Shown here piece by piece: positions 1 to 64,000 of a stretch of 64,000 nt of DNA. Each line of letters starts with the position of its first letter. Position 1 is the first letter of the stretch. The notes beneath the pieces were generated by a model, which saw only the letters and a program-made list of their open reading frames with translations, searched no databases and was not told the DNA's origin. The DNA lies in the NCBI GenBank assembly GCA_951799425.1, contig OX637394.1, positions 13,138,501 through 13,202,500 on the forward strand, read 5' to 3'. Both the position numbers and the translations under genes were made by a program. This DNA is from Ilex aquifolium. Its lineage: Eukaryota; Streptophyta; Magnoliopsida; Aquifoliales; Aquifoliaceae.

Positions 1-216
1 TTTTCCATTATACCAACAAAACATAAAGAAATATAGGTTTCATTTAGACATGCTAAGAATAATAACCTCAGTAATTAAACCCTTTTGTTTTCAAATTTTT
101 ACATGATGGGTCGGGTCGGACCAACTGATGACCCGTTAGCCTCGGTTTGACGTTGACATGGCATTTGAGGGAGGGACCCGCCTGTGCAGTGTGTCATCAA
201 CGGGACAAAAAAAAAA
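1..216. repeat. Segmental direct duplication, copy A (left part)
   Basis: This is the left end of a block that recurs in the same orientation from 17971, with only scattered substitutions. Copy A resumes at 1264-1432 and again at 15319-15900 because two elements interrupt it. No coding potential is seen. The match already exists at base 1, so the duplication probably extends left of the window. Confidence 0.85.
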
Positions 217-1263
217 GAGGGTAAATTATACTGACACCCCCTAATATTTAGTTTTATTACACAGACACCCCCTCACGTTTCTAAAATTACACCGAACTCT
301 CTTGACATTTAATACTTGTAACAACCATACCCCCTCTAACTAACGGACGTTAGAATTATTCACAGTCAAAGCTGATATCATCAACAATGATTCCTAGAAT
401 ACCAAAAATACCATTCAAATTAAGTTTAAGAATTCAAATAAATATTTTTCTTACTTTACAAATTTACCCAACCTCACATTTATTTTTTTTAATCCATATA
501 TTTCATATATAAATTTACCCAACCTCACCACCGGTTCCACCACCTAAACCCACCCATCACCACTAATTCCACCACATAAAGCCACCAAAACTTCCAAACC
601 CAGCCAGACCCACTAGCAGTAGCAACAGAGAGAGAGAGAGAGAGGAGAGACTAAAACCACAGCCCATTGAAACCACCCCCTGTCTCCACCACCATTGAAA
701 CCACCACCTGGACCAAACCCATCATCAACCAACACCATTACATTGCTGAGGTTAGGGTTTCAAAATCCACTTGCAAAATTCACCCATTACCACCGGTTCC
801 ACCACCTAGGGTATCAATCAAAGAGAGATAGGAGAGAGATGGAGATGGAGATCACAAATCCTAGGTAAAGATTCGTTCATTTGCGCCACTGGATGCTGGT
901 GAAAATAGGTGGTGGTGGTGGGTGGGTGGATTTTGAAACTCGACGGCAGTTGTTGCGCCACTGGGTGTTGGCACCAGTTGTTAGGAGGGTCTGATAAGTC
1001 TTGAGAGAGAGAGAGAGAGATGCTGGAGGCTTTTTTTCGTTGTGAGAGAGAGTGTGGGGGGGGGGAGGGGGTCAGCTTTTAGGAGAGGGGTATTGGGTCT
1101 TGGATCTTGGGTCTTAATGGGTAGTTAAGGTGATGGTAAAATGGTCTTTTGTTTGTGCAGTTAACGGTGTTCATTTTCTGGGGTCTCGGTGTAATTTTGG
1201 AAACGTGAGGGGATCTACGTATAATAAAACCAAATGTCAAGGGGTGTCAATGTAATTTATCCG
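217..1263. mobile_element. MULE-like non-autonomous element with long TIRs
   Basis: The two ends are inverted copies over about 85 bp. The left end begins GGGTAAATTATACTGACA; the right end, read inverted, begins GGATAAATTACATTGACA. Both continue through a shared CCCCTCACGTTT block. Copy B of the duplication (near 18176-18186) lacks the element and shows only the A-rich target, so the boundaries are supported by an empty site. The target duplication lies in a poly-A run and its length cannot be read. The interior has GA-microsatellites and no transposase. Assignment to Mutator-like elements is inferred from TIR length and from resemblance to the element at 27590. Confidence 0.75.
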
Positions 1264-1432
1264 AAAAAAAACAAATAAGGCAACTTCATGCCACGAATCG
1301 AGAGGCTGGTAATACCACACTCGTCATTGCCACGGGGATTTTATGTGTACCTTTTGACAATGATGTGACGGAAAGCATGTGACACATGTACATTCCAGAC
1401 ATGTGTAAGTCTAGGTCATATTATCACAGTCC
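1264..1432. repeat. Segmental duplication copy A (middle part)
   Basis: Matches 18184-18343 of copy B. It lies between the MULE-like element and the giant foldback element. No gene is seen. Confidence 0.8.
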
Positions 1433-1880
1433 AAAGGGTTCGACTACGGTACCGCCAGCCAGTTTTCGGTATGGTACCGGAAAAAAAAAATGAACGGTAG
1501 ATATATAAGGAAGAATTTCCACCGTTGATCAACTCTACAACTTTTTACCGGCTACCCACTGGCTTACAAATTCAAAAAAAAAAAAAAAAACTCAGGCGAA
1601 GAAGAAGAATATAGAGTTGCAGAATTATTTTTATCCCTTCAAGAGATTATAAAATCAAAATCATCATCATCATTTATTAAAATTAAGATTGAGATTATAG
1701 TAAAAAAAAAAAAAAAAACTGAGACGACGAAGAAGAAGATGGAGTTGCAACATTATTTTTGTTCCTATGAATAGATTTTAAATCATCATCATTTATTAAA
1801 ACTAAGGTTGAGATCATACAAAACTTATATTTAAAAAAAATAAATACATTTTTTGGTTATTTGCTTAAATTACACTGGTA
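1433..1880. repeat. Foldback left arm: terminal and outer unique block
   Basis: The terminal ~60 bp contain repeated GGTACCG-type motifs and pair imperfectly with 15250-15318. The section 1690-1880 pairs almost perfectly with 14800-14990. Between them (about 1500-1690) the arms have diverged: the right arm has different AT-rich DNA at 14990-15230. No gene is seen. Confidence 0.7.
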
Positions 1881-3060
1881 CCATTAACAGTAAAATTGGT
1901 TAAGATTATCAGTACCACTTTTATGGCTGAAATTACCACTTTTTTGGATAACATTACAACTGGTTAAAAGTACCTCTGTTTTGGTTAAGATTACCACTTT
2001 TTTTGTTAAGAATATAACTTTTTTGGTTAAGATTACAACTTTTTTGGTTAAGGGTACCACTTTTTTGTTTAAAATTAACACTGTTTCGATAAGAGTACCA
2101 CTTTTTTGGTTAACATTACCACTATTTTGGTTAAGAATACCACTGTTTTGGTTAAGAGTACCACTTTTTTGGTAAAAATTACAACTTTTTTGGTTAACAA
2201 TATTACTGTTTTGATTAAGAGTACCACTGTTTTAGTTAAGATTACAACTTGTTTGGTTAAGATTACAACTTTTTTGGTTAAGAGTACCACTTTTTTGGTT
2301 AACAATATCACTGTTTTGATTAAAAGTACCACTTTTTGGGTTAATATTACCATTTGTTTGGTTAAGAGTACCACTTTTTTGGTTAATTTTACCACTATTT
2401 TGGTTAAGAGTACCACTTTTTTTTGTTAACAATACCATTTTTTTGGTTATGATTATAACTTTTTTGGTTAAGATTACAACTTTTTTGATTAAAGGTACCA
2501 CTTTTTTGGTTAATTACCACTGTTTTTTCTAAGAGTATCATTTTTTTTGTTAACATTACCACTGTTTTGATTAAGAGTACAACTGTTTTGGTTAAGATTA
2601 CCACTCTTTTGGTTAAGATTACAACTTTTTTGGTTACCATTACTACTATTTTGGTCAAGAGTACCACTGTTTGGTTAACATTACCACTGTTTTGGTTAAG
2701 AGTACCACTGTTTTGGTTAATATTACCACTGTTTTGGTTAAGATTACCACTCTTTTGGTTAAGATTACAACTTTTGTGGTTAACATTACCACTGTTTTGG
2801 TTAAGAGTACCACTGTTTTGGTTAAGATTACCCCTTTTTTGGTTAAGATTACAACTTTTTTGGTTAAGAATACCACTGTTTTGGTTAAGATTACCACTTT
2901 TTTTTGTTAAGATTACAACTTTTCTGGTTAACATTACCACTGTTTGGTTAAGAGTACCACTGTTTTGGTTAAGATTACAACTTTTTTGGTTAAGAGTACC
3001 ACTTTTTTGGTTAACAATACCACTGTTTTGATTAAAAGTACAGTTTTGATTAAAATGTAA
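1881..3060. repeat. 21-bp minisatellite, left arm
   Basis: About 55 imperfect copies of a 21-bp unit of the form ACTTTTTTGGTTAAGATTACC. Because 21 is a multiple of 3, long open frames arise on both strands, reading as seven-residue repeats such as TTFLVKI or LTKKVVI. They are a by-product of the period and I do not call them genes. The inverted counterpart is 13640-14800. Confidence 0.9.
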
Positions 3061-3664
3061 TAATTGTAACTTAACCCAAAATATAACCCAAAAAAATGGC
3101 AACGTAAAATAGTGGCGAACTTAGATAACCTAATCTAACATCCTAATATTTTTAACTTTAATTTAATGTCAATCAACAACCCCAAATATTATAAATTTTT
3201 TAGTATATTTTTATTTAGTTTTAAATAAGATAAATAATCATCATTTATTAAAACTAAGATTTAGTGGTAGTCTTTTCATAAAAAAAAAAAAACTGGGAAG
3301 ATGAATGAGAAAGATTAAAATATGAAGTTGCAGAATTATTTTTATCTTATGAGATTATAAAATCATCATAATCATTTATTAAAACTAAGATTGAGATTAT
3401 AGTAAATTCATAAAAAAAAAAACTCACACGACAAAAAAAAAGGAATAAAGAAGAAGATGGAGTTGCAAAATTAAAACGAAGGTTAAGATTATAGAAAACT
3501 TATATTTAAAAAAAATAAATACACTTTTTTTTTGTTAAGATTATCACTTTTTTGATTAAAATTACAAGTAAAAATTTTTTGGTTAACAGTAACATTTTTT
3601 TGGTTAAGATTATCACTTATTTGGTTAAGAGTACCACTTTTATTATTAAAATTACCACTTTTTT
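3061..3664. repeat. Foldback left arm: inner unique block
   Basis: AT-rich DNA that partly repeats the outer block at 1600-1900 (poly-A, then AAGAAGATGGAGTTGCAA, then AAATACA) and ends in a few more minisatellite units. The arm therefore contains an internal duplication bracketing the minisatellite. The inverted counterpart is 13030-13640. Confidence 0.7.
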
Positions 3665-4060
3665 GGAGCGCTCATAGCGATCCTAAGGATCAAGTTTGCA
3701 AACCAATCTGGATTGGATCCCTACTATTCTTTGAGCGCTCAAACCAGCGATCAAGCTTGTCCAATAAATTTAACTTATACCCCTAAATTATCACATTTTT
3801 TTAAATTTTTTCATCATATTTTTCATATTACACCATCAACTATATAATTAGTTTCATATTACCCCAAATGTTTTTACATATTTTAATTTAACACCGGTCT
3901 ACCAAAAATTATAACTTTGTTATAATTTATTTAGCGTGAAAAATGTAATAATTTTAACTTAACCCAAAATATAACCCCCAAAAAATTGTGGCAGTATGTA
4001 ACATTGTAATAGCCAAAAAAAAAGTGCTAAACTTTAACATATAATTTTATACAATTAAAA
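3665..4060. repeat. Foldback left arm: GAGCGCTC block and AT-rich block
   Basis: A short GC-richer island (3666-3765) bounded by GAGCGCTC palindromes and containing CCAATCTGGATTGG, followed by AT-rich sequence. Its inverted counterpart at 12620-13030 is nearly identical, except for about 12 bp between direct GGATC-type repeats that are present on the right and missing on the left. Confidence 0.75.
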
Positions 4061-7000
4061 TTTAATTTATCAAATTAACATTCAATTCATCAAATTAACA
4101 CCAAATTAACAATAAATTTCATCAAATTAACATTCAATTTTTTCTAATCATTTAATTCACTAAATTAACATTCAAATTCAACTAGTTAACATTAAATTAA
4201 TCAAATAAACTTTTCATTTCATTCAATTAATACTCAATTCATCAAATTAACATTCTAATTATCAAATTAACTTTCGAATTTATCAAATTAACATTCAATT
4301 TCATAAAACTAACATCTAATTTATTAAATCAACACCAAATTAACATGTAATTTCACCCAATTTAAATTTAATGTATCAAATTAACACCAAATTAACATTC
4401 AATTCGTCAAATTAATATTCAATTCATCTAATTAACATCAAATTAACAATCAATTTCATCTAATTAACATTCAATTTTTTCTAATAACCATTTAATTCAC
4501 CAAATTAACATTCAAATTCAACTAGTTAACATTAAATTAATCAACTAAACTTTCAATTTCATTCTATTAATACTCAATTCATCAAATTAACATTCAAATT
4601 ATGAAATTAACATTCCAATTTATCAAATTGACATTCAATTTCATCAAATAAACATCAAATTAACATTCAATTCATCAAATTAACACCAAATTGACAATAA
4701 ATTTAATTTCATTAACATTCAATAATTTCAAATAACCATTTAATTCGTTAAATTAACATTCAAATTTAACTAGTTAATATTAAATTAATCAAATAAACTT
4801 TCGATTTCATTCAATTAGCACTCAATTCATCAAATTAACATTCAGATTTGTCAAATTGACATTAAATTTTATCAAATTAACAAGTAATTTCATCCAATTA
4901 AAATTTAATTTATCAAATTAAAATTAAATTAACATTCAATTCATCAAATTAACACTAAATTGACACTCAATTTCGTGAAATTAACATTCAATTTTTTCCA
5001 ATAAGCATTTAATTCACTAAATTAACATTCAAATTCAACTAGTTAACATTAAATTAATCAAATAAACTTTCAATTTCATTCTATTAACACTCAATTCATC
5101 AAATTAACATTCAAATTATCAAATTAACATTTCAATTTAGCAAATTGACATTCAATTTCATCAAATAAATACAAAATTAATATGTAATTTCATCCAATTA
5201 AAATTTAATTTATCAAATTAACACCAAATTAACAATCAATTTCATTTAATTAACATTCAATTTTTTCTAATAAGCTTTTAATTCACCAAATTATCATTCA
5301 AACTCAATTAGTTAACATTAAATTAATCAAATAAACTTTGAATTTCATTCAATTAACACTCAATTCATCAAATTAACATTCAGATTTGTCAAATTGACAT
5401 TAAATTTCATCAAATTAACATTCAATTTCATCCAATTAAAATTTAATTTATCAAATAAAAACTAAATTAACAGTCAATTCATCAAATTAACACTAAATTA
5501 ACACTCAATTTCATCTATTTAACATTTAATTTTTTCTAATAAGCATTTAATTCACTAAATTAACATTCAAATTCAACTAGTTAACATTAAATTAATCAAA
5601 TAAACTTTCAATTTCATTCTATTAACACTCAATTCATCAAATTAACATTCCAATTAACATGTAATTTTATTCAATTAAAATTTAATTTATCAAATTAACA
5701 CCAAATTAACATTCAATTCATCAAATTAACACCAAATTGACAATAAATATCATTTCTTTAACATTCAATATTTTCTAATAAGCATTTAATTCGTTAAATT
5801 AACATTCAAATTTAACTAGTTAACATTAAATTAATCAAATAAACTTTCAATTTCATTCCATTAGCACTCAATTCATCAAATTAACATTCAGATTTGTCAA
5901 ATTGACATTAGATTTCATCAAATTAACATATAATTTCACCCAATTAAAATTTTATTTATCAAATTAAAACAAAACTAACATTCAATTCATCAAATTAACA
6001 CTAAATTGATACTCAATTTCATCTAATTAACATTTAATTTTTTCTAATAAGCATTTAATTCAATAAATTAATATTCACATTCAACTAGTTAACATTAAAT
6101 TATTCAAATAAACTTTCAATTTCATTCAATTAACACTCAATACATCAAATTAACATTCAAATTATCAAATTAACATTTATATTTATCAAATTGACATTTA
6201 ATTTCATCAAATTAACTTGTAATTTCATCAAATCAACACAAAATTAACATTTAATTTTCTACACAATTAAAATTTAATTTATCAAATTAACATTCAATTC
6301 ATCAAATTAACAATCAATTTCATCTAATTAACATTCATTTTTTTTCTAATAAGCATTTAATTCACTAAATTAACAATTAAATTCAACTAGTTAACATTTA
6401 ATTAATCAAATAAACTTTCAATTTCATTCAATTAACATTCAATTCATCAAATTAACATCCAAATTATCAAATTAACTTTCAGATTTATCAAATTGACATT
6501 CAATTTCATCAAATTGACATGTAATTTCATCAAATCAACACCAAATTAATATGTAATTTCATCCAATGAAAATTTTAATTATCAAATTAAAACCAAATTA
6601 ACATTCAATTCATCAAATTAATATTTAATTCATCGAATTAACACCGAATTAAAACTCAATTTCTTCTAATTAACTTTCAATTTTTTCTAATGAGCATTTA
6701 ATTCACTAAATTAACATTCACATTCAACTAGTTAAAGTTAAATTAATCAAATAAACTTTCAATTTCATTATATTAACACTAAATTCAGCAAATTAACATT
6801 CAAATTATCAAATTTATCATATTGACATTCAATTCCATCAAATTAACATGTAATTTCATCAAATCAACACCAAATTAACATATAATTTTAAACAATTAAA
6901 ATTTAATTTATCAAATTAACGTTCAATTCATCAAATTAACCCCAAATTAATAATCAATTTTATCTAATTAACATTCATTTTTTTTCTAATAAGCATTTAA

Positions 7001-7225
7001 TTCACTAAATTAACAATAAAATTCAACTAATTAACATTAAATTAATCAAATAAACTTTCAATTTCATTCAATTAATACTCAATTCATCAAATTAACATTC
7101 AAATTATCAAATTAACATTCAGATTTATCAAATTGACATTTAATTTTCATCAAATTAACATGTAATTTCACGCAATTAAAATTTAATTTATTAAATGAAC
7201 ACCAAATTAACATTGAATTCATCAA
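4061..7225. repeat. AT-rich higher-order satellite array, left (about 11 units)
   Basis: Short subunits of about 20-30 bp (type CAAATTAACATTCAATT) are organised into larger units marked by ACTAGTTAAC. The markers fall near 4180, 4521, 4770, 5038, 5308, 5577, 5816, 6085, 6387, 6727 and 7027, giving spacings of 239-341 bp. No open reading frame of note exists. All units here are in one orientation. Confidence 0.88.
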
Positions 7226-10200
7226 ATTGAAAGTTAATTAAACGAAATTGAATGTTAATTTGATGAATTTGATGTTAATTTGATAAATTAAATTTTAATT
7301 GGATAAAATTATATATTAATTTGTTTTTTATTTGATGAAATTACAAGAAATTGAATGTCAATTGGATAAATCTAACTTTTAATTTAATAATTTGAACGGT
7401 AATTTGATAAATTGAGTGTTAATTGAATGAAATTAAAAGTTTATTTGATTAATTTAATATTAACTAGTTGAATTTGAATGGTAATTTAGGAAATTAAATG
7501 TTTATTAGAAAAAATTTAATATTAATTAGATGAAATTGAGTGTTAATTTGATAAATTGAATGTTAATTTGGTGTTAATTTGATATATTAAATTTTAATTG
7601 GATAATATTACAAGTTAATTTGGTGTTGATTTGATGAAATTACATGTTAATTTGATCAAATTTAATGTCAATTTGATAAATCTGAGTGTTAATTTTATAA
7701 TTTGAATGTTAATTTGATGAATTGAGTTTTAATGGAATGAAATTGAAAGTTTATTTGATTAATTTCATTTTAACTAGTTGATTTTAAATGTTAATTTAGT
7801 GAATTAAATGCTTATTTGAAAATTTGAATGTTAATTAGATGAAATTGATTGTTAATTTGGTGTAACATTGAAGAATTGAATGTTAATTTGGTGTTAATTT
7901 GATAAATTAAATTTTAATTGGTTAAAGTTATATCTTAATTTGGTGTTTATTTGATAAAATTACGTGTTAATTTGATGAAATTACATGACAATTTGATGAA
8001 ATTGAATGTCAATTTGATAAATCTGAAAAATTAATTTGATTATCTGAATGTTAATTTAATGAATTGAGTATTAATTAAATGAAATTGAAAGTTTATTTGA
8101 TTAATTCAATGTTAACTAGTTGAATTTGAATATTAAGTTAGTAAATTAAATGCTTATTAGAAAAAATTGAACGTTAATTAGATAAAATTGAGTGTTAATT
8201 TTGTGTTAGTTTGATGAATTGAATGTTAATTTAGTTTTAATTTGATAAATTTAATGTTAATTGGATGAAATTACATGTTAATTTGATGAAATTTAATGTC
8301 AAGTTGACAAATCTGAATGTTAATATGATGAATTGAGTGCTAATTGAATGAAATTGAAAGTTTATTTGATTAACTTAATGCTAACTAGTTAAATTTGAAT
8401 GTTAATTTAACGAATTAAATGCTTATTATAAAATATTGAATGTTAATTAAGTGAAATTAACAGTTAATTTGGTGTTAATTTGATGAATTGAATGTTCATT
8501 TGGCGTTAATTTGATAAATTAAATTTTAATTGGATGAAATTACATGTTAATTTGGTGTTTATTTGATGAAATTGAATGTCAATTTGCTAAATTGGAATGT
8601 TAATTTGAATGTTAATTTGATGAATTGAGTGTTAATAGAATTAAATTAAAAGTTTATTTGATTAATTTAATGTTAACTAGTCGATTTGATAAATTAAATT
8701 TTAATTGGTTGAAATTGAATGTTAATTTGATGAAATTTAAGGTCCATTTGACAAATCTGAACGTTAATTTGATGAATTGAGTGCTAATTGAATGAAATTC
8801 AAAGTTTATTTAATTAATTTATTTTTAACTAATTGAATTTGAATGTTAATTTGGTGAATTAAAAGCTTATTAGAAAATATTGAATGTTAATTAAATGAAA
8901 TTGATTGTTAATTTTGGTCTTAATTTGATGAATTGAATGTTAATTTGGTATTAATTTGATAAATTAAATTTTAATTGTATGAAAATAAATGTTAATTTGG
9001 TATTTATTTGATGAAATTGAATGTCAATTTGCTAAATTGGAATGTTAATTTGATAATTCGAACGTTAATTTGATGAATTAAGTGTAAATAGAATGAGAAT
9101 GAAAGTTTATATGATTAATTTAATGTTAACTATTTGAATTTAAATGTTAATTTAGTGAATTAAATGCTGATTAGAAAGAATTGAATGTTAATTAGATTAA
9201 ATTGAGTGTTAATTTATTGTTAATTTGATGAATTGAATGTTAATTTAGTTTTAATTGGATGAAATTCAATGTTAATTTGATGAAATTTAATGTCAATTTG
9301 ACAAATCTGAATGTTAATTTGATGAATTGAGTTCTAATTGAATGAAATTCAAAGTTTATTTGATTAATTTAATGTTAACTAATTGAATTTGAATGTTAAT
9401 TTGGTGAATTATAATCTTATTTGAAAAAATTGAATGTTAATTAGAAGAAATTCAGCGTTATTGTGGAGTTAATTCGATGAATAGAATATTAATTTGATGA
9501 ATTGAATGTTAATTATGTTTTATTTTGATAAATTAAATTTTAATTGCATGAAATTACATGTTAATTTGTTGTTGATTTGATGAAATTACATGTTAATTTG
9601 ATGAAATTGAATGTCACGTTAATAAATCTGAAAGTTAATTTGATTATCTGAATGTTAATTAGGTGAATTGAGTGTCAATTGAATGAAACTGAAAGTTTGT
9701 TTGATTAATTCAATGTTATATAGTTGAATTTGAATGTTAATTTAGTGAATTAAATGCTTATTAGAAAAAATTGAATGTTAATTACTTGAAATTGAGTATT
9801 AATTTAGTGTTAATTTGTTGAATTTAATGTTAATTTAGTTCTAATTTGATAAATTAAATTTTAATTGGATGAAATTACATATTAATTTGATGAAATTTAA
9901 TGTCAATTTGACAAATCTGAATGTTAATTTGATGAATTGAGTGCTAATTGAATGAAATTGAAAGTTTATTTGATTAATTTAAGGTTAACTAGTTAAATTT
10001 GAATGTTAATTTAACGAATTAAATGCTTATTATAAAATATTGAATGTTAATGAAATGAAATTTATTGTCAATTTGATGTTAATTTGATGAATTGAATGTT
10101 AATTTAGTGTTAATTTGATAAATTAAATTTTAATTGAATGAAATTAGATGTTAATTGGAATGTTAATTTGATAATTTTAATGTTAATTTGTTGAATTGAG

Positions 10201-12640
10201 TGTTCATAGTATGAAATTGAAAATTTATTTGATTAATTTAATGTTAACTAGTTGAATTTGAATGTTAATTCATTGAATTAAATGTTTATTAGAAAAAATT
10301 GGATGTTAATTAGAGGAAATTCAGTGTTAATTTAGTGTTAATTTGAGGAATTGAATGTTAATTTAGTTTTAATTTGATAAATTAAATTTTAATTGGATGA
10401 AATTGAATGTTAATTTGATGAAATTTAATGTCGATTTGATAAATCTGAATGTTAATTTAATGAAATTGAAAGTTTATTTGATTAATTTAATGTTAACTAG
10501 TTGAATTTGAATGTTAATTCAGCGAATTAAATGCTTTTTAGAAAAAATTGAATGTTAATTAGATGAAATTGAGTATTAATTTAGTGTTAATTTGATGTAT
10601 TGAATGTTAATTTAGTTTTAATTTGATAAATTAAATTTTAATTGGATGAAATTGAATGTTAATTTGATTAAATTTAATGTCAATTTGACAAATCTGAATG
10701 TTAATTTGATGAATTGAGTGCTAATTGAATGAATTTCAAAGTTTATTTGATTAATTTAATGTTAACTAATTGAATTTGAATGTTAATTTGGTGAATTAAA
10801 AGCTTATTAGAAAATATTGAATGTTAATTAAATGAAATTCATTGTTAATTTTGTGTTAATTTGAGGAATTGAATGTTAATTTGGTGTTAATTTGATAAAT
10901 TAAATTTTAATTGGATGAAATTACATGTTAATTTGGTATTTATTTGATGAAATTCATTGTCAATTTGCTAAATTGGAATGTTAATTTGATAATTTGAATG
11001 TTAATTTGATGAATTGAGTGTAAATATAATGAAATTGAAAGTTTATTTGATTAATTTAATGTTAACTAGTTGAATTTGAATGTTAATTTAGTGAATGAAA
11101 TGATTATTAGAAAAAATTGAATGTTAATTAGGTGAAATTAAGTGTTAATTTAGTGTTAATTTGATGAATTGAATGTTAATTTAGTTTTAATTTGATAAAT
11201 TAAATTTTAATTGTATGAAATTACATGTTAATTTGATGAAATTTATTGTCAATTTGACAAATCTGAATATTAATTTGATGAATTGAGTGCTAATTGAATG
11301 AAATTCAAAGTTTATTTGATTAATTTAATGTTAACTAATTGAATTTGAATGTTAATTTGGTGAATTAAAAGCTTATTAGAAAATTTGAATGTTAATTAAA
11401 TAAAATTGATTGTTAATTTGGTGTTAATTTGATGAATTGGATGTTAATTTGATAAATTAAATTTTAATTTGATGAAATTACGTATTAATTTGGTATTTAT
11501 TTGATGAAATTGAATGTCAATTTGCTAAATTGGAATGTTAATTTGATAATTTGAATGTTAATTTGATGAATTGAGTGTTAATAGAATGAAATTGAAAGTT
11601 TATTTGATTAATTTAATGTTAATTAGTTGAATTTGTATGTTAATTTAGTGAATTAAATGCTTATTAGAAAAAATTTATTGTTAATTACATGAAATTGAGT
11701 GTCAATTTAGTGTTAATTTGATGAATTGAATCTTAATTTAATTTTAATTTGATAAATTAAATTTTAATTGGATGAAATTACTTGTTAATTTGATAAAATT
11801 TAGTGTCAATTTGACAAATCTGAATGTTAATTTGATGAATTGAGTGGTAATTGAATAAAATCGAAAGTTTATTTGATTAATTTAATATTAACTAGTTAAA
11901 TTTGAATGTTAATTTAACGAATTAAATGGTTATTAGAAATTATTGAATGTTAATGAAATTAAATTTATTGTCAATTTGGTGTTAATTTGATAAATTAAAT
12001 ATTAATTTGCTGTTCATTTGATGAAATTAAATGTCAATTTGATAAATTGGAATGTTAATTTCATAATTTGAATGTTAATTTGATGAATTGAGTATTAATA
12101 GAATGAAATTGAAAGTTTAGTTGATTAATTTAATGTTAACTAGTTGAATTTGAATGTTAATTTGGTGAATTAAATGGTTATTAGAAAAAATTGAATGTTA
12201 ATTAGATGAAATTGATTGTTAATTTGATGTTAATTTGATGAATTAAATATTAATTTGACGAATTGAATGTTAATTTGGTGTTAATTTGATAAATTAAATT
12301 TGAATTGGATGAAATTACATGTTAATTTGGTGTTGATTTGATAAATTAGATGTTAGTTTGATGAAATTGAATGTCAATTTGATAAATTCGAATGTTAATT
12401 TGATAATTAGAATGTTAATTTGATGAATTGAGTATTAATTGAATGAAATGAAAAGTTTATTTGATTAATTTAATGTTAACTAGTTGAATTTGAATGTTAA
12501 TTTAGTGAATTAAATGCTTATTAGAAAAAATTGAATGTTAATTTGATGAAATTTATTGTTAATTTGGTGTTAATTTGATGAATTGAATGTTAATTTGATA
12601 AATTAAATTTTAATTGTATAAAATTATATGTTAAAGTTTA
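7226..12640. repeat. AT-rich higher-order satellite array, right, inverted (about 19 units)
   Basis: The same satellite in opposite orientation (type AATTGAATGTTAATTTG, marker GTTAACTAGTT or variants). Markers fall near 7455, 7770, 8115, 8385, 8678, 8832, 9130, 9379, 9718, 9988, 10248, 10497, 10757, 11067, 11334, 11622, 11893, 12138 and 12479. The right array holds about 8 more units than the left, so the palindrome is asymmetric only in its satellite. Confidence 0.88.
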
Positions 12641-13640
12641 GCACAATTTTTTTGGCTATTACAATGTTACATACTGCCACAATTTTTTGGGTAAAATTAC
12701 TTTTTTTGGGGGTTATATTTTGGGTTAAGTTAAAATTATTATATTTTTCACGCTAAATAAATTATAACAAAGTTATATTTTTGGTAGACCGGTGTTAAAT
12801 TAAAATAGGTAAAAACATTTGGGGTAATATGAAAATAATTATATAGTTGATGGTGTAATATGAAAAATATGATGAAAAAATTTAAAAAATGTGATAATTT
12901 AGGGGTATAAGTTAAATTTATTGGACAAGCTTGATCGCTGGTTTGAGCGCTCAAAGAATAGTAGGGATCCAATCCAGATTGGTTTGCAAACTTGATCCTT
13001 AAGTGAATAGTGGATCGCTATGAGCGCTCCAAAAAAGTGGTAATTTTAATAATAAAAGTGGCACTCTTAACCAAATAAGTGATAATCTTAACCAAAAAAA
13101 TGTTACTGTTAACCAAAAAAGTTTTACTTGTAATTTTAATCAAAAAAGTGATAATCTTAACAAAAAAAAAGTGTATTTATTTTTTTTAAATATAAGTTTA
13201 CTATAATTTTAACCTTCGTTTTAATTTTGCAACTCCATCTTCTTCTTTATTCCTTCTTTTTTGTCGTGTGAGTTTTTTTTTTTATGAATTTAATATAATC
13301 TCAATCTTAGTTTTAATAAATGATTATGATGATTTTATAATCTCATAAGATAAAAATAATTCTGCAACTTCATACTTTAATCTTTCTCATTTATCTTCCC
13401 AGTTTTTTTTTTTTTTTTATGAAAAGACTACCACTCAATCTTAGTTTTAATAAATGATGATTATTTATCTTATTTAAAACTAAATAAAAATATACTAAAA
13501 AAATTATAATATTTGGGGTTGTTGGTTGACATTAAATTTAAGTTAAAAATATTAGAATGTTAGATTAGGTTATCTAAGTTCACCACTATTTTACGTTGCC
13601 ATTTTTTGGGGTTATATTTTGGGTTAAGTTAAAATTATTA
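12641..13640. repeat. Foldback right arm: inner blocks
   Basis: Inverted copy of 3061-4040. It contains the GAGCGCTC-bounded island at about 12930-13030 and the inner poly-A/GATGGAGTTGCAA block at 13190-13450. Short open frames here have no recognisable product. Confidence 0.75.
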
Positions 13641-14800
13641 CATTTTAATCAAAATAGTACTTTTAATCAAAACAGTGGTATTGTTAACCAAAAAAGTGGT
13701 ACTCTTAACCAAAAAAGTTGTAATCTTAACCAAAACAGTGGTACTCTTAACCAAACAGTGGTAATGTTAACCAGAAAAGTTGTAATCTTAACAAAAAAAG
13801 TGGTAATCTTAATCAAAACAGTTATATTCTTAACCAAAAAAGTTGTAATCTTAACCAAAAAAGGGTAATCTTAATCAAAACAGTGGTACTCTTAACCAAA
13901 ACAGTGGTAATGTTAACCACAAAAGTTGTAATCTTAACCAAAAGAGTGGTAATCTTAACCAAAACAGTGGTAATCTTAACCAAAACAGTGGTACTCTTAA
14001 CAAAAATAATGGTAATGTTAACCAAACAGTGGTACTCTTAACCAAAATAGTGGTAATGTTAACCAAAAAAGTTGTAATCTTAACCAAAAGAGTGGTAATC
14101 TTAACCAAAACAATTGTACTCTTAATCAAAACAGTGATAATGTTAACAAAAAAAATGATACTCTTAGAAAAAACAGTGGTAATTAACCAAAAAAGTGGTA
14201 CCTTTAATCAAAAAAGTTATAATCTTAACCAAAAAAGTTATAATCATAACCAAAAAAATGGTATTGTTAACAAAAAAAGTGGTACTTTTAACCAAAACAG
14301 TGGTAAAATTAACCAAAAAAATGGTACTCTTAACCAAACAAATGGTAATATTAACCCAAAAAATGGTACTTTTAATCAAAACAGTGATATTGTTAACCAA
14401 AAAAGTGGTACTCTTAACCAAAAAAGTTATAATTTTAACCAAACAAGTGGTAATCTTAACCAAAACAGTGGTACTCTTAATCAAAACAGTAGTATTGTTA
14501 ACCAAAAAAGTTGTAATCTTTACCAAAAAAGTGGTACTCTTAATCAAAACAGTGGTACTCTTAACCAAAACAGTGGTAATGTTAACAAAAAAAGTGGTAC
14601 TCTTATCGAAACAGTGTTAATTTTAAACAAAAAAATAGTACCCTTAACCAAAAAAGTGGTAATCTTAACCAAAACAGAGGTACTTTTAACCAGTGGTAAT
14701 GTTATCCAAAAAAGTGGTAATTTCAGCCATAAAAGTGGTATTATTAACCAAAAAAGTGATAATCTTAACCAATTTTACTGTTAATGGTACCAGTGTAATT
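13641..14800. repeat. 21-bp minisatellite, right arm (inverted)
   Basis: Inverted partner of 1881-3060, with the unit reading GGTAATCTTAACCAAAAAAGT and variants. Lengths in the two arms are close (about 1.16-1.18 kb). The seven-residue-repeat open frames are again by-products of the 21-bp period. Confidence 0.9.
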
Positions 14801-15318
14801 TAAGCAAATAACCAAAAAATGTATTTATTTTTTTTAAATATAAGTTTAGTATGATCTCAACCTTAGTTTTAATAAATGATGATGATTTAAAATCTATTCA
14901 TAGGAACAAAAATAATTTTGCAACTCCATCTTCTTCTTCGTCGTCTCAGTTTTTTTTTTTACTATAATCTCAATCTTAATTTTAATAAATGATGATGATA
15001 ATTTTGATTTTGTTATATTTTTATTTCATGTTTAAATATAATAAATAATTATTATTTTAATTTCTATTATCACTTATTTTTAAAGTGTATAGGGTTTATG
15101 TTCATCTTCACTCATTAACTTGTACATTTTTTCTTATATTTTTATTTCATGTTTAAATATAATGAATAATCATCATTTTAAATTTTTTAAAGTATATATC
15201 GAAACCGGTGAAACCGGTTATAGGTTTTTATGAATTTTGAAGTATACACGTGGCGAGCATTCAGTTCTTTTAATTTTTCGGTATCGTACCGATTTTTACC
15301 TTTTCGGTACCGAAGCCA
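14801..15318. repeat. Foldback right arm: outer and terminal block
   Basis: 14800-14990 pairs with 1690-1880. 14990-15230 has no close partner in the left arm and contains a local duplication of TATTTTTATTTCATGTTTAA. The terminal stretch 15270-15318 has paired GGTACCGA motifs like the left end. Confidence 0.65.
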
Positions 15319-15900
15319 AGTCCTCCAATAAAATATGATTCGTGGCATGTGTAAGTTAAGGTCATATGCCACAACAATTGGTCACCTACGTTTAGTACAC
15401 GATAATTTTTTTAAATAGAAATAAAATAAACATGTGAAAACACTAATTTCAATTGATGATCATGTTTTTAGGAAATAGAAAAGAAAGCCAATGTCTTAAT
15501 CCTTCACAAAATTCTAAAACAAATTTGAGATTGTTGACTAAAGTTAGTGAATACTTACCTAAAATTGTTGACAATGTGAAATCTAGCCCCTTGCATCACA
15601 AAGAAATGAGAAAGAAGCAAACAATGGTTGGGAGGGATGGATTGCCATGCTTCTCGTCGACGATTTAGCTTGATTACTGACAGGGTAAGGAATGGGTAAT
15701 ACTATGGTGTATTTGGGAATGACTAATATATTCCATGATTTATGAGATTAGGAATGGAAATTAAATTATATTCCTACAAACCAAGCACAGGAATGAGTAT
15801 TACTAATGTAGTAGAAATGTAAAAAGAGAAGAATGTGTCTACCAAAATAAGGAAACCCAACATAACAATTTAACATAGGAAAATGTTATAATTACTAAAA
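15319..15900. repeat. Segmental duplication copy A (right part)
   Basis: 15325-15440 matches 18345-18455, and 15440-15800 matches 19318-19690 of copy B. It includes a GGAATGGGTAATAC...GGAATGAGTATTACTAA segment that looks like a small MITE shared by both copies. The similarity fades after about 15800. The reading frame at 15453-15668 is not conserved in copy B (indels), so I do not call a gene. Confidence 0.75.
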
Positions 15901-16128
15901 CATTTTATCTAATTTTTCATATCAAATGATGTGACATAATCTCTATCATTAAATATTAATAAGACCTATTTATCTGATGGTGAAAAACTGTGCTACATCA
16001 TTTGAGATAGAGATTTAGTAAAAAAAAATTGATAAGCATAGCATTACCCTTTAACATATTACCCCCCCGGTATGCAAGTACTCACATGAACAATGCATTC
16101 AAATAGTTAAAAAAATTCTTATTTAATA
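15901..16128. other. Intergenic AT-rich DNA
   Basis: No gene, RNA or repeat could be supported here. Confidence 0.5.
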
Positions 16129-16426
16129 CTCTCTCCGTTCCTAAATATCTGTCGTTTAAGGTTTTTGCACAAGGATTAAAGAAGTTATTAAATAGCTCTA
16201 ATATGAGTAAAAAATAATTGCACAAGACTAAAATACTCTTATTCAATATGTATTGGGAAGGAAATGAATATGAAAGACACTTACCCTACACCTAATCTAA
16301 TGCATTGAAGAGTTAAAGGTAAATTTGGAAGAAAAAATATTAATTGTGCTTTGGTTTCATTAAACGACAGATATTATGGAACAAAAAAAATTGGGTAAAA
16401 CGACAGATATTTAAGAATGGAGGGAG
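16129..16426. mobile_element. Stowaway-type MITE (298 bp)
   Basis: The left end reads CTCTCTCCGTTCCTAAATAT and the right end, inverted, reads CTCCCTCCATTCTTAAATAT. Both are followed by CTGTCGTTT, and both are flanked by the dinucleotide TA (16127-16128 and 16427-16428). The CTCCCTCCGT-like TIR with a TA target duplication is the hallmark of Tc1/Mariner-derived Stowaway MITEs. No coding capacity. Confidence 0.9.
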
Positions 16427-17001
16427 TAACACACAACAAAAATAATTAAAAAATTGAACAACTAGTGCACAACACCACTGCATCAACTGCATTTTGGCAA
16501 AATTTTAGAGACCAAAAATAAGAAATCAAACATGAATCAATAAGGAGGCAAGACAACTTGACGACAAAAATAGGAAGAATTTTGCCTTTGAAGAAGAGAA
16601 GCCTTGTTCATCTTTAACAGAGGAGGAGTGCGAAGCAGCAGCTGAAAAGAGACAAGAAAGGCTAGGGATTTTGTTAAGTAGAAGGGTAAGTGAGTAAATT
16701 CAGTGAGTTATCCGGTCGATTGCTTTTCCAACCCACCTGTGAGGTGGGTTTCATTTAACCCAGGTGAGGAGGAAAAAAAGTACTGTAGTTGTCGGGTCAG
16801 GGATAAACCCGGATTGGATTTCCAGCCTCAATTTTAGCTTCCCAAACATGGGATATATGAAATTCACTAGAATTTTATCCAATTCTTATTGTGTTAATCC
16901 CTTTAATCCATTATCAAAACACCGCCTATGGGAAGAATATTTTCTTTCATCCTTTGTATTTGGTAGGAGGAACAAAAAAATAAAAATAATTGATTTTTTT
17001 A
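16427..17001. other. Intergenic DNA, no supported gene
   Basis: An 80-codon frame at 16764-17006 has no recognisable domain and runs into the next MITE. A short hairpin-like ACCCACCTGTGAGGTGGGT occurs at 16733-16751. Nothing else is supported. Confidence 0.5.
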
Positions 17002-17321
17002 GGTAAAATCTCATTTTTCCCTTTGAAGAATACATAAATTCTCAATTTGCCTTTTGAATGATTAATTTTTCTACATTGCTCCCCCTAAAAAAAAAAAAAA
17101 TTATAATGTGGTCTACTAACTTATTTTCATTGGTCATCTGTATGTTTTGTAATTCTTGAATGATTAATTTAACACAAAATAGCCAGATGATCAAACGAAA
17201 AATAAGACGATAGATCACATTGCAACGTTTTTATTTATTTGAGGAGGCAATGTGAAAAAATTAATTAGTTGAGAGTCAAACTAAAAATTTTTGTAACCTT
17301 TAGGACAAAATGAGATTTATC
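17002..17321. mobile_element. Foldback MITE, MULE-like
   Basis: Both ends read inward as GGTAAAATCTCATTTT-like sequence and then diverge slowly through CATTGC(C)TCC, giving inverted arms of about 85 bp that cover much of the element. The flanking T-rich DNA makes the target duplication unreadable. The design resembles the element at 37160-37521. Confidence 0.65.
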
Positions 17322-17970
17322 TTTTTTATTTTTTTTATTTTTTTATGTTTGGTAGAATGGAAAAATTGAAAGGATAAAAAATATATATATAAAATTAATG
17401 TGTACATAAAATGTAAGGGCATCTCTAATAGGAAAAACAAAATTTATACTCAATTTTTTTTTATAAATTTCCATATTATCCCAAAACATATTTCTTTAAA
17501 TTTTTTTCTGTTGAAATGGTGCTCTATGGCGAAGTCTTCGGGAATGAGCAGATCTTCAGCTTCCATGGCGAAGATCGGGTTCATTTCTTTAAAATAGGCA
17601 GTGAAGAGAAGGGGTTGATTCGCATGGCATTGAAAAAGAGGGCTAGTTCGCAGATCTACAAAGAAGAAGATGACTTTTTTGGCCCAAAAAAAATTGAAGT
17701 TTGAGTTTGGTTTTCAGTGAAAAGTGGAGATGGTCTAATAGATAAATAGAATATATGTATATATTAAAAGAATTATTATACATATATTTCAACACACATA
17801 ATTAACTCTTCATCTATTTTTTTTTTAATTTTAAAAAGATAAATTTTAATAATTTGGAATAAAAATCAATTCATCATCTATTTTTTCTTCCTTCCTTTTT
17901 TTTTTTCTTTTCTTACAAAAAATAATGTTTATCTATCTTGCCCCCACTTCCCGTCTTTCCGACCTTTTAT
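17322..17970. other. Intergenic DNA with possible decayed small element
   Basis: GGGCATCTCTAATAG at 17417 and GGAGATGGTCTAATAG at 17726 look like ends of a small DNA-transposon relic, but they do not form clean inverted repeats. The 62-codon frame at 17516-17704 has no recognised domain. Confidence 0.35.
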
Positions 17971-18457
17971 TTTTCCATTATACCAACAAAAGGTAAAGAA
18001 ATATAGGTTTCATTTAGACATACTAAGAATAACAACCTCAGTAATTAAACCCTCTTGTTTTCAAAATTTTACATGATGGGTCGGGTCGGACAACTGATGA
18101 CCCGTTAGGCTCGGTTTGACGTTGACATGGCATTTGAGGGAGGGACCTGCCTGTACTGTGTGTCATCAACGAGACAAAAAAACAAATAAGGCAACTTAAA
18201 TGCCACGAATCGAGAGGCTGGTAATACCACACTCGTCATTGCCACGGGAAATTTATGTGTACGTTTGACAATGATGTGAGGGAAAACATGAGACACATGT
18301 AGATTCCTGACATGTGCAAGTCTAAGTCATTTTGTCATAGTCCAGCAAAATATGATTCGTTGCATGTGTAAGTAAATGTCATATGTTATGATAATTGGTC
18401 ACTTTTGTTTAGTAAACAATAATGTTTTTAAATAGAAATAAAATAAACATGCGAATT
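17971..18457. repeat. Segmental duplication copy B (left part); empty site for two insertions
   Basis: Matches 1-216, 1264-1432 and 15319-15440 of copy A without the MULE-like element and without the 13.9-kb foldback. It shows the unoccupied target near 18180 and near 18345. No gene is seen. Confidence 0.85.
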
Positions 18458-18731
18458 TTCTTTTTTTTGAAACAGAAAAAGGGGACGGAGGCCAACCAAT
18501 AGGTAGTGACCCCATTAGGCGTGACCATGAGGGTTTCCCCCAAATGTGAAATGTTCGGTTAGTCATAGCTATAGACCCTTTTGGAGTAGTCCGTCACCAC
18601 ACCACTACCGGAGCCTAAGTAATAAAGACATGGGGATTCCGTAAATCGAACACTGCTTGCTAATCACGTGGGAGTCAAGATACAACCTAAAGACGGACAT
18701 GTCTTACCACTAGACCACCAGCCCCGGTGGT
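18458..18731 (-). mobile_element. tRNA-derived SINE
   Basis: Read on the minus strand, the head carries a Pol III A box (TGGTCTAGTGG, 18707-18717) and, about 55 bp on, a B-box-like TGTTCGATTTA (about 18643-18653). The body ends in an A-rich tail (18461-18470 on the plus strand). It is flanked by AACATGCGAATT (18446-18457) and AACGTGTGAATT (18732-18743), a 12-bp target duplication with two differences. Copy A has no insertion at this point. Typical of a plant tRNA-SINE; the family is not identified. Confidence 0.8.
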
Positions 18732-18743
18732 AACGTGTGAATT

Positions 18744-19315
18744 GAATACACGCAAGAATGACCTTTCTAATATTTAATAACAGTTGAGGTTTGTTTATAT
18801 GCGAGAATGGAATTTACTTTCAAATCAAACATAATTCTGTCTGTACATTGTTCTTAGCCATAGATAAATAGTAATAATAATAATAAGTACCATGTTTTTG
18901 CACCGCATAGCATCCTACAAAATATGAGAAAGTCGTGGGCCTAACTACTCGAAGTTTTGTGTCTCTTAGTCATAGATCTTCATCTTCACAAATCTTTTTT
19001 TTCTAATCATGGATTGCAATCAGCGCCAATAACACAGTCAAACATAGTATTTTATATATGCAAAAAACAAGATGTTGTCGACACAAAAGTGAATACAAGA
19101 GAATATTATCAACTGTGAGTTTTATCATAAATGCTAAATAAGGACGGCAAACATTCAAAACTTGAAAAATAAATATCAAACTAAAGCTCATATATTCCCA
19201 AGGCTGGCATTCTAAACTAAATAAGAAATAAAGAAACATAAATTTCAAAAAAACTCAAAAGAAAATTTCATGTCTTTCCCCAGTTGATTTTAGAATCTAC
19301 CAATGCATTATATTT
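18744..19315. other. Segment present only in copy B
   Basis: About 570 bp absent from copy A, which runs directly from its equivalent of 18455 to that of 19318. It could be a deletion in A or a further insertion in B. No gene or clear element ends are seen. Confidence 0.5.
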
Positions 19316-19745
19316 TCAAATAACACTAATTTCCATTGATGATCATGCTTTTAGGAAATAGAAAAGAAAGTCAATATCTTAACCCTACACAAAATTCTAA
19401 AATAGATTTGAGACTGTTGGCTAAACTTAGTGAGGACTTACCTGAAATTGGTGACAATGTGAAATCTAGCCCTTGCATCACAAAGAAATGAGGAAGAAGC
19501 AAACAATGGTTGGGAGGGATGGACTACCATACTTCTCGTCGACGATTTAGCTTGATTACCGTCTGGGTAAGGAATGGGTAATACTTTGGTTTATTTGGGA
19601 ATGACTTATATATCCTATGATTTATGAGATTAGTTATTTCTTAGAAATGAAAATGAAATTCTATTCTTACAAACCAAACAAAGGAATGAGTATTACTAAG
19701 GAATGATCATTCCATTCCTAAGATTTAATATAGCGTACCAAACGT
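19316..19745. repeat. Segmental duplication copy B (right part)
   Basis: Matches 15428-15800 at roughly 90% by eye. The last part (19570-19745) looks like a small MITE, with TTTGGT near one end and ACCAAACGTAGCATT near the other. Confidence 0.75.
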
Positions 19746-21100
19746 AGCATTAAAATGAAGTTGAAAAGATTTGAATTCAATTCAAATTATAAAATTTTTA
19801 ATCTAAGCACGATTCAAATCTGAATTTAAACCGAACCCTTTAACTCGAGAATGCCCATGTATTACATCAATTTGAGTTTAAATTTGGGTTGAAATTCTAA
19901 TTCAATTTTGAATAAAAAGTGTAATTTGATTTAGGCTGTAATTGGGTTTAATTCGAATTTACTTCTCAGATTATAATACTCAAACTAAAATTTAACTTCA
20001 ATTATTTTTTGATGAATATACACAAGAAGATATATATATATATATATTAAACATATTTTACACAACATCATATTATAGTCGCAGGAACCCAGAAAAATTA
20101 CTAATTCAAGTTTGACTACCTATTTATAAGATGGATTATTCACGAGTCATTGTCATCTCGTATCTTTTATTTAGCACAACATTATCATTCAATTATATTA
20201 TGTTTAAATTAAAATAAATTATAAATATTAAATCACGACTGCCATTTGCAAATGTAAATATTTATAGTATCAATGATAATGCTAAATAAATAACTCGTGA
20301 TATGTCCCACCCTCTCATTGGAAACAATATACACACGCAGTCGACTCGTAAAGTTTGAGAATTACCACTTTCAATTTGGTCAAATAACCAAAACATGTCG
20401 ACACATTTATGGATAAGTCGTGTGCTTAAAAAGACTTTTTATCACACTATTAGCGCTAATAATCGAACTGAGTCTGTTGAATTCGTTTTTTTAAATGAGG
20501 CTAAAAAATAGTTCAAGCTAGGCTCATTTGGAAAATTAGCCGAGCTCGAACCGAATTGAGTTCAAGTGGCTCGACTGTTTTACATATAAACGAGATGAAC
20601 TTTTTTTAAGCGAGTTTAAAAAATAGTTCAAACTCGGCTCGTTTAAAACACTAGGCGAACTCAAGTCGAGTCCTATCCGAACCGAGCCCAAGTAATTTGG
20701 TTAAATTATCAGCCCTACATACTATAAATGATTTCATATATTTATAGTCATTGATTAAGAAAATAATAAAATATAATAAATTTATGCATATTACGTTTTT
20801 ATTGGACAAAAACTGAAAGAATATTACTGAAAATGACTAATTAATTAAACCCAACAACTATAATCTAAAATTCACTTTCAGGTAAAAAAAATTAACACTA
20901 ATGCTATTGGAACATAATTTAGGAACATAATGCATTATGACCATTGGATTAATAGTGTTGGGACCTAATGATAATTTAATGTTGGAACTTACTAATAATC
21001 TAATGACCACAATCATTAAATTCCTAAATTATCTCCTTAAATTATGTTCTAATTCGTTGCTCAAAAATTAATAAATAAAAAAAGCTTAGTGAACTGCCAA
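19746..21100. other. Intergenic AT-rich DNA upstream of the DREB gene
   Basis: No gene. A (TA)n run lies at about 20031-20048. The stretch 20460-20710 holds repeated GAGCTCG/AACTCGGCTCG-type words common in plant dispersed repeats, but I could not define its ends. Confidence 0.5.
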
Positions 21101-21189
21101 CGTGGATCTGTCGACCACTTTTTGTGACGAAAAGGTCAGATGTCATGGACCCTACAACCGTCCTCCCCCGCAGTTCTAGCCTTGATTTC

Positions 21190-21209
21190 ACACGTGGCTT
21201 CTATAAAAG
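21190..21209 (+). promoter_or_regulatory. Core promoter of the DREB gene: ABRE/G-box and TATA box
   Basis: ACACGTGGC at 21190-21198 is an ABRE/G-box (CACGTG). It lies directly upstream of a TATA box, TATAAAAG, at 21202-21209, about 200 bp before the start codon. A second CACGTG is at 21256-21261, in the presumed leader. These elements fit abscisic-acid or stress-responsive bZIP/bHLH control, which is an inference. Confidence 0.6.
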
Positions 21210-21406
21210 AATCCTAAACGTTTTCGCAACGTGCTTATATTTCAGTGGTTTTTATCACGTGTTTTCGTGTCTTCTCAGTGTCCACTTCGTCAAAGCATAA
21301 TAGAGTACACAATCCCAACTCTCTTTGTTTTCTTAAACTTCACTTCACTACATATATACTACTTTCATATCGCCCCATGCACATCTCTCTCTCTCTCTCT
21401 CTCAGT

Positions 21407-22165
21407 ATGGATTTTGAGGATGACCAATTTTCAACTACGTCATCTTCTTCTTCGTCCTCTTCTGATGTTATCGCTACAAACCCTAATACCCAATCACGAA
21501 GCAATCTGCCATCTCTCTCCCATAAGCGAAAGGCAGGGAGGAAGAAGTTCAAGGAGACGCGCCACCCCATCTACCGAGGTGTGCGGCGGAGAAATGGAAG
21601 CAAATGGGTGTGTGAATTACGCGAACCAAACAAGAAGTCAAGGATATGGCTAGGGACCTTTCCTACACCAGAAATGGCTGCTAGGGCACATGACGTGGCT
21701 GCCCTAGCACTTCGTGGGGAAGCAACCGCTCTCAACTTTCCCGACTCAGCTCAGGTTCTTCCCCGAGCTAAGTCAACTTCACGCAGGGACATACAAGTGG
21801 CAGCTCTAGCCGCTGCTGAAGTTTTCCGGCCACGTGCTGCCTCACCCTCCTCGTCCTCATCTTCTTCACTTAACTTTTCACAGGACACAAGTCTAAGGGA
21901 GGTCAATAGACCTTCCTCATTAACTGTGAAGAGTGAGAAGAAGGTTGTAGAGCCTTCTGCATCGGCTTGTGTTCATGGACCAACAGAAGAGGGTTCGGAA
22001 ACATCCACGGCATTGTTCATGGACGAGGAGGCATTGTTTAACATGCCTGGTTTGATTGACAGCATGGCAGAGGGTATGCTTCTTACTCCACCAGCTATGA
22101 AAAGAGGGTTTAATTGGGATGGTGAGATGGCTCATGACATGGACTTCACCTTGTGGAAGGACTAA
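21407..22165 (+). CDS. DREB1: DREB1/CBF-like AP2/ERF transcription factor
   Basis: Single-exon gene of 252 aa, the usual size for intronless CBF/DREB1 proteins. The AP2 domain spans residues about 56-113 and has the DREB-type Val68 and Glu73, which favour DRE/CRT (CCGAC) sites. Just before it lies the CBF signature, here [15 protein letters not shown] (40-54). After it the usual DSAWR is replaced by DSAQVLPR (113-120). The N-terminus (9-19) and residues 146-154 are serine-rich, and the C-terminus is acidic, ending in FTLWKD rather than the common LWSY/F. Expected role: nuclear activator in cold or drought response. An in-frame ATG also exists 30 bp upstream (21377), but that extension is encoded by the CT-repeat leader, and the chosen ATG has the better context (G at +4). 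Subgroup III is clear; exact orthology within it is not. Confidence 0.95.
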
Positions 22166-24700
22166 CTAGGGTTGGCTTTCATGGCTGACGGCACCTTGCA
22201 AAACAAATACTTTTTTCTTTCTCAGAATTTTCAAACTTGTAATTAGTTTGATTTGAATAGCTGTTATACGAAGACATTAATGCCCATTTAATTTATTTTA
22301 TTCTAATGAGGGTCGTAACTAAAGGTAAAACTATATACTAACTTTACCCAATACATAAGTTTTCTGTTTATAATTTTTATAATAGGGTATGAAGGAGAAA
22401 AACTACAAACAAACTTGACTAATCTCGGAGACACTGTTTTATGGGCTACACTCTTAGCCATAATACCAACATAAAATTTCAACGTACCAATAGCTCAGTT
22501 TTGTTCTGACCCCATCATGTCCGGGGTCGAAAAACAATTCCATGTGAATTTTTTTTTTTTAAATTTTGAATAGTAGTGATTTAATATGCATACGGTTGAG
22601 AATTCTCACATTAAACTTGTTTTCCACATGACTACTCTTAATTCTCTCTCTCTCTCTCTCTCTAAAAAAAATCATTAAGAAAATTGTTGAACACTATTTG
22701 ATCTAAAAGCTTAAATTATTAGAGAAGAGTGTAACATAAATATTTCACGTGCGGCCTCTCTTTGGGTGGTCGTTCCACATGATTCAATCTCAGGACCTTT
22801 ATACTCTAACACCTTGTTTAAACACCATCTAATAGCTTAAGATATTAAACTTTAAAAAAAAAAATTAGAAGTATCTTATTAAAAATAAGTAAATTTTATA
22901 CATAAATAAACTCTATGCACTAAAACGATTTAGAGGAATCTGTCTCTTTTGTACGATATTGAAAAAGGAAAGTAGTTATTCTATTGTTTAAAAAAAAATT
23001 AATTCTATTGTTTGAAAAAGGAAAAGTTACAAGTAAATTTTTAATTATCTAAAATACCCTTAATTATATTAAAAGTTAATATTTAAAAAAAAAAAAAAAA
23101 TAGCTCCTAACCTAATTCTAGGACAAGAATCAACACAAAGCTCTCTAGGTCAAATTATATGGTTAACCAAATTTATACTAAGCTTTTTAAAATGAATAAA
23201 ATTTATATATTTTAAGAAAAATAAGGGTAAAATAAGAATTTAGTTATAGATACAACCTTCCTATATTTCCTTGCGTTTTTTACAAGAAAAAAAATAGTTG
23301 GTTGTGAGAAAATATAAACATGAAAAAAATTATTTTTTCATCATTTTCCATTTCATACTAACCAAACACATGAAAATTTTTAAAAATTTCTATTTTTTGT
23401 ATCTTTTACCATTATCTTGCTAAACAAACAGGCTTTAGGAACATTATGCTAGGTCGATCCATGCCCTGAGGTTGGATCTTCATGAGTTTCTCAATCTTTC
23501 TTTCTCACGTTTTATCATTTTACCTAATACATATTCGAGGAGTTGTTGGTGTCTCGGTGCCCTTTAATTACCTAAACAATCCTTAATCTTTAAGTAATGA
23601 TATAGGCACCCCTGATTTAGAATATATTCTGTAAATGGATCTGTTCTTCAGTAATTACACGAAGAACCCTTAATTTTACATTAATGATATAAAACCTCAT
23701 AAAGTTTTTGTGTTGGAACGAAACACATCTCCGAAGAATGCATACCCTATGGCGTGGATCACGAGTTCCAGTAGTTGAAACAACGACAAAAGTGGAAAGA
23801 AACAACAACCTCGCACTTTCGGCCCTAACCAAGAAGGCTACTCATTTGCACTTATGCTTTGTTTGGTATGATAATATCGAATGATAGAAAATATATCACC
23901 CAAAATTTTCATTATACCACCTTTCCATCTATCCCATCCAACACATCCGCAACATGAATGTCCTTTATTTCCATATGAATAAGAACATGCGAAAAGCACC
24001 TTGATCATATCTTTTACTAAATAAAGATGCAAAGGATTCGAGAATGAAGCAATCAGTAATCACATGGTGTCCCCACATGGGCACAAAAACAGTGATAGAT
24101 ACATAAACTGATTTATCTAGGATCAGTGATCGGACGGTTAAGCTTGCTTCATGTTAAACTTGCAAGGACACCATGTAGGGTTTGAAGAATGTAAAACCCT
24201 ACCCATCAAGCGTATGAGAGGTCTTTGTTGGTGCTACAATCCCCAACTATTTTTCATGGCAATATATATATATATATATATATATTGAAACACGTGTGTG
24301 CGCACTCTAGGTTTACTTGACTCAATTGTTGGTTCATTGTCATGTAAAAAAGAAAAACATGCAAAACACATCTCGTGGATTGTGCTATCTTTCTTATAGA
24401 TATTTTTTTATAAAGAAATCGACACATCTATCTCTTTATAGTTTTTTGGGATAAAACGTTTTAATCATCTTCTCCTCCATTTTTTATTTTTTTTTATTTA
24501 AAGTGGACTAAGACTAGGGAAAAAAAATTAAAAATTAAGGAGCTATGACATGACAGTGACCAATAGAGTTTGGTCAACATGCCTAAAAACAGGGGCAACC
24601 AAACTCCAACTTATTCAATAATAATGAACAACAAAGACATTTATGATTATGACAGTTCTGCCAAAAAAACATGAAGTCTCACTAATCACAACGTTATTGA

Positions 24701-24737
<37 letters not shown>

Positions 24738-24740
24738 TTA
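22166..24740. other. Intergenic DNA, no supported gene
   Basis: The first part is the DREB 3' flank. A CT microsatellite lies at 22635-22662, a (TA)n at about 24265-24286 and a CT microsatellite at 24706-24733. A TTTGGTATGATAA motif near 23860 resembles the end of a hAT-type MITE, but the other end was not found. Confidence 0.5.
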
Positions 24741-24990
24741 GTTTTAAAAGAAAAATTCTCAAAGCCACCATTGATACAGCAGGCCAAAGTCGGTTTGTCT
24801 GCTGGGTAGAGCTAGTTTTTTTTAACCACCAAAAGGGTTCTAGCCTGTAGCCAATCTTTTCTTTTTAGTTTTAAAAGAAAAATTCTCAAAGCCACCATTG
24901 ATACGGCATGTCAAAGTCGGTTTGTCTGCTGGTTAGGGCTAGGTTTTTAATCACCAAAAGGGTTCTAGCCTGTAGCCAATCTTCTCTTTT
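24741..24990. repeat. Tandem duplication of about 127 bp
   Basis: Two adjacent copies begin TTTTAAAAGAAAAATTCTC (about 24742 and 24869), contain AAGTCGGTTTGTCTGCTGG and end TAGCCTGTAGCCAATCTT. They differ at only a few positions, so the duplication is recent. No coding role is seen. Confidence 0.88.
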
Positions 24991-25444
24991 TTCTCAACAA
25001 GGAGATTAAAGGATTCAACTCTCATGTGAGAAGTGTGTGTCTGTGGGACAAGTAAGCCTGGACAAGCCTACCCAGTCTGCCAGTTACCAGTCCATGACGG
25101 AGAGCGAACAGTGCATCCAAACCGTTGATTGATTAGCCAACTTGTCGGGTTTGGTGATCAAAAGAGTAATGTTATTGAGACCAAATGAATTAATCTAATT
25201 TATCGACCGAGTAATTTATCAAGTGATCGAAAGTCCGAGAGTTTCGTCACAACGATACTATTGAATCATATTAACTGTTGTATCAACAAATTAGATCAAT
25301 TTTTTTTAGTCTCAATAACATTACTCCTACCAAAAATACTATGATACAAAGCTAGTCTTAATGAATCTTTAGAACCCGTTTGGTTCATCGGATAAGATAG
25401 GATAGTAGAATTGGTGTGTTTCATCCAATCCATTCCTTCTCAAT
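24991..25444. other. Intergenic DNA
   Basis: Nothing recognisable. The last bases are the left copy of the hAT target duplication. Confidence 0.45.
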
Positions 25445-26429
25445 CAGGGGCGGAGCCAGAAAAATATTTTAGGGTGGGCACATTAATAAGTTTTTTTTTT
25501 ATCAATGTTATAGAGATTTAATTCAATGTAACTATTATTTTAGTTGTAGAGTCTACTTTCAATTAAAGAGGTGCATTGAATTACGTCATTAAATTAGATC
25601 TAAATAGCATTTTTTTATTTTTTTTCAATTGACCACAGAAGTTTATAAATTCATATTTACTATAATTATGCATAGAAGTTCATTAAACATAAAAGGTTAA
25701 AAAATGATTTGCATGAAATGAACAAACAAAAAATAAAAGTAAATTAATTAAAAACATTGTATGAGACTAATTATTGTCATTTTACGATTAAATCTGATTA
25801 TTATTTATCATTTAAAAGAATTACAAATCAATGATATTAATAATTTTTTTTTTCTATATACAAAATGGTAATAACAATCTTTTATTTATTACCTTGTAAT
25901 TTATTACATAATGACGCTCATTTCTATACAGTAACAAAATAATCCTATACTTTAGAAAAATGACTCCAATATGTTTAAAAATTATTCGGACATGTCCGAA
26001 ATGTATCTAAAAATTTAAGGATAATAGTAGTTGCATCTAATTCGAAATTTAATTTTACATCTTGACAAAAAAAAATTCAAATTTTAATTGGTAAGAACCC
26101 AATGACTTGTGACCATTGAATGAATAGTGAACGTTATTAAATGTAGGAACTCACTACTAGATTTAATATCACAACGTATTAGTCTCAATAACATTATTTG
26201 AAAATTAATTATTATTTAAGTAGTGATCTATCTTAATCGATATCACAATAAAAAAGTAAACACAATTAAATATGTCTGAATTTTATTTTAAAATATATAT
26301 ATTTAATGTAAAAAAAATTGAGGGTGAACACAATTAAATATATCTAAATTTTATTTTAAAAAATATATATCTAATGTCAAAAAAAAAAAAAAAAATTTGA
26401 GGTGGTTTATGGATGGCTCCGCCCCTGGA
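25445..26429. mobile_element. hAT-like non-autonomous element
   Basis: The ends form the inverted repeat CAGGGGCGGAGCCA, a terminus seen in many plant hAT-type elements. TTCTCAAT occurs immediately to the left (25437-25444) and again at 26430-26437, offset by two bases from the TIR on the right, consistent with an 8-bp hAT target duplication. The AT-rich interior has no transposase. Confidence 0.75.
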
Positions 26430-26437
26430 TTCTCAAT

Positions 26438-27580
26438 CCAATCCAGTCACTTGGAAGAGACTTATTTCTAGTCAATCAATCACGTGTTTGGTTAATAAAT
26501 ATGAAAATTGTGGGCTGCAAGAAACTTTTACTTGCTGACAATTTTAACATCACACTCCTAAAACAATTATGATTCAATTGATGCAGACGTATATCCGAAA
26601 ATTGGTTGGCTAAGCTGATCAGGGCGTTTTGAGCACCATCCCCAGTTGGGTTTACATAACACCATGTACATGGTGTTATTTTTACTGTTCAATCTTCGTC
26701 TTCAACTAATTTGTCAAAGTAGTTTGGTGATAAGCAATAATCTTATTTGTATCTAACTTGAGAATTTAGCACATCGGGGTCGTTGGATTAATAGTGAACT
26801 TCATTGAATGTTGACAAATCCAACAAAAGATGTCTGAGTTGCTTTTAGAGATTTGCTTGAATTAATAATCTTCTAGCTTTTAGAGATTTGCTTGAATTTT
26901 CTTTAAAGATCTGCTTGTCTGAGTTGTTGACAAATCCAACAAAAGTTGTTTTGAAAAAATACCACAGCATTGTTGCTCATCCAAGTTCCTGCAAATATGT
27001 GTGTGAGAGAGAGAGAGAAACGGTTTGTACAAATGAGAAAGAGTTGGTAGAGAAGAAAGGCTAAAATTATGCTGCACAAATTTATTTATTAAATCTTGTA
27101 TTCCAAATGATATGTCAAAATCTTATGCATTGAATTTTTGATTGAGTCAGTAGACCCCACTGATCTAACTACTCATACTGATTTAGGATATAAAATTTGA
27201 TAAATGATTTGGTTAGCATAATATTACTCGAGAAGAAAAAGTGTCTATCCATGAGGAGAGAGAGAGAGTTTTTTTTGGCTAACAGATGTTAGACCATCTC
27301 CAATCCTTACCCTTTTTTTTTTTAAAAAAAAAAAAGATAAAAAAACCCTTAAAAACATTTGATCTGCTATTTCTTTTTCGTGATTTTGATAAAATTTGAG
27401 AAGTTTTTCACTTTTTAATGATAATTAATGAGGATAAAGATTATGAGGGATTGTCTTCCCTTTCCAATTTTGTTTCTTTCTCTAAACAATTAAGGACCTT
27501 TTTTTGGGTAAGTTAAAGAATTAAGGACTTGGTGCCAACCAAGATGGGCCATACTCATACATTGCCAACAACCCCTACCA
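26438..27580. other. Intergenic DNA with a small local duplication
   Basis: The words TTGACAAATCCAACAAAA and TTTTAGAGATTTGCTTGAAT each occur twice within 26810-26950, indicating local duplication. No gene is supported. Confidence 0.5.
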
Positions 27581-27589
27581 AAAAGTTTA

Positions 27590-29245
27590 GGGAAAATTTC
27601 ATCTACACCCCCTCTAAATAGGTCTATCTTCAACGACACCCCATGCCTTTTATGAAATTTCACTGACCTCCCCTGTCAGTGTTGGTCGGCTAACAGACGT
27701 GACGGAAATAGACGTTTTACCATTTTACCCATGAATTTTATAAAGATTTACATATTCACCAATGGTACAAACAAGGAAAATGACACAAATACCCCCTATG
27801 TATAGTCCACATATAACAAATTTATTTTGATTTTTTGCCTTATATTATGTTTAAGTGTACGGTGCCATCAATTTTTTTTTAAAATTTTTTTAAAAAAATT
27901 ATTTTGAATTTTTTTTCTTATATTATGTTACGATGTCACCGGTTTTTTTTAAAAAAATTTCTAAAAAAATTATTTTGAATTTTTTTTCTTGTATTATGTT
28001 TAAACGTACGATGTCACCGTTTTTTTTTTTTTAAATTTTAAAAAAAAAAATTATTTTGAATTTTTTTTCTTGTATTATGTTTAAACGTACGATGTCACCA
28101 GGTTTTTTTTATAAAAAAATTTTTCTAAAAAAATTATTTTGAATTTTTTCCTTGTATTATGTTTAAGCGTGCGATATCACCAAGTTTTTTTTATAAAAAA
28201 AATTTTCTAAAAAAATTATTTTGAATTTTTCTAAAAAAATTATTTTGAATTTTTTTCTTGTATTATGTTTAAGCATACGGTGTTATCGATTTTTTTTTTT
28301 TAAATTATTTTGAATTTTTTCCTTATATTATGTTTAAGCGTACGGTGTTACCGGTTTTTTTTTTTTAAAATTATTTTGAATTTTTTCCTTGTATTATGTT
28401 TAAGCGTACCATATCACCGATTTTTTTATTTTTTTTTTACGGTGTCACCGATTCATGTCACCGATTTTTTAAAAAAAAAAATTTCTAAAAAAATTATTTT
28501 GAATTTTTTTCCTTGTATTATGTTTAAAAGTACGGTGTCACCGTTTTTTATTTTTTTAAAAAAAATTATTTTGAATTTTTTCTTTTTATTATGTCTAAGC
28601 GTACGATGTCACCGGTTTTTTTTTTAAAAAAATTTTCTAAAAAAATTATTTTGAATTTTTTTCTTGTATTATGTTTAAACGTACGGTGTTATCAGTTTTT
28701 TTTTTTTAAATTATTTTGAATTTTTTCCTTGTATTACGTTTAAGCATACGGTGTTACCGGTTTTTTTTTAATTTTTTTTTTAAAAATTATTTTGAATTTT
28801 TTCCTTGTATTATGTTTAAGCGTAGGATGTCACCGATTTTTTATTTTTTTTATTTTTTTTTATGGTGTCACTGATTCATAGCACTAGATTTTTTATTTTT
28901 TATGTGAATTTTTTATATTATTCTTCACCTATTCATGCTAGGACCAATGGTTTGGGTTCATTGTCACGTTTTTGCAGTTAGGTGATTGAGTTGTTGAGGC
29001 ATGAGAGAGAGAGAGAGGGGGTGAAATAAGGGTTTTATGGGGAATAAAAAGGGTAAAATTGGCATTTCATAAAAATTTTGGTATGACATCAACACTTTTA
29101 TGATGATCAGTAACGGTTGGTTACGGTAGGAGGTCTAGGTGAAGAGGACATATAAACTAGAATGGAGGTCAGTGAAATTTTAGAAAATGCAAAAGGTGTC
29201 GTTGAAGATAGACCTATTTAGAAAGGGTGTAGATGAAATTTTCCC
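27590..29245. mobile_element. MULE, non-autonomous, with perfect 9-bp TSD
   Basis: The termini are inverted repeats of about 85 bp (GGGAAAATTTCATCTACACC on the left; the right end inverted reads GGGAAAATTTCATCTACACC). The 9-bp sequence AAAAGTTTA directly flanks both ends (27581-27589 and 29246-29254), the Mutator-like signature. The interior is filled by a minisatellite (27830-28870) and holds no transposase. Confidence 0.92.
27830..28870. repeat. Minisatellite inside the MULE
   Basis: About 13 imperfect copies of a 65-120-bp unit: ATTATTTTGAATTTTTT, then CTTGTATTATGTTTAAGCG, then TACGGTGTCACCG, then a poly-T/poly-A stretch. The 105-codon frame at 28310-28627 is made of these repeats and is not a gene. 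Confidence 0.88.
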
Positions 29246-29254
29246 AAAAGTTTA

Positions 29255-29955
29255 TTGTTTGATTGTATGCCAACAAACAAGACCACCTTTTTCATGTACT
29301 TGTTCTTTCTTCCACAATCATAAATGATCAGGTTTCCAATATGCAGCTTAACAATATATATATATATATATTAAGAGCATGAGTTTTTCGTCACTGCAAG
29401 ATCAAAAGAGAATCATATGTACATAACCTTACCCCAATACGTACAATTTATATAACTAAAAATAAGTAATCTTTGTTGTCTTTTTCTTTCCTTTATGGTT
29501 TCTATAATGTTTCCAAGCACATGGAAAACAACTCATTTAGCCCCAAGATACTATACAAGAGGGCTGACCATTTGTATTATAAATCCAAACAACAGAAAGG
29601 CAGATCCAGGAATTAGGGAACTCGAATTTTGTATCGTGCACTCGCTTGATTAAAAAAAGTTGAAAAACTAAAAAAAATAAAATATATATATATATATATG
29701 TATATGCATTCTTATAAATAAGTTAAAAGAGTTTATCATGTTAAAATCGAATTATTCATATATATTGACATCCTTGCACACGTCATTTCCCATTCCCCAA
29801 TTTGGCAGCCCTAACATGGGCCACTTGAATTTGGTCAAGGCCTACCTCTGCAAGTGCAAAGAGCTCAATCTTAGAAAACAATTAGTGGGAAGAGCTTTCT
29901 GCTAACCCTTTGTAGAGATCTCTGTAAGAGCCTGAATGATGTTGCTAATGCTACT
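29255..29955. other. Spacer and presumed 3' region of the IPT2 gene
   Basis: Non-coding DNA with TA-repeats near 29354 and 29682. The part next to 29955 should contain the 3' UTR of the minus-strand IPT2 gene. No strong AATAAA signal was singled out. Confidence 0.45.
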
Positions 29956-32900
29956 CTACAAAGCAGAAACTTCCAATTTCCTAAGCCGAGAAATGCGTTT
30001 TCGGTGGCCACGGCCCTGTTTATGTTGTTCCCACTCATGCGCCCCTCTGAGTACCCTGTCGCTGCATGCCTACCAGTGAAAAGAGTCGTAGACCCATCAA
30101 TATTCCAATCAATGCATATGAATTAACAGCATAAAATGCACACACAAGGGCACCCATACAAACACCAGAGAGAGAGAGAGTACCACAACTATCACTAACC
30201 TTGCACACATATTGAGTCCACAGGTCCCTTTGGATCAATTTCAATGCTTGGGTGCCTTTTATGGCCTCGGAGTCAAGTGCTGCACAGGCATCCTTATCAA
30301 GGAATGACTTGATTATTCTCACGGAGGGCTCAACAACATGTGCTGCCCATAAATCATTACTTGTACCTGCGTATTGAATGTTCAATCTGATTCAGTCTTA
30401 ACACCTGGAGGCTGGAACATGTCATCTCATGAAACAAGAAAATCATGCTGACTATGAAAAACTTGTTAGCACTTCGAAAGACATGCCTGCTAAGGAATCC
30501 GTGGAATCAACACTATTTATGTCCCAGCCAAACAACGTTTGTAATCTACTAAGCCTCCTCTTCTGGGAAACAACAGGGTTATCAGCAATAAAGCATCAAA
30601 TTAATATACAACAACAAAGTTTCAATGCTCATTCCATGATGTTTAATTCAATACTGGAAACACATTTATCTAAACATTCAAAAATGTTCAGGACACCAAT
30701 ATTGTATGAGACGGATTGTTAGGCGACTAGGAAACAACATGGTGACAAAATTAGTGTAGCGCAAATAAGAATACTATTGTGGATGTGTGGAAAAACTAGA
30801 AATGATAGAATACAAAATGACAATTAGAGAAATGGTAGAAATAGCTTCAATTGAGGATAAGTTAAGAGAGAATAGATTAAGATGGTTTGGTCATGTTCAA
30901 CGAAGCCGATAGATGCACCGGTTCGAAAAAGTGATAGAATATCTCTTAATGGTACTAAAAGTAGGGATAGACCTAAATTAATATTGAACGAAATAATAAG
31001 AAAAGATATAAAAATATTTAACTTCAATGAGGGTATAGCGCATGATCGAAATGAATGGCGAAGACGGACTCATAAGGCTTGGTTTGGTTTTGGTTATTCA
31101 AAAAACGTTCAATGTTTGAAGAAGATTATACCTCCTCTTACTGAAAAGCAACAAATTTTTTTAGATATAATCAAAACAAGAAGGTTGGTAAACCACTCTG
31201 ACATGGATCTATAGAAATAACTTACTAACTTGGTGAGAATTTATTTACGAACACATTAAATCTTTTCTGCTTTTACCAAAGTAATTCATCTAGCTTTTCG
31301 AAAAACATGAATAAGAAGAGAAAATGGGGGAACAACAGTTTCACAGAAACACTTTACACTATTTGAAAGACAACTTAAGAAAAACTGAATATCAAGGGAG
31401 AGGCAGCACATTAACTCAGTAAAAGTAGATTTCAAAAGTATGGGCAGAATTTGGAAGTTTCATGAATGATTAGCCAATTGCTCACAAAGTCAAGCAACCA
31501 TTACTTTTCTCAATATAAAATATGGGATGAAATATGATCCAACAAAGAAAAGGGAGAGGCAAACTAAAAATCCAGAGAAATTGTCTGGAAAAGGAACACC
31601 AAGTGGGATCAAAGAAACTAGTTGGTTCTATGAGCAATTTAATGAGAAATTCCAAATAAATACCAAATGAGAAATTTAATGAGAAATTCCAAACTAGTTG
31701 GTTCTATGAGCAATCACCAAATAAATACCAAACCAAACTACAGCCCACTTGGTTCTCTTGCTCCTTACTCATGGAGCATCATACCGAAACAAAAGAAGGA
31801 TTCAATCAAGCCCATAGGTTCTATGAGCAATTTAATGAGAAATCAAGATGCTTGCCACTAGCTGCAGTGTAATAAGGAGAAAAATAATGCAAACGAATAA
31901 ACAAATCCCAAAAAAAAAAAAAAAGAAATTGCTCACTTGACGACGAACAAGTCTTCGAGTGTTCACTTTTACTTTGTCAATGGCATCATTTAATAAAAGA
32001 TTTTGTTGGTTCTCCTTGGAGGCATTCAGGAATTCCCACACATTTTCTTTCAACATCTTACAGTTGTCATTTGATGACATCTGAAAATGGGAGCCATCTG
32101 TACTGTTCGCACCACAAGTGTAAACTCTCAGAAAATCCTCAAATTCTCGGACACCAATAGCCTGCCGTAAACCTCGAGTATAGTTTGCATTCAAGTTGTA
32201 GATATCATAGACTTCATTAAGCAAACCAGCATTAACCATGTGATCTACTCTTTGCTCCACATATCGATCCAATGCAGGGAGTGATGCATCCACGCATATA
32301 AAACAGCAAATGTATCTGAAACTATCAGCTTTACCCCAGTTCTGCCCTGTCACATGCGATATTAGGAAATTATTCAAGAGCAAACAGGTCAGATTGGCAT
32401 TATCTCATGCGCTCAAATAAATTGGTTTCATCCTGGCAATTACAGATTCCATCTATACTGTTCCAACTTCCCCAGTAGGAAAACAGGTCAAAGTTTGAAA
32501 ACCCAGCAAATTACCATATCGAAAATATCAAAATATTTTCGTTTTCCCTTTTCCTTTTCTTTTTTTGCAAAGAGTAATGCAAATTGAGCTTTCTAACTTT
32601 GACCAACTCTTTTCCAGTAACCAATAAGCATCTCATAATTCAAATTTTTGCATTTAATGCTTCTTTAGTAGTTAAAAAGCAACTTCAATAAAAGATAGGC
32701 AGGCAGAACAACTACATCATTGTTGCTCCTGATAAAAGTGTCCCACAATCAAACCTCTTTTTACAAAGAAGATGCCTAATACTGCTGACATTAGCCACTT
32801 ACAACCATGTAGGCAACTGAGAAAGCAGTACAAACCTGCATGGATGTCCCCTGAAGAAGTTTACTTGGAAGAACACCGGAGCGAGCATACATACAAAGGT

Positions 32901-35900
32901 ATTGCTTGATCTGCACAAGTTTGGACCAACTAAGGGGTCATCCAAATTATGCCATTAGGATAACCAATCATGACAAACATATGTGGCACAAATGCTTTCA
33001 TATTCCTACTGAATGAAGAACTACACAATCTCAAATAGTATTCAGTCTTTATTTTTGCAAAATTCTAAAATTGATTGCCAAACAAAGTGATCTTGACACT
33101 GAACACATTAACAATACAAAATCGCAATGGTACTGCCATGGCAACAAATACAGAAACACAGCAACACCAGTCACGGGAAATTTAAACAAGGATATTGAAG
33201 CATCATAAACCAAGTAATAATAATAAAACAGCAAGGGAAATCCTCACTAGCAGTTTGCTCTGAAGAAAATCCTTAAAACCACTCAAAAACTGAATACAAA
33301 TATGAAACTCGTCAATTTATTACCTCTCTCAAAAACTACAGAAGAACTTCCTAAAATACCCTACTAAACATGGAAAATTAACCTGAACTATCAGCAGCAG
33401 TGAAAAAGCAGTTTTTTAGCATATGAAATATCATTAAAATGAACTCATAAAGCTCAATAAAATAAAAACAAACTACCCTTAGCCCTATTCGATCCAGGAA
33501 CTCCACCATTTACTCGAAGAAAAATATTGAGCAAAGGGTCTGCCCATCCGCTGTTAATTGCCAATCTCGAACATGTAAACATGCATTGTATATAGCCTAG
33601 ATACACTCTAACTGGATCATCACCCTACTCTACCAAAACAATAAGTCCTCAGAATCCTGGCCAAATTAGAATTCTCCAGTTATTACATCAACCCTAGGCC
33701 ATGCCCCATAATTGATAGCACTAAGCAAAATAGACAACACAGCCAGAGTATGCCAGAAAGAATGACATAGTATCAATGCTATTTCAATAACATTTTCCCA
33801 ACCACTGGTCCTCAAAGGAGCAGGATCATTAGAATCATTATGCATACTGAATGTACCCTAGTGCAGGCAGAAGCACCAAAAAAGTTCCACACATTTGTGC
33901 TTCAGTATCAAATTTACATAGTACAAGCCTTCTTGTTTATATGGTCAAAGCAGAACCACTAGTTAACTAGATGATATTTACCTTTCTATGATCATTTGGA
34001 TGAATTCTATTAGCTGCCACTGGATCAAGGTCTTTAAGGCAATCGAAATTATAACTAAGATTCTTTCCCTCAACTTCCAGTTCAGAATCTGATTGGTTAT
34101 CCCCTGTGAACGGGAAGGGTATATTAAATAACACTTAAAAATATGTACAGACAGAGACACACTCCCCAATATCTATAGGCCCTTACATATTGTCAATTCA
34201 AACTCCTAAAGTGACTAATAATTGTTTACCAGGTTGATCACTTAAGCAGCTTTCATCCACGTCTTCTACCGAGTCATCAAGAAGGAATTGACTCACAAGA
34301 GCCTGAGTACAATAAACAGACAAATGAAGAACACAATTATGTACATAACATATGGGGTGCATAACGAACATAAATTTGAAGGAAAAAACAGAAAGAAAAA
34401 AAAAAGTAACATAACATATCATACACATAATTACATGATCTGCAATACTGCTGAGTGAAGGGCATCAAAAACTGAAATATTATTAAAAGGTAAATAAGAA
34501 TGGCCGAAGAATGCAGAACAATGAACAAGATCTTCTGAAGAACAAAACTCTGGCTCATGCTAGATTAACAGAGTTTTAGAATAAGCTCCAGTTCAAAGTT
34601 GGTATTACAGGATTGTGGCAAAACCCAAGAAAATGGCAACATAAATAAAATCAGTATTGCAACAAGTGCTGAAGACTAGAACATGCAAGAAAATATTGGA
34701 AGTCTTTATGTTATCCTTCACAGCGGATTCCCCCTGACAAAACTCAGCTAGAGATAGTTCTAAACCTCATGTCCTAGCAAACAAGAATAAGCATGGAAAA
34801 AGTGATGCAATCCCAAGAGACAAACACTAGATATCTTGTCATCAAACGCCAGAAATCGAAGCAGTAGGTCAATATATTTAAGAACTGATTTGAGAATGTG
34901 ATTCATACCCCCAAAAAGTAGAAGCAGCACATTACCAGCTTGTAAAATACCTTGCAAAGAGATATTGAGAAAGAATAATTCCATGGATTTGGGCCCATAA
35001 ACTACTATTCGTAATCGTATCTGACAAAAGGTAAGCCATTCACATCCACGTCTTTTAAACCAAAAAAACCTTAGAGCAAAATTCAGTTTGTACGAACCAA
35101 ATATAATTCCTATATAAAAAGAGAATGGTGTACGAGAGATGATATGGATGCATAATTAAATGCAGCTACTAAATTGATCTGGATGAGCATAAAAAACAGA
35201 ACAAAGCAGCATCCTACCTGGATATAGTAATTTGTTCCCCCAACTACGACCGGCAGCCGATTGCGGGACCATATTTCATTGATGAGCTGAAAAAAATATT
35301 GCTGAGTAAAGATATTTGAAAGGTATAAACATACAGACACTTAGCAATACATTATTATGACAAATTGTCAAATACATAGTTTTGCTTGCAGGTCATAAAC
35401 AGGAAAGAAAAACATATGATTACAAGAGAATGCATAAGAAACAATTAATAAAAAAAAAAGGTAGATAGTTTAAACTGTGAAAAAAGGGAGAGGACAATTA
35501 ATTTGCTCTATCAATTTTAATGTTTTGGTAAATAGGCTTATAGAAAGTTGTGTTTAGGTGAGAATGAACTTCCAAAAATTGAAGCATATTGGCAGTCGTA
35601 TGTAGACAATGACTACTTTGAAAGGACGTGATGCGAGACTAAAGGGGAATGAGGGAGAAAGAGGAGGTGGCAAGCTATAAGCACACCAAAGATAATTCTA
35701 GTCCCAGCATAACAAGAGGACCTTGTAGGTTGATCAGCAGGTCCAAATGAGTCCTCTTGAGGACCTTGTAGGTGGTGTCCAAGGATGTGATGTCAACTGA
35801 GCCACAGTTATGCTAAACACTGGAAACTATATTATACTAGAGAATTAGAAGCAAACTAATTAACTTCTCAAAGAAATCATATCAACTTGGAAATCAAGGA

Positions 35901-36926
35901 AATTGGCCGCACCCCAATCCCCTCTTACCAAAAAAGACTGCATGTATCATTATGAGCCCGAATCCATTTATAAGTTATTTATATCACCTTGTTAAAAAGA
36001 ACTTCTATAAATCAATTGCAAATGGTGTCCAGTGATTCAGGTCTTGTAATTAGTTTATGCACAATATACGTGAGATTGCTAAGTTATAAATTGAAGCCAA
36101 CCCATGCAGGCATAGTGAACAAATGGTTACTGGAGACTAGAATTCTCTAAGAGCAACAATGTTGTCAAATTTTTGCTTTAAAATACATCAAAACAATACC
36201 ACCTTCTTTCAGCAGAAATCAAGTAACAGAGATTAAGTAGGGCAAGTAGAAGTAGCTATATGATAGTGTGGGCATGTAGGGGCAAGTGGAATTTCATTAC
36301 TTCCCCCTTCCCCATCTTTGCCTGAGAGAGAGAGGGAGAATTTAAATGAAACTAAATTTGCAATTGCTGAGAGATAAATAGAAATTCTCACAGGAATCGC
36401 ATAGTCCCGAAAATCCTTGGCGGTGAACTCAACGTCTGGGCTGATTGTACCCAAAAGATGATGAGGCACTCCTATAAGTAAATAAACCCAAACATAAAAT
36501 CAAAAGAATTTATGCGTATCAGAAAGAAAACATTGACTCATACATGTGTGTAGATTGAGAAGGTAGGAAGAACCTTTCTGGTCTTGGGCAGGAACTTTAT
36601 TAGTGAGAACATCCAATCCTTGGTAAACCTAACCACAAAACAATAATGGAGAAAGTGATTATCTGGTAAGCTTACACATAATATGCACACAGAGATATGT
36701 ATATATACGGTATGCCTGATACCTGCATGGAATCGGCGTTGATGATTTCGATGGGTAAGTGAGAAGCGAGGTCGATGGCGAGTTTTGATTTGCCAGAACC
36801 AGTTGGGCCCATTATCACCACTATCTTCGGTTTCGAACTTGAATTCGGGTTATCTTCCTTTTCTCTCTCCCCTTGTCCTCCATTGCTAGGGTTTTGGAGT
36901 CCTTCCGTTTCACGGCTATTTTCCAT
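29956..36926 (-). CDS. IPT2: tRNA dimethylallyltransferase (IPT2/MiaA/MOD5 type), 11 exons
   Basis: Transfers a dimethylallyl group to A37 of tRNAs reading UNN codons, a source of cis-zeatin-type cytokinins; the cytosolic plant form is IPT2. Exons in transcript order: 36926-36723, 36628-36574, 36471-36392, 35286-35218, 34302-34230, 34103-33982, 32910-32836, 32341-31937, 30562-30487, 30366-30200, 30069-29956. They join without a frameshift into 1440 nt (479 aa plus TAG). The P-loop GPTGSGKS is at residues 40-47, followed by INADSMQVY and [19 protein letters not shown] comes from exon 4. The C-terminus carries the eukaryotic zinc finger (C441, C444, H458, H464). Introns are GT-AG except intron 9, which appears to start with GC. 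A longer frame upstream of 36926 lacks an ATG. Intron 8 holds a LINE relic. Confidence 0.94.
30678..31214 (+). pseudogene. 5'-truncated LINE reverse-transcriptase relic in IPT2 intron 8
   Basis: Translates in pieces to the C-terminal end of a plant LINE ORF2. Recognisable words are [25 protein letters not shown] and [10 protein letters not shown], then [13 protein letters not shown] and RNEWRRRTH. At least one stop (TAG in place of the expected Trp codon, near 30720) and two one-base frameshifts (near 30825 and 30905) break it, so it is inactive. It lies antisense to IPT2. Three copies of GTTGGTTCTATGAGCAAT-like words nearby (31617-31830) suggest further local duplication in the same intron. 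Confidence 0.85.
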
Positions 36927-37159
36927 CTCTCTCTGTTCCGCTCTCACATCACATTCGAACTCAGGTGAGAACTGAAGCCTAAACACTTTTTAACTGCAGG
37001 ATACGGGTTAGGCCCATTGGAAACATTGGTTGAGCCAAGCCCAAAATTTTAATGGGCATCAACGGGAAAGACTTGGTCCAGCGACAGGTGGGATCACTGG
37101 GATGAGTGGTTGGTGAAGAAACTTAAAGAGGGGGAAGGGGGATGTTGTTGAATTTTTAA
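36927..37159. other. 5' region of IPT2
   Basis: Contains the leader and probable promoter of IPT2 (minus strand). No clear TATA box is seen. The phrase GGGATGAGTGGTTGGTGAAGAAA at about 37099 recurs beyond the next MITE, at about 37542. Confidence 0.45.
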
Positions 37160-37521
37160 GGGCTTTTCACACTTTGTATCTTAAAAGATGTTAAAATTCT
37201 CACTTTGTACTCTAAATAATAATTTTCTCACATTGCACCCTCATTATTCTAAATTAGTTGTAATGTAGCTCCTCAAATCAACGCCATCACTTGTCTATTA
37301 AAGTTTTGGAGAGATGTTGATGAGAAAAGTCATTTTTGCCCATGAAGAGACCACGTGCTTCGCATGTGCAAATATTTTTGATGGGAAGAGAGACGGTGTT
37401 GGTTTGAGGGGCCACATTGCAACCAATTTAGAACAATGAGGGTGTAATATGAGAAAATTTATCTTTTAGAGTGCAAAGTGAAAATTTTAACATCTTTTGT
37501 CGTGCAAAGTGTGGAAACCCC
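37160..37521. mobile_element. Foldback MULE MITE (362 bp) with 9-bp TSD
   Basis: Inverted arms of about 130 bp leave a short central loop. The left terminus is GGGCTTTTCACACTTTG and the right, inverted, is GGGGTTTCCACACTTTG. AATTTTTAA flanks both sides (37151-37159 and 37522-37530), a 9-bp target duplication as in Mutator-like elements. No coding capacity. Confidence 0.9.
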
Positions 37522-37590
37522 AATTTTTAATAGACAAGTGGGATGAGTGGTTGGTGAAGAAAGTGAAGGGATAAAGAGAGAGATGTTTAT

Positions 37591-38173
37591 TGATGAGCCC
37601 AAATCTAATCGGGTCAAGCTCAATAAATCAAGTAAGTCCAAATCAGCTAACAGACAAGTCAAGCTCAGTTCGTCAATTCGACCCAGCCCAAGGTCCAAGG
37701 AGTCCAAGAAGATTAGAGCACGTGGGGAGTAATCATCGAGATCCCCACTCTCGAAGATCAAGACTACCTTTAATTGTACTTACCTTTTGTAGCTATCCTC
37801 CTCGAGAAACTAGTGTCTTTACCCTCACGTTACCTCCTCACCTAAGGGCTTCATGCCTATAAATTGTAAGCTCTCTCCATTGAGAGGGACATCTCTACAC
37901 CTCTCTACACACCCCTCACATAGTTATTACTCTCTTAGCTACCACACCTTTCTCAGAGCTCTCTCTCTAACTTTATTTCATCAATAAAGGTTCTTCAGAT
38001 ACCGTTGCCGCTTTCGGAGTGGAGTAAGTCACCCTAACTGAACTACTATATGTCTGTGTGTTGACCCAATATTTACCTTTTTGCCATTGATTGCTTTATT
38101 AATCGTCTCACTAATTCCTTTGCATCATTCACTCGACTGTCGATTGTGCATAAGTCTATTTTGTGTATCATCA
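37591..38173 (+). mobile_element. Solo LTR
   Basis: Begins TGATGAGCCC and ends GTATCATCA. It contains a TATA box (CTATAAATTGTAAGC, near 37857) and an AATAAA signal (about 37983). The flanks are TTTAT (37586-37590) and ATTAT (38174-38178), a 5-bp duplication with one change. Length and layout resemble the LTRs at 58418 and 61585. No internal region or partner LTR is found, so I call it solo. Confidence 0.65.
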
Positions 38174-38184
38174 ATTATAGGAAG

Positions 38185-39466
38185 TGTGCAGGGTGATTTT
38201 CGCACAATAGATAAATAAAAACAGCTCTCTCCCTTGGTGAATTCGTGTTTACCTCGAAAGTCGACAATCCGGTGGCAAAGGAACGACCAAAAGTGGCCTA
38301 AGGAGTGGTGATGAGTTGGCCTTCAGGTTGTCCGTTCGATGCCGGTGGGCTGGAGTTTTTTTCGGCGTATCCTGACACTCAAAAGAAGGGTTAGAAGGGC
38401 GTCGGAGTGTTTCCGGCGTATCCCCTCCGACAGTCAAGTCAGTTCTTTGAGAGGGGGGAAGAAGAAAACACTATTTTGCATTTTGGTCTCAGTTTGCGTA
38501 CCTTTGCTTTGCATTTATGAGAGCTATTTATACCTTCCATGAAGGTCATCATTGTTGTTAGGCGGGTCCCGTCAAGAGGAATCCCCCATTGGTCCATTTG
38601 GGAGGCGGCATGTGGAGCACAGTCCTAGGGCAGAGTGTCTGTCTTGTCACGCCAAAAGAAATTTATGCATTTAATGTCAAGATCCCTGAGCATTTAATGC
38701 ACTCCTCCCGGAGTCCGCCGGGGCAATAAATGTGTCACATCCTTCTGAGGGATCATTTAATGTTCTTCGTTGTGGCTGCGCATGCATTGGGGCACTTGCA
38801 TCCTTTGCCATCCAGGAGGTCACGTCGTCTGGACTTTGTACTTCGTGGACTCTCTCTATTGGTTACCAAGTTGCCTATCTTGTCATTCTGACTACCTTGG
38901 GAAGAGGGTTTGATGATTAAGAGCCGCCCCCACCTTTGATGTGGTGACGTCATTCTTGACTTTTCTAAGAACTCCATCATTAGCCATAGCCCAAGTCCCA
39001 AGGTGATCGTCAACACCTTAGCGGAGTGGAGGTCTAGACGCCGAGGTGACGTGTCATGTGGAGAGTGATCCGTGGACAAAATATCGAGGACTCCGCGGAC
39101 AACACGTCGTGGACTCCGAGGTACCTTTAGTGTCGAGATGACGTGTCATGTGTAGAGTGCTCCGCGGACAAGATGCCGATGACTCCGCGGACAACATGTC
39201 GGGACTCCGAGGTACCTTTAGTGCCGAGGTGACATGTCATGTGGAGAATGCTCTGCGGACAACATGTCGAGGACTCCGCGGACAACATGTCGTGGACTCC
39301 GCGGATAACATGTCGTGGACTCCGAGGTACCTTTAGTGCCGAGGACACGTGTTACTCGCAGGAAGCTCCGAGGTGCCGAGGTCATGTGTCGTCCAAAGAA
39401 CACTCCGCGGCCAATATGTTGAGGACACGTGCCTCGTCCCCCTTGATCACAGAAAATGTCCCATCA
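38185..39466 (-). repeat. 3' LTR of gag-only element 1 (1282 bp)
   Basis: On the minus strand it begins TGATGGGACATTTTCTG and ends CACCCTGCACA. A TATA box (TATAAATA) lies at 38525-38532, so U3 is 38535-39466 and R-U5 is 38185-38500. U3 contains a tandem array (39010-39340) of units with GACGTGTCATGTGG, GACTCCGCGGACAA and GAGGTACCTTTAGTG. A purine-rich stretch precedes it at 39467-39490. The open frames here are repeat by-products. Confidence 0.88.
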
Positions 39467-39839
39467 ACTGCTCCCCAGCCCTTGATCTTCATATTGATTG
39501 GAAGACGTGGCAGATGAAGATGAAAGGGCTTGAATGTCCTATCCCTTCGTGTAGCCGTTTTTTCACCGATGCTCCAGTGTTTCCGACACTGTTCCTATCC
39601 CTTAGAGCACCAATTCCTTATCTGCTAGTGTCAATGAGTTCTTTGTCGACATCGAAGGAAACATTGGGAGCGACGTCACTAGTCCTCCATAGATCTGTTT
39701 TCTCACTTTCCTTGTAACTTAGTTTCTGTTTCTGCAGCTTGAGGGACGCAAATCCCTCCTTTTTTGTAATGTAAGGACCTCTTTCTTTTACCAAATGTTT
39801 GCTCATTTCCTTTTCTCCTTTTTTTGTCTTCGGGGCTAA

Positions 39840-40790
39840 GTCTCTTCCTGCAGACTTTGGCTCCTTGGGTCCTTTTGTATCTTTGGAGACAAGAGTCTTT
39901 CTTGAAGACTTTGCCTCTAGGTCATGCCCCCTCCAGGAGGCTGTGCTCATTTTGTCTCTTTGTAGGCAAGAATCTTCTTTGGAGACTTGGCCTCCGGGGC
40001 CATGCCTCTTCCAAGAGGCTTCGCTCTTTTTGTTTCTTTGGAGGCAAGAGTCTTCCTTGTAGATTTTGTCTCCAGGGCCATGCCCCTTCCAGGAGGCTTC
40101 GCTCCTTTTTTTTCTTTGGAGACAAGAGTCTTCTTGAAGACTTGGTCTCCGGGGCCATGCCCTTTCCAGGAGGCTTCGCTCCTTTTGTTTCTTTGGAGGC
40201 AAGAGTCTTCCTTGTAGACTTTGCCTCCAGGGCCATGCCCCTTCTAGGAGGCTTCGCTCCTTTTGTTTCTTTGGAGGCAAGAGTCTTGTTGAAAACTTGG
40301 TCTCCAGGGCCATGCCCTTTCCAGGAGGCTTTGATCCTTTTGTTTCTTTGGAGGCAAGAGTCTTCTTGAAGACTTGGTCTCCGGGGTCATGTCCCTTCCA
40401 GGAGGCTTGCTCCTGTTCTTTATTTGGAGGCAGGAGTCCCTGAGACTCTACCCCCAGGGCCATGCCCTTTCTAGGAGGCTTGCTCATGTTCTTTATTTGG
40501 AGGCAGGAGTCCCTGACTCTGCCCCTAGAGCCATGCCCTTTCTAGGAGGCTTGTTCTTGTTCTTTATTTGGAGGCAGGAGTCTCTGAGACTCTGCCCCCA
40601 GGGTCATGCCCTTTCCTGGAGGCTTGCTCCTGTTCTTTATTTGGAGGCAGGAGTCCCTGAGACTCTGCCCCTAGGGTCATGCCCTTTCTAGGAGGCTTGC
40701 TCCTGTTCTTTATTTGAAGGCAAGAGTCTTCCTTGTAGACTTTGCCTCCGGGGCCATGCCCCATCCAGGACATCACACTTAGTGAAAACA
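39840..40790. repeat. 71-79-bp tandem repeats in place of pol
   Basis: About 12 copies marked by G(C/T)CATGCC at roughly 39921, 40000, 40078, 40154, 40232, 40309, 40386, 40459, 40530, 40602, 40675 and 40752. Each has CCAGGAGGCTT and GGAGGCAAGAGTC-like words. Long frames on both strands (for example 39618-40487 minus) are products of the repeat and show no retroviral domain. Confidence 0.85.
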
Positions 40791-40903
40791 AGTCTTTTCA
40801 AAAATAATACTTCTTGAAATTCGTTACACTCCAGGGCCGAAGTGCAGTATTTCCTTCCAAATCCTCTAACTTGTATGACCTGGAGCCTCCAATTGATGTG
40901 ACT

Positions 40904-42144
40904 TTATATGGTCCTTCTCAATTGGGTCCCATCTTCTATCCTGGAGTACTTATTGATTCGGGCCATCAACCCGCCCATATCCGCTGACGTTTTCTTTGTT
41001 AAGGACTTGTAAAGGTCGGTGTCCCTGGAAAGGCCAAGTCTAAAAGAGGTCGCAACCATGACCTCTGAGAATCCCTCCACCTCGTTCACTTCTTCCCAGT
41101 ATCGAGTGGCGTACTGGCGGAGTGTTTCACCTTCTTTCCATCTCAGGGTTAGTAGTGACCCAACATCCTTGGGGCGCTTGCTCCCTGTGATGAATCGGGC
41201 AGAAAATTGTCTGGTCAGCTCCTTCCAAGACCCTATGCTGTTGGGTGGAAGGGTTTCAAACCATTTCATAGCATTGTCCCCCAGGCTCATTGAGAACACC
41301 CGGCATAGCAACCGGTGATTCAAGTGGTACAGAGAAATCATTTGCTTGTATTGCCTGAGATGGGCCTCCGGGTCAGAACGCTCATCATAAACCTTGAACC
41401 TTGGTACCGCAAACTTCTTTGGGACCTCCATCTCCACGATATGCATAGTGAAGGGCGACTAGATAGCTTCGTTGTCAGTGTCATCCTCCAGGGTGACCTT
41501 ATCCCTCCTCGTAGGATCCAACCATACCCCGAGGTCTTCCCTCTACTTGGGGTGCATTTCTCCACCTTCTCAGCATCAGTCAACATGCCCCCCAGTTCCA
41601 AGGTGTCGGACGGAGAGGGTTGACCCCTCCTCGGACTCCTCCACGCCCCCTCGCCCGGACAGTCCCCGACAAAGGTCATTCCAAGCCAATGGCCTAGTCC
41701 TCTTGGCTGGAACCTCCAGGAGCTGTCCCTTGGCCCTTGGGCGCTTCGGAGCCTTGAAGCTCCTTGCTCTGCTACTCAGACGGTTTCTGAAGTCCCCAGG
41801 TCCCACCTCCCTGACGGATGGCTCCCGTGACTATGCAAGTCTCGAGATCCTCCGCTGGAGAGTGCGAATTCATTGAGCCGATTTAGGACGTTCAAGTTGT
41901 CCTCTTCTAACTGTCGTAGTCGATCCCCGAACCGAGCTTCAATCACATCAGCAAGTTGACGGGCCAAAGGGGTCGATTTTCCAGCCCCGATATTCAAACT
42001 AGTTTGGCAGGTTTTCTCCCTAGAATGAACGGAAAGTTCTTTGTTGACATTTTCAATGCGGCCCTTCGTTCTCAACATGGAGGGAGCCGGTAAATCTATG
42101 TTCCTTTGCTGAAGACCCTTTCCCGATTGACGAGTATTCACCAT
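40904..42144 (-). pseudogene. gag of element 1, interrupted
   Basis: Starts at ATG 42144 (MVNTRQSGKG...), 30 bp beyond the primer-binding site. The first frame stops at 41776, a middle part appears in another frame (41679-41338), and the conserved part is open from 41446 to 40904. That last part reads as a Retrotrans_gag domain: VPRFKVYDERSDPEAHL, MKWFETLPPNSI, W.ELTRQFSARF, ETLRQYATRYWEEV. At least one frameshift or stop separates the N-terminal part from this domain. No CCHC zinc knuckle is seen downstream. Confidence 0.85.
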
Positions 42145-42173
42145 GGTTATTGTTCTTGGGAAAGCTTGGACGT

Positions 42174-42191
42174 TTCCCACAGACGGCGCCA
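42174..42191 (-). promoter_or_regulatory. Primer-binding site of element 1
   Basis: Directly inside the 5' LTR, on the minus strand: TGGCGCCGTCTGTGGGAA. The TGGCGCCGT start complements the 3' end of plant tRNA-Asp-type molecules. The same core is used by the element at 58418-62178. Confidence 0.75.
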
Positions 42192-43013
42192 GATTGTGCA
42201 AGGTGATTTTCGCATAATAAATAAATAAAAACAGCTCTCTCCATTGGTGAACTCGTATTTACCTCAAAAGTCGATGATCCGGTGGCAAGGGAACAGCCAA
42301 AAGTGGCCTAAGGAGTGGTGATGAGTTGGCCTTCAGGCTGTCCGTTCGATGCCGACGGGCTGGAGTATTTTTCGGCATATCCTAACACTCAAAAGAAGGG
42401 TTAGAAGGGCGCCTGAGTGTTTCCGGTGTATCTCATCCGACAGTCAAGTCAGTTCTTTGAGGGGCATAAGAAATCAATATTTTGCATTTTAGTCTTAGTT
42501 TGCGTACCTTTGCTTTGCATTTGTGAGAGTTATTTATACCTTCTATGAAGGTCATCATTGCTGTTAGGCGGGTCCCGTCCAGAGGAAGTCCCCCATTGGT
42601 CCATTTGGGAGGCGGCATGTGGAGCACAGTCCTAGGGCAAAGTGTCTGTCTTGTCATGCCAAAAGAAATCTCTGCATTTAATGTCAGGATCCCCGAGCAT
42701 TTAATACACTCCTCCCGGAGTCCGCCGGACAATAAATGTGTCTCATCCTTCTGAGGGATCATTTAATGTCCTTCGTTGTGGCTGCGCATGCGTTGGGGCA
42801 CTTGCGTCCTTTGCCATCCAGGAGGTCACGTCGTCTGGACTTTGTACTTCGTGGACTCTCTCTATTGGTTACCAGGTTGCCAATCTTGTCATTCTGACTA
42901 CCTTGGGAAGAGGGTTTGATGATTAAGAGTCGCCCCCACCTTTGATGTGGTGACGTCATTCTTGACTTTTCTAAGAACTCCATCATTAGCCATAGCCCAA
43001 GTCCCAAGGTGAT

Positions 43014-45218
43014 TGTAAACCCCCACATTCGTATCTTTATATAGTAATATAATTATGTTTTGAAATGCTAATATATGTGATGATGTATGCATGAACTATG
43101 TATATTGTAAGAGTAGAAATAAAAATGTTAGGCGAGGTAATAGGGTATGTATTGGAAGCTAGGAAGTATTCCGGAGTGAAAGCACACTTAAGAGAAAATT
43201 TGGGTAGAAAAGATTTTGGACATTGCCTAATATTTGGATCATAAATTTTTATCCTAATGTCCGTTTGATCTGAAATTTTGACAGTAGATAATAGACTTCC
43301 AGGGTTACAAAATAGTATTTCACAAAAATTTTCCAAATCGACCTATAAACAGGCCAAAATTTCACTGGAAGTTCCACTAAAAACTAGGAGGACGTTCGAA
43401 CGTGAATCGACGTTCGAACGTGAGTGAGTCCCAGTACTTTGGTGTCTGCAAAGCTCTGATGGAAATGCAAAAGTACTGGGAGCAACCAACGTTTGAACGC
43501 CAAAGTGACGTTCGAACGTAAATCAATAATTTGCACTATTGACGTTCGAACGCCAATGACGTTCGAACGTGAGTTACGAATTCTGACTTTCAGAATCGCG
43601 CACAAGAGGCCAATTCTTCCCCTATAAATACTTAAGGACACCTCCATTAGCCTCATTTCAACATTTCTAACCCTAGATAGTCTTAGAGATGAAGAAAGAA
43701 GGGGAAAAACAAGAGATCAAAGTGTTGATTCAAGTTGGGAAAGATCAAATCTTCAAGTTTTCACCCAAAACCAAGAAAGCAAGGTAGGAGTTTCTTCTCA
43801 CTCTTGTTCATTGAGGCTAAGGCTTATATATGTATATGTTTTGACTATAAGTCTTAGATATATGTTATGGAATCATTATTTCTTGATGCTCTTGTAAATA
43901 TTATCATGTTTTGAACAAAGCTATGGTCGGATAACTATAGAATCTCTTTTTCTTGTCTCAAAACCCTAGTTTTCAAGAGAAATTGATTTTTCTCTTGATT
44001 TTTTCTTTGTTCTTGATTTCAAAACTCTAGTGTTTTGTATTGAACAATAAAATGGTATTTTTGATGATCTCTTACTTATTTTCTTAAATTATTCTATTGG
44101 AATAATACATGTAAAATTTGGGGATTTTGGATTTGCTTGTGATTTGAAGAAATTAGTTGGTGTTGTATCTCTTGTGGATGTTTGGATGACCATGAGTGGC
44201 CGTTGACCGAGTATCGTAGAGTGGGTTAGATGCGTTTCTTACTCCGTGTGGGTTTGAATGTTCTCTATCACTCATAGTGGGGTTGGTGTCTTGCGAGGAC
44301 CAAACCACTATTCGCTCACGTGGTACCGAGGCTGAGAGTTAGTATACTATTCCTGGGTTGGATCGTCCCTGCCGATGCGTCGGTATACGCCCTTCCTAAA
44401 GTTGTGTATCCTTACGAGGATTGGATGTGTGTGTGTGGGCCAAGATATTCTCGATATGTTTATTCATGCGATGTCATACATCATACTTGAGATACATATA
44501 CATAATGTTGTGAAAGATACAAGTTGTGGTTTGATATACAGTTTTGGGAAATGATATCTTGTGGGTTATTATTTATTGTTGTGAAAATGGTTTATTACAA
44601 GAACTTGTTGGAAATGGCTTATTGTTGGGAATTGGTTTTACTTCTTCATTCCATATATTGTTACTGTGTAAACTTGAGATCTTATAAATTGTCCCGGTTT
44701 ATTTTAAAAGTTATATATGATATTTGTGAAATGAGACCAACTTGTTTTATATGTTTTCTAAACTTTGTTCGAGTTTGAGAGGATTTTCCTACATAGCTTA
44801 GTGTTCACCCCCTACAAACAACATTCTTTTCAGATTTTGGTTTAGAGGAGAAGCTTAGAGTTGACGAGCAGGTAGCTTGGGAAGCTCAACTTGATGGGCA
44901 TGTGGACCTAGAGGAGGATATCTAGAACTGTTCTTTTTATGTCCTAGAATAGGAGGTTTATTTTGAGATAATGTTCATGTTAGTATTTTTCTTATTCCGC
45001 TGCAAGATAATAGTTAATTTTTGGGATGTAATTGTCGTAGTTGGGGCATATTCTTTTGGATGCAATGACCATGACTTGACATATTTTTTTGGATGAAGTT
45101 GTAAATATTATGGATGATGAAATGGAATTTTCTTTATGTATGGATCTTATTAGTTGCTCTCATGATGTGAATGGTTTTAGATTGTACTGCCGTCCAATGA
45201 GGATTTTGGGGCGTTACA
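43014..45218 (+). mobile_element. Solo LTR of about 2.2 kb, nested in the 5' LTR
   Basis: Begins TGTAAACCCCCAC and ends GGGGCGTTACA (TG...CA). It is flanked by GTGAT and TTGAT (5 bp, one difference); the other LTR shows the unoccupied GTGAT. A TATA box (CTATAAATA) is at 43622-43630, and a cluster of the 12-bp palindrome ACGTTCGAACGT lies just upstream (43391-43570). No gag or pol is seen. Size and termini suit a Ty3-gypsy LTR; the lineage is not established. Confidence 0.75.
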
Positions 45219-45346
45219 TTGATCGCCAACACCTTGGCGGAGTGGAGGTCTAGACGCCAAGGTGATATGTCATGTGGAGAGTGATCCGTGGACAAGATGT
45301 CGAGGACTCCGTGGACAACACGTCGTGGACTCCGAGGTACCTTTAG

Positions 45347-47080
45347 TAGGGATGACAGTGGACCGGGAAAAAACGGGTATTCGTCCAAACCCGCCCCGTT
45401 TGGACCGGGGATTGACTATACGTATTGGACGGTGGACGTATACGGGGATACCCGTATAAACCCGTGCGGGGATGAAGGCGGGGATGGACTTACCCTTACC
45501 CTCGCCCCCGCCCGTCCCCGTCCCCGTCCCCGTCCCCGTTATACCCGTTATATATATATATATATATAGAGATAAATAAATAAACTCAAGTTAAAGGCTT
45601 AAAGCCCTAAGCCCTATCTTACTACTCTCGTCTTCCTCTATCAGCTTCAGCGACGCCCGTCTCTCTCTCTCTCCTCTTCCTCTAAGTTCAATCGCTGCAC
45701 TCCTCTCCGTCGGCGACTGCTCCTCTCCTCTCAACGGCGACTGCTCCATCTCCATCGACGCTGCGAACTGAACCTCTCAACGGCGACTGCTCCATCTCCA
45801 TCGGCGTTGCGAACTGAAGTTGGTATATATTGACGTTTGTTGTTTGTGCATAACTTTCTCTTCTTCACGACGACTTTAGTTTTTTTACCCACCCCTCTCT
45901 CTTTTGGCAGTAAACGATTCATAGATGTTCTCTGTATAGGTACTTCTCTCTCCCCCTCTCTTTCTCTGTCTTCGTCTCTTTGAATTTCACTTGGTTATTA
46001 GTCGTCGTTTCCGAGTGATTGTGATTTTTATGTGTTTTTTTCGTTTATTTAGTCGAAGGGATTGATTAAGTCCTGGGCTACTGATGTAAATTTTGTATGT
46101 TTGCATGTATAGCTGATTCTTCCTGTAAATTTTTCTTTATTTGCAAAATACAATGACCACAAAAAAGTATGAATGGTGTGGAATTCAATTGGGTTTTGCT
46201 TGCGTATCAGCTCTGTTTTGATGCGTTTGTTTCTGGGTATTTGTGTTTCTTGGAAATTGAATATATTTTTTTATCTAATTCAGGTGATAATTTTGGAAAT
46301 TGGGACAAATTGAACAGAGACCAAGTAAATTTTATGAGGTTGTCATATGGATTCTGATTAATCGTGTTGGATTCTGCTTAATTGTGTTGAATTTTTACAT
46401 GAGTTGTGTAGATATTAAAGTGTGCTGGGGCTTTGATCTTTGACTCATCTTTGGGAGCAGATTCTAGATGTATTGGGATGAGTTCCCTTTGCCTTGTTAT
46501 TGGGATTGGCTTGATGTATCTACATTCTCGAGGACTAAATTGTTATAGTTTTGTTCCTTAATCCATTCTATGAGACACTTCATTCATTCTCATATTTCTA
46601 TTAAATCTAGATATGACTAATTTCCATCTGAAAGCATAAATAATTGCAGCCTAAACTTCATTTTCCAAAGAGTCCCCATTATGTGTGTTAGATATGACTA
46701 ATTTCAGTCTCATTATTGCAGCCTAAACTTCATTCTCATTATGTGTGTTAGATATGACTAATTTTCGTCTGAAAGCATAAATATGTTATCCTATTATGTT
46801 GTGTTAGATTATATAGAATGTTGTTGGATTATTTAAAATGTTGAATTTATTTAAAATTTTGGATTATGTTGGCTTGGGCTTGGGCTTGGGCTTGGGCTTG
46901 GGCGGGTACGGGGGAAGCGGGGACGGGGACGGGGATTAGAAATTTCCCCGTGGACGGGGATGGGGATGAAAACTATCCCCGTTAACGGGGGTGGACCGGG
47001 GGATGGACGGAGTTTTTTTAAACGGGTATAGGGATGAAGACTACACTCCCCGCCCCCGCTTCGGTCCACTAACATCCCTA
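45347..47080. mobile_element. hAT-type non-autonomous element, nested in the 5' LTR
   Basis: TIRs begin TAGGGATGACAGTGGACC on the left and, inverted, TAGGGATGTTAGTGGACC on the right. The 8-bp target duplication ACCTTTAG (45339-45346 and 47081-47088) is exact and matches the unoccupied site in the partner LTR. Subterminal regions are rich in CCGTCCCC/GGGGACGG repeats. The interior (45590-46860) looks like a CT-rich leader followed by intron-like T-rich DNA. No transposase was found. Confidence 0.88.
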
Positions 47081-47430
47081 ACCTTTAGTGCCGAGATGAC
47101 GTGTCATGTGGAGAGTGCTCCGCGGACAAGATGCCGAGGACTCCGCGGACAACATGTCGTGGACTCTGAGGTACCTTTAGTGCCGAGGTGACATGTCATG
47201 GGGAGAATGCTCCGCGGACAAGATGCCGAGAATTCCGCGGACAACATGTCGTGGACTCCGCGGACAACATGTCGTGGACTCCGAGGTACCTTTAGTGTCG
47301 AGGACACGTGTTACTCGTAGGAAGCTCCGAGGTGCCGAGGTCACGTGTCGTCCAAAGAACACTCTGCGACCAATATGTCGAGGACACGTATCTCGTCCCC
47401 CTTGATCACAGAAAATGTCCCATCAGGAAG

Positions 47431-48200
47431 ATTAAAAAGTTATTTTATGGAGAGGATTTTTTTTTTAATTTGAAAAGCAAAAAATAACCATATTTTAAAT
47501 TCTCATATGTGTGTTAACACTTGGTCAATTGTGTATTATATGTTTTCCTGAAAAGTAACACTTCCTCGTTGAATTATACTATTATATGTTTTTCGCATTC
47601 CTATGCTAATAAAGAGTGAACTCTATTACTTACCCCCAAAAAAAAAAAAAAAAGTGAGCAATGTTACGGAACTTTCATGAAACACAACGTTTTATTTGTT
47701 GAAAACATGTGAGTTGAGTTGAATTGAATTGAATATATTAGAATAGAAAGGTAATTACAAGACTCTAGCTTAAGATTTCAGTTGAACATTTTTTATATAT
47801 ACATCAATAGATTATTGTTATTATACCGAACAACTATCACAACTTTCGACGAATGCATCTATAACAGATGAAAAAACATCTACAAATGAGAGAAGAAAAT
47901 CCTGACAGAGATCTCAATAGAACCCACAAAAAGGGGATTTTGGATAAATTAGGTAAAATTAAGTCTCAATTTTCATGACTGAAACAGTAAAATAAAATTT
48001 TCACTGTTGAAGACATTAATATTAGATGAAATTCACTGTTTAAAATTTTGTATATTTTAACGTCAAGTAAATTAGTAAATTAAGTCCCAATTTTAATGAT
48101 CGAAACAAAGAAATAAATTTAATTTTTACTGTCCTAAACATTAAAATTAGATAAATTTAACTGTTTTACATTTGTTGTTTTGATTGAATTTGGAGTAGTA
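47431..48200. other. AT-rich intergenic DNA
   Basis: Contains two similar stretches (47940-48060 and 48062-48170) with AAATTAGGTAAAATTAAGTC-like and TTTAACTGTTT-like words, suggesting a local duplication. No gene is seen. Confidence 0.45.
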
Positions 48201-48460
48201 TGTTGTGATCAAATATTTTTTAGTTCAATAATTTTTCACTGTTTTTGAGTTCACTTTTTTTTATTATTTTTGGGTTCACTGTTTTTCACTATTTTTGAGT
48301 TCAATAATTTTTTTACTATTTTTGAAATCAGTAATTTTTTATTATTTTTGAGTTCAATAATTTTTCACTATTTTTTAGTTCACTATTATTCACTAGTTTT
48401 AGTTCACTAATTTTTCATTATTTTTTAGTTTGACTAGTTTTTTACTATTTTTAGTGGTGG
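48201..48460. repeat. Short imperfect tandem repeats
   Basis: Repeats of 20-30 bp of the form TTTTTGAGTTCAATAATTTTTCACTA lead directly into the GGT-rich array. Confidence 0.7.
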
Positions 48461-50050
48461 GTGGTGGTAGTGGTTGATAGTGATGGTGGGTGGTTTACTA
48501 GTTTTTCACTGTTTTGAGTGGCTGGTGGTAGTGGTTGGCAGTGATGATGGGTGGTGGCGGCAATGATGGTGGGTGGAATTATTGTGGCGTGGCAATGGTG
48601 GTGGTGGACTAGTTTTTTATTGTTTTGGGTAGTGGTGGTGGGGTGTGGGTGGTGGTGATGTTGTTGGTGGTGGTGGTAGTGGATTATGGTGGTGGGTGGT
48701 GGTTTAGCGACGATGTTGGGTGGTGCGTTAGTTTTTTACTGTTTTGAGTCGTGAATGGAGGTGGTTGGCGGCGATGGTGGGTTAATTTTTATTGTTTTGG
48801 GTGGTGGGTTATTTTGTTATTATTTTGGGTGGTGAGTGGTAGTGGTTGTCGGCAATGGTGGGTGATGGCGGCGGCGACGGTTGGTAGGTAGTGATGAGTT
48901 TTGGGTAGTAGTGGTTGACGACGATGGTGGGTGGTGGTAGGCTAGTTTTTCATTATTTTGGGTGGTGAATGGTGTTGGTTGGCGGCGATAGGTGGTGAGA
49001 TTTTTACTGTTTTGGGTGGTGGGTTATTTTTTTTATTATTTTGGGTGGTAAGTGGTGGTGGTTGGTGACAATAGGTGGTGGTGGTGGCGTTGACGGTTGG
49101 TGGGTAGTGGTGAGTTTTAGGTAATAGTGGTTGACAACGATGGTGAGTAGTGGGTGGTGGTAGGCTAGTTTTTCATTGTTTTGGGTGGTGAGTGGTGTTG
49201 GTTGGCGGTGATAGTGAGAGGTGGTGATTGGTAACGATGGTGGATGATGATTGGGGATGGGTGGTGTTGGGTGTGGGTGGGGTGGCGGGTAGTGGTGGTG
49301 GTGGTTGGATCATAGTGGTGGTTGGCGGCGATAGTAGGTGGTGGTGGGTAATGGTGGTTGGTGGGTGGTGGGTGATGGTTGGTGGACAACAACGAGTGGT
49401 GGTGGTGGTGGGCGACGGTGACGGTGGTGGTAGTTGTGGTGGTAGTGACAGTGATGATGGTGGTGGTTGTTGACTGTGGTGAGCTAGTTATTCACTATTT
49501 TGGGTGGTGGGTGATGATTGTTGGCGGCGATTGTGGGTGGTGGTGGTTTATGGCGATGGTGGGTGATGGTGGTGGGTGGTGGAGGTGGCAATGGGTAGTG
49601 GTTGGCAGCGATGGGTGGTGGTGGTGGTGGTTGGTGGACGACAGTTAGTGGTGATTGTTGATGGTGATGGTGGGTGGCAATGCGTGGTAGGTAGCGGCAA
49701 CGGTAGATGGTGGTGGTTGGCGGCTGATGGTGGTTGCGGGGGTGATTGGTGGTTATTGATGGCGATGGTGGGTGATGGTGGTGGTTGGTGGCGATGGTGG
49801 GTGATACTGGTGGTGGGTGGTGGTGGCGATGGGTGTTAGTGGGTGGGAGTTGTGGGTGAGGTATAGTGGCGATGGGTGGTGGTGGTGGTGGTGGTTGGTG
49901 GCGGGTGATGGTGGTGGTTTATGGCGATGGTGGGTGTTAATGGGTGGGGTTGGTGGCAGGTGGTGGTGATGGGTGGTGGGTCATGATGGTGGTGGTGGTG
50001 GTGGTGGTGGTGGTGGTGGTTGGTGGTTTATGGCGATGGTGGGTGTTAAG
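48461..50050. repeat. GGT/GTG-rich low-complexity array (1.6 kb)
   Basis: Almost entirely GGTGGT, GGTGGGT and GGCGATGGTGGGT words on the plus strand, with interspersed TTTTTCACTGTTTTGGGT units in its first half. The Gly/Val/Trp-rich and His/Pro/Thr-rich open frames are by-products of the repeat. The strong G bias of one strand makes it a candidate for G-quadruplex or R-loop formation. Confidence 0.9.
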
Positions 50051-50068
50051 AGGTTTCTTTTTCTTCTT

Positions 50069-50256
50069 ACTTCATGCAGCATACAGAAGTTGACGACTTA
50101 GCATTAAATAAAAAGGCAGGAAAATACCCATTTTCACAATATGTGGTTCAAATCAAAATGGTTGAATTTATCATAGAAGCTGAAGAACTACTAAAACAAC
50201 GTGAAACCCTTTTCCCTATCCTAGACAACAGGAAACAAATGATTTTTCATTTTTAA
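50069..50256 (+). other. Possible exon of an unidentified gene
   Basis: A good splice acceptor (TTCTTCTTACTTCATGCAG) is followed by a frame open to a stop at 50254-50256 (HTEVDDLALNKKAGKYPFSQ..., about 58 codons). Composition is protein-like, unlike the array before it, but no domain is recognised. A second exon-like piece may lie at about 50495-50585 (LKVSAKLVEATCQRG..., between a TTTAG acceptor and a GTAAGG donor). I could not link the pieces into one gene. Confidence 0.3.
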
Positions 50257-50584
50257 CTTCTTCCTGTTCCCTTGATTTTTTTCAAGAATGAGAGACTAAA
50301 GGACGACTTCAATAATGCCATAACATGAGTTCTACTCAGACCCCTGTTCAGCCCTCTCGAATGTATGAGTTGGTATGGTTTATAATTGAATCATTGAAAT
50401 CATACAATTATGCCTAATGAGTACCTTGGTAGTTATTACTACCATTGGTTTTCTTGAAATGACCCCTGTTTGTGTATATTGCAAATTCATGTTTAGCGCT
50501 GAAAGTTTCAGCAAAGTTGGTGGAAGCGACATGCCAGAGGGGGACAAAACCTAAAGTGGATCAGCTGTATTGCAATTTGCGAAT

Positions 50585-52220
50585 GTAAGGAAAATGATTG
50601 TGTCCTTGGTGATTATTACCAATGGAATGTGGTATGTCATTTGGCTTATAAATCAATCTACAAGGAAATTTACTGGGGGAAACCAATCATTTGTTTTCTC
50701 TATGCCTTAAAAGCCTTCTCCTTTTATTAACTTCTCCAATAAAATTTAAAAAATTATCACGAAAATATTAGACTTAACCGCAAAAATATATTTACCAATG
50801 AAACGTAATCTTTTTCTCCAAGATAATTTCAGGTAGTGGGAGGTTTAGCCTTTAGATTTTTCTTTTTCTATATTGGCATGCAAGCTAAGGAACATATGCC
50901 ATAAAGCAAAGTGATAGGTCGGCGGATGGAGATAGGGGCATTGGTAAACCAATTGTCATTTCTTCAATCGCTATCCCTTGTCGAGTTGGAATTAGCCTTT
51001 CTACGAGCTTCTATTTAGTCAAAAGACTTTTGAAAGCAAACAAATTACGCGGTGACAAAGAACTCACTCCCATGGGTGAGACTTCTTAAAATGCTGGATT
51101 TGGAAAGTTTCAGAATTCCTGATGCCAGGCAGGTTGAATCATTCTTTTCGATCAGATCATAGGGGAATGAAACGGCTTTTTATGTGACAAAGTCATATGT
51201 CGCAGAATAGAAAGCAACTACCGAAGATCTTATGCATTTCAATTCTACTATTAATCATTAATCTTCGAAAATGAACAATAAATGGTACATTAACTATACT
51301 ATTCCCTTAAAGCTAATAATAACATGGAATGCTTCATCTGTTAGTAAATTCTTTCATCCTGTTGTTGAAGGGTCTTGTCAATAAGGATGTCTGTTTATTT
51401 CAGAGTTGGTATTAAAGGTAACATACATAATAAGTTATGTATGTTTCCATGACTTAATTCACCGGCCTTATATGTCTTTAATGTTAAGCACAAGATTATG
51501 AACATATTACAAAATCAAATAGAAAGAACATAGATCACGTGAAGATTAAGCGATTTCACCTTAAAGTCTAAGTTCACAGACAAAGCTAAAAACAAAGAAA
51601 AGTCACTGTCATAAATAAGACTACAAACCGTTCTCTAAAAGAAAAGCAAGAAAATATCACTCATCCAGTTTCCCAAAAACCCATAGTTTTTGTTATTAGC
51701 TCAGCACTATGCTCCATAAATAGGGCTTATGAAATTTCTCAATAAAGATCCAAAGGTTTTTTGTTGGAGGGGGTGCAAATAGGAACTTAATAGAGGACAT
51801 CCACCAGACTTATTTAAGTGATAGATTTTCTCTTCAACTGAAAAATTAACAAAGATGTCCTGAGAAGTATTTCCCAATAAATAAAAGAATAATGCTACTT
51901 GTACCTATTTGTGGGACTTAACGAATTGAAATCATTGGATTGTTAGTGTACTTCATTGAATACTGAAATACACGACTAATCCAACCGTCACAATAAATTC
52001 AGTCCCAAAATAAAGTTTCAATAACATCGCTTTTTTTGTGAAACAACAATATTATTGGGACGTAATCCATCACAACCATCGAACTAATAGCAAATTCTAA
52101 TGAATACTGGGATTCTCAGTCAATCTAATGATTGTGAGTGATTAGGTCAATAAATTAGGTCACCCGAAAAAACAAAAGAGTAAAGAGAAGAATATATGAA
52201 GCCTTTAACTGATCTTATCA
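50585..52220. other. Intergenic or intronic DNA with weak exon-like stretch
   Basis: A 66-codon open stretch at about 50886-51084 ends in a donor-like GGGTGAG, but overlapping frames also look plausible, so no exon is called. The rest is AT-rich and unrecognised. Confidence 0.3.
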
Positions 52221-52221
52221 T

Positions 52222-52331
52222 ACAGGTGGCCTCTCAATTTTAAGATTCAAGTTGGTGGTTTTGATGCTGATACAACTAGAAAGCAAGAGCATTGTGATGT
52301 TAAGAAGGAATATCGTCCATTTGAATATTAG
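52222..52331 (+). other. Possible terminal exon of an unidentified gene
   Basis: After an acceptor-like TTATCATACAG, a frame reads WPLNFKIQVGGFDADTTRKQ and continues to a TAG at about 52329-52331. It is short (34 codons) and unassigned, and could be chance. Confidence 0.25.
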
Positions 52332-52671
52332 ATTTTACAACAGTTTTAACCAACAATCCTGGTTGGAGGCCCTATCATTCCTCAACCATAGAACCTCCAT
52401 GAAAAGCCACTGACATACACAAATTTGAAAGAAAAAAAAATGATAAAAGAAAAAAACCCAGTGCACGAGGCGTCCATCTCTGCAAGGTTTGGAAAGGTCA
52501 TACCTTATGTGTACTATTCCCGGGACTTTATCCGGTGACGTCCAGGTCATAAGTAACAACATTACTACGCCAAAGGTATATAGTTAATTACACAAATGTA
52601 AACCATAAACTGTAACACAATTCAATAGGCAAAAGATACTAATAACAGTGCCTAAGACAAATGGTATGATT

Positions 52672-53621
52672 TTAGACAAGGGAATCTATGTTCTTGCTCA
52701 GCTCCTCCAGCTTCTTCATCCTTACTTTCTCACTTTCGCTCACCAACTGGCCAATTAATCATACATATTAAGAACAACATAAGCAAAACTAGAATCAAAT
52801 CTACACACACACACACACACACACGCACACACATATATATGGTGGCTGAGTTTTAAGTTGGACCAAAAGATCACAAAAGTTACCTCCATCAATCTGGTTA
52901 GCAGTTGAGTTTTTTCCTTGTTCTTCTCATTCAAAGCTTCAAGGGCTTCTTTGTATTCCTTTTCCTATTCAAGAAAACACACATTAGGATCAAACAAATT
53001 TCTTACAAGTGAAGTAAAGTTCACCAAAGTTTTTATACTGTTTCACCTTCTTCTGGCAGGTCTGTCCCAATGGCTTTAACTCTCGATTGACCACATCGAT
53101 CTTCTTTCGTACAAGTGAAACTTCCTTCCTCATTGGATCTGCAAGAGCTTCAAGCTCCTAATAAAATTCAATCACACACAATAAGAAGTGTAAATTATAT
53201 ATACACATAATGAACAATTTTATATTCAATCTTATTATGTACAATTGTTGTGTATGTTAAAGCAAGACATATCCAAAAGTGATCTTTCATTGTTCCAACA
53301 TTAATGATCTGATAGTTTGTCGAGTGATTATAGAAAAGAAAGAACTTCCAATTTATTGTTCAACTTTACCTCTCGAATCTCAGCCAACTTCTTGGTTTCT
53401 TCTTCCACGCGGCCCAACTTAGCCTGAACCTTGTCCCTGACTTCCATCTTCTTCCTCTCGATCTCTTCTTCCTTAGCCCGAAACACAGAAAGAGCTGACT
53501 TTGTCATCTCCTCCTCCTTGTCTTCATTCATTGGGCTGTCACTGAAACTAATAATTCCTGATTTCTTCATGCGCAGCATCTGTGATTGTTGCTGCTCCGG
53601 TATCTGCATCTGTGTTTCCAT
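52672..53621 (-). CDS. DUF662 / RAB6-interacting golgin-like protein
   Basis: Four coding exons in transcript order: 53621-53370, 53157-53047, 52964-52884 and 52746-52672 (stop TAA). They join in frame to 172 aa, the usual length for this plant family (Pfam PF04949). All junctions are GT-AG in phase 0. Diagnostic stretches: KSALSVFRAKEEEIERKKME, VEEETKKLAEIRE, ELEALADPMRKEV, RELKPLGQTCQKK, EKEYKEALEALNEKN and KVRMKKLEELSKNID. The protein is almost entirely charged coiled coil with no membrane segment or signal peptide; Golgi association is only inferred from the family name. The frame stays open upstream to an acceptor at 53717, so a longer N-terminus is possible, but the first in-frame ATG is 53621. 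That upstream part is probably 5' UTR. Confidence 0.92.
52803..52838. repeat. (CA)n microsatellite in an intron
   Basis: A CA run followed by a short TA run, in the last intron of the DUF662 gene. Confidence 0.9.
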
Positions 53622-53889
53622 TGATGCCTCCACAGAACCCTTCTTGTATTCCTGGTGATTCTCTTTTATATTCTCTCTTCTTTGGCTTTGTGCTTTTAAT
53701 GATGGTTTCTCTTTCCCCTGTTAGAGATGCTAATGAACAACAACTAGCTTTAAAGGTATGAAACCAACTGGCTTTCTTTGTAACAAATATTTGAATCAGA
53801 TGAAAAGACCAAAATGCCTACTCATGGTATTATGCAAAAGTTAGGGAGTGTTTCCCTTTAATTTACTGTACAGTTACTCTGCCTAAAAC

Positions 53890-54388
53890 CAGGGTCGGCT
53901 CAATAGCATTTGGGGTTTAAGCAAAAACTTTAAGCGGTCGTTTACAAATTTATTATAAATATATGTGCTATTTTATGGCTATACTATTTTTTTAATGAAA
54001 TACTTTATGGCTATTCTTTTTTTCAATGCATTTTGAACTTAAAATCAGACAAAATAGAGAGAGATAGAGAGGGGGACGGGATTTTATTATTCAAATGTAT
54101 TTATATGTGCCTTAATTATAGAGAGTGGTTGGATTGACAATAAATGAAGAGACAGGATGTGATCCTTTAAATAAGTGATGTCAGATGTGACAGTTGAGTT
54201 GGTGAGAGCGTGTAAAATTTCAAAAAGATGAGAAAGAATTGAATTTTGTATCTTTTTAGGCCCTTTATTCCATAATATTACTGAGCTAAAGTAACCCGTA
54301 TTATAAAGACTAAAAATATAATTTGGGCCGCTCATTTTTTGGGCCCTGAGCAAGCATTTTCACTTGCTTATAGTTTCAGTTGGCCCTG
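53890..54388. mobile_element. hAT-type MITE (499 bp)
   Basis: Ends read CAGGGTCGGCTCAA and, inverted, CAGGGCCAACTGAA. The flanks CCTAAAAC (53882-53889) and CCTAGAAC (54389-54396) form an 8-bp duplication with one change. It lies just upstream of the DUF662 coding exons, probably in a leader intron. No coding capacity. Confidence 0.75.
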
Positions 54389-54396
54389 CCTAGAAC

Positions 54397-55374
54397 AAAC
54401 CCCTCTTAGACATTTTCAAGTCGTAAAGGTCGTTCTTAATACACAAGACTCCTATTTATATGGGGTTTGAGAAAGGTAAGTGGTAAGCAGTCTTACTCCC
54501 GTTATAAAGAAGTTGATTCTCATGCTCAAAATTGTCTCAAACAGATGAGCACTTATCAATCACTCCAAATCCGATCTCTCCATTATAAACACCTTCACAA
54601 TTTCCCAATTTAACCCATTCTTAACATACTTTTTTCTTTTTAGAATTAATTTTATGAAAAGATGATGAAGGGCCTAGAGGGGCCTCTTTTGGTATGATAA
54701 CTATTTTCTTAAGTAGGTATATTGGCAGATTCAACTAACTACTGCTGTTCTTCTCAATTGGAAACTGTCAGTATATTTACCTATAGTGCCAAAGTATAGT
54801 TTGGTGAATGTGACACATTCCAAAGCCCCCTTTTAACTTGTAGAAAACTTTCAAACATTGAGAAAGTTTATGAGTTCTAAAATCTTCTCCCGGTCTTAAA
54901 ATGTCATATCCAGTGCACAAGTTTCTTATCTATAATAAGATTTGAAAAAATTAAATATTGATAGTCTTACCGTCAATTTTAAAAAACAGACTTGTACCCA
55001 CGATGTATCGCTTGGGCGTATATCATAATATGCATTATGTTGGGGTGATAACTTTTATCCATTTTTCGATATAGTTTCTTATTCTCAACATTTCTTCATA
55101 TGATGGTATGATGGATACTGATAACATTTGTTGGGAGGTCCTAAAACTTGGTGGTAAATCTTCTTTGTCCTTGAAAAGGGGTGCTTGATATAGAAGTTAT
55201 GTTGAGGAGTGGACAGTAAGGGCTCACCTATACAAAAATAAATCAGAGGCTTTGGGGCCAAGACAGAGTAGGAGAGATGTGCAATTACTAGCTGCCTTTA
55301 TCACATATGATTACAGATTACTCATCCAGCTTGGGCTTTTAACAAAGAATCTGCACCTTTTTCATCTTTTCATT

Positions 55375-55378
<4 letters not shown>
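54397..55378. other. Non-coding DNA upstream of the DUF662 gene
   Basis: No gene or repeat recognised. It may be part of a long leader intron (see 56684). Confidence 0.4.

Positions 55379-55430
<52 letters not shown>
55379..55430. repeat. (GA)n microsatellite
   Basis: About 26 uninterrupted AG units. Confidence 0.95.
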
Positions 55431-55433
<3 letters not shown>

Positions 55434-55517
55434 CCCTATTAAAGTACACCTTTGACAAGGCATTCTTTAGAAAATGAAACACTTGAACAGATAGAATGCC
55501 ATATAACTAACACTTAT

Positions 55518-55861
55518 GCTCCGTTTGGTATGAAGGATGAAATGTAAGAATGATGGAAAGTAGGAAAGATGAAAAATATGAGAGATATATTTTCTATCCT
55601 TCAAGGAAAGAAAATATGAATGATACATTTTCCTTCCTTTGTATTTGGTTGGATGAATGGAAAAATAAAAATGGTTAAATTTTTTTTTTTTTTGTGCTGG
55701 CTAAGATTAGGAGCGACAATAGAGTCGTGTCGTGTCAGATTCATGTTAAGTCATTACGGGTTTGTGTCGAACATTAGTCAAACCTAACTCAACTCATTTA
55801 ACTAATTGTGTCGTGTCGAGTTGCGAGTTGACCTGTTTATTTTTATTTTTATTTTTATTTA

Positions 55862-55917
<56 letters not shown>

Positions 55918-56163
55918 ATCATTGTATCTTTATATGAAATTAATGTATATGTATATATTAAAAGATATATAGACAAATAAGATACATCTCAACATAAATA
56001 ATTAATTTTTCATCCACTTTCCTTCCGATTTTGGATGGATTGATTTTGGTGAGTTAGAAGGAAAGTTAATTTATCTACTTTTCCATCCTTCCTACTTTCC
56101 TTCCTTACCAAACATGATGTTTTATCTATCCCTTCCATTTTTTCATCGTACCAAACGAAACAT
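55518..56163. mobile_element. MITE with GTTTGGTA ends, carrying internal insertions
   Basis: The left end reads CTCCGTTTGGTATGAAGG and the right, inverted, reads TGTTTCGTTTGGTACGATG. Both continue into GGAAAG/CCATCC-rich arms. The middle holds an unrelated block with GTGTCGTGTCGAGTTG (about 55700-55840) and a (TA)n run at 55865-55914. A hAT-type origin is likely but the target duplication was not resolved. Confidence 0.6.
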
Positions 56164-56683
56164 TAGGAAAGGGAAAAAAAATGACCTATATGTTAGATAG
56201 ATTAGGCTAGATTAGATTCTTGCTGCAACTTTTTTTTTTTTGTAACACATGAAGACCCGAATTCAAGAATTTAGCCGAGGGGTCAAAAGTATATGGGAGG
56301 GCGACTTTTTAGATTTGTAAGAAATTTTGGGGATGATTTGGAGGTATTTGTAACTAATAATAATAATAATATACTAAAAGTGATTTCTAAACCTTTGGAG
56401 GGGGACGATTGCCCACACTAACCTCTCTTAGATCCATCATTTTGTGCATCGGGTTCAAAATATTTTGCTTACCGGGGACGAAAAACCTGTCTTGTTAATT
56501 CTATGATTAAGGATTATATGATGAATATTTGGTAGGCCCACCTTGATTTTCTATACAGCATATCATTCAAGATTTGTAAGGAAAAGAGTTATGGGTAAAA
56601 GTGGAAGGTTATATAGCTGAGATGCCATCGTACATGGTTCATCTATTATTCCTTGGACAATTTTTGTCGTTCTTTTTCTTTAC

Positions 56684-56945
56684 CTGGTCCAAAAGGCTTG
56701 TGTGACTGTCTGCTCTTTTTGATGGAACCTCGGCCTTGGTGGGCCTATGGCCATTCACTCCAGCAAAATCTTCATCTTTTCCTCAATTTTGGTCTCTCTC
56801 TCTCTCTCTTCTCACACACACACAGAGTCACACACTGGCATGGCAAAGAGTGGTGGTGAGATGGTTGCTTTAAAGTTTGTGTTATAGTGATAAATGATTT
56901 TGATGAATGGGTGTAAAAATTGATTCGTCAATTGTCTATATAAAG
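56684..56945 (-). promoter_or_regulatory. Candidate promoter and leader exon of the DUF662 gene
   Basis: On the minus strand a TATA-like TTTATATAG (about 56937-56945) precedes a GA-rich leader (56795-56811) and ends at a strong donor, CCAG/GTAAAG, at 56684. The reading frame would continue in phase into 53717, but no usable ATG exists in it, so this would be a 5' UTR exon spliced over about 3 kb. It contains three short upstream ATGs. Inference only. Confidence 0.35.
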
Positions 56946-57304
56946 GATCTTGAGGAATAGTGGCATATACCATTCTTTACAACCTGTTGTAGCTGTCCTA
57001 TTGTCCGATCTATACTCAAATTAGCTTGTTTTTTTTCTCTGTATTCAATCAGAAACCTCACGTCTCAATCATCAACTCTTAAAAGTTTCCAAAGCTCTCT
57101 AATTTCTACTACTATGAATTATTTTATTTTGGACGATCTGATTCGAATCAGGTTCACTCCTATCTTTCAATGGACTTGAATATGTGTTACTGCGGGCTTC
57201 TGAATTGAATCTTGGAGTTACTAGTGTCTGTCAGTACCTTGACATGGAGACGCCTAACTGCTTTAGGACAGTGATTGCACGTCTCTCGGACTCATAGACA
57301 TGCT

Positions 57305-57412
57305 CTTTCTTTTTATTCTTATAACATTCTTATTTTTTGTTTTTATTCTTATAACATTCTTAATTTTATTCTTATAACATTCTTAATTTTAATCTTATAA
57401 CATTCTCATATT
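57305..57412. repeat. Short tandem repeat, about 24 bp
   Basis: Four copies of TTATTCTTATAACATTCTTA-like units. Confidence 0.85.
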
Positions 57413-58412
57413 CAATTACATGCAATCTTCTTGCTGCATGCTTGCCTAGAAAAAAGGTTGGTGATATAATGAAACGTTTAGGCCCTCTAGCCACTTTTTT
57501 ATGGAGTATCATTATGATTTTGTATAAGAAATCCATATAAATGGGAAGCAAAGTGCTTTGGGCTTCCTACTTTGTTCGGATAAAAATGATGATAAGCAAG
57601 GGTCATCATGTGTGAAGTTTGTTGGGAGATTGGGTTTGAACGGATTGACAAATATGATAAAATTGAGATTTTGAGGCGTGTAAAATCGCTTTCTTTAAAA
57701 TGATATTTATCCTCACTCGAAGAGTTTGTTAGACAGTTCTTGAAAAATCACTTCCAGGATTCAACAAAGCTTTTTAGATGAAGAATTGTAATTAGCAATA
57801 TTGAAGAACTACAAAATAAATCTCCTTGAACATGTTTAATTATGAGAGAGAGAGAGAGAGAAAGAAAGAAAGGAGGAGGAGAGATGAGTTATATAGAACT
57901 CTAGTGTATTTACTAATGAAGTTTAGGACCCTATTTATAAACTTCTTAGTATCTTTTTCCAAAAGTCGCAACCCTCTAAATATGTGTATTTTCATTAAAA
58001 GTTAGACCCTCCTAAACAGTTGTCTTTTTTTAATAGTCACAACCTTTTTAAATAGATATTTTTTTTCAATGGTCACATCTCTTCAAATAATGAATTTTCT
58101 TAATAATCAAAACTATTGACTATTCAAATAATAATTATTTAAAATAAATCAATTATTCAATCAAACTATAAATAAAGTCTTAACAAAGTTCCTCTCAGAA
58201 CGTGACCATAACAACTTTCGTCTATCTCGAAGCTCTTCAGAAGACTCTACACATCCACTATTTTCTCATTTCTCACATGAATGCAACAAGTACGAATAAA
58301 TTACCATAAAAAAATTAGTTTCATAAGATAAATATTTATTGTAAGCCATAAGTCAATATATTGTTAGTGATATAAATTAAGTTTGTAGTTGGGCCAACCT
58401 TTCAAGAACTTG
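57413..58412. other. Intergenic DNA, no supported gene
   Basis: A GA-run at about 57845-57870; otherwise AT-rich and unrecognised. The last bases lie against the target duplication of the next element. Confidence 0.5.
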
Positions 58413-58417
58413 ACTTT

Positions 58418-59009
58418 TGATGATGAACAAATTGGTTTTGCACACCACCTATCAAGTGATTAATAATAAATTCAGTAGTCAAGTAGAGAGAAAGAAGACA
58501 AGGATTTATAGTGGTTCGATCAATGTGACTTACGTCCACTTTGAAGGACTACGGTCATCTGACATTTTATTACTATAAGGTGTGTAGTGAGAGCAGAGGG
58601 ATACAAGCTACGAGAGTTACAGAGATGTGCTCGACTGAATGTGATCTGCCCCCCAAGTATTAGCGGGGCTTACAATTTATAGTCGCCTCTTAACAAATTA
58701 GGGCGACTTAATAGTAACTAAATGACTAATCTAGTGGATCAGGCGACTTCTTCTCAACGGATAAGGTAGTTGCGATGCTCTCCATAAGATTCAGTCAAAG
58801 GATGAGGTAGGGGTTGACTCTTTCCAAGGCGACGAGGATAAGGCTTTTGGATGACTCTGCATGCTCCCCTATTGATGTAGCTCCTCGAACCTGATGAGCT
58901 TGATCGGGCGTGGATCACTTTGGGCTGGACTTGCTGGATCTCTTGGAGTTGGGCGATTAATTTAGACCGGGCTTATAACATGAGTTGAACCCTTGAGCTT
59001 GACCCATCA
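58418..59009 (-). repeat. 3' LTR of element 2
   Basis: On the minus strand it begins TGATGGGTCAAGCTC and ends TTGTTCATCATCA, with a TATA box CTATAAATTGTAAGC near 58670-58684. A pyrimidine-rich stretch on the plus strand (TTTACCCCCCAATGCCC, from 59010) is the likely polypurine tract. Confidence 0.88.
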
Positions 59010-59214
59010 TTTACCCCCCAATGCCCTGCGTCCAATGGAACTTGGAAAGGAGGGCATTCGGTTGAGTTTGAATTTCGGCTGAACGCACAACTGGAAAAAC
59101 TTCGGGAGGCCAAAACAGATGCTTCTAGTCCTTTTTTGGGATTTTAACAACGTCCATCAAATCCAAAGGCAATGAGTCTTGTAGGGCTCGCCGAGAGCTT
59201 CGATTTGATATATT

Positions 59215-59465
59215 ATGGGTCTCGTTTGGAGGTGGGCGAGCTGGTCGTGCGCGCAGGAAGGGCTGTTGTGCACGCAGGAGGGGCTGTTGTGTGCGTTGGC
59301 TAGGCGCGCAGGAGAGGCTACTGCGCGAGCTAGGAGCGCAGGAGGGGCTGTTGCGCGGGCTGGGCACGCAGGAGGGGCGCCTATGGCACTAGGCATTGCT
59401 GGAGGGGCGCCCATGGCGCTGTGCGCTACTGGACGGGCGCCTATGGCGCTGCTGAATGGCCGCAA
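59215..59465. repeat. GC-rich short repeats near the 3' end of element 2
   Basis: Repeated words such as GCGCAGGAGGGGCTGTTG and GGAGGGGCGCC(C/T)ATGGCGCT give open frames on both strands rich in Ala, Pro and Ser, or in Gly and Ala. I see no retroviral domain in them. Confidence 0.65.
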
Positions 59466-59659
59466 AAAGATGAGACCTGATTGTTGACATTCAATCTAAT
59501 ATAGTCCCGTGGGTTGCAAACTGCCTGAGTTTCAAAAGTGTGCCTAGAGATGGTAAAAACAATGTTATTCCAACATCAAAATATCTAACATGATTACCTA
59601 GACAGAGAAGTAGACTGCTTGCATGAGAGCAAAGACAGAGTTTGATGATTGCTCGTGAG

Positions 59660-60215
59660 AGAGCTACACCTTTTGAGACCGAACTTTTGGCGACCCACGA
59701 GAGAGCCACTAAGTTGGAGATATAAGTTGTTTGCTTGAGAGTAAAGCAGAGGCCAAGCTTTTGGCGACCCATGAGAGAGCTGCTCAACTGGAAATATACG
59801 ATGTCTGCTTGAGAGCAGAGCAGAGATAGGCCAAGTTTTTGGCGACCCGCGAGAAAGCCGCTCAGCTAGAGATATAGGTTGTCTGCTTAAGAGCAGAACA
59901 GAGATAGACCAAGCTTTGGGCGACCTGCAAGAGAGTCATTCAACTAGAGATATAGGATGCCTGCTTGAGAGCAGAGCAGAGATAGACCAAGCTTTTGGCG
60001 ACCCGCGAGAGAGCCGCTCAGCTGGAGATATAAGATGTCTACTTGAGAGCAGAGCAAAGATATGCCAAGCTTCTGACAACCTGCGAGAGAGCCGCTCAGC
60101 TGGAGATATAAGTTGCCCGCTTGAGAGCAGAGCAAAGGCCAAGCGTTATGGCGACCCGCGATAAGCTGTAAATAGGCTGCCTGCTTGAGAGCAGAGCATA
60201 GAATTTGAGGTTAGC
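59660..60215. repeat. 78-bp tandem repeats in place of pol
   Basis: About seven copies marked by GGCGACCC-like words near 59688, 59763, 59841, 59919, 59997, 60075 and 60150. Each has GAGAGAGCCGCTCAGCTGGA-like and GCTTGAGAGCAGAGCA words. The spacing is 75-78 bp. The open frames are repeat by-products. Confidence 0.85.
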
Positions 60216-60360
60216 CCATGGGAGGGTCACCAAGCCGGAGACTCATTCCAATAGATTGAGATGAGGAGGGCGCCTAAGGTGCTGGGCGTCTGGGGTGCTC
60301 GGCGCTTGGGGTGTTGAGTCTTCTTGACAATCTCTCTCCTCAAGCGGTATGAGCTCAGCC

Positions 60361-61368
60361 TCAAATTTTGTTAGTGCCTTTGTGGCTTCTTTTTTTAGAG
60401 TCGGGCGTAGGTGGTGATGATGACGGTGAGGACTCACCTCGCCTCGCTTTGGTGACATCCTTGGTGTTTATGTATTTCTGAGCTTTTGCCCACAATTCTG
60501 ACATGCTCTTTGGTGGGTGCTTCATCATTGAGAAGAAAAAACTAGATGAGCGTAGGCCTCCCAAGAAATCGGTCATGGTAACCTTGTCATCGGGCTCCTC
60601 AATGTGAAGGACCTCCTCGTTAAAACGAGTGAAGTAACTTCTCAGGCTTTCATCACAGTCCTGTTTTATGCTGAGCAGATGGGTGGCAGGCTTCTGGTGG
60701 CGGCGTCCGCCAATGAATTGTGCCACAAAGGATCTACTCAGTTCGGCGAAAGAGCCTATGGAGATCAGGGTGAGTTTGACGAACCATTGTCGCGCTGATC
60801 CCTTCAAGGTAGTTGGGAATGCCCTACACATAATTTCGTTGAGGATGTTGTACAGCTGCATTAAGGTCTTGTAGGTTTCAAGGTGATCAAGTGGATCCTT
60901 TGTACCGTCGAAAGTTTCTACAGATAACATTTTGAACTTTTGGAGAAGTGGGTAGTTCGCCACATCTGGTATGAAGGGTGTGTTGGTTCGCCTTACCAGG
61001 TAATCGACGGTTTCGAGTCCTTATACCTTCATGGCGTTGAAGACGTCGCCTAACTGATTATGCACTTCTTTGATTTTTTCATCCCAGTGGTTGAGAGCTC
61101 ATTTGGAATTGTCGAGAAAATGGCTCCCATGCTCCACACTTTGGTTTTCGCCCTCATCCTCTTGGAAATGTGGGTCTCCACTATGAGAAGAAGGAACTGG
61201 AGGAGGAGGTGGAGGTGGAGGTCCTTCATAGTGGGCTACCCTATGTGGGGCGCCAAAGGGGGCTCCCAAGGGAGCACCCAAGTGGGGATCTCCTTGACGC
61301 CCAGGGCGTGGAGTTCCTCTAGCTTGAGGTTCTCTGGGTTGTGCTCCTCCTTGTTGTTCAGTGAGCAT
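60361..61368 (-). pseudogene. gag of element 2, interrupted
   Basis: The N-terminal part (61368-61099) is proline-rich. The Retrotrans_gag core is open from 60963 to 60361: MLSVETFDGTKDPLDHLETY, CRAFPTTLKGSARQWF, SFAELSRSFVAQF, ESLRSYFTRFNEEVL. A stop or frameshift between 61098 and 60964 separates them. The C-terminal region has a Ser/Pro stretch instead of a zinc knuckle. The core differs clearly in sequence from gag of element 1, so the two belong to different families. Confidence 0.85.
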
Positions 61369-61563
61369 CAGTTGCAGGATTTGCTGATTCTGGGCTACGA
61401 GCTATTGCATTGTCTCTAGCATCTGCTGTGCATTTGGAACATGATTGGTTGGTGGAGTAGCAACCTCCTTCTCTCGTGGTGGATTGTCTTCAGGTTGATT
61501 CATGGATCTGATGGTGATCGTCATTGGTATAGCAAGAAAAGTGATCATGTGAGAATTTTGTCG

Positions 61564-61581
61564 TTTCCACAGACGGCGCCA
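61564..61581 (-). promoter_or_regulatory. Primer-binding site of element 2
   Basis: TGGCGCCGTCTGTGGAAA on the minus strand, three bases inside the 5' LTR. It shares its first 15 bases with that of element 1. Confidence 0.75.
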
Positions 61582-61584
61582 AAC

Positions 61585-62178
61585 TGATGATGCACAAATT
61601 GACTTTGCACAACACCTGTCAAGTGATTAATAATAAATGCAGTAGTCAAGTAGATTGAGAGAGAAGAAAAAGATTTATAGTGGTTCGGTCAACGTGATCT
61701 ACGTCCACTTTGAAGGGTTACGGTCGCCTGGTATTTTATTACTGCAAGGTGTGTAGTGAGAATAGGGAGATACAAGCTATGAGAGTTACAGAGATGTACT
61801 CAACTGAATGTGATCTGCCCCCCAAGTGTTGGCGGGGCTTACAATTTATAGTCGCCTCTTAACATATTGAGGCGATTTAATAGTAACTAAATGGTTAATC
61901 TGGTGGAGCAGGCGATTTCTTCTCAATAGATGAGGTAGTTGCGGTGCTCTCCATAAGATTCAGTCAAATGATGAGGTGGGGGTTGACTCTTTCCAAGACG
62001 GCGAGGATGAGGCTCTTGGATGACTCTGCATGCTCCCCTACTGATGTAGCTCCTCGAACCCGATGAGCTTGACCGAGCATGGATCATTTTAGACTGGACT
62101 TGCTAGATCTCTTAGAGTTGGATTATTAATTCAGATCGAACTTATAACATGAGTTGGACCCTTGAACTTGGCCCATCA
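61585..62178 (-). repeat. 5' LTR of element 2
   Basis: Partner of 58418-59009, with a conserved TATA box near 61840-61854. The few differences between the two LTRs suggest a fairly recent insertion, but I have not counted them. Confidence 0.88.
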
Positions 62179-62183
62179 ACTTT

Positions 62184-62440
62184 TTTTCTTTTGATAATCA
62201 AATTCAGTTAACATAGCGTGCCTTCATCAGCACTCATCTATTAGATTAAACTATGACCTATTTGGTTGTCAATAGTTAGGCCATTAGTTTTAAATATAAT
62301 AGATGAACTACAATATACACATATAAGAACTTTTGAAAAGTTTAGAGGATTGACCCAAAAAAAAAAACAACTAAGAGGGAGGAATAAGAATTTTTAAAAC
62401 TTGAAGAACGTATTTTAATAATTTTGAAAATCTTTGTTTT
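62184..62440. other. Intergenic DNA
   Basis: AT-rich flank of element 2; nothing recognised. Confidence 0.45.
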
Positions 62441-62452
62441 TTTTTTTTTGGT

Positions 62453-62482
<30 letters not shown>
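62440..62482. repeat. Poly-T followed by a run of 30 G
   Basis: T-run at about 62437-62449, GGT, then uninterrupted G from 62453 to 62482. Confidence 0.95.
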
Positions 62483-62483
<1 letters not shown>

Positions 62484-62641
62484 GATGACCCCTTTGGCCA
62501 CAAGGGGGCTCTGTACCTCCCTGACTATCAATCTATTTGTTTAAAAAAAGCTCTGTTCTGTTTTGTGGTAAGAATTTGCTTTTGTGTGATAAGGATTTAT
62601 CAATTTTAACAAATTTTATCTTATTTAGTAATCATTTTTTA

Positions 62642-63066
62642 TGATGCACAAAAATAACTTTATGCACAATCAATCGATCGAGTGAGTGTTGTGAAACAAT
62701 TAATAAAACAATCAATAATAAGACACAAAAATTGTGTGGTTGGGTCTGGGGACTTAACCACTGAAGGCAACAACGATGGCCGAAGAATTCTATTAATGAG
62801 AGAGAGTAAGGTAGAAGGAGAGGGAGAGAGAGAGAGAGAGAGCAAGAGTATGCTCAAGGTGAGGTGTGTGTCATCTGTCCCCATGTGTGGGGGGTTTACA
62901 ATTTATAGGCACAAAGCCCTAACTGAGACGGTGAAGTGAGGGTCAATGTACTAGTTTATCGGGGAGGATAGTTACAATTAGGGATGAGCACTATCTTAGA
63001 TTAATTATTATTCCGATGATTGTTCTTCCACGTGCGTTGACTCTTCTTGAATCTGGGCTCGTCAAT
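62642..63066 (-). mobile_element. Diverged LTR relic related to element 2
   Basis: Begins TGATGCACAAAAATAAC and has, in the same order as the element 2 LTR, an AATAATAA segment, a GA-run (62818-62844), a CCCCATGTGTGGGGGG block and TTTACAATTTATAG (62894-62907, the TATA region on the minus strand). The right boundary is uncertain and no clear target duplication was found. Confidence 0.5.
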
Positions 63067-64000
63067 TTTCATTTCCAAAATTTAAAATAAAAGTAAATTT
63101 GTTGATGTGGAAAAAGTCTCACCATATAAAAAAAAATTATATAAGAATCCTCCAAATATATGAGAATCGACAGAAAGCCAACCCGATAGATTGTTTGAGT
63201 GAAGATTTGAAACGCAAATATTCTTTTTCTGATGCAAGTACCTCCGACATGTGATCAAATGCCATTTTAATTATTTTATCTCTATAATTTTTGAAGGGCG
63301 GTAGAAAAGAAGACAGAGAAAAAAGATTTACGAATAGAGGGTGAAAGTTATAAATCTCGTACATCGCACAAATGACCGATCAATCTACCAATATTTGGGA
63401 CGGATTGAGATTTTGTGATACTAGTATCTTTGGTTCCCAGAAAATTGTAGTTCACTCCAAAAATTAATGAAACATTTTAAGGTTTTGGGTTAATCTAGTC
63501 TAGGGTCGTGCCACTCATCAAAGAACACAAGGAATGATAGGTGGACCACCCACAGTCAAAAGAAAAAGAGTTAACTAGTGTAGCCGATGAATTATATTAT
63601 TTATGTTAATCAATCTGTATCAATTTAACTTCTAAATTATACAATCTAACTTAACGTGGTTCTTTCGTCTAAATTCATCGTTAACTTTAACAAAAATCCT
63701 CACGTGAACCCAAGAGGTAGTAATAGGGATGAGCTGTACATTCAGACGTTCTGAGTATAAATTTTGACAATTTATTGGGGTCAAGCCATAAGGGATTTAT
63801 CAATCATGAATATCCTAGTCCGACGTGGATGTCCTGTTTTTAATTGGACCAAAAAGAGAATTAGTCGAGGTGCGTGTAAGTTGACCTGGACACACCTGAC
63901 CATTGAACTAAAAAAAAAAAAAACTCTCATATACACATCACGTGACCCTTGAACGATAACATAATTTCTAACTCATGTGATGTGCAAGTAAAATTTTTTG
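63067..64000. other. Intergenic DNA, no supported gene
   Basis: AT-rich. Short frames at 63137-63364 and 63764-63952 have no recognised domain. Confidence 0.5.

Follow-up and report, generated by a model that had tools for sequence, protein, structure and literature searches.

The closest described systems come from the literature on foldback elements and MULEs (PMC3169594, PMC4486113, PMC10398659, PMC2528002, PMC4079207, PMC9168764). FARE of Arabidopsis, assigned to the MULEs, is a foldback whose arms form a long palindrome (PMC3169594, PMC4486113). The element described below shares these traits, a likeness drawn at the level of description. FARE1 is about 1.1 kb long and an ORF is present in the large FARE2 elements, whereas nine measured copies of the present family span 11.5–14.9 kb and consist almost wholly of arms. 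Tm1 of root-knot nematodes, as its source presents it, has foldback arms of composite build that contain tandem motifs, its duplications are mostly 9 bp long, only some members carry a transposase, and short motifs at the termini lie outside the inverted repeat. All of this recalls our family, in which the transposase-bearing member is a candidate; Tm1 differs in having a Phantom-type (FLYWCH) transposase rather than the FAR1-type candidate found here, and an internal repeated motif of about 14 bp instead of 21-bp and other units (PMC3169594). MuTAnT and AutoMuTAnT of Medicago are reported to have 9-nt duplications and long inverted repeats of modular build that can fold back; they measure ~0.2 to >1.6 kb and sit in TA microsatellites, in contrast to 11.5–14.9 kb and varied 9-bp targets here, and a related element encodes a Jittery-like transposase of 833 aa (PMC4486113).

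Two Drosophila foldbacks, Tetris and Galileo, are similar in the internal tandem repeats of their arms, which in Galileo are described as holding extra transposase binding sites; their host is an animal, Galileo has a P-superfamily transposase, and the likeness is one of arm architecture. VANDAL elements, which are Arabidopsis MULEs, share non-coding tandem-repeat regions with our element and differ in their degenerated terminal inverted repeats, as such repeats are present here.

Foldback transposons are a known kind of element; the one reported here is unusually large and has no recognisable genes. We read it, with a probability of roughly 0.92, as a non-autonomous foldback MULE of a plant genome, belonging to a family that is young and multi-copy. 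An initial sequence-only reading had proposed it as a candidate for an undescribed element, which holds for the family and not for the kind, foldback MULEs such as FARE being known already. No earlier description of the family was found in the open-licence literature, judged by titles and abstracts.

Architecture of the palindrome

The window is the whole stretch of DNA analysed, 64 kb long. The palindrome proposed within it at 1433..15318 proved real by self-BLAST and by block alignment of the arms; its bounds are corrected to 1436–15323. The element and its surroundings comprise the following features.

1436..15323, no strand: whole element, 13,888 bp, delimited by terminal motifs, the empty paralog and same-ended copies elsewhere
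1430..1435, plus: left flank TCCAAA, probably a target-site duplication minus 3 bp; the exact 9-mers differ between sides
15324..15332, plus: right target-site copy TCCAATAAA
18341..18349, plus: empty (uninserted) paralogous target site TCCAGCAAA
1436..1454, plus: left terminal inverted repeat GGGTTCGACTACGGTACCG
15305..15323, minus: right terminal inverted repeat GGACTTGGCTTCGGTACCG (reverse strand), agreeing with the left at 14 of 19 positions
1436..1650, plus: left end block, 215 bp, no mirror copy on the right
15012..15323, minus: right end block, 312 bp, no mirror copy on the left; 93.6–98.1% identity in ten other stretches examined
1651..1912, plus: arm block A, left, 98.8% identical to the right copy
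14757..15011, minus: arm block A, right
1913..3056, plus: 21-bp minisatellite array (TACCACTTTTTTGGTTAAGAT), left
13642..14756, minus: 21-bp minisatellite array, right
3057..3526, plus: arm block A2B, left, 97.0% identical to the right copy
13169..13641, minus: arm block A2B, right
3527..3666, plus: short 21-bp array, left
13029..13168, minus: short 21-bp array, right
3667..4033, plus: arm block C, left, with GAGCGCTC and GCGATC motifs, 98.6% identical to the right copy
12635..13028, minus: arm block C, right
4034..7235, plus: AT-rich core minisatellite (CAAATTAACATTCAATTT type), left
7236..12634, minus: core minisatellite, right, ~2.2 kb longer than the left

In self-BLAST, the reverse complement of 15011–9468 aligns with 1651–7116 at 88.9% identity over 5,642 columns (E = 0). 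Block by block, 3,649 aligned bases of the outer arms (1651–5353 and 15011–11290) agree at 97.5%, the alignment having 127 gap columns; for the inner core arrays (5354–7235 and 7236–11289, the right one longer) the figure is 88.1% over 1,789 bases, and the gap columns number 2,358. Within the outermost 215 bp on the left and 312 bp on the right, mirror-likeness is limited to short terminal motifs.

A centre near 7230 had been proposed, and the arms do meet there: C/G skew and repeat orientation both switch strand within 7,100–7,300, and the middle 1.3 kb (6600–7900) is predicted to form a single hairpin with its loop at 7240–7245. The predicted energy of this hairpin, −553.7 kcal/mol, is a raw value without a shuffle control at such length. 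This meeting point is not the midpoint, as the left arm measures 5.8 kb and the right 8.1 kb, about 2.3 kb more; because the arms are unequal, the mirror axis of the outer arms falls at ~8,340.

Each arm is a composite of modules of a few hundred base pairs and two different minisatellites, which make up most of the element, and there is no middle domain. The long inverted arms with tandem repeats and the capacity to fold back are those of a foldback element, although folding was predicted only across the central 1.3 kb. The element has no recognisable coding capacity, in agreement with the earlier claim; the four ORFs of at least 150 aa inside it all lie within 21-bp arrays. Across the 64-kb window, no Rfam family reached its gathering score and ARAGORN, run with the bacterial code, found no tRNA. 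A protein search with an IPP-transferase-like ORF returned plant and unnamed matches, none above 64% identity among 120 of its 177 matches.

Insertion site and dispersed copies

An unbroken copy of the insertion site had been placed near 18345, which is confirmed. The segment 18176–18344 matches the left flank 1265–1433 at 90.6% identity, 18341–18455 matches the right flank 15324–15438 at 85.2%, and the two matches to the uninserted paralog join at TCCA, at 18,341. Together with copies elsewhere that bear target-site duplications, this empty paralog supports the claims that the element arrived as a unit and is a foldback transposon. The ~19-bp terminal inverted repeats are a MULE-type feature, occurring in many, not all, MULEs. 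Counting against a MULE is the imperfect duplication of the window copy itself, CAGTCCAAA on the left versus TCCAATAAA on the right; the TCCAAA on the left may have lost 3 bp.

The 800-Mb host genome holds at least 25 sites at 89–100% identity, the window copy included, and at least eight more at 75–79%. The former figure derives from our own pairing of 49 matches, with 40 of 317 candidates scored, and is hence a lower bound. Thirteen two-ended copies were tested for target-site duplications (a 14th, on C4, was left out for want of sequence). Six carry exact 9-bp duplications in register, as in MULEs; in a seventh the 9-bp duplication is shifted by 2 bp (2 bp of end erosion). Mismatched flank pairings, used as a control, matched in 0 of 156 cases, and the 9-bp targets vary among copies. 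Five copies (C7, C1a, C9, C13 and C1c) have no exact 9-bp duplication, which also counts against a MULE. C1c is aberrant: its left end was found by motif scan only, with 5 mismatches, and in block C it shares only ~91% with the copies most distant from it. Since the 9-bp duplications of the family lie in register, we interpret the element as a non-autonomous foldback MULE and not an assembly artefact.

Of the pairs compared, 90 of 91 in block A2B, 65 of 78 in block C and 408 of 435 in block A are at least 97% identical, and trees of the three blocks are star-like with nearly no resolution. The block A tree has 30 rows, 23 of them different, after 13 of 43 rows repeating joined stretches were dropped; that of A2B has 14 rows, and that of C has 14 rows, 12 different, with one locus (the C1b left block) present twice.

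Transposase source and proposed mechanism

The search for other copies and a transposase-bearing relative, suggested by the sequence-only reading, yielded many copies and one relative, on C12, with a MULE ORF in line with a right arm, and no left end within the C12 sequence obtained. The uninterrupted ORF of this relative, 837 aa long and bordered by 21-bp arrays of the family type, has the Pfam domains MULE (6.8e-28), FAR1 (6.5e-23) and SWIM (4.4e-5), FLYWCH not being among them; many of its named protein matches are FAR1-RELATED SEQUENCE 5-like. The C12 right-arm blocks and right end are 91–98% identical to the family. A PF20167-like ORF is located beside the transposase ORF.

C12 is the likeliest candidate for the transposase source, putatively a FAR1-type MULE. 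A competing explanation, less probable but a serious one, holds that this FAR1-MULE is a transposon unrelated to the truncated foldback copy it adjoins and that another MULE moves the foldbacks; it bears on the named source only, not on the foldback-MULE reading. Consistent with it, the C12 stretch obtained yielded no left family end, and among the matches listed the other 11 transposase copies that are near-identical and near-full-length all lie farther than 25 kb from any family place. On the other hand, 21-bp arrays flank the ORF on both sides (~71–85% identity, one stretch near 67%), and none occurred in 125,277 bases scanned outside other elements, save inside the C10 element. Family blocks also adjoin the core array on its coding side: one resembles block C (82%), and another, 85 bp long, matches a portion of the right end found in other copies at 97.6%. 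As the left end lies outside the sequence obtained, the ORF and the right arm are only putatively parts of one element.

For the family as foldback MULEs, we propose that a transposase supplied in trans by a FAR1-type MULE, represented by C12 and its 837-aa ORF, would bind the terminal repeats and perhaps also sites in the arrays, excise the whole hairpin-capable unit by cut-and-paste, and reinsert it with a 9-bp staggered cut. The arms would be unequal because array length changes freely, and near-identical because the copies are young, perhaps also through arm-to-arm exchange. Rather speculatively, the minisatellites might serve as cis-acting platforms with hundreds of sites for family-encoded proteins (the FAR1-type transposase and perhaps a PF20167-like companion), either as amplified transposase binding sites or as a VANC-like anti-silencing target, and the gene-free 14-kb hairpin might thereby outcompete its autonomous partner.

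Remaining alternatives and significance

A hAT- or P-type foldback (cf. Galileo, P-type), moved by a non-MULE transposase, is very improbable. Terminal and subterminal CGGTACCG motifs resemble the ends of some plant hAT elements, and this hAT-like reading was dropped because the duplications are 9 bp and in register; those of hAT and P elements, Galileo-type ones included, are 7–8 bp. Moreover, the ends begin with GG, and between family arrays a MULE transposase is the only one found. The C10 stretch has an ORF that is hAT-like by eye, with no shown link to family ends; a 152-aa piece of this ORF gave no Pfam family match.

Even less credible is a false palindrome assembled from a self-folded read or two misjoined loci. 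Inverted arms of great length and near identity are well known to cause such artefacts; here, however, divergence between the outer arms amounts to 2.5% in addition to indels, one core array exceeds the other by ~2.2 kb, and the outermost blocks are unlike. Other contigs carry the same ends and modules, with target-site duplications, so that the joining of two loci, named at the outset as what would overturn the palindrome, is very unlikely. An immobile in-place inverted segmental duplication, or head-to-head satellite arrays, would suit an element that is mostly minisatellite, and is dismissed in view of the empty paralog, the defined ends and the dispersed copies with target-site duplications.

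The family consists of dispersed palindromes of 11–15 kb that lack recognisable genes, are mostly 97–100% alike in the arm blocks compared, and often retain exact duplications at their flanks. Such palindromes could mislead assembly and annotation, and very long double-stranded RNA might arise from them, which, as the initial reading suggested, might feed small-RNA pathways if they are transcribed. As a natural experiment, the family is well placed to show how long near-perfect hairpins withstand replication and silencing, how the likeness of arms is maintained, and what role the arm repeats have.

Architecture of the palindromic element

The sequence-only reading placed a palindrome of about 14 kb at 1433–15318. 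This is borne out by self-BLAST, which aligns 1651–7116 with the reverse complement of 15011–9468 at 88.9% identity over 5,642 columns (E = 0), a long self-match far beyond chance. The element spans 13,888 bp (1436–15323), and in each arm blocks A, A2B and C follow one another inwards. A 21-bp array separates A from A2B, a short one separates A2B from C, and innermost lies a long AT-rich core array. Pooled arm-to-arm identity from A through the outer 1.3 kb of the core is 97.5%.

Identity between left- and right-arm modules of the window copy
Block A: 98.8%
21-bp array: 97.0%
Block A2B: 97.0%
Short 21-bp array: 98.6%
Block C: 98.6%
Outer 1.3 kb of core: 97.3%

The remaining core reaches 88.1% where aligned, with large gaps. 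Its strand switch lies at 7,100–7,300, and a single hairpin is predicted for the middle 1.3 kb, with a loop at 7240–7245. The centre proposed near 7230 is thus where the two arms meet, but not the midpoint: the core array exceeds its left counterpart by about 2.2 kb in the right arm, which places the mirror axis of the outer arms near 8,340. The extreme ends are unmirrored (215 bp left, 312 bp right); beyond a 19-bp terminal repeat (14/19 positions) and a second CGGTA motif they have hardly anything in common. As had been claimed, the window copy is without recognisable genes. Several ORFs lie elsewhere in the window.

Other ORFs in the window
21218–22162: AP2-matching
31835–32404: IPP transferase-matching
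40907–41458: retrotransposon gag
53331–53720: Transcrip_act domain
60364–61020: retrotransposon gag

Family copies and insertion sites

Searching the 800-Mb host assembly (G000; window at C4:13,138,501–13,202,500) with 1433–1880, one of the two probes proposed for finding other copies, revealed a dispersed family. The best 40 of 317 candidates were scored, and the 49 matches listed, once paired, define at least 25 insertion sites at 89–100% identity, window included, and at least eight further sites at 75–79%. Among the 25 sites listed, seven have both-arm matches, four the left end only, and 14 only the part of the query common to both arms. Examination of 20 kb at nine of these 14 located the other end, of variant type, at seven (C8, C7, C1a, C14, C9, C13 and C15); it was not found in the 20 kb at C10 or C12. 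Two-ended copies number 14 in all, and the nine measured are 11,486 to 14,911 bp long.

At C10 (986900–1006899), the right end and block A are followed by ~60 bp of 21-bp array and then by ~18 kb of other sequence, past which a core array starts at position 19182 of the stretch. Within the ~18 kb lie a 542-aa open frame with a cytochrome P450 match (PF00067) and a further ORF that is hAT-like by eye. This layout could reflect insertions nested one in another, a pair of truncated copies, or a giant element that has captured genes.

Target-site duplications were assessed in 13 of the 14 two-ended copies. Six have an exact in-register 9-bp duplication, and none of 156 mismatched control pairings of flanks match.

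Exact 9-bp target-site duplications
C14: CATATTATT
C15: ATACTAGTG
C1b: CAAAATAAA
C5: TAAATTGTA
C3a: GGCAACTGT
C8b: TTCATTGGA

C8 has TTTCAGACC, its end eroded by 2 bp. No exact duplication was found in the six others tested (window copy, C7, C1a, C9, C13 and C1c, the left end of the last being placed by motif scan with five mismatches).

The flanking sequence of the window copy is duplicated at 17,971–19,699. There, paralog 18,176–18,344 continues directly into 18,341–18,455 at the point where the window copy carries the element, confirming the proposed insertion into one copy of a duplicated segment. The left flank terminates in TCCAAA, the right begins TCCAATAAA, and the empty site is TCCAGCAAA; from these sequences we infer that the flanks represent a 9-bp duplication with 3 bp lost on the left. 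The same segment carries a separate ~1.04-kb insertion (229–1264) that the paralog lacks; its inverted ends are imperfect (start GGGTAAATTA, end TAATTTATCC), and it looks like a short inverted-repeat element. A further ~0.87 kb (18456–19321), found only in the paralogous copy, is possibly another small insertion.

Left arms differ among copies. In the window copy, the left arm carries the right-arm modules inward of a distinct 215-bp end; C1b is alike, save that no block A2B was found in its left arm. In the seven variant copies, the left arm has an end of variant type, its 21-bp array is longer, and a GCGATC-rich block takes the place of the window copy's A2B and C. Copy pairs are at least 97% alike in 90/91 comparisons for A2B (minimum 96.9%), 65/78 for C (minimum 91.1%, C1c) and 408/435 for A (minimum 95.8%), and the block trees are star-like. 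Both A2B blocks of the window copy lie ~1.6% from the tree centre, farther than those of other copies, suggesting that this copy is older; its A blocks, unlike A2B, are unremarkable.

A candidate transposase

The transposase-bearing relative that had been sought has a partial counterpart in the C12 stretch, where the unique sequence inward of the right-arm blocks and right end (91–98% identity to the family) holds an 837-aa ORF, uninterrupted and containing FAR1, MULE and SWIM domains; the left family end was not found within its 20 kb. The family's 21-bp arrays flank this ORF on both sides and, the C10 element excepted, are absent from 125,277 bases scanned outside other elements. At the coding side of the C12 core array lie a C-like block (82%) and 85 bp that match part of other copies' right end at 97.6% identity. 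Elsewhere in the C12 stretch, a 1.13-kb unit that includes a 21-bp array occurs as two tandem copies 97% alike (L041:803–3156).

Two adjacent reverse-strand ORFs (L042:1191–2612), which face the opposite way to the FAR1-MULE ORF and lie about 2.6 kb downstream from it, resemble PF20167, a putative plant transposon protein, at scores under the curated cut-off; among 120 matches listed, PF20167 is joined to FAR1-MULE in two Rhododendron proteins.

Genome-wide, with the best 54 of 2,013 candidates scored, the transposase has at least 12 copies at 92–100% over almost full length, nine of the 12 stop-free. None of the 11 other copies listed lies within 25 kb of a listed family place, which, like the left end not found at C12, speaks against this transposase as the family's own.

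Classification and possible mobilisation

The ends, the duplications across the family, the empty site and the dispersed copies uphold the earlier description of a foldback transposon. By its ends and family duplications, the element belongs with foldback MULEs and works like them, the transposase being a candidate only. The nearest described cases in the literature consulted are FARE, Tm1 and MuTAnT (PMC3169594, PMC4486113), from which it sets itself apart by its size and near-total arm content.

Mobilisation would proceed by cut-and-paste, driven by a MULE transposase that acts on the terminal repeats in trans and is probably of the FAR1 type seen at C12. By analogy with Galileo, whose arrays are reported to supply extra binding sites, the arrays may serve as added transposase binding sites. 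They may also be silencing or anti-silencing targets, as reported for the tandem repeats of VANDAL elements.
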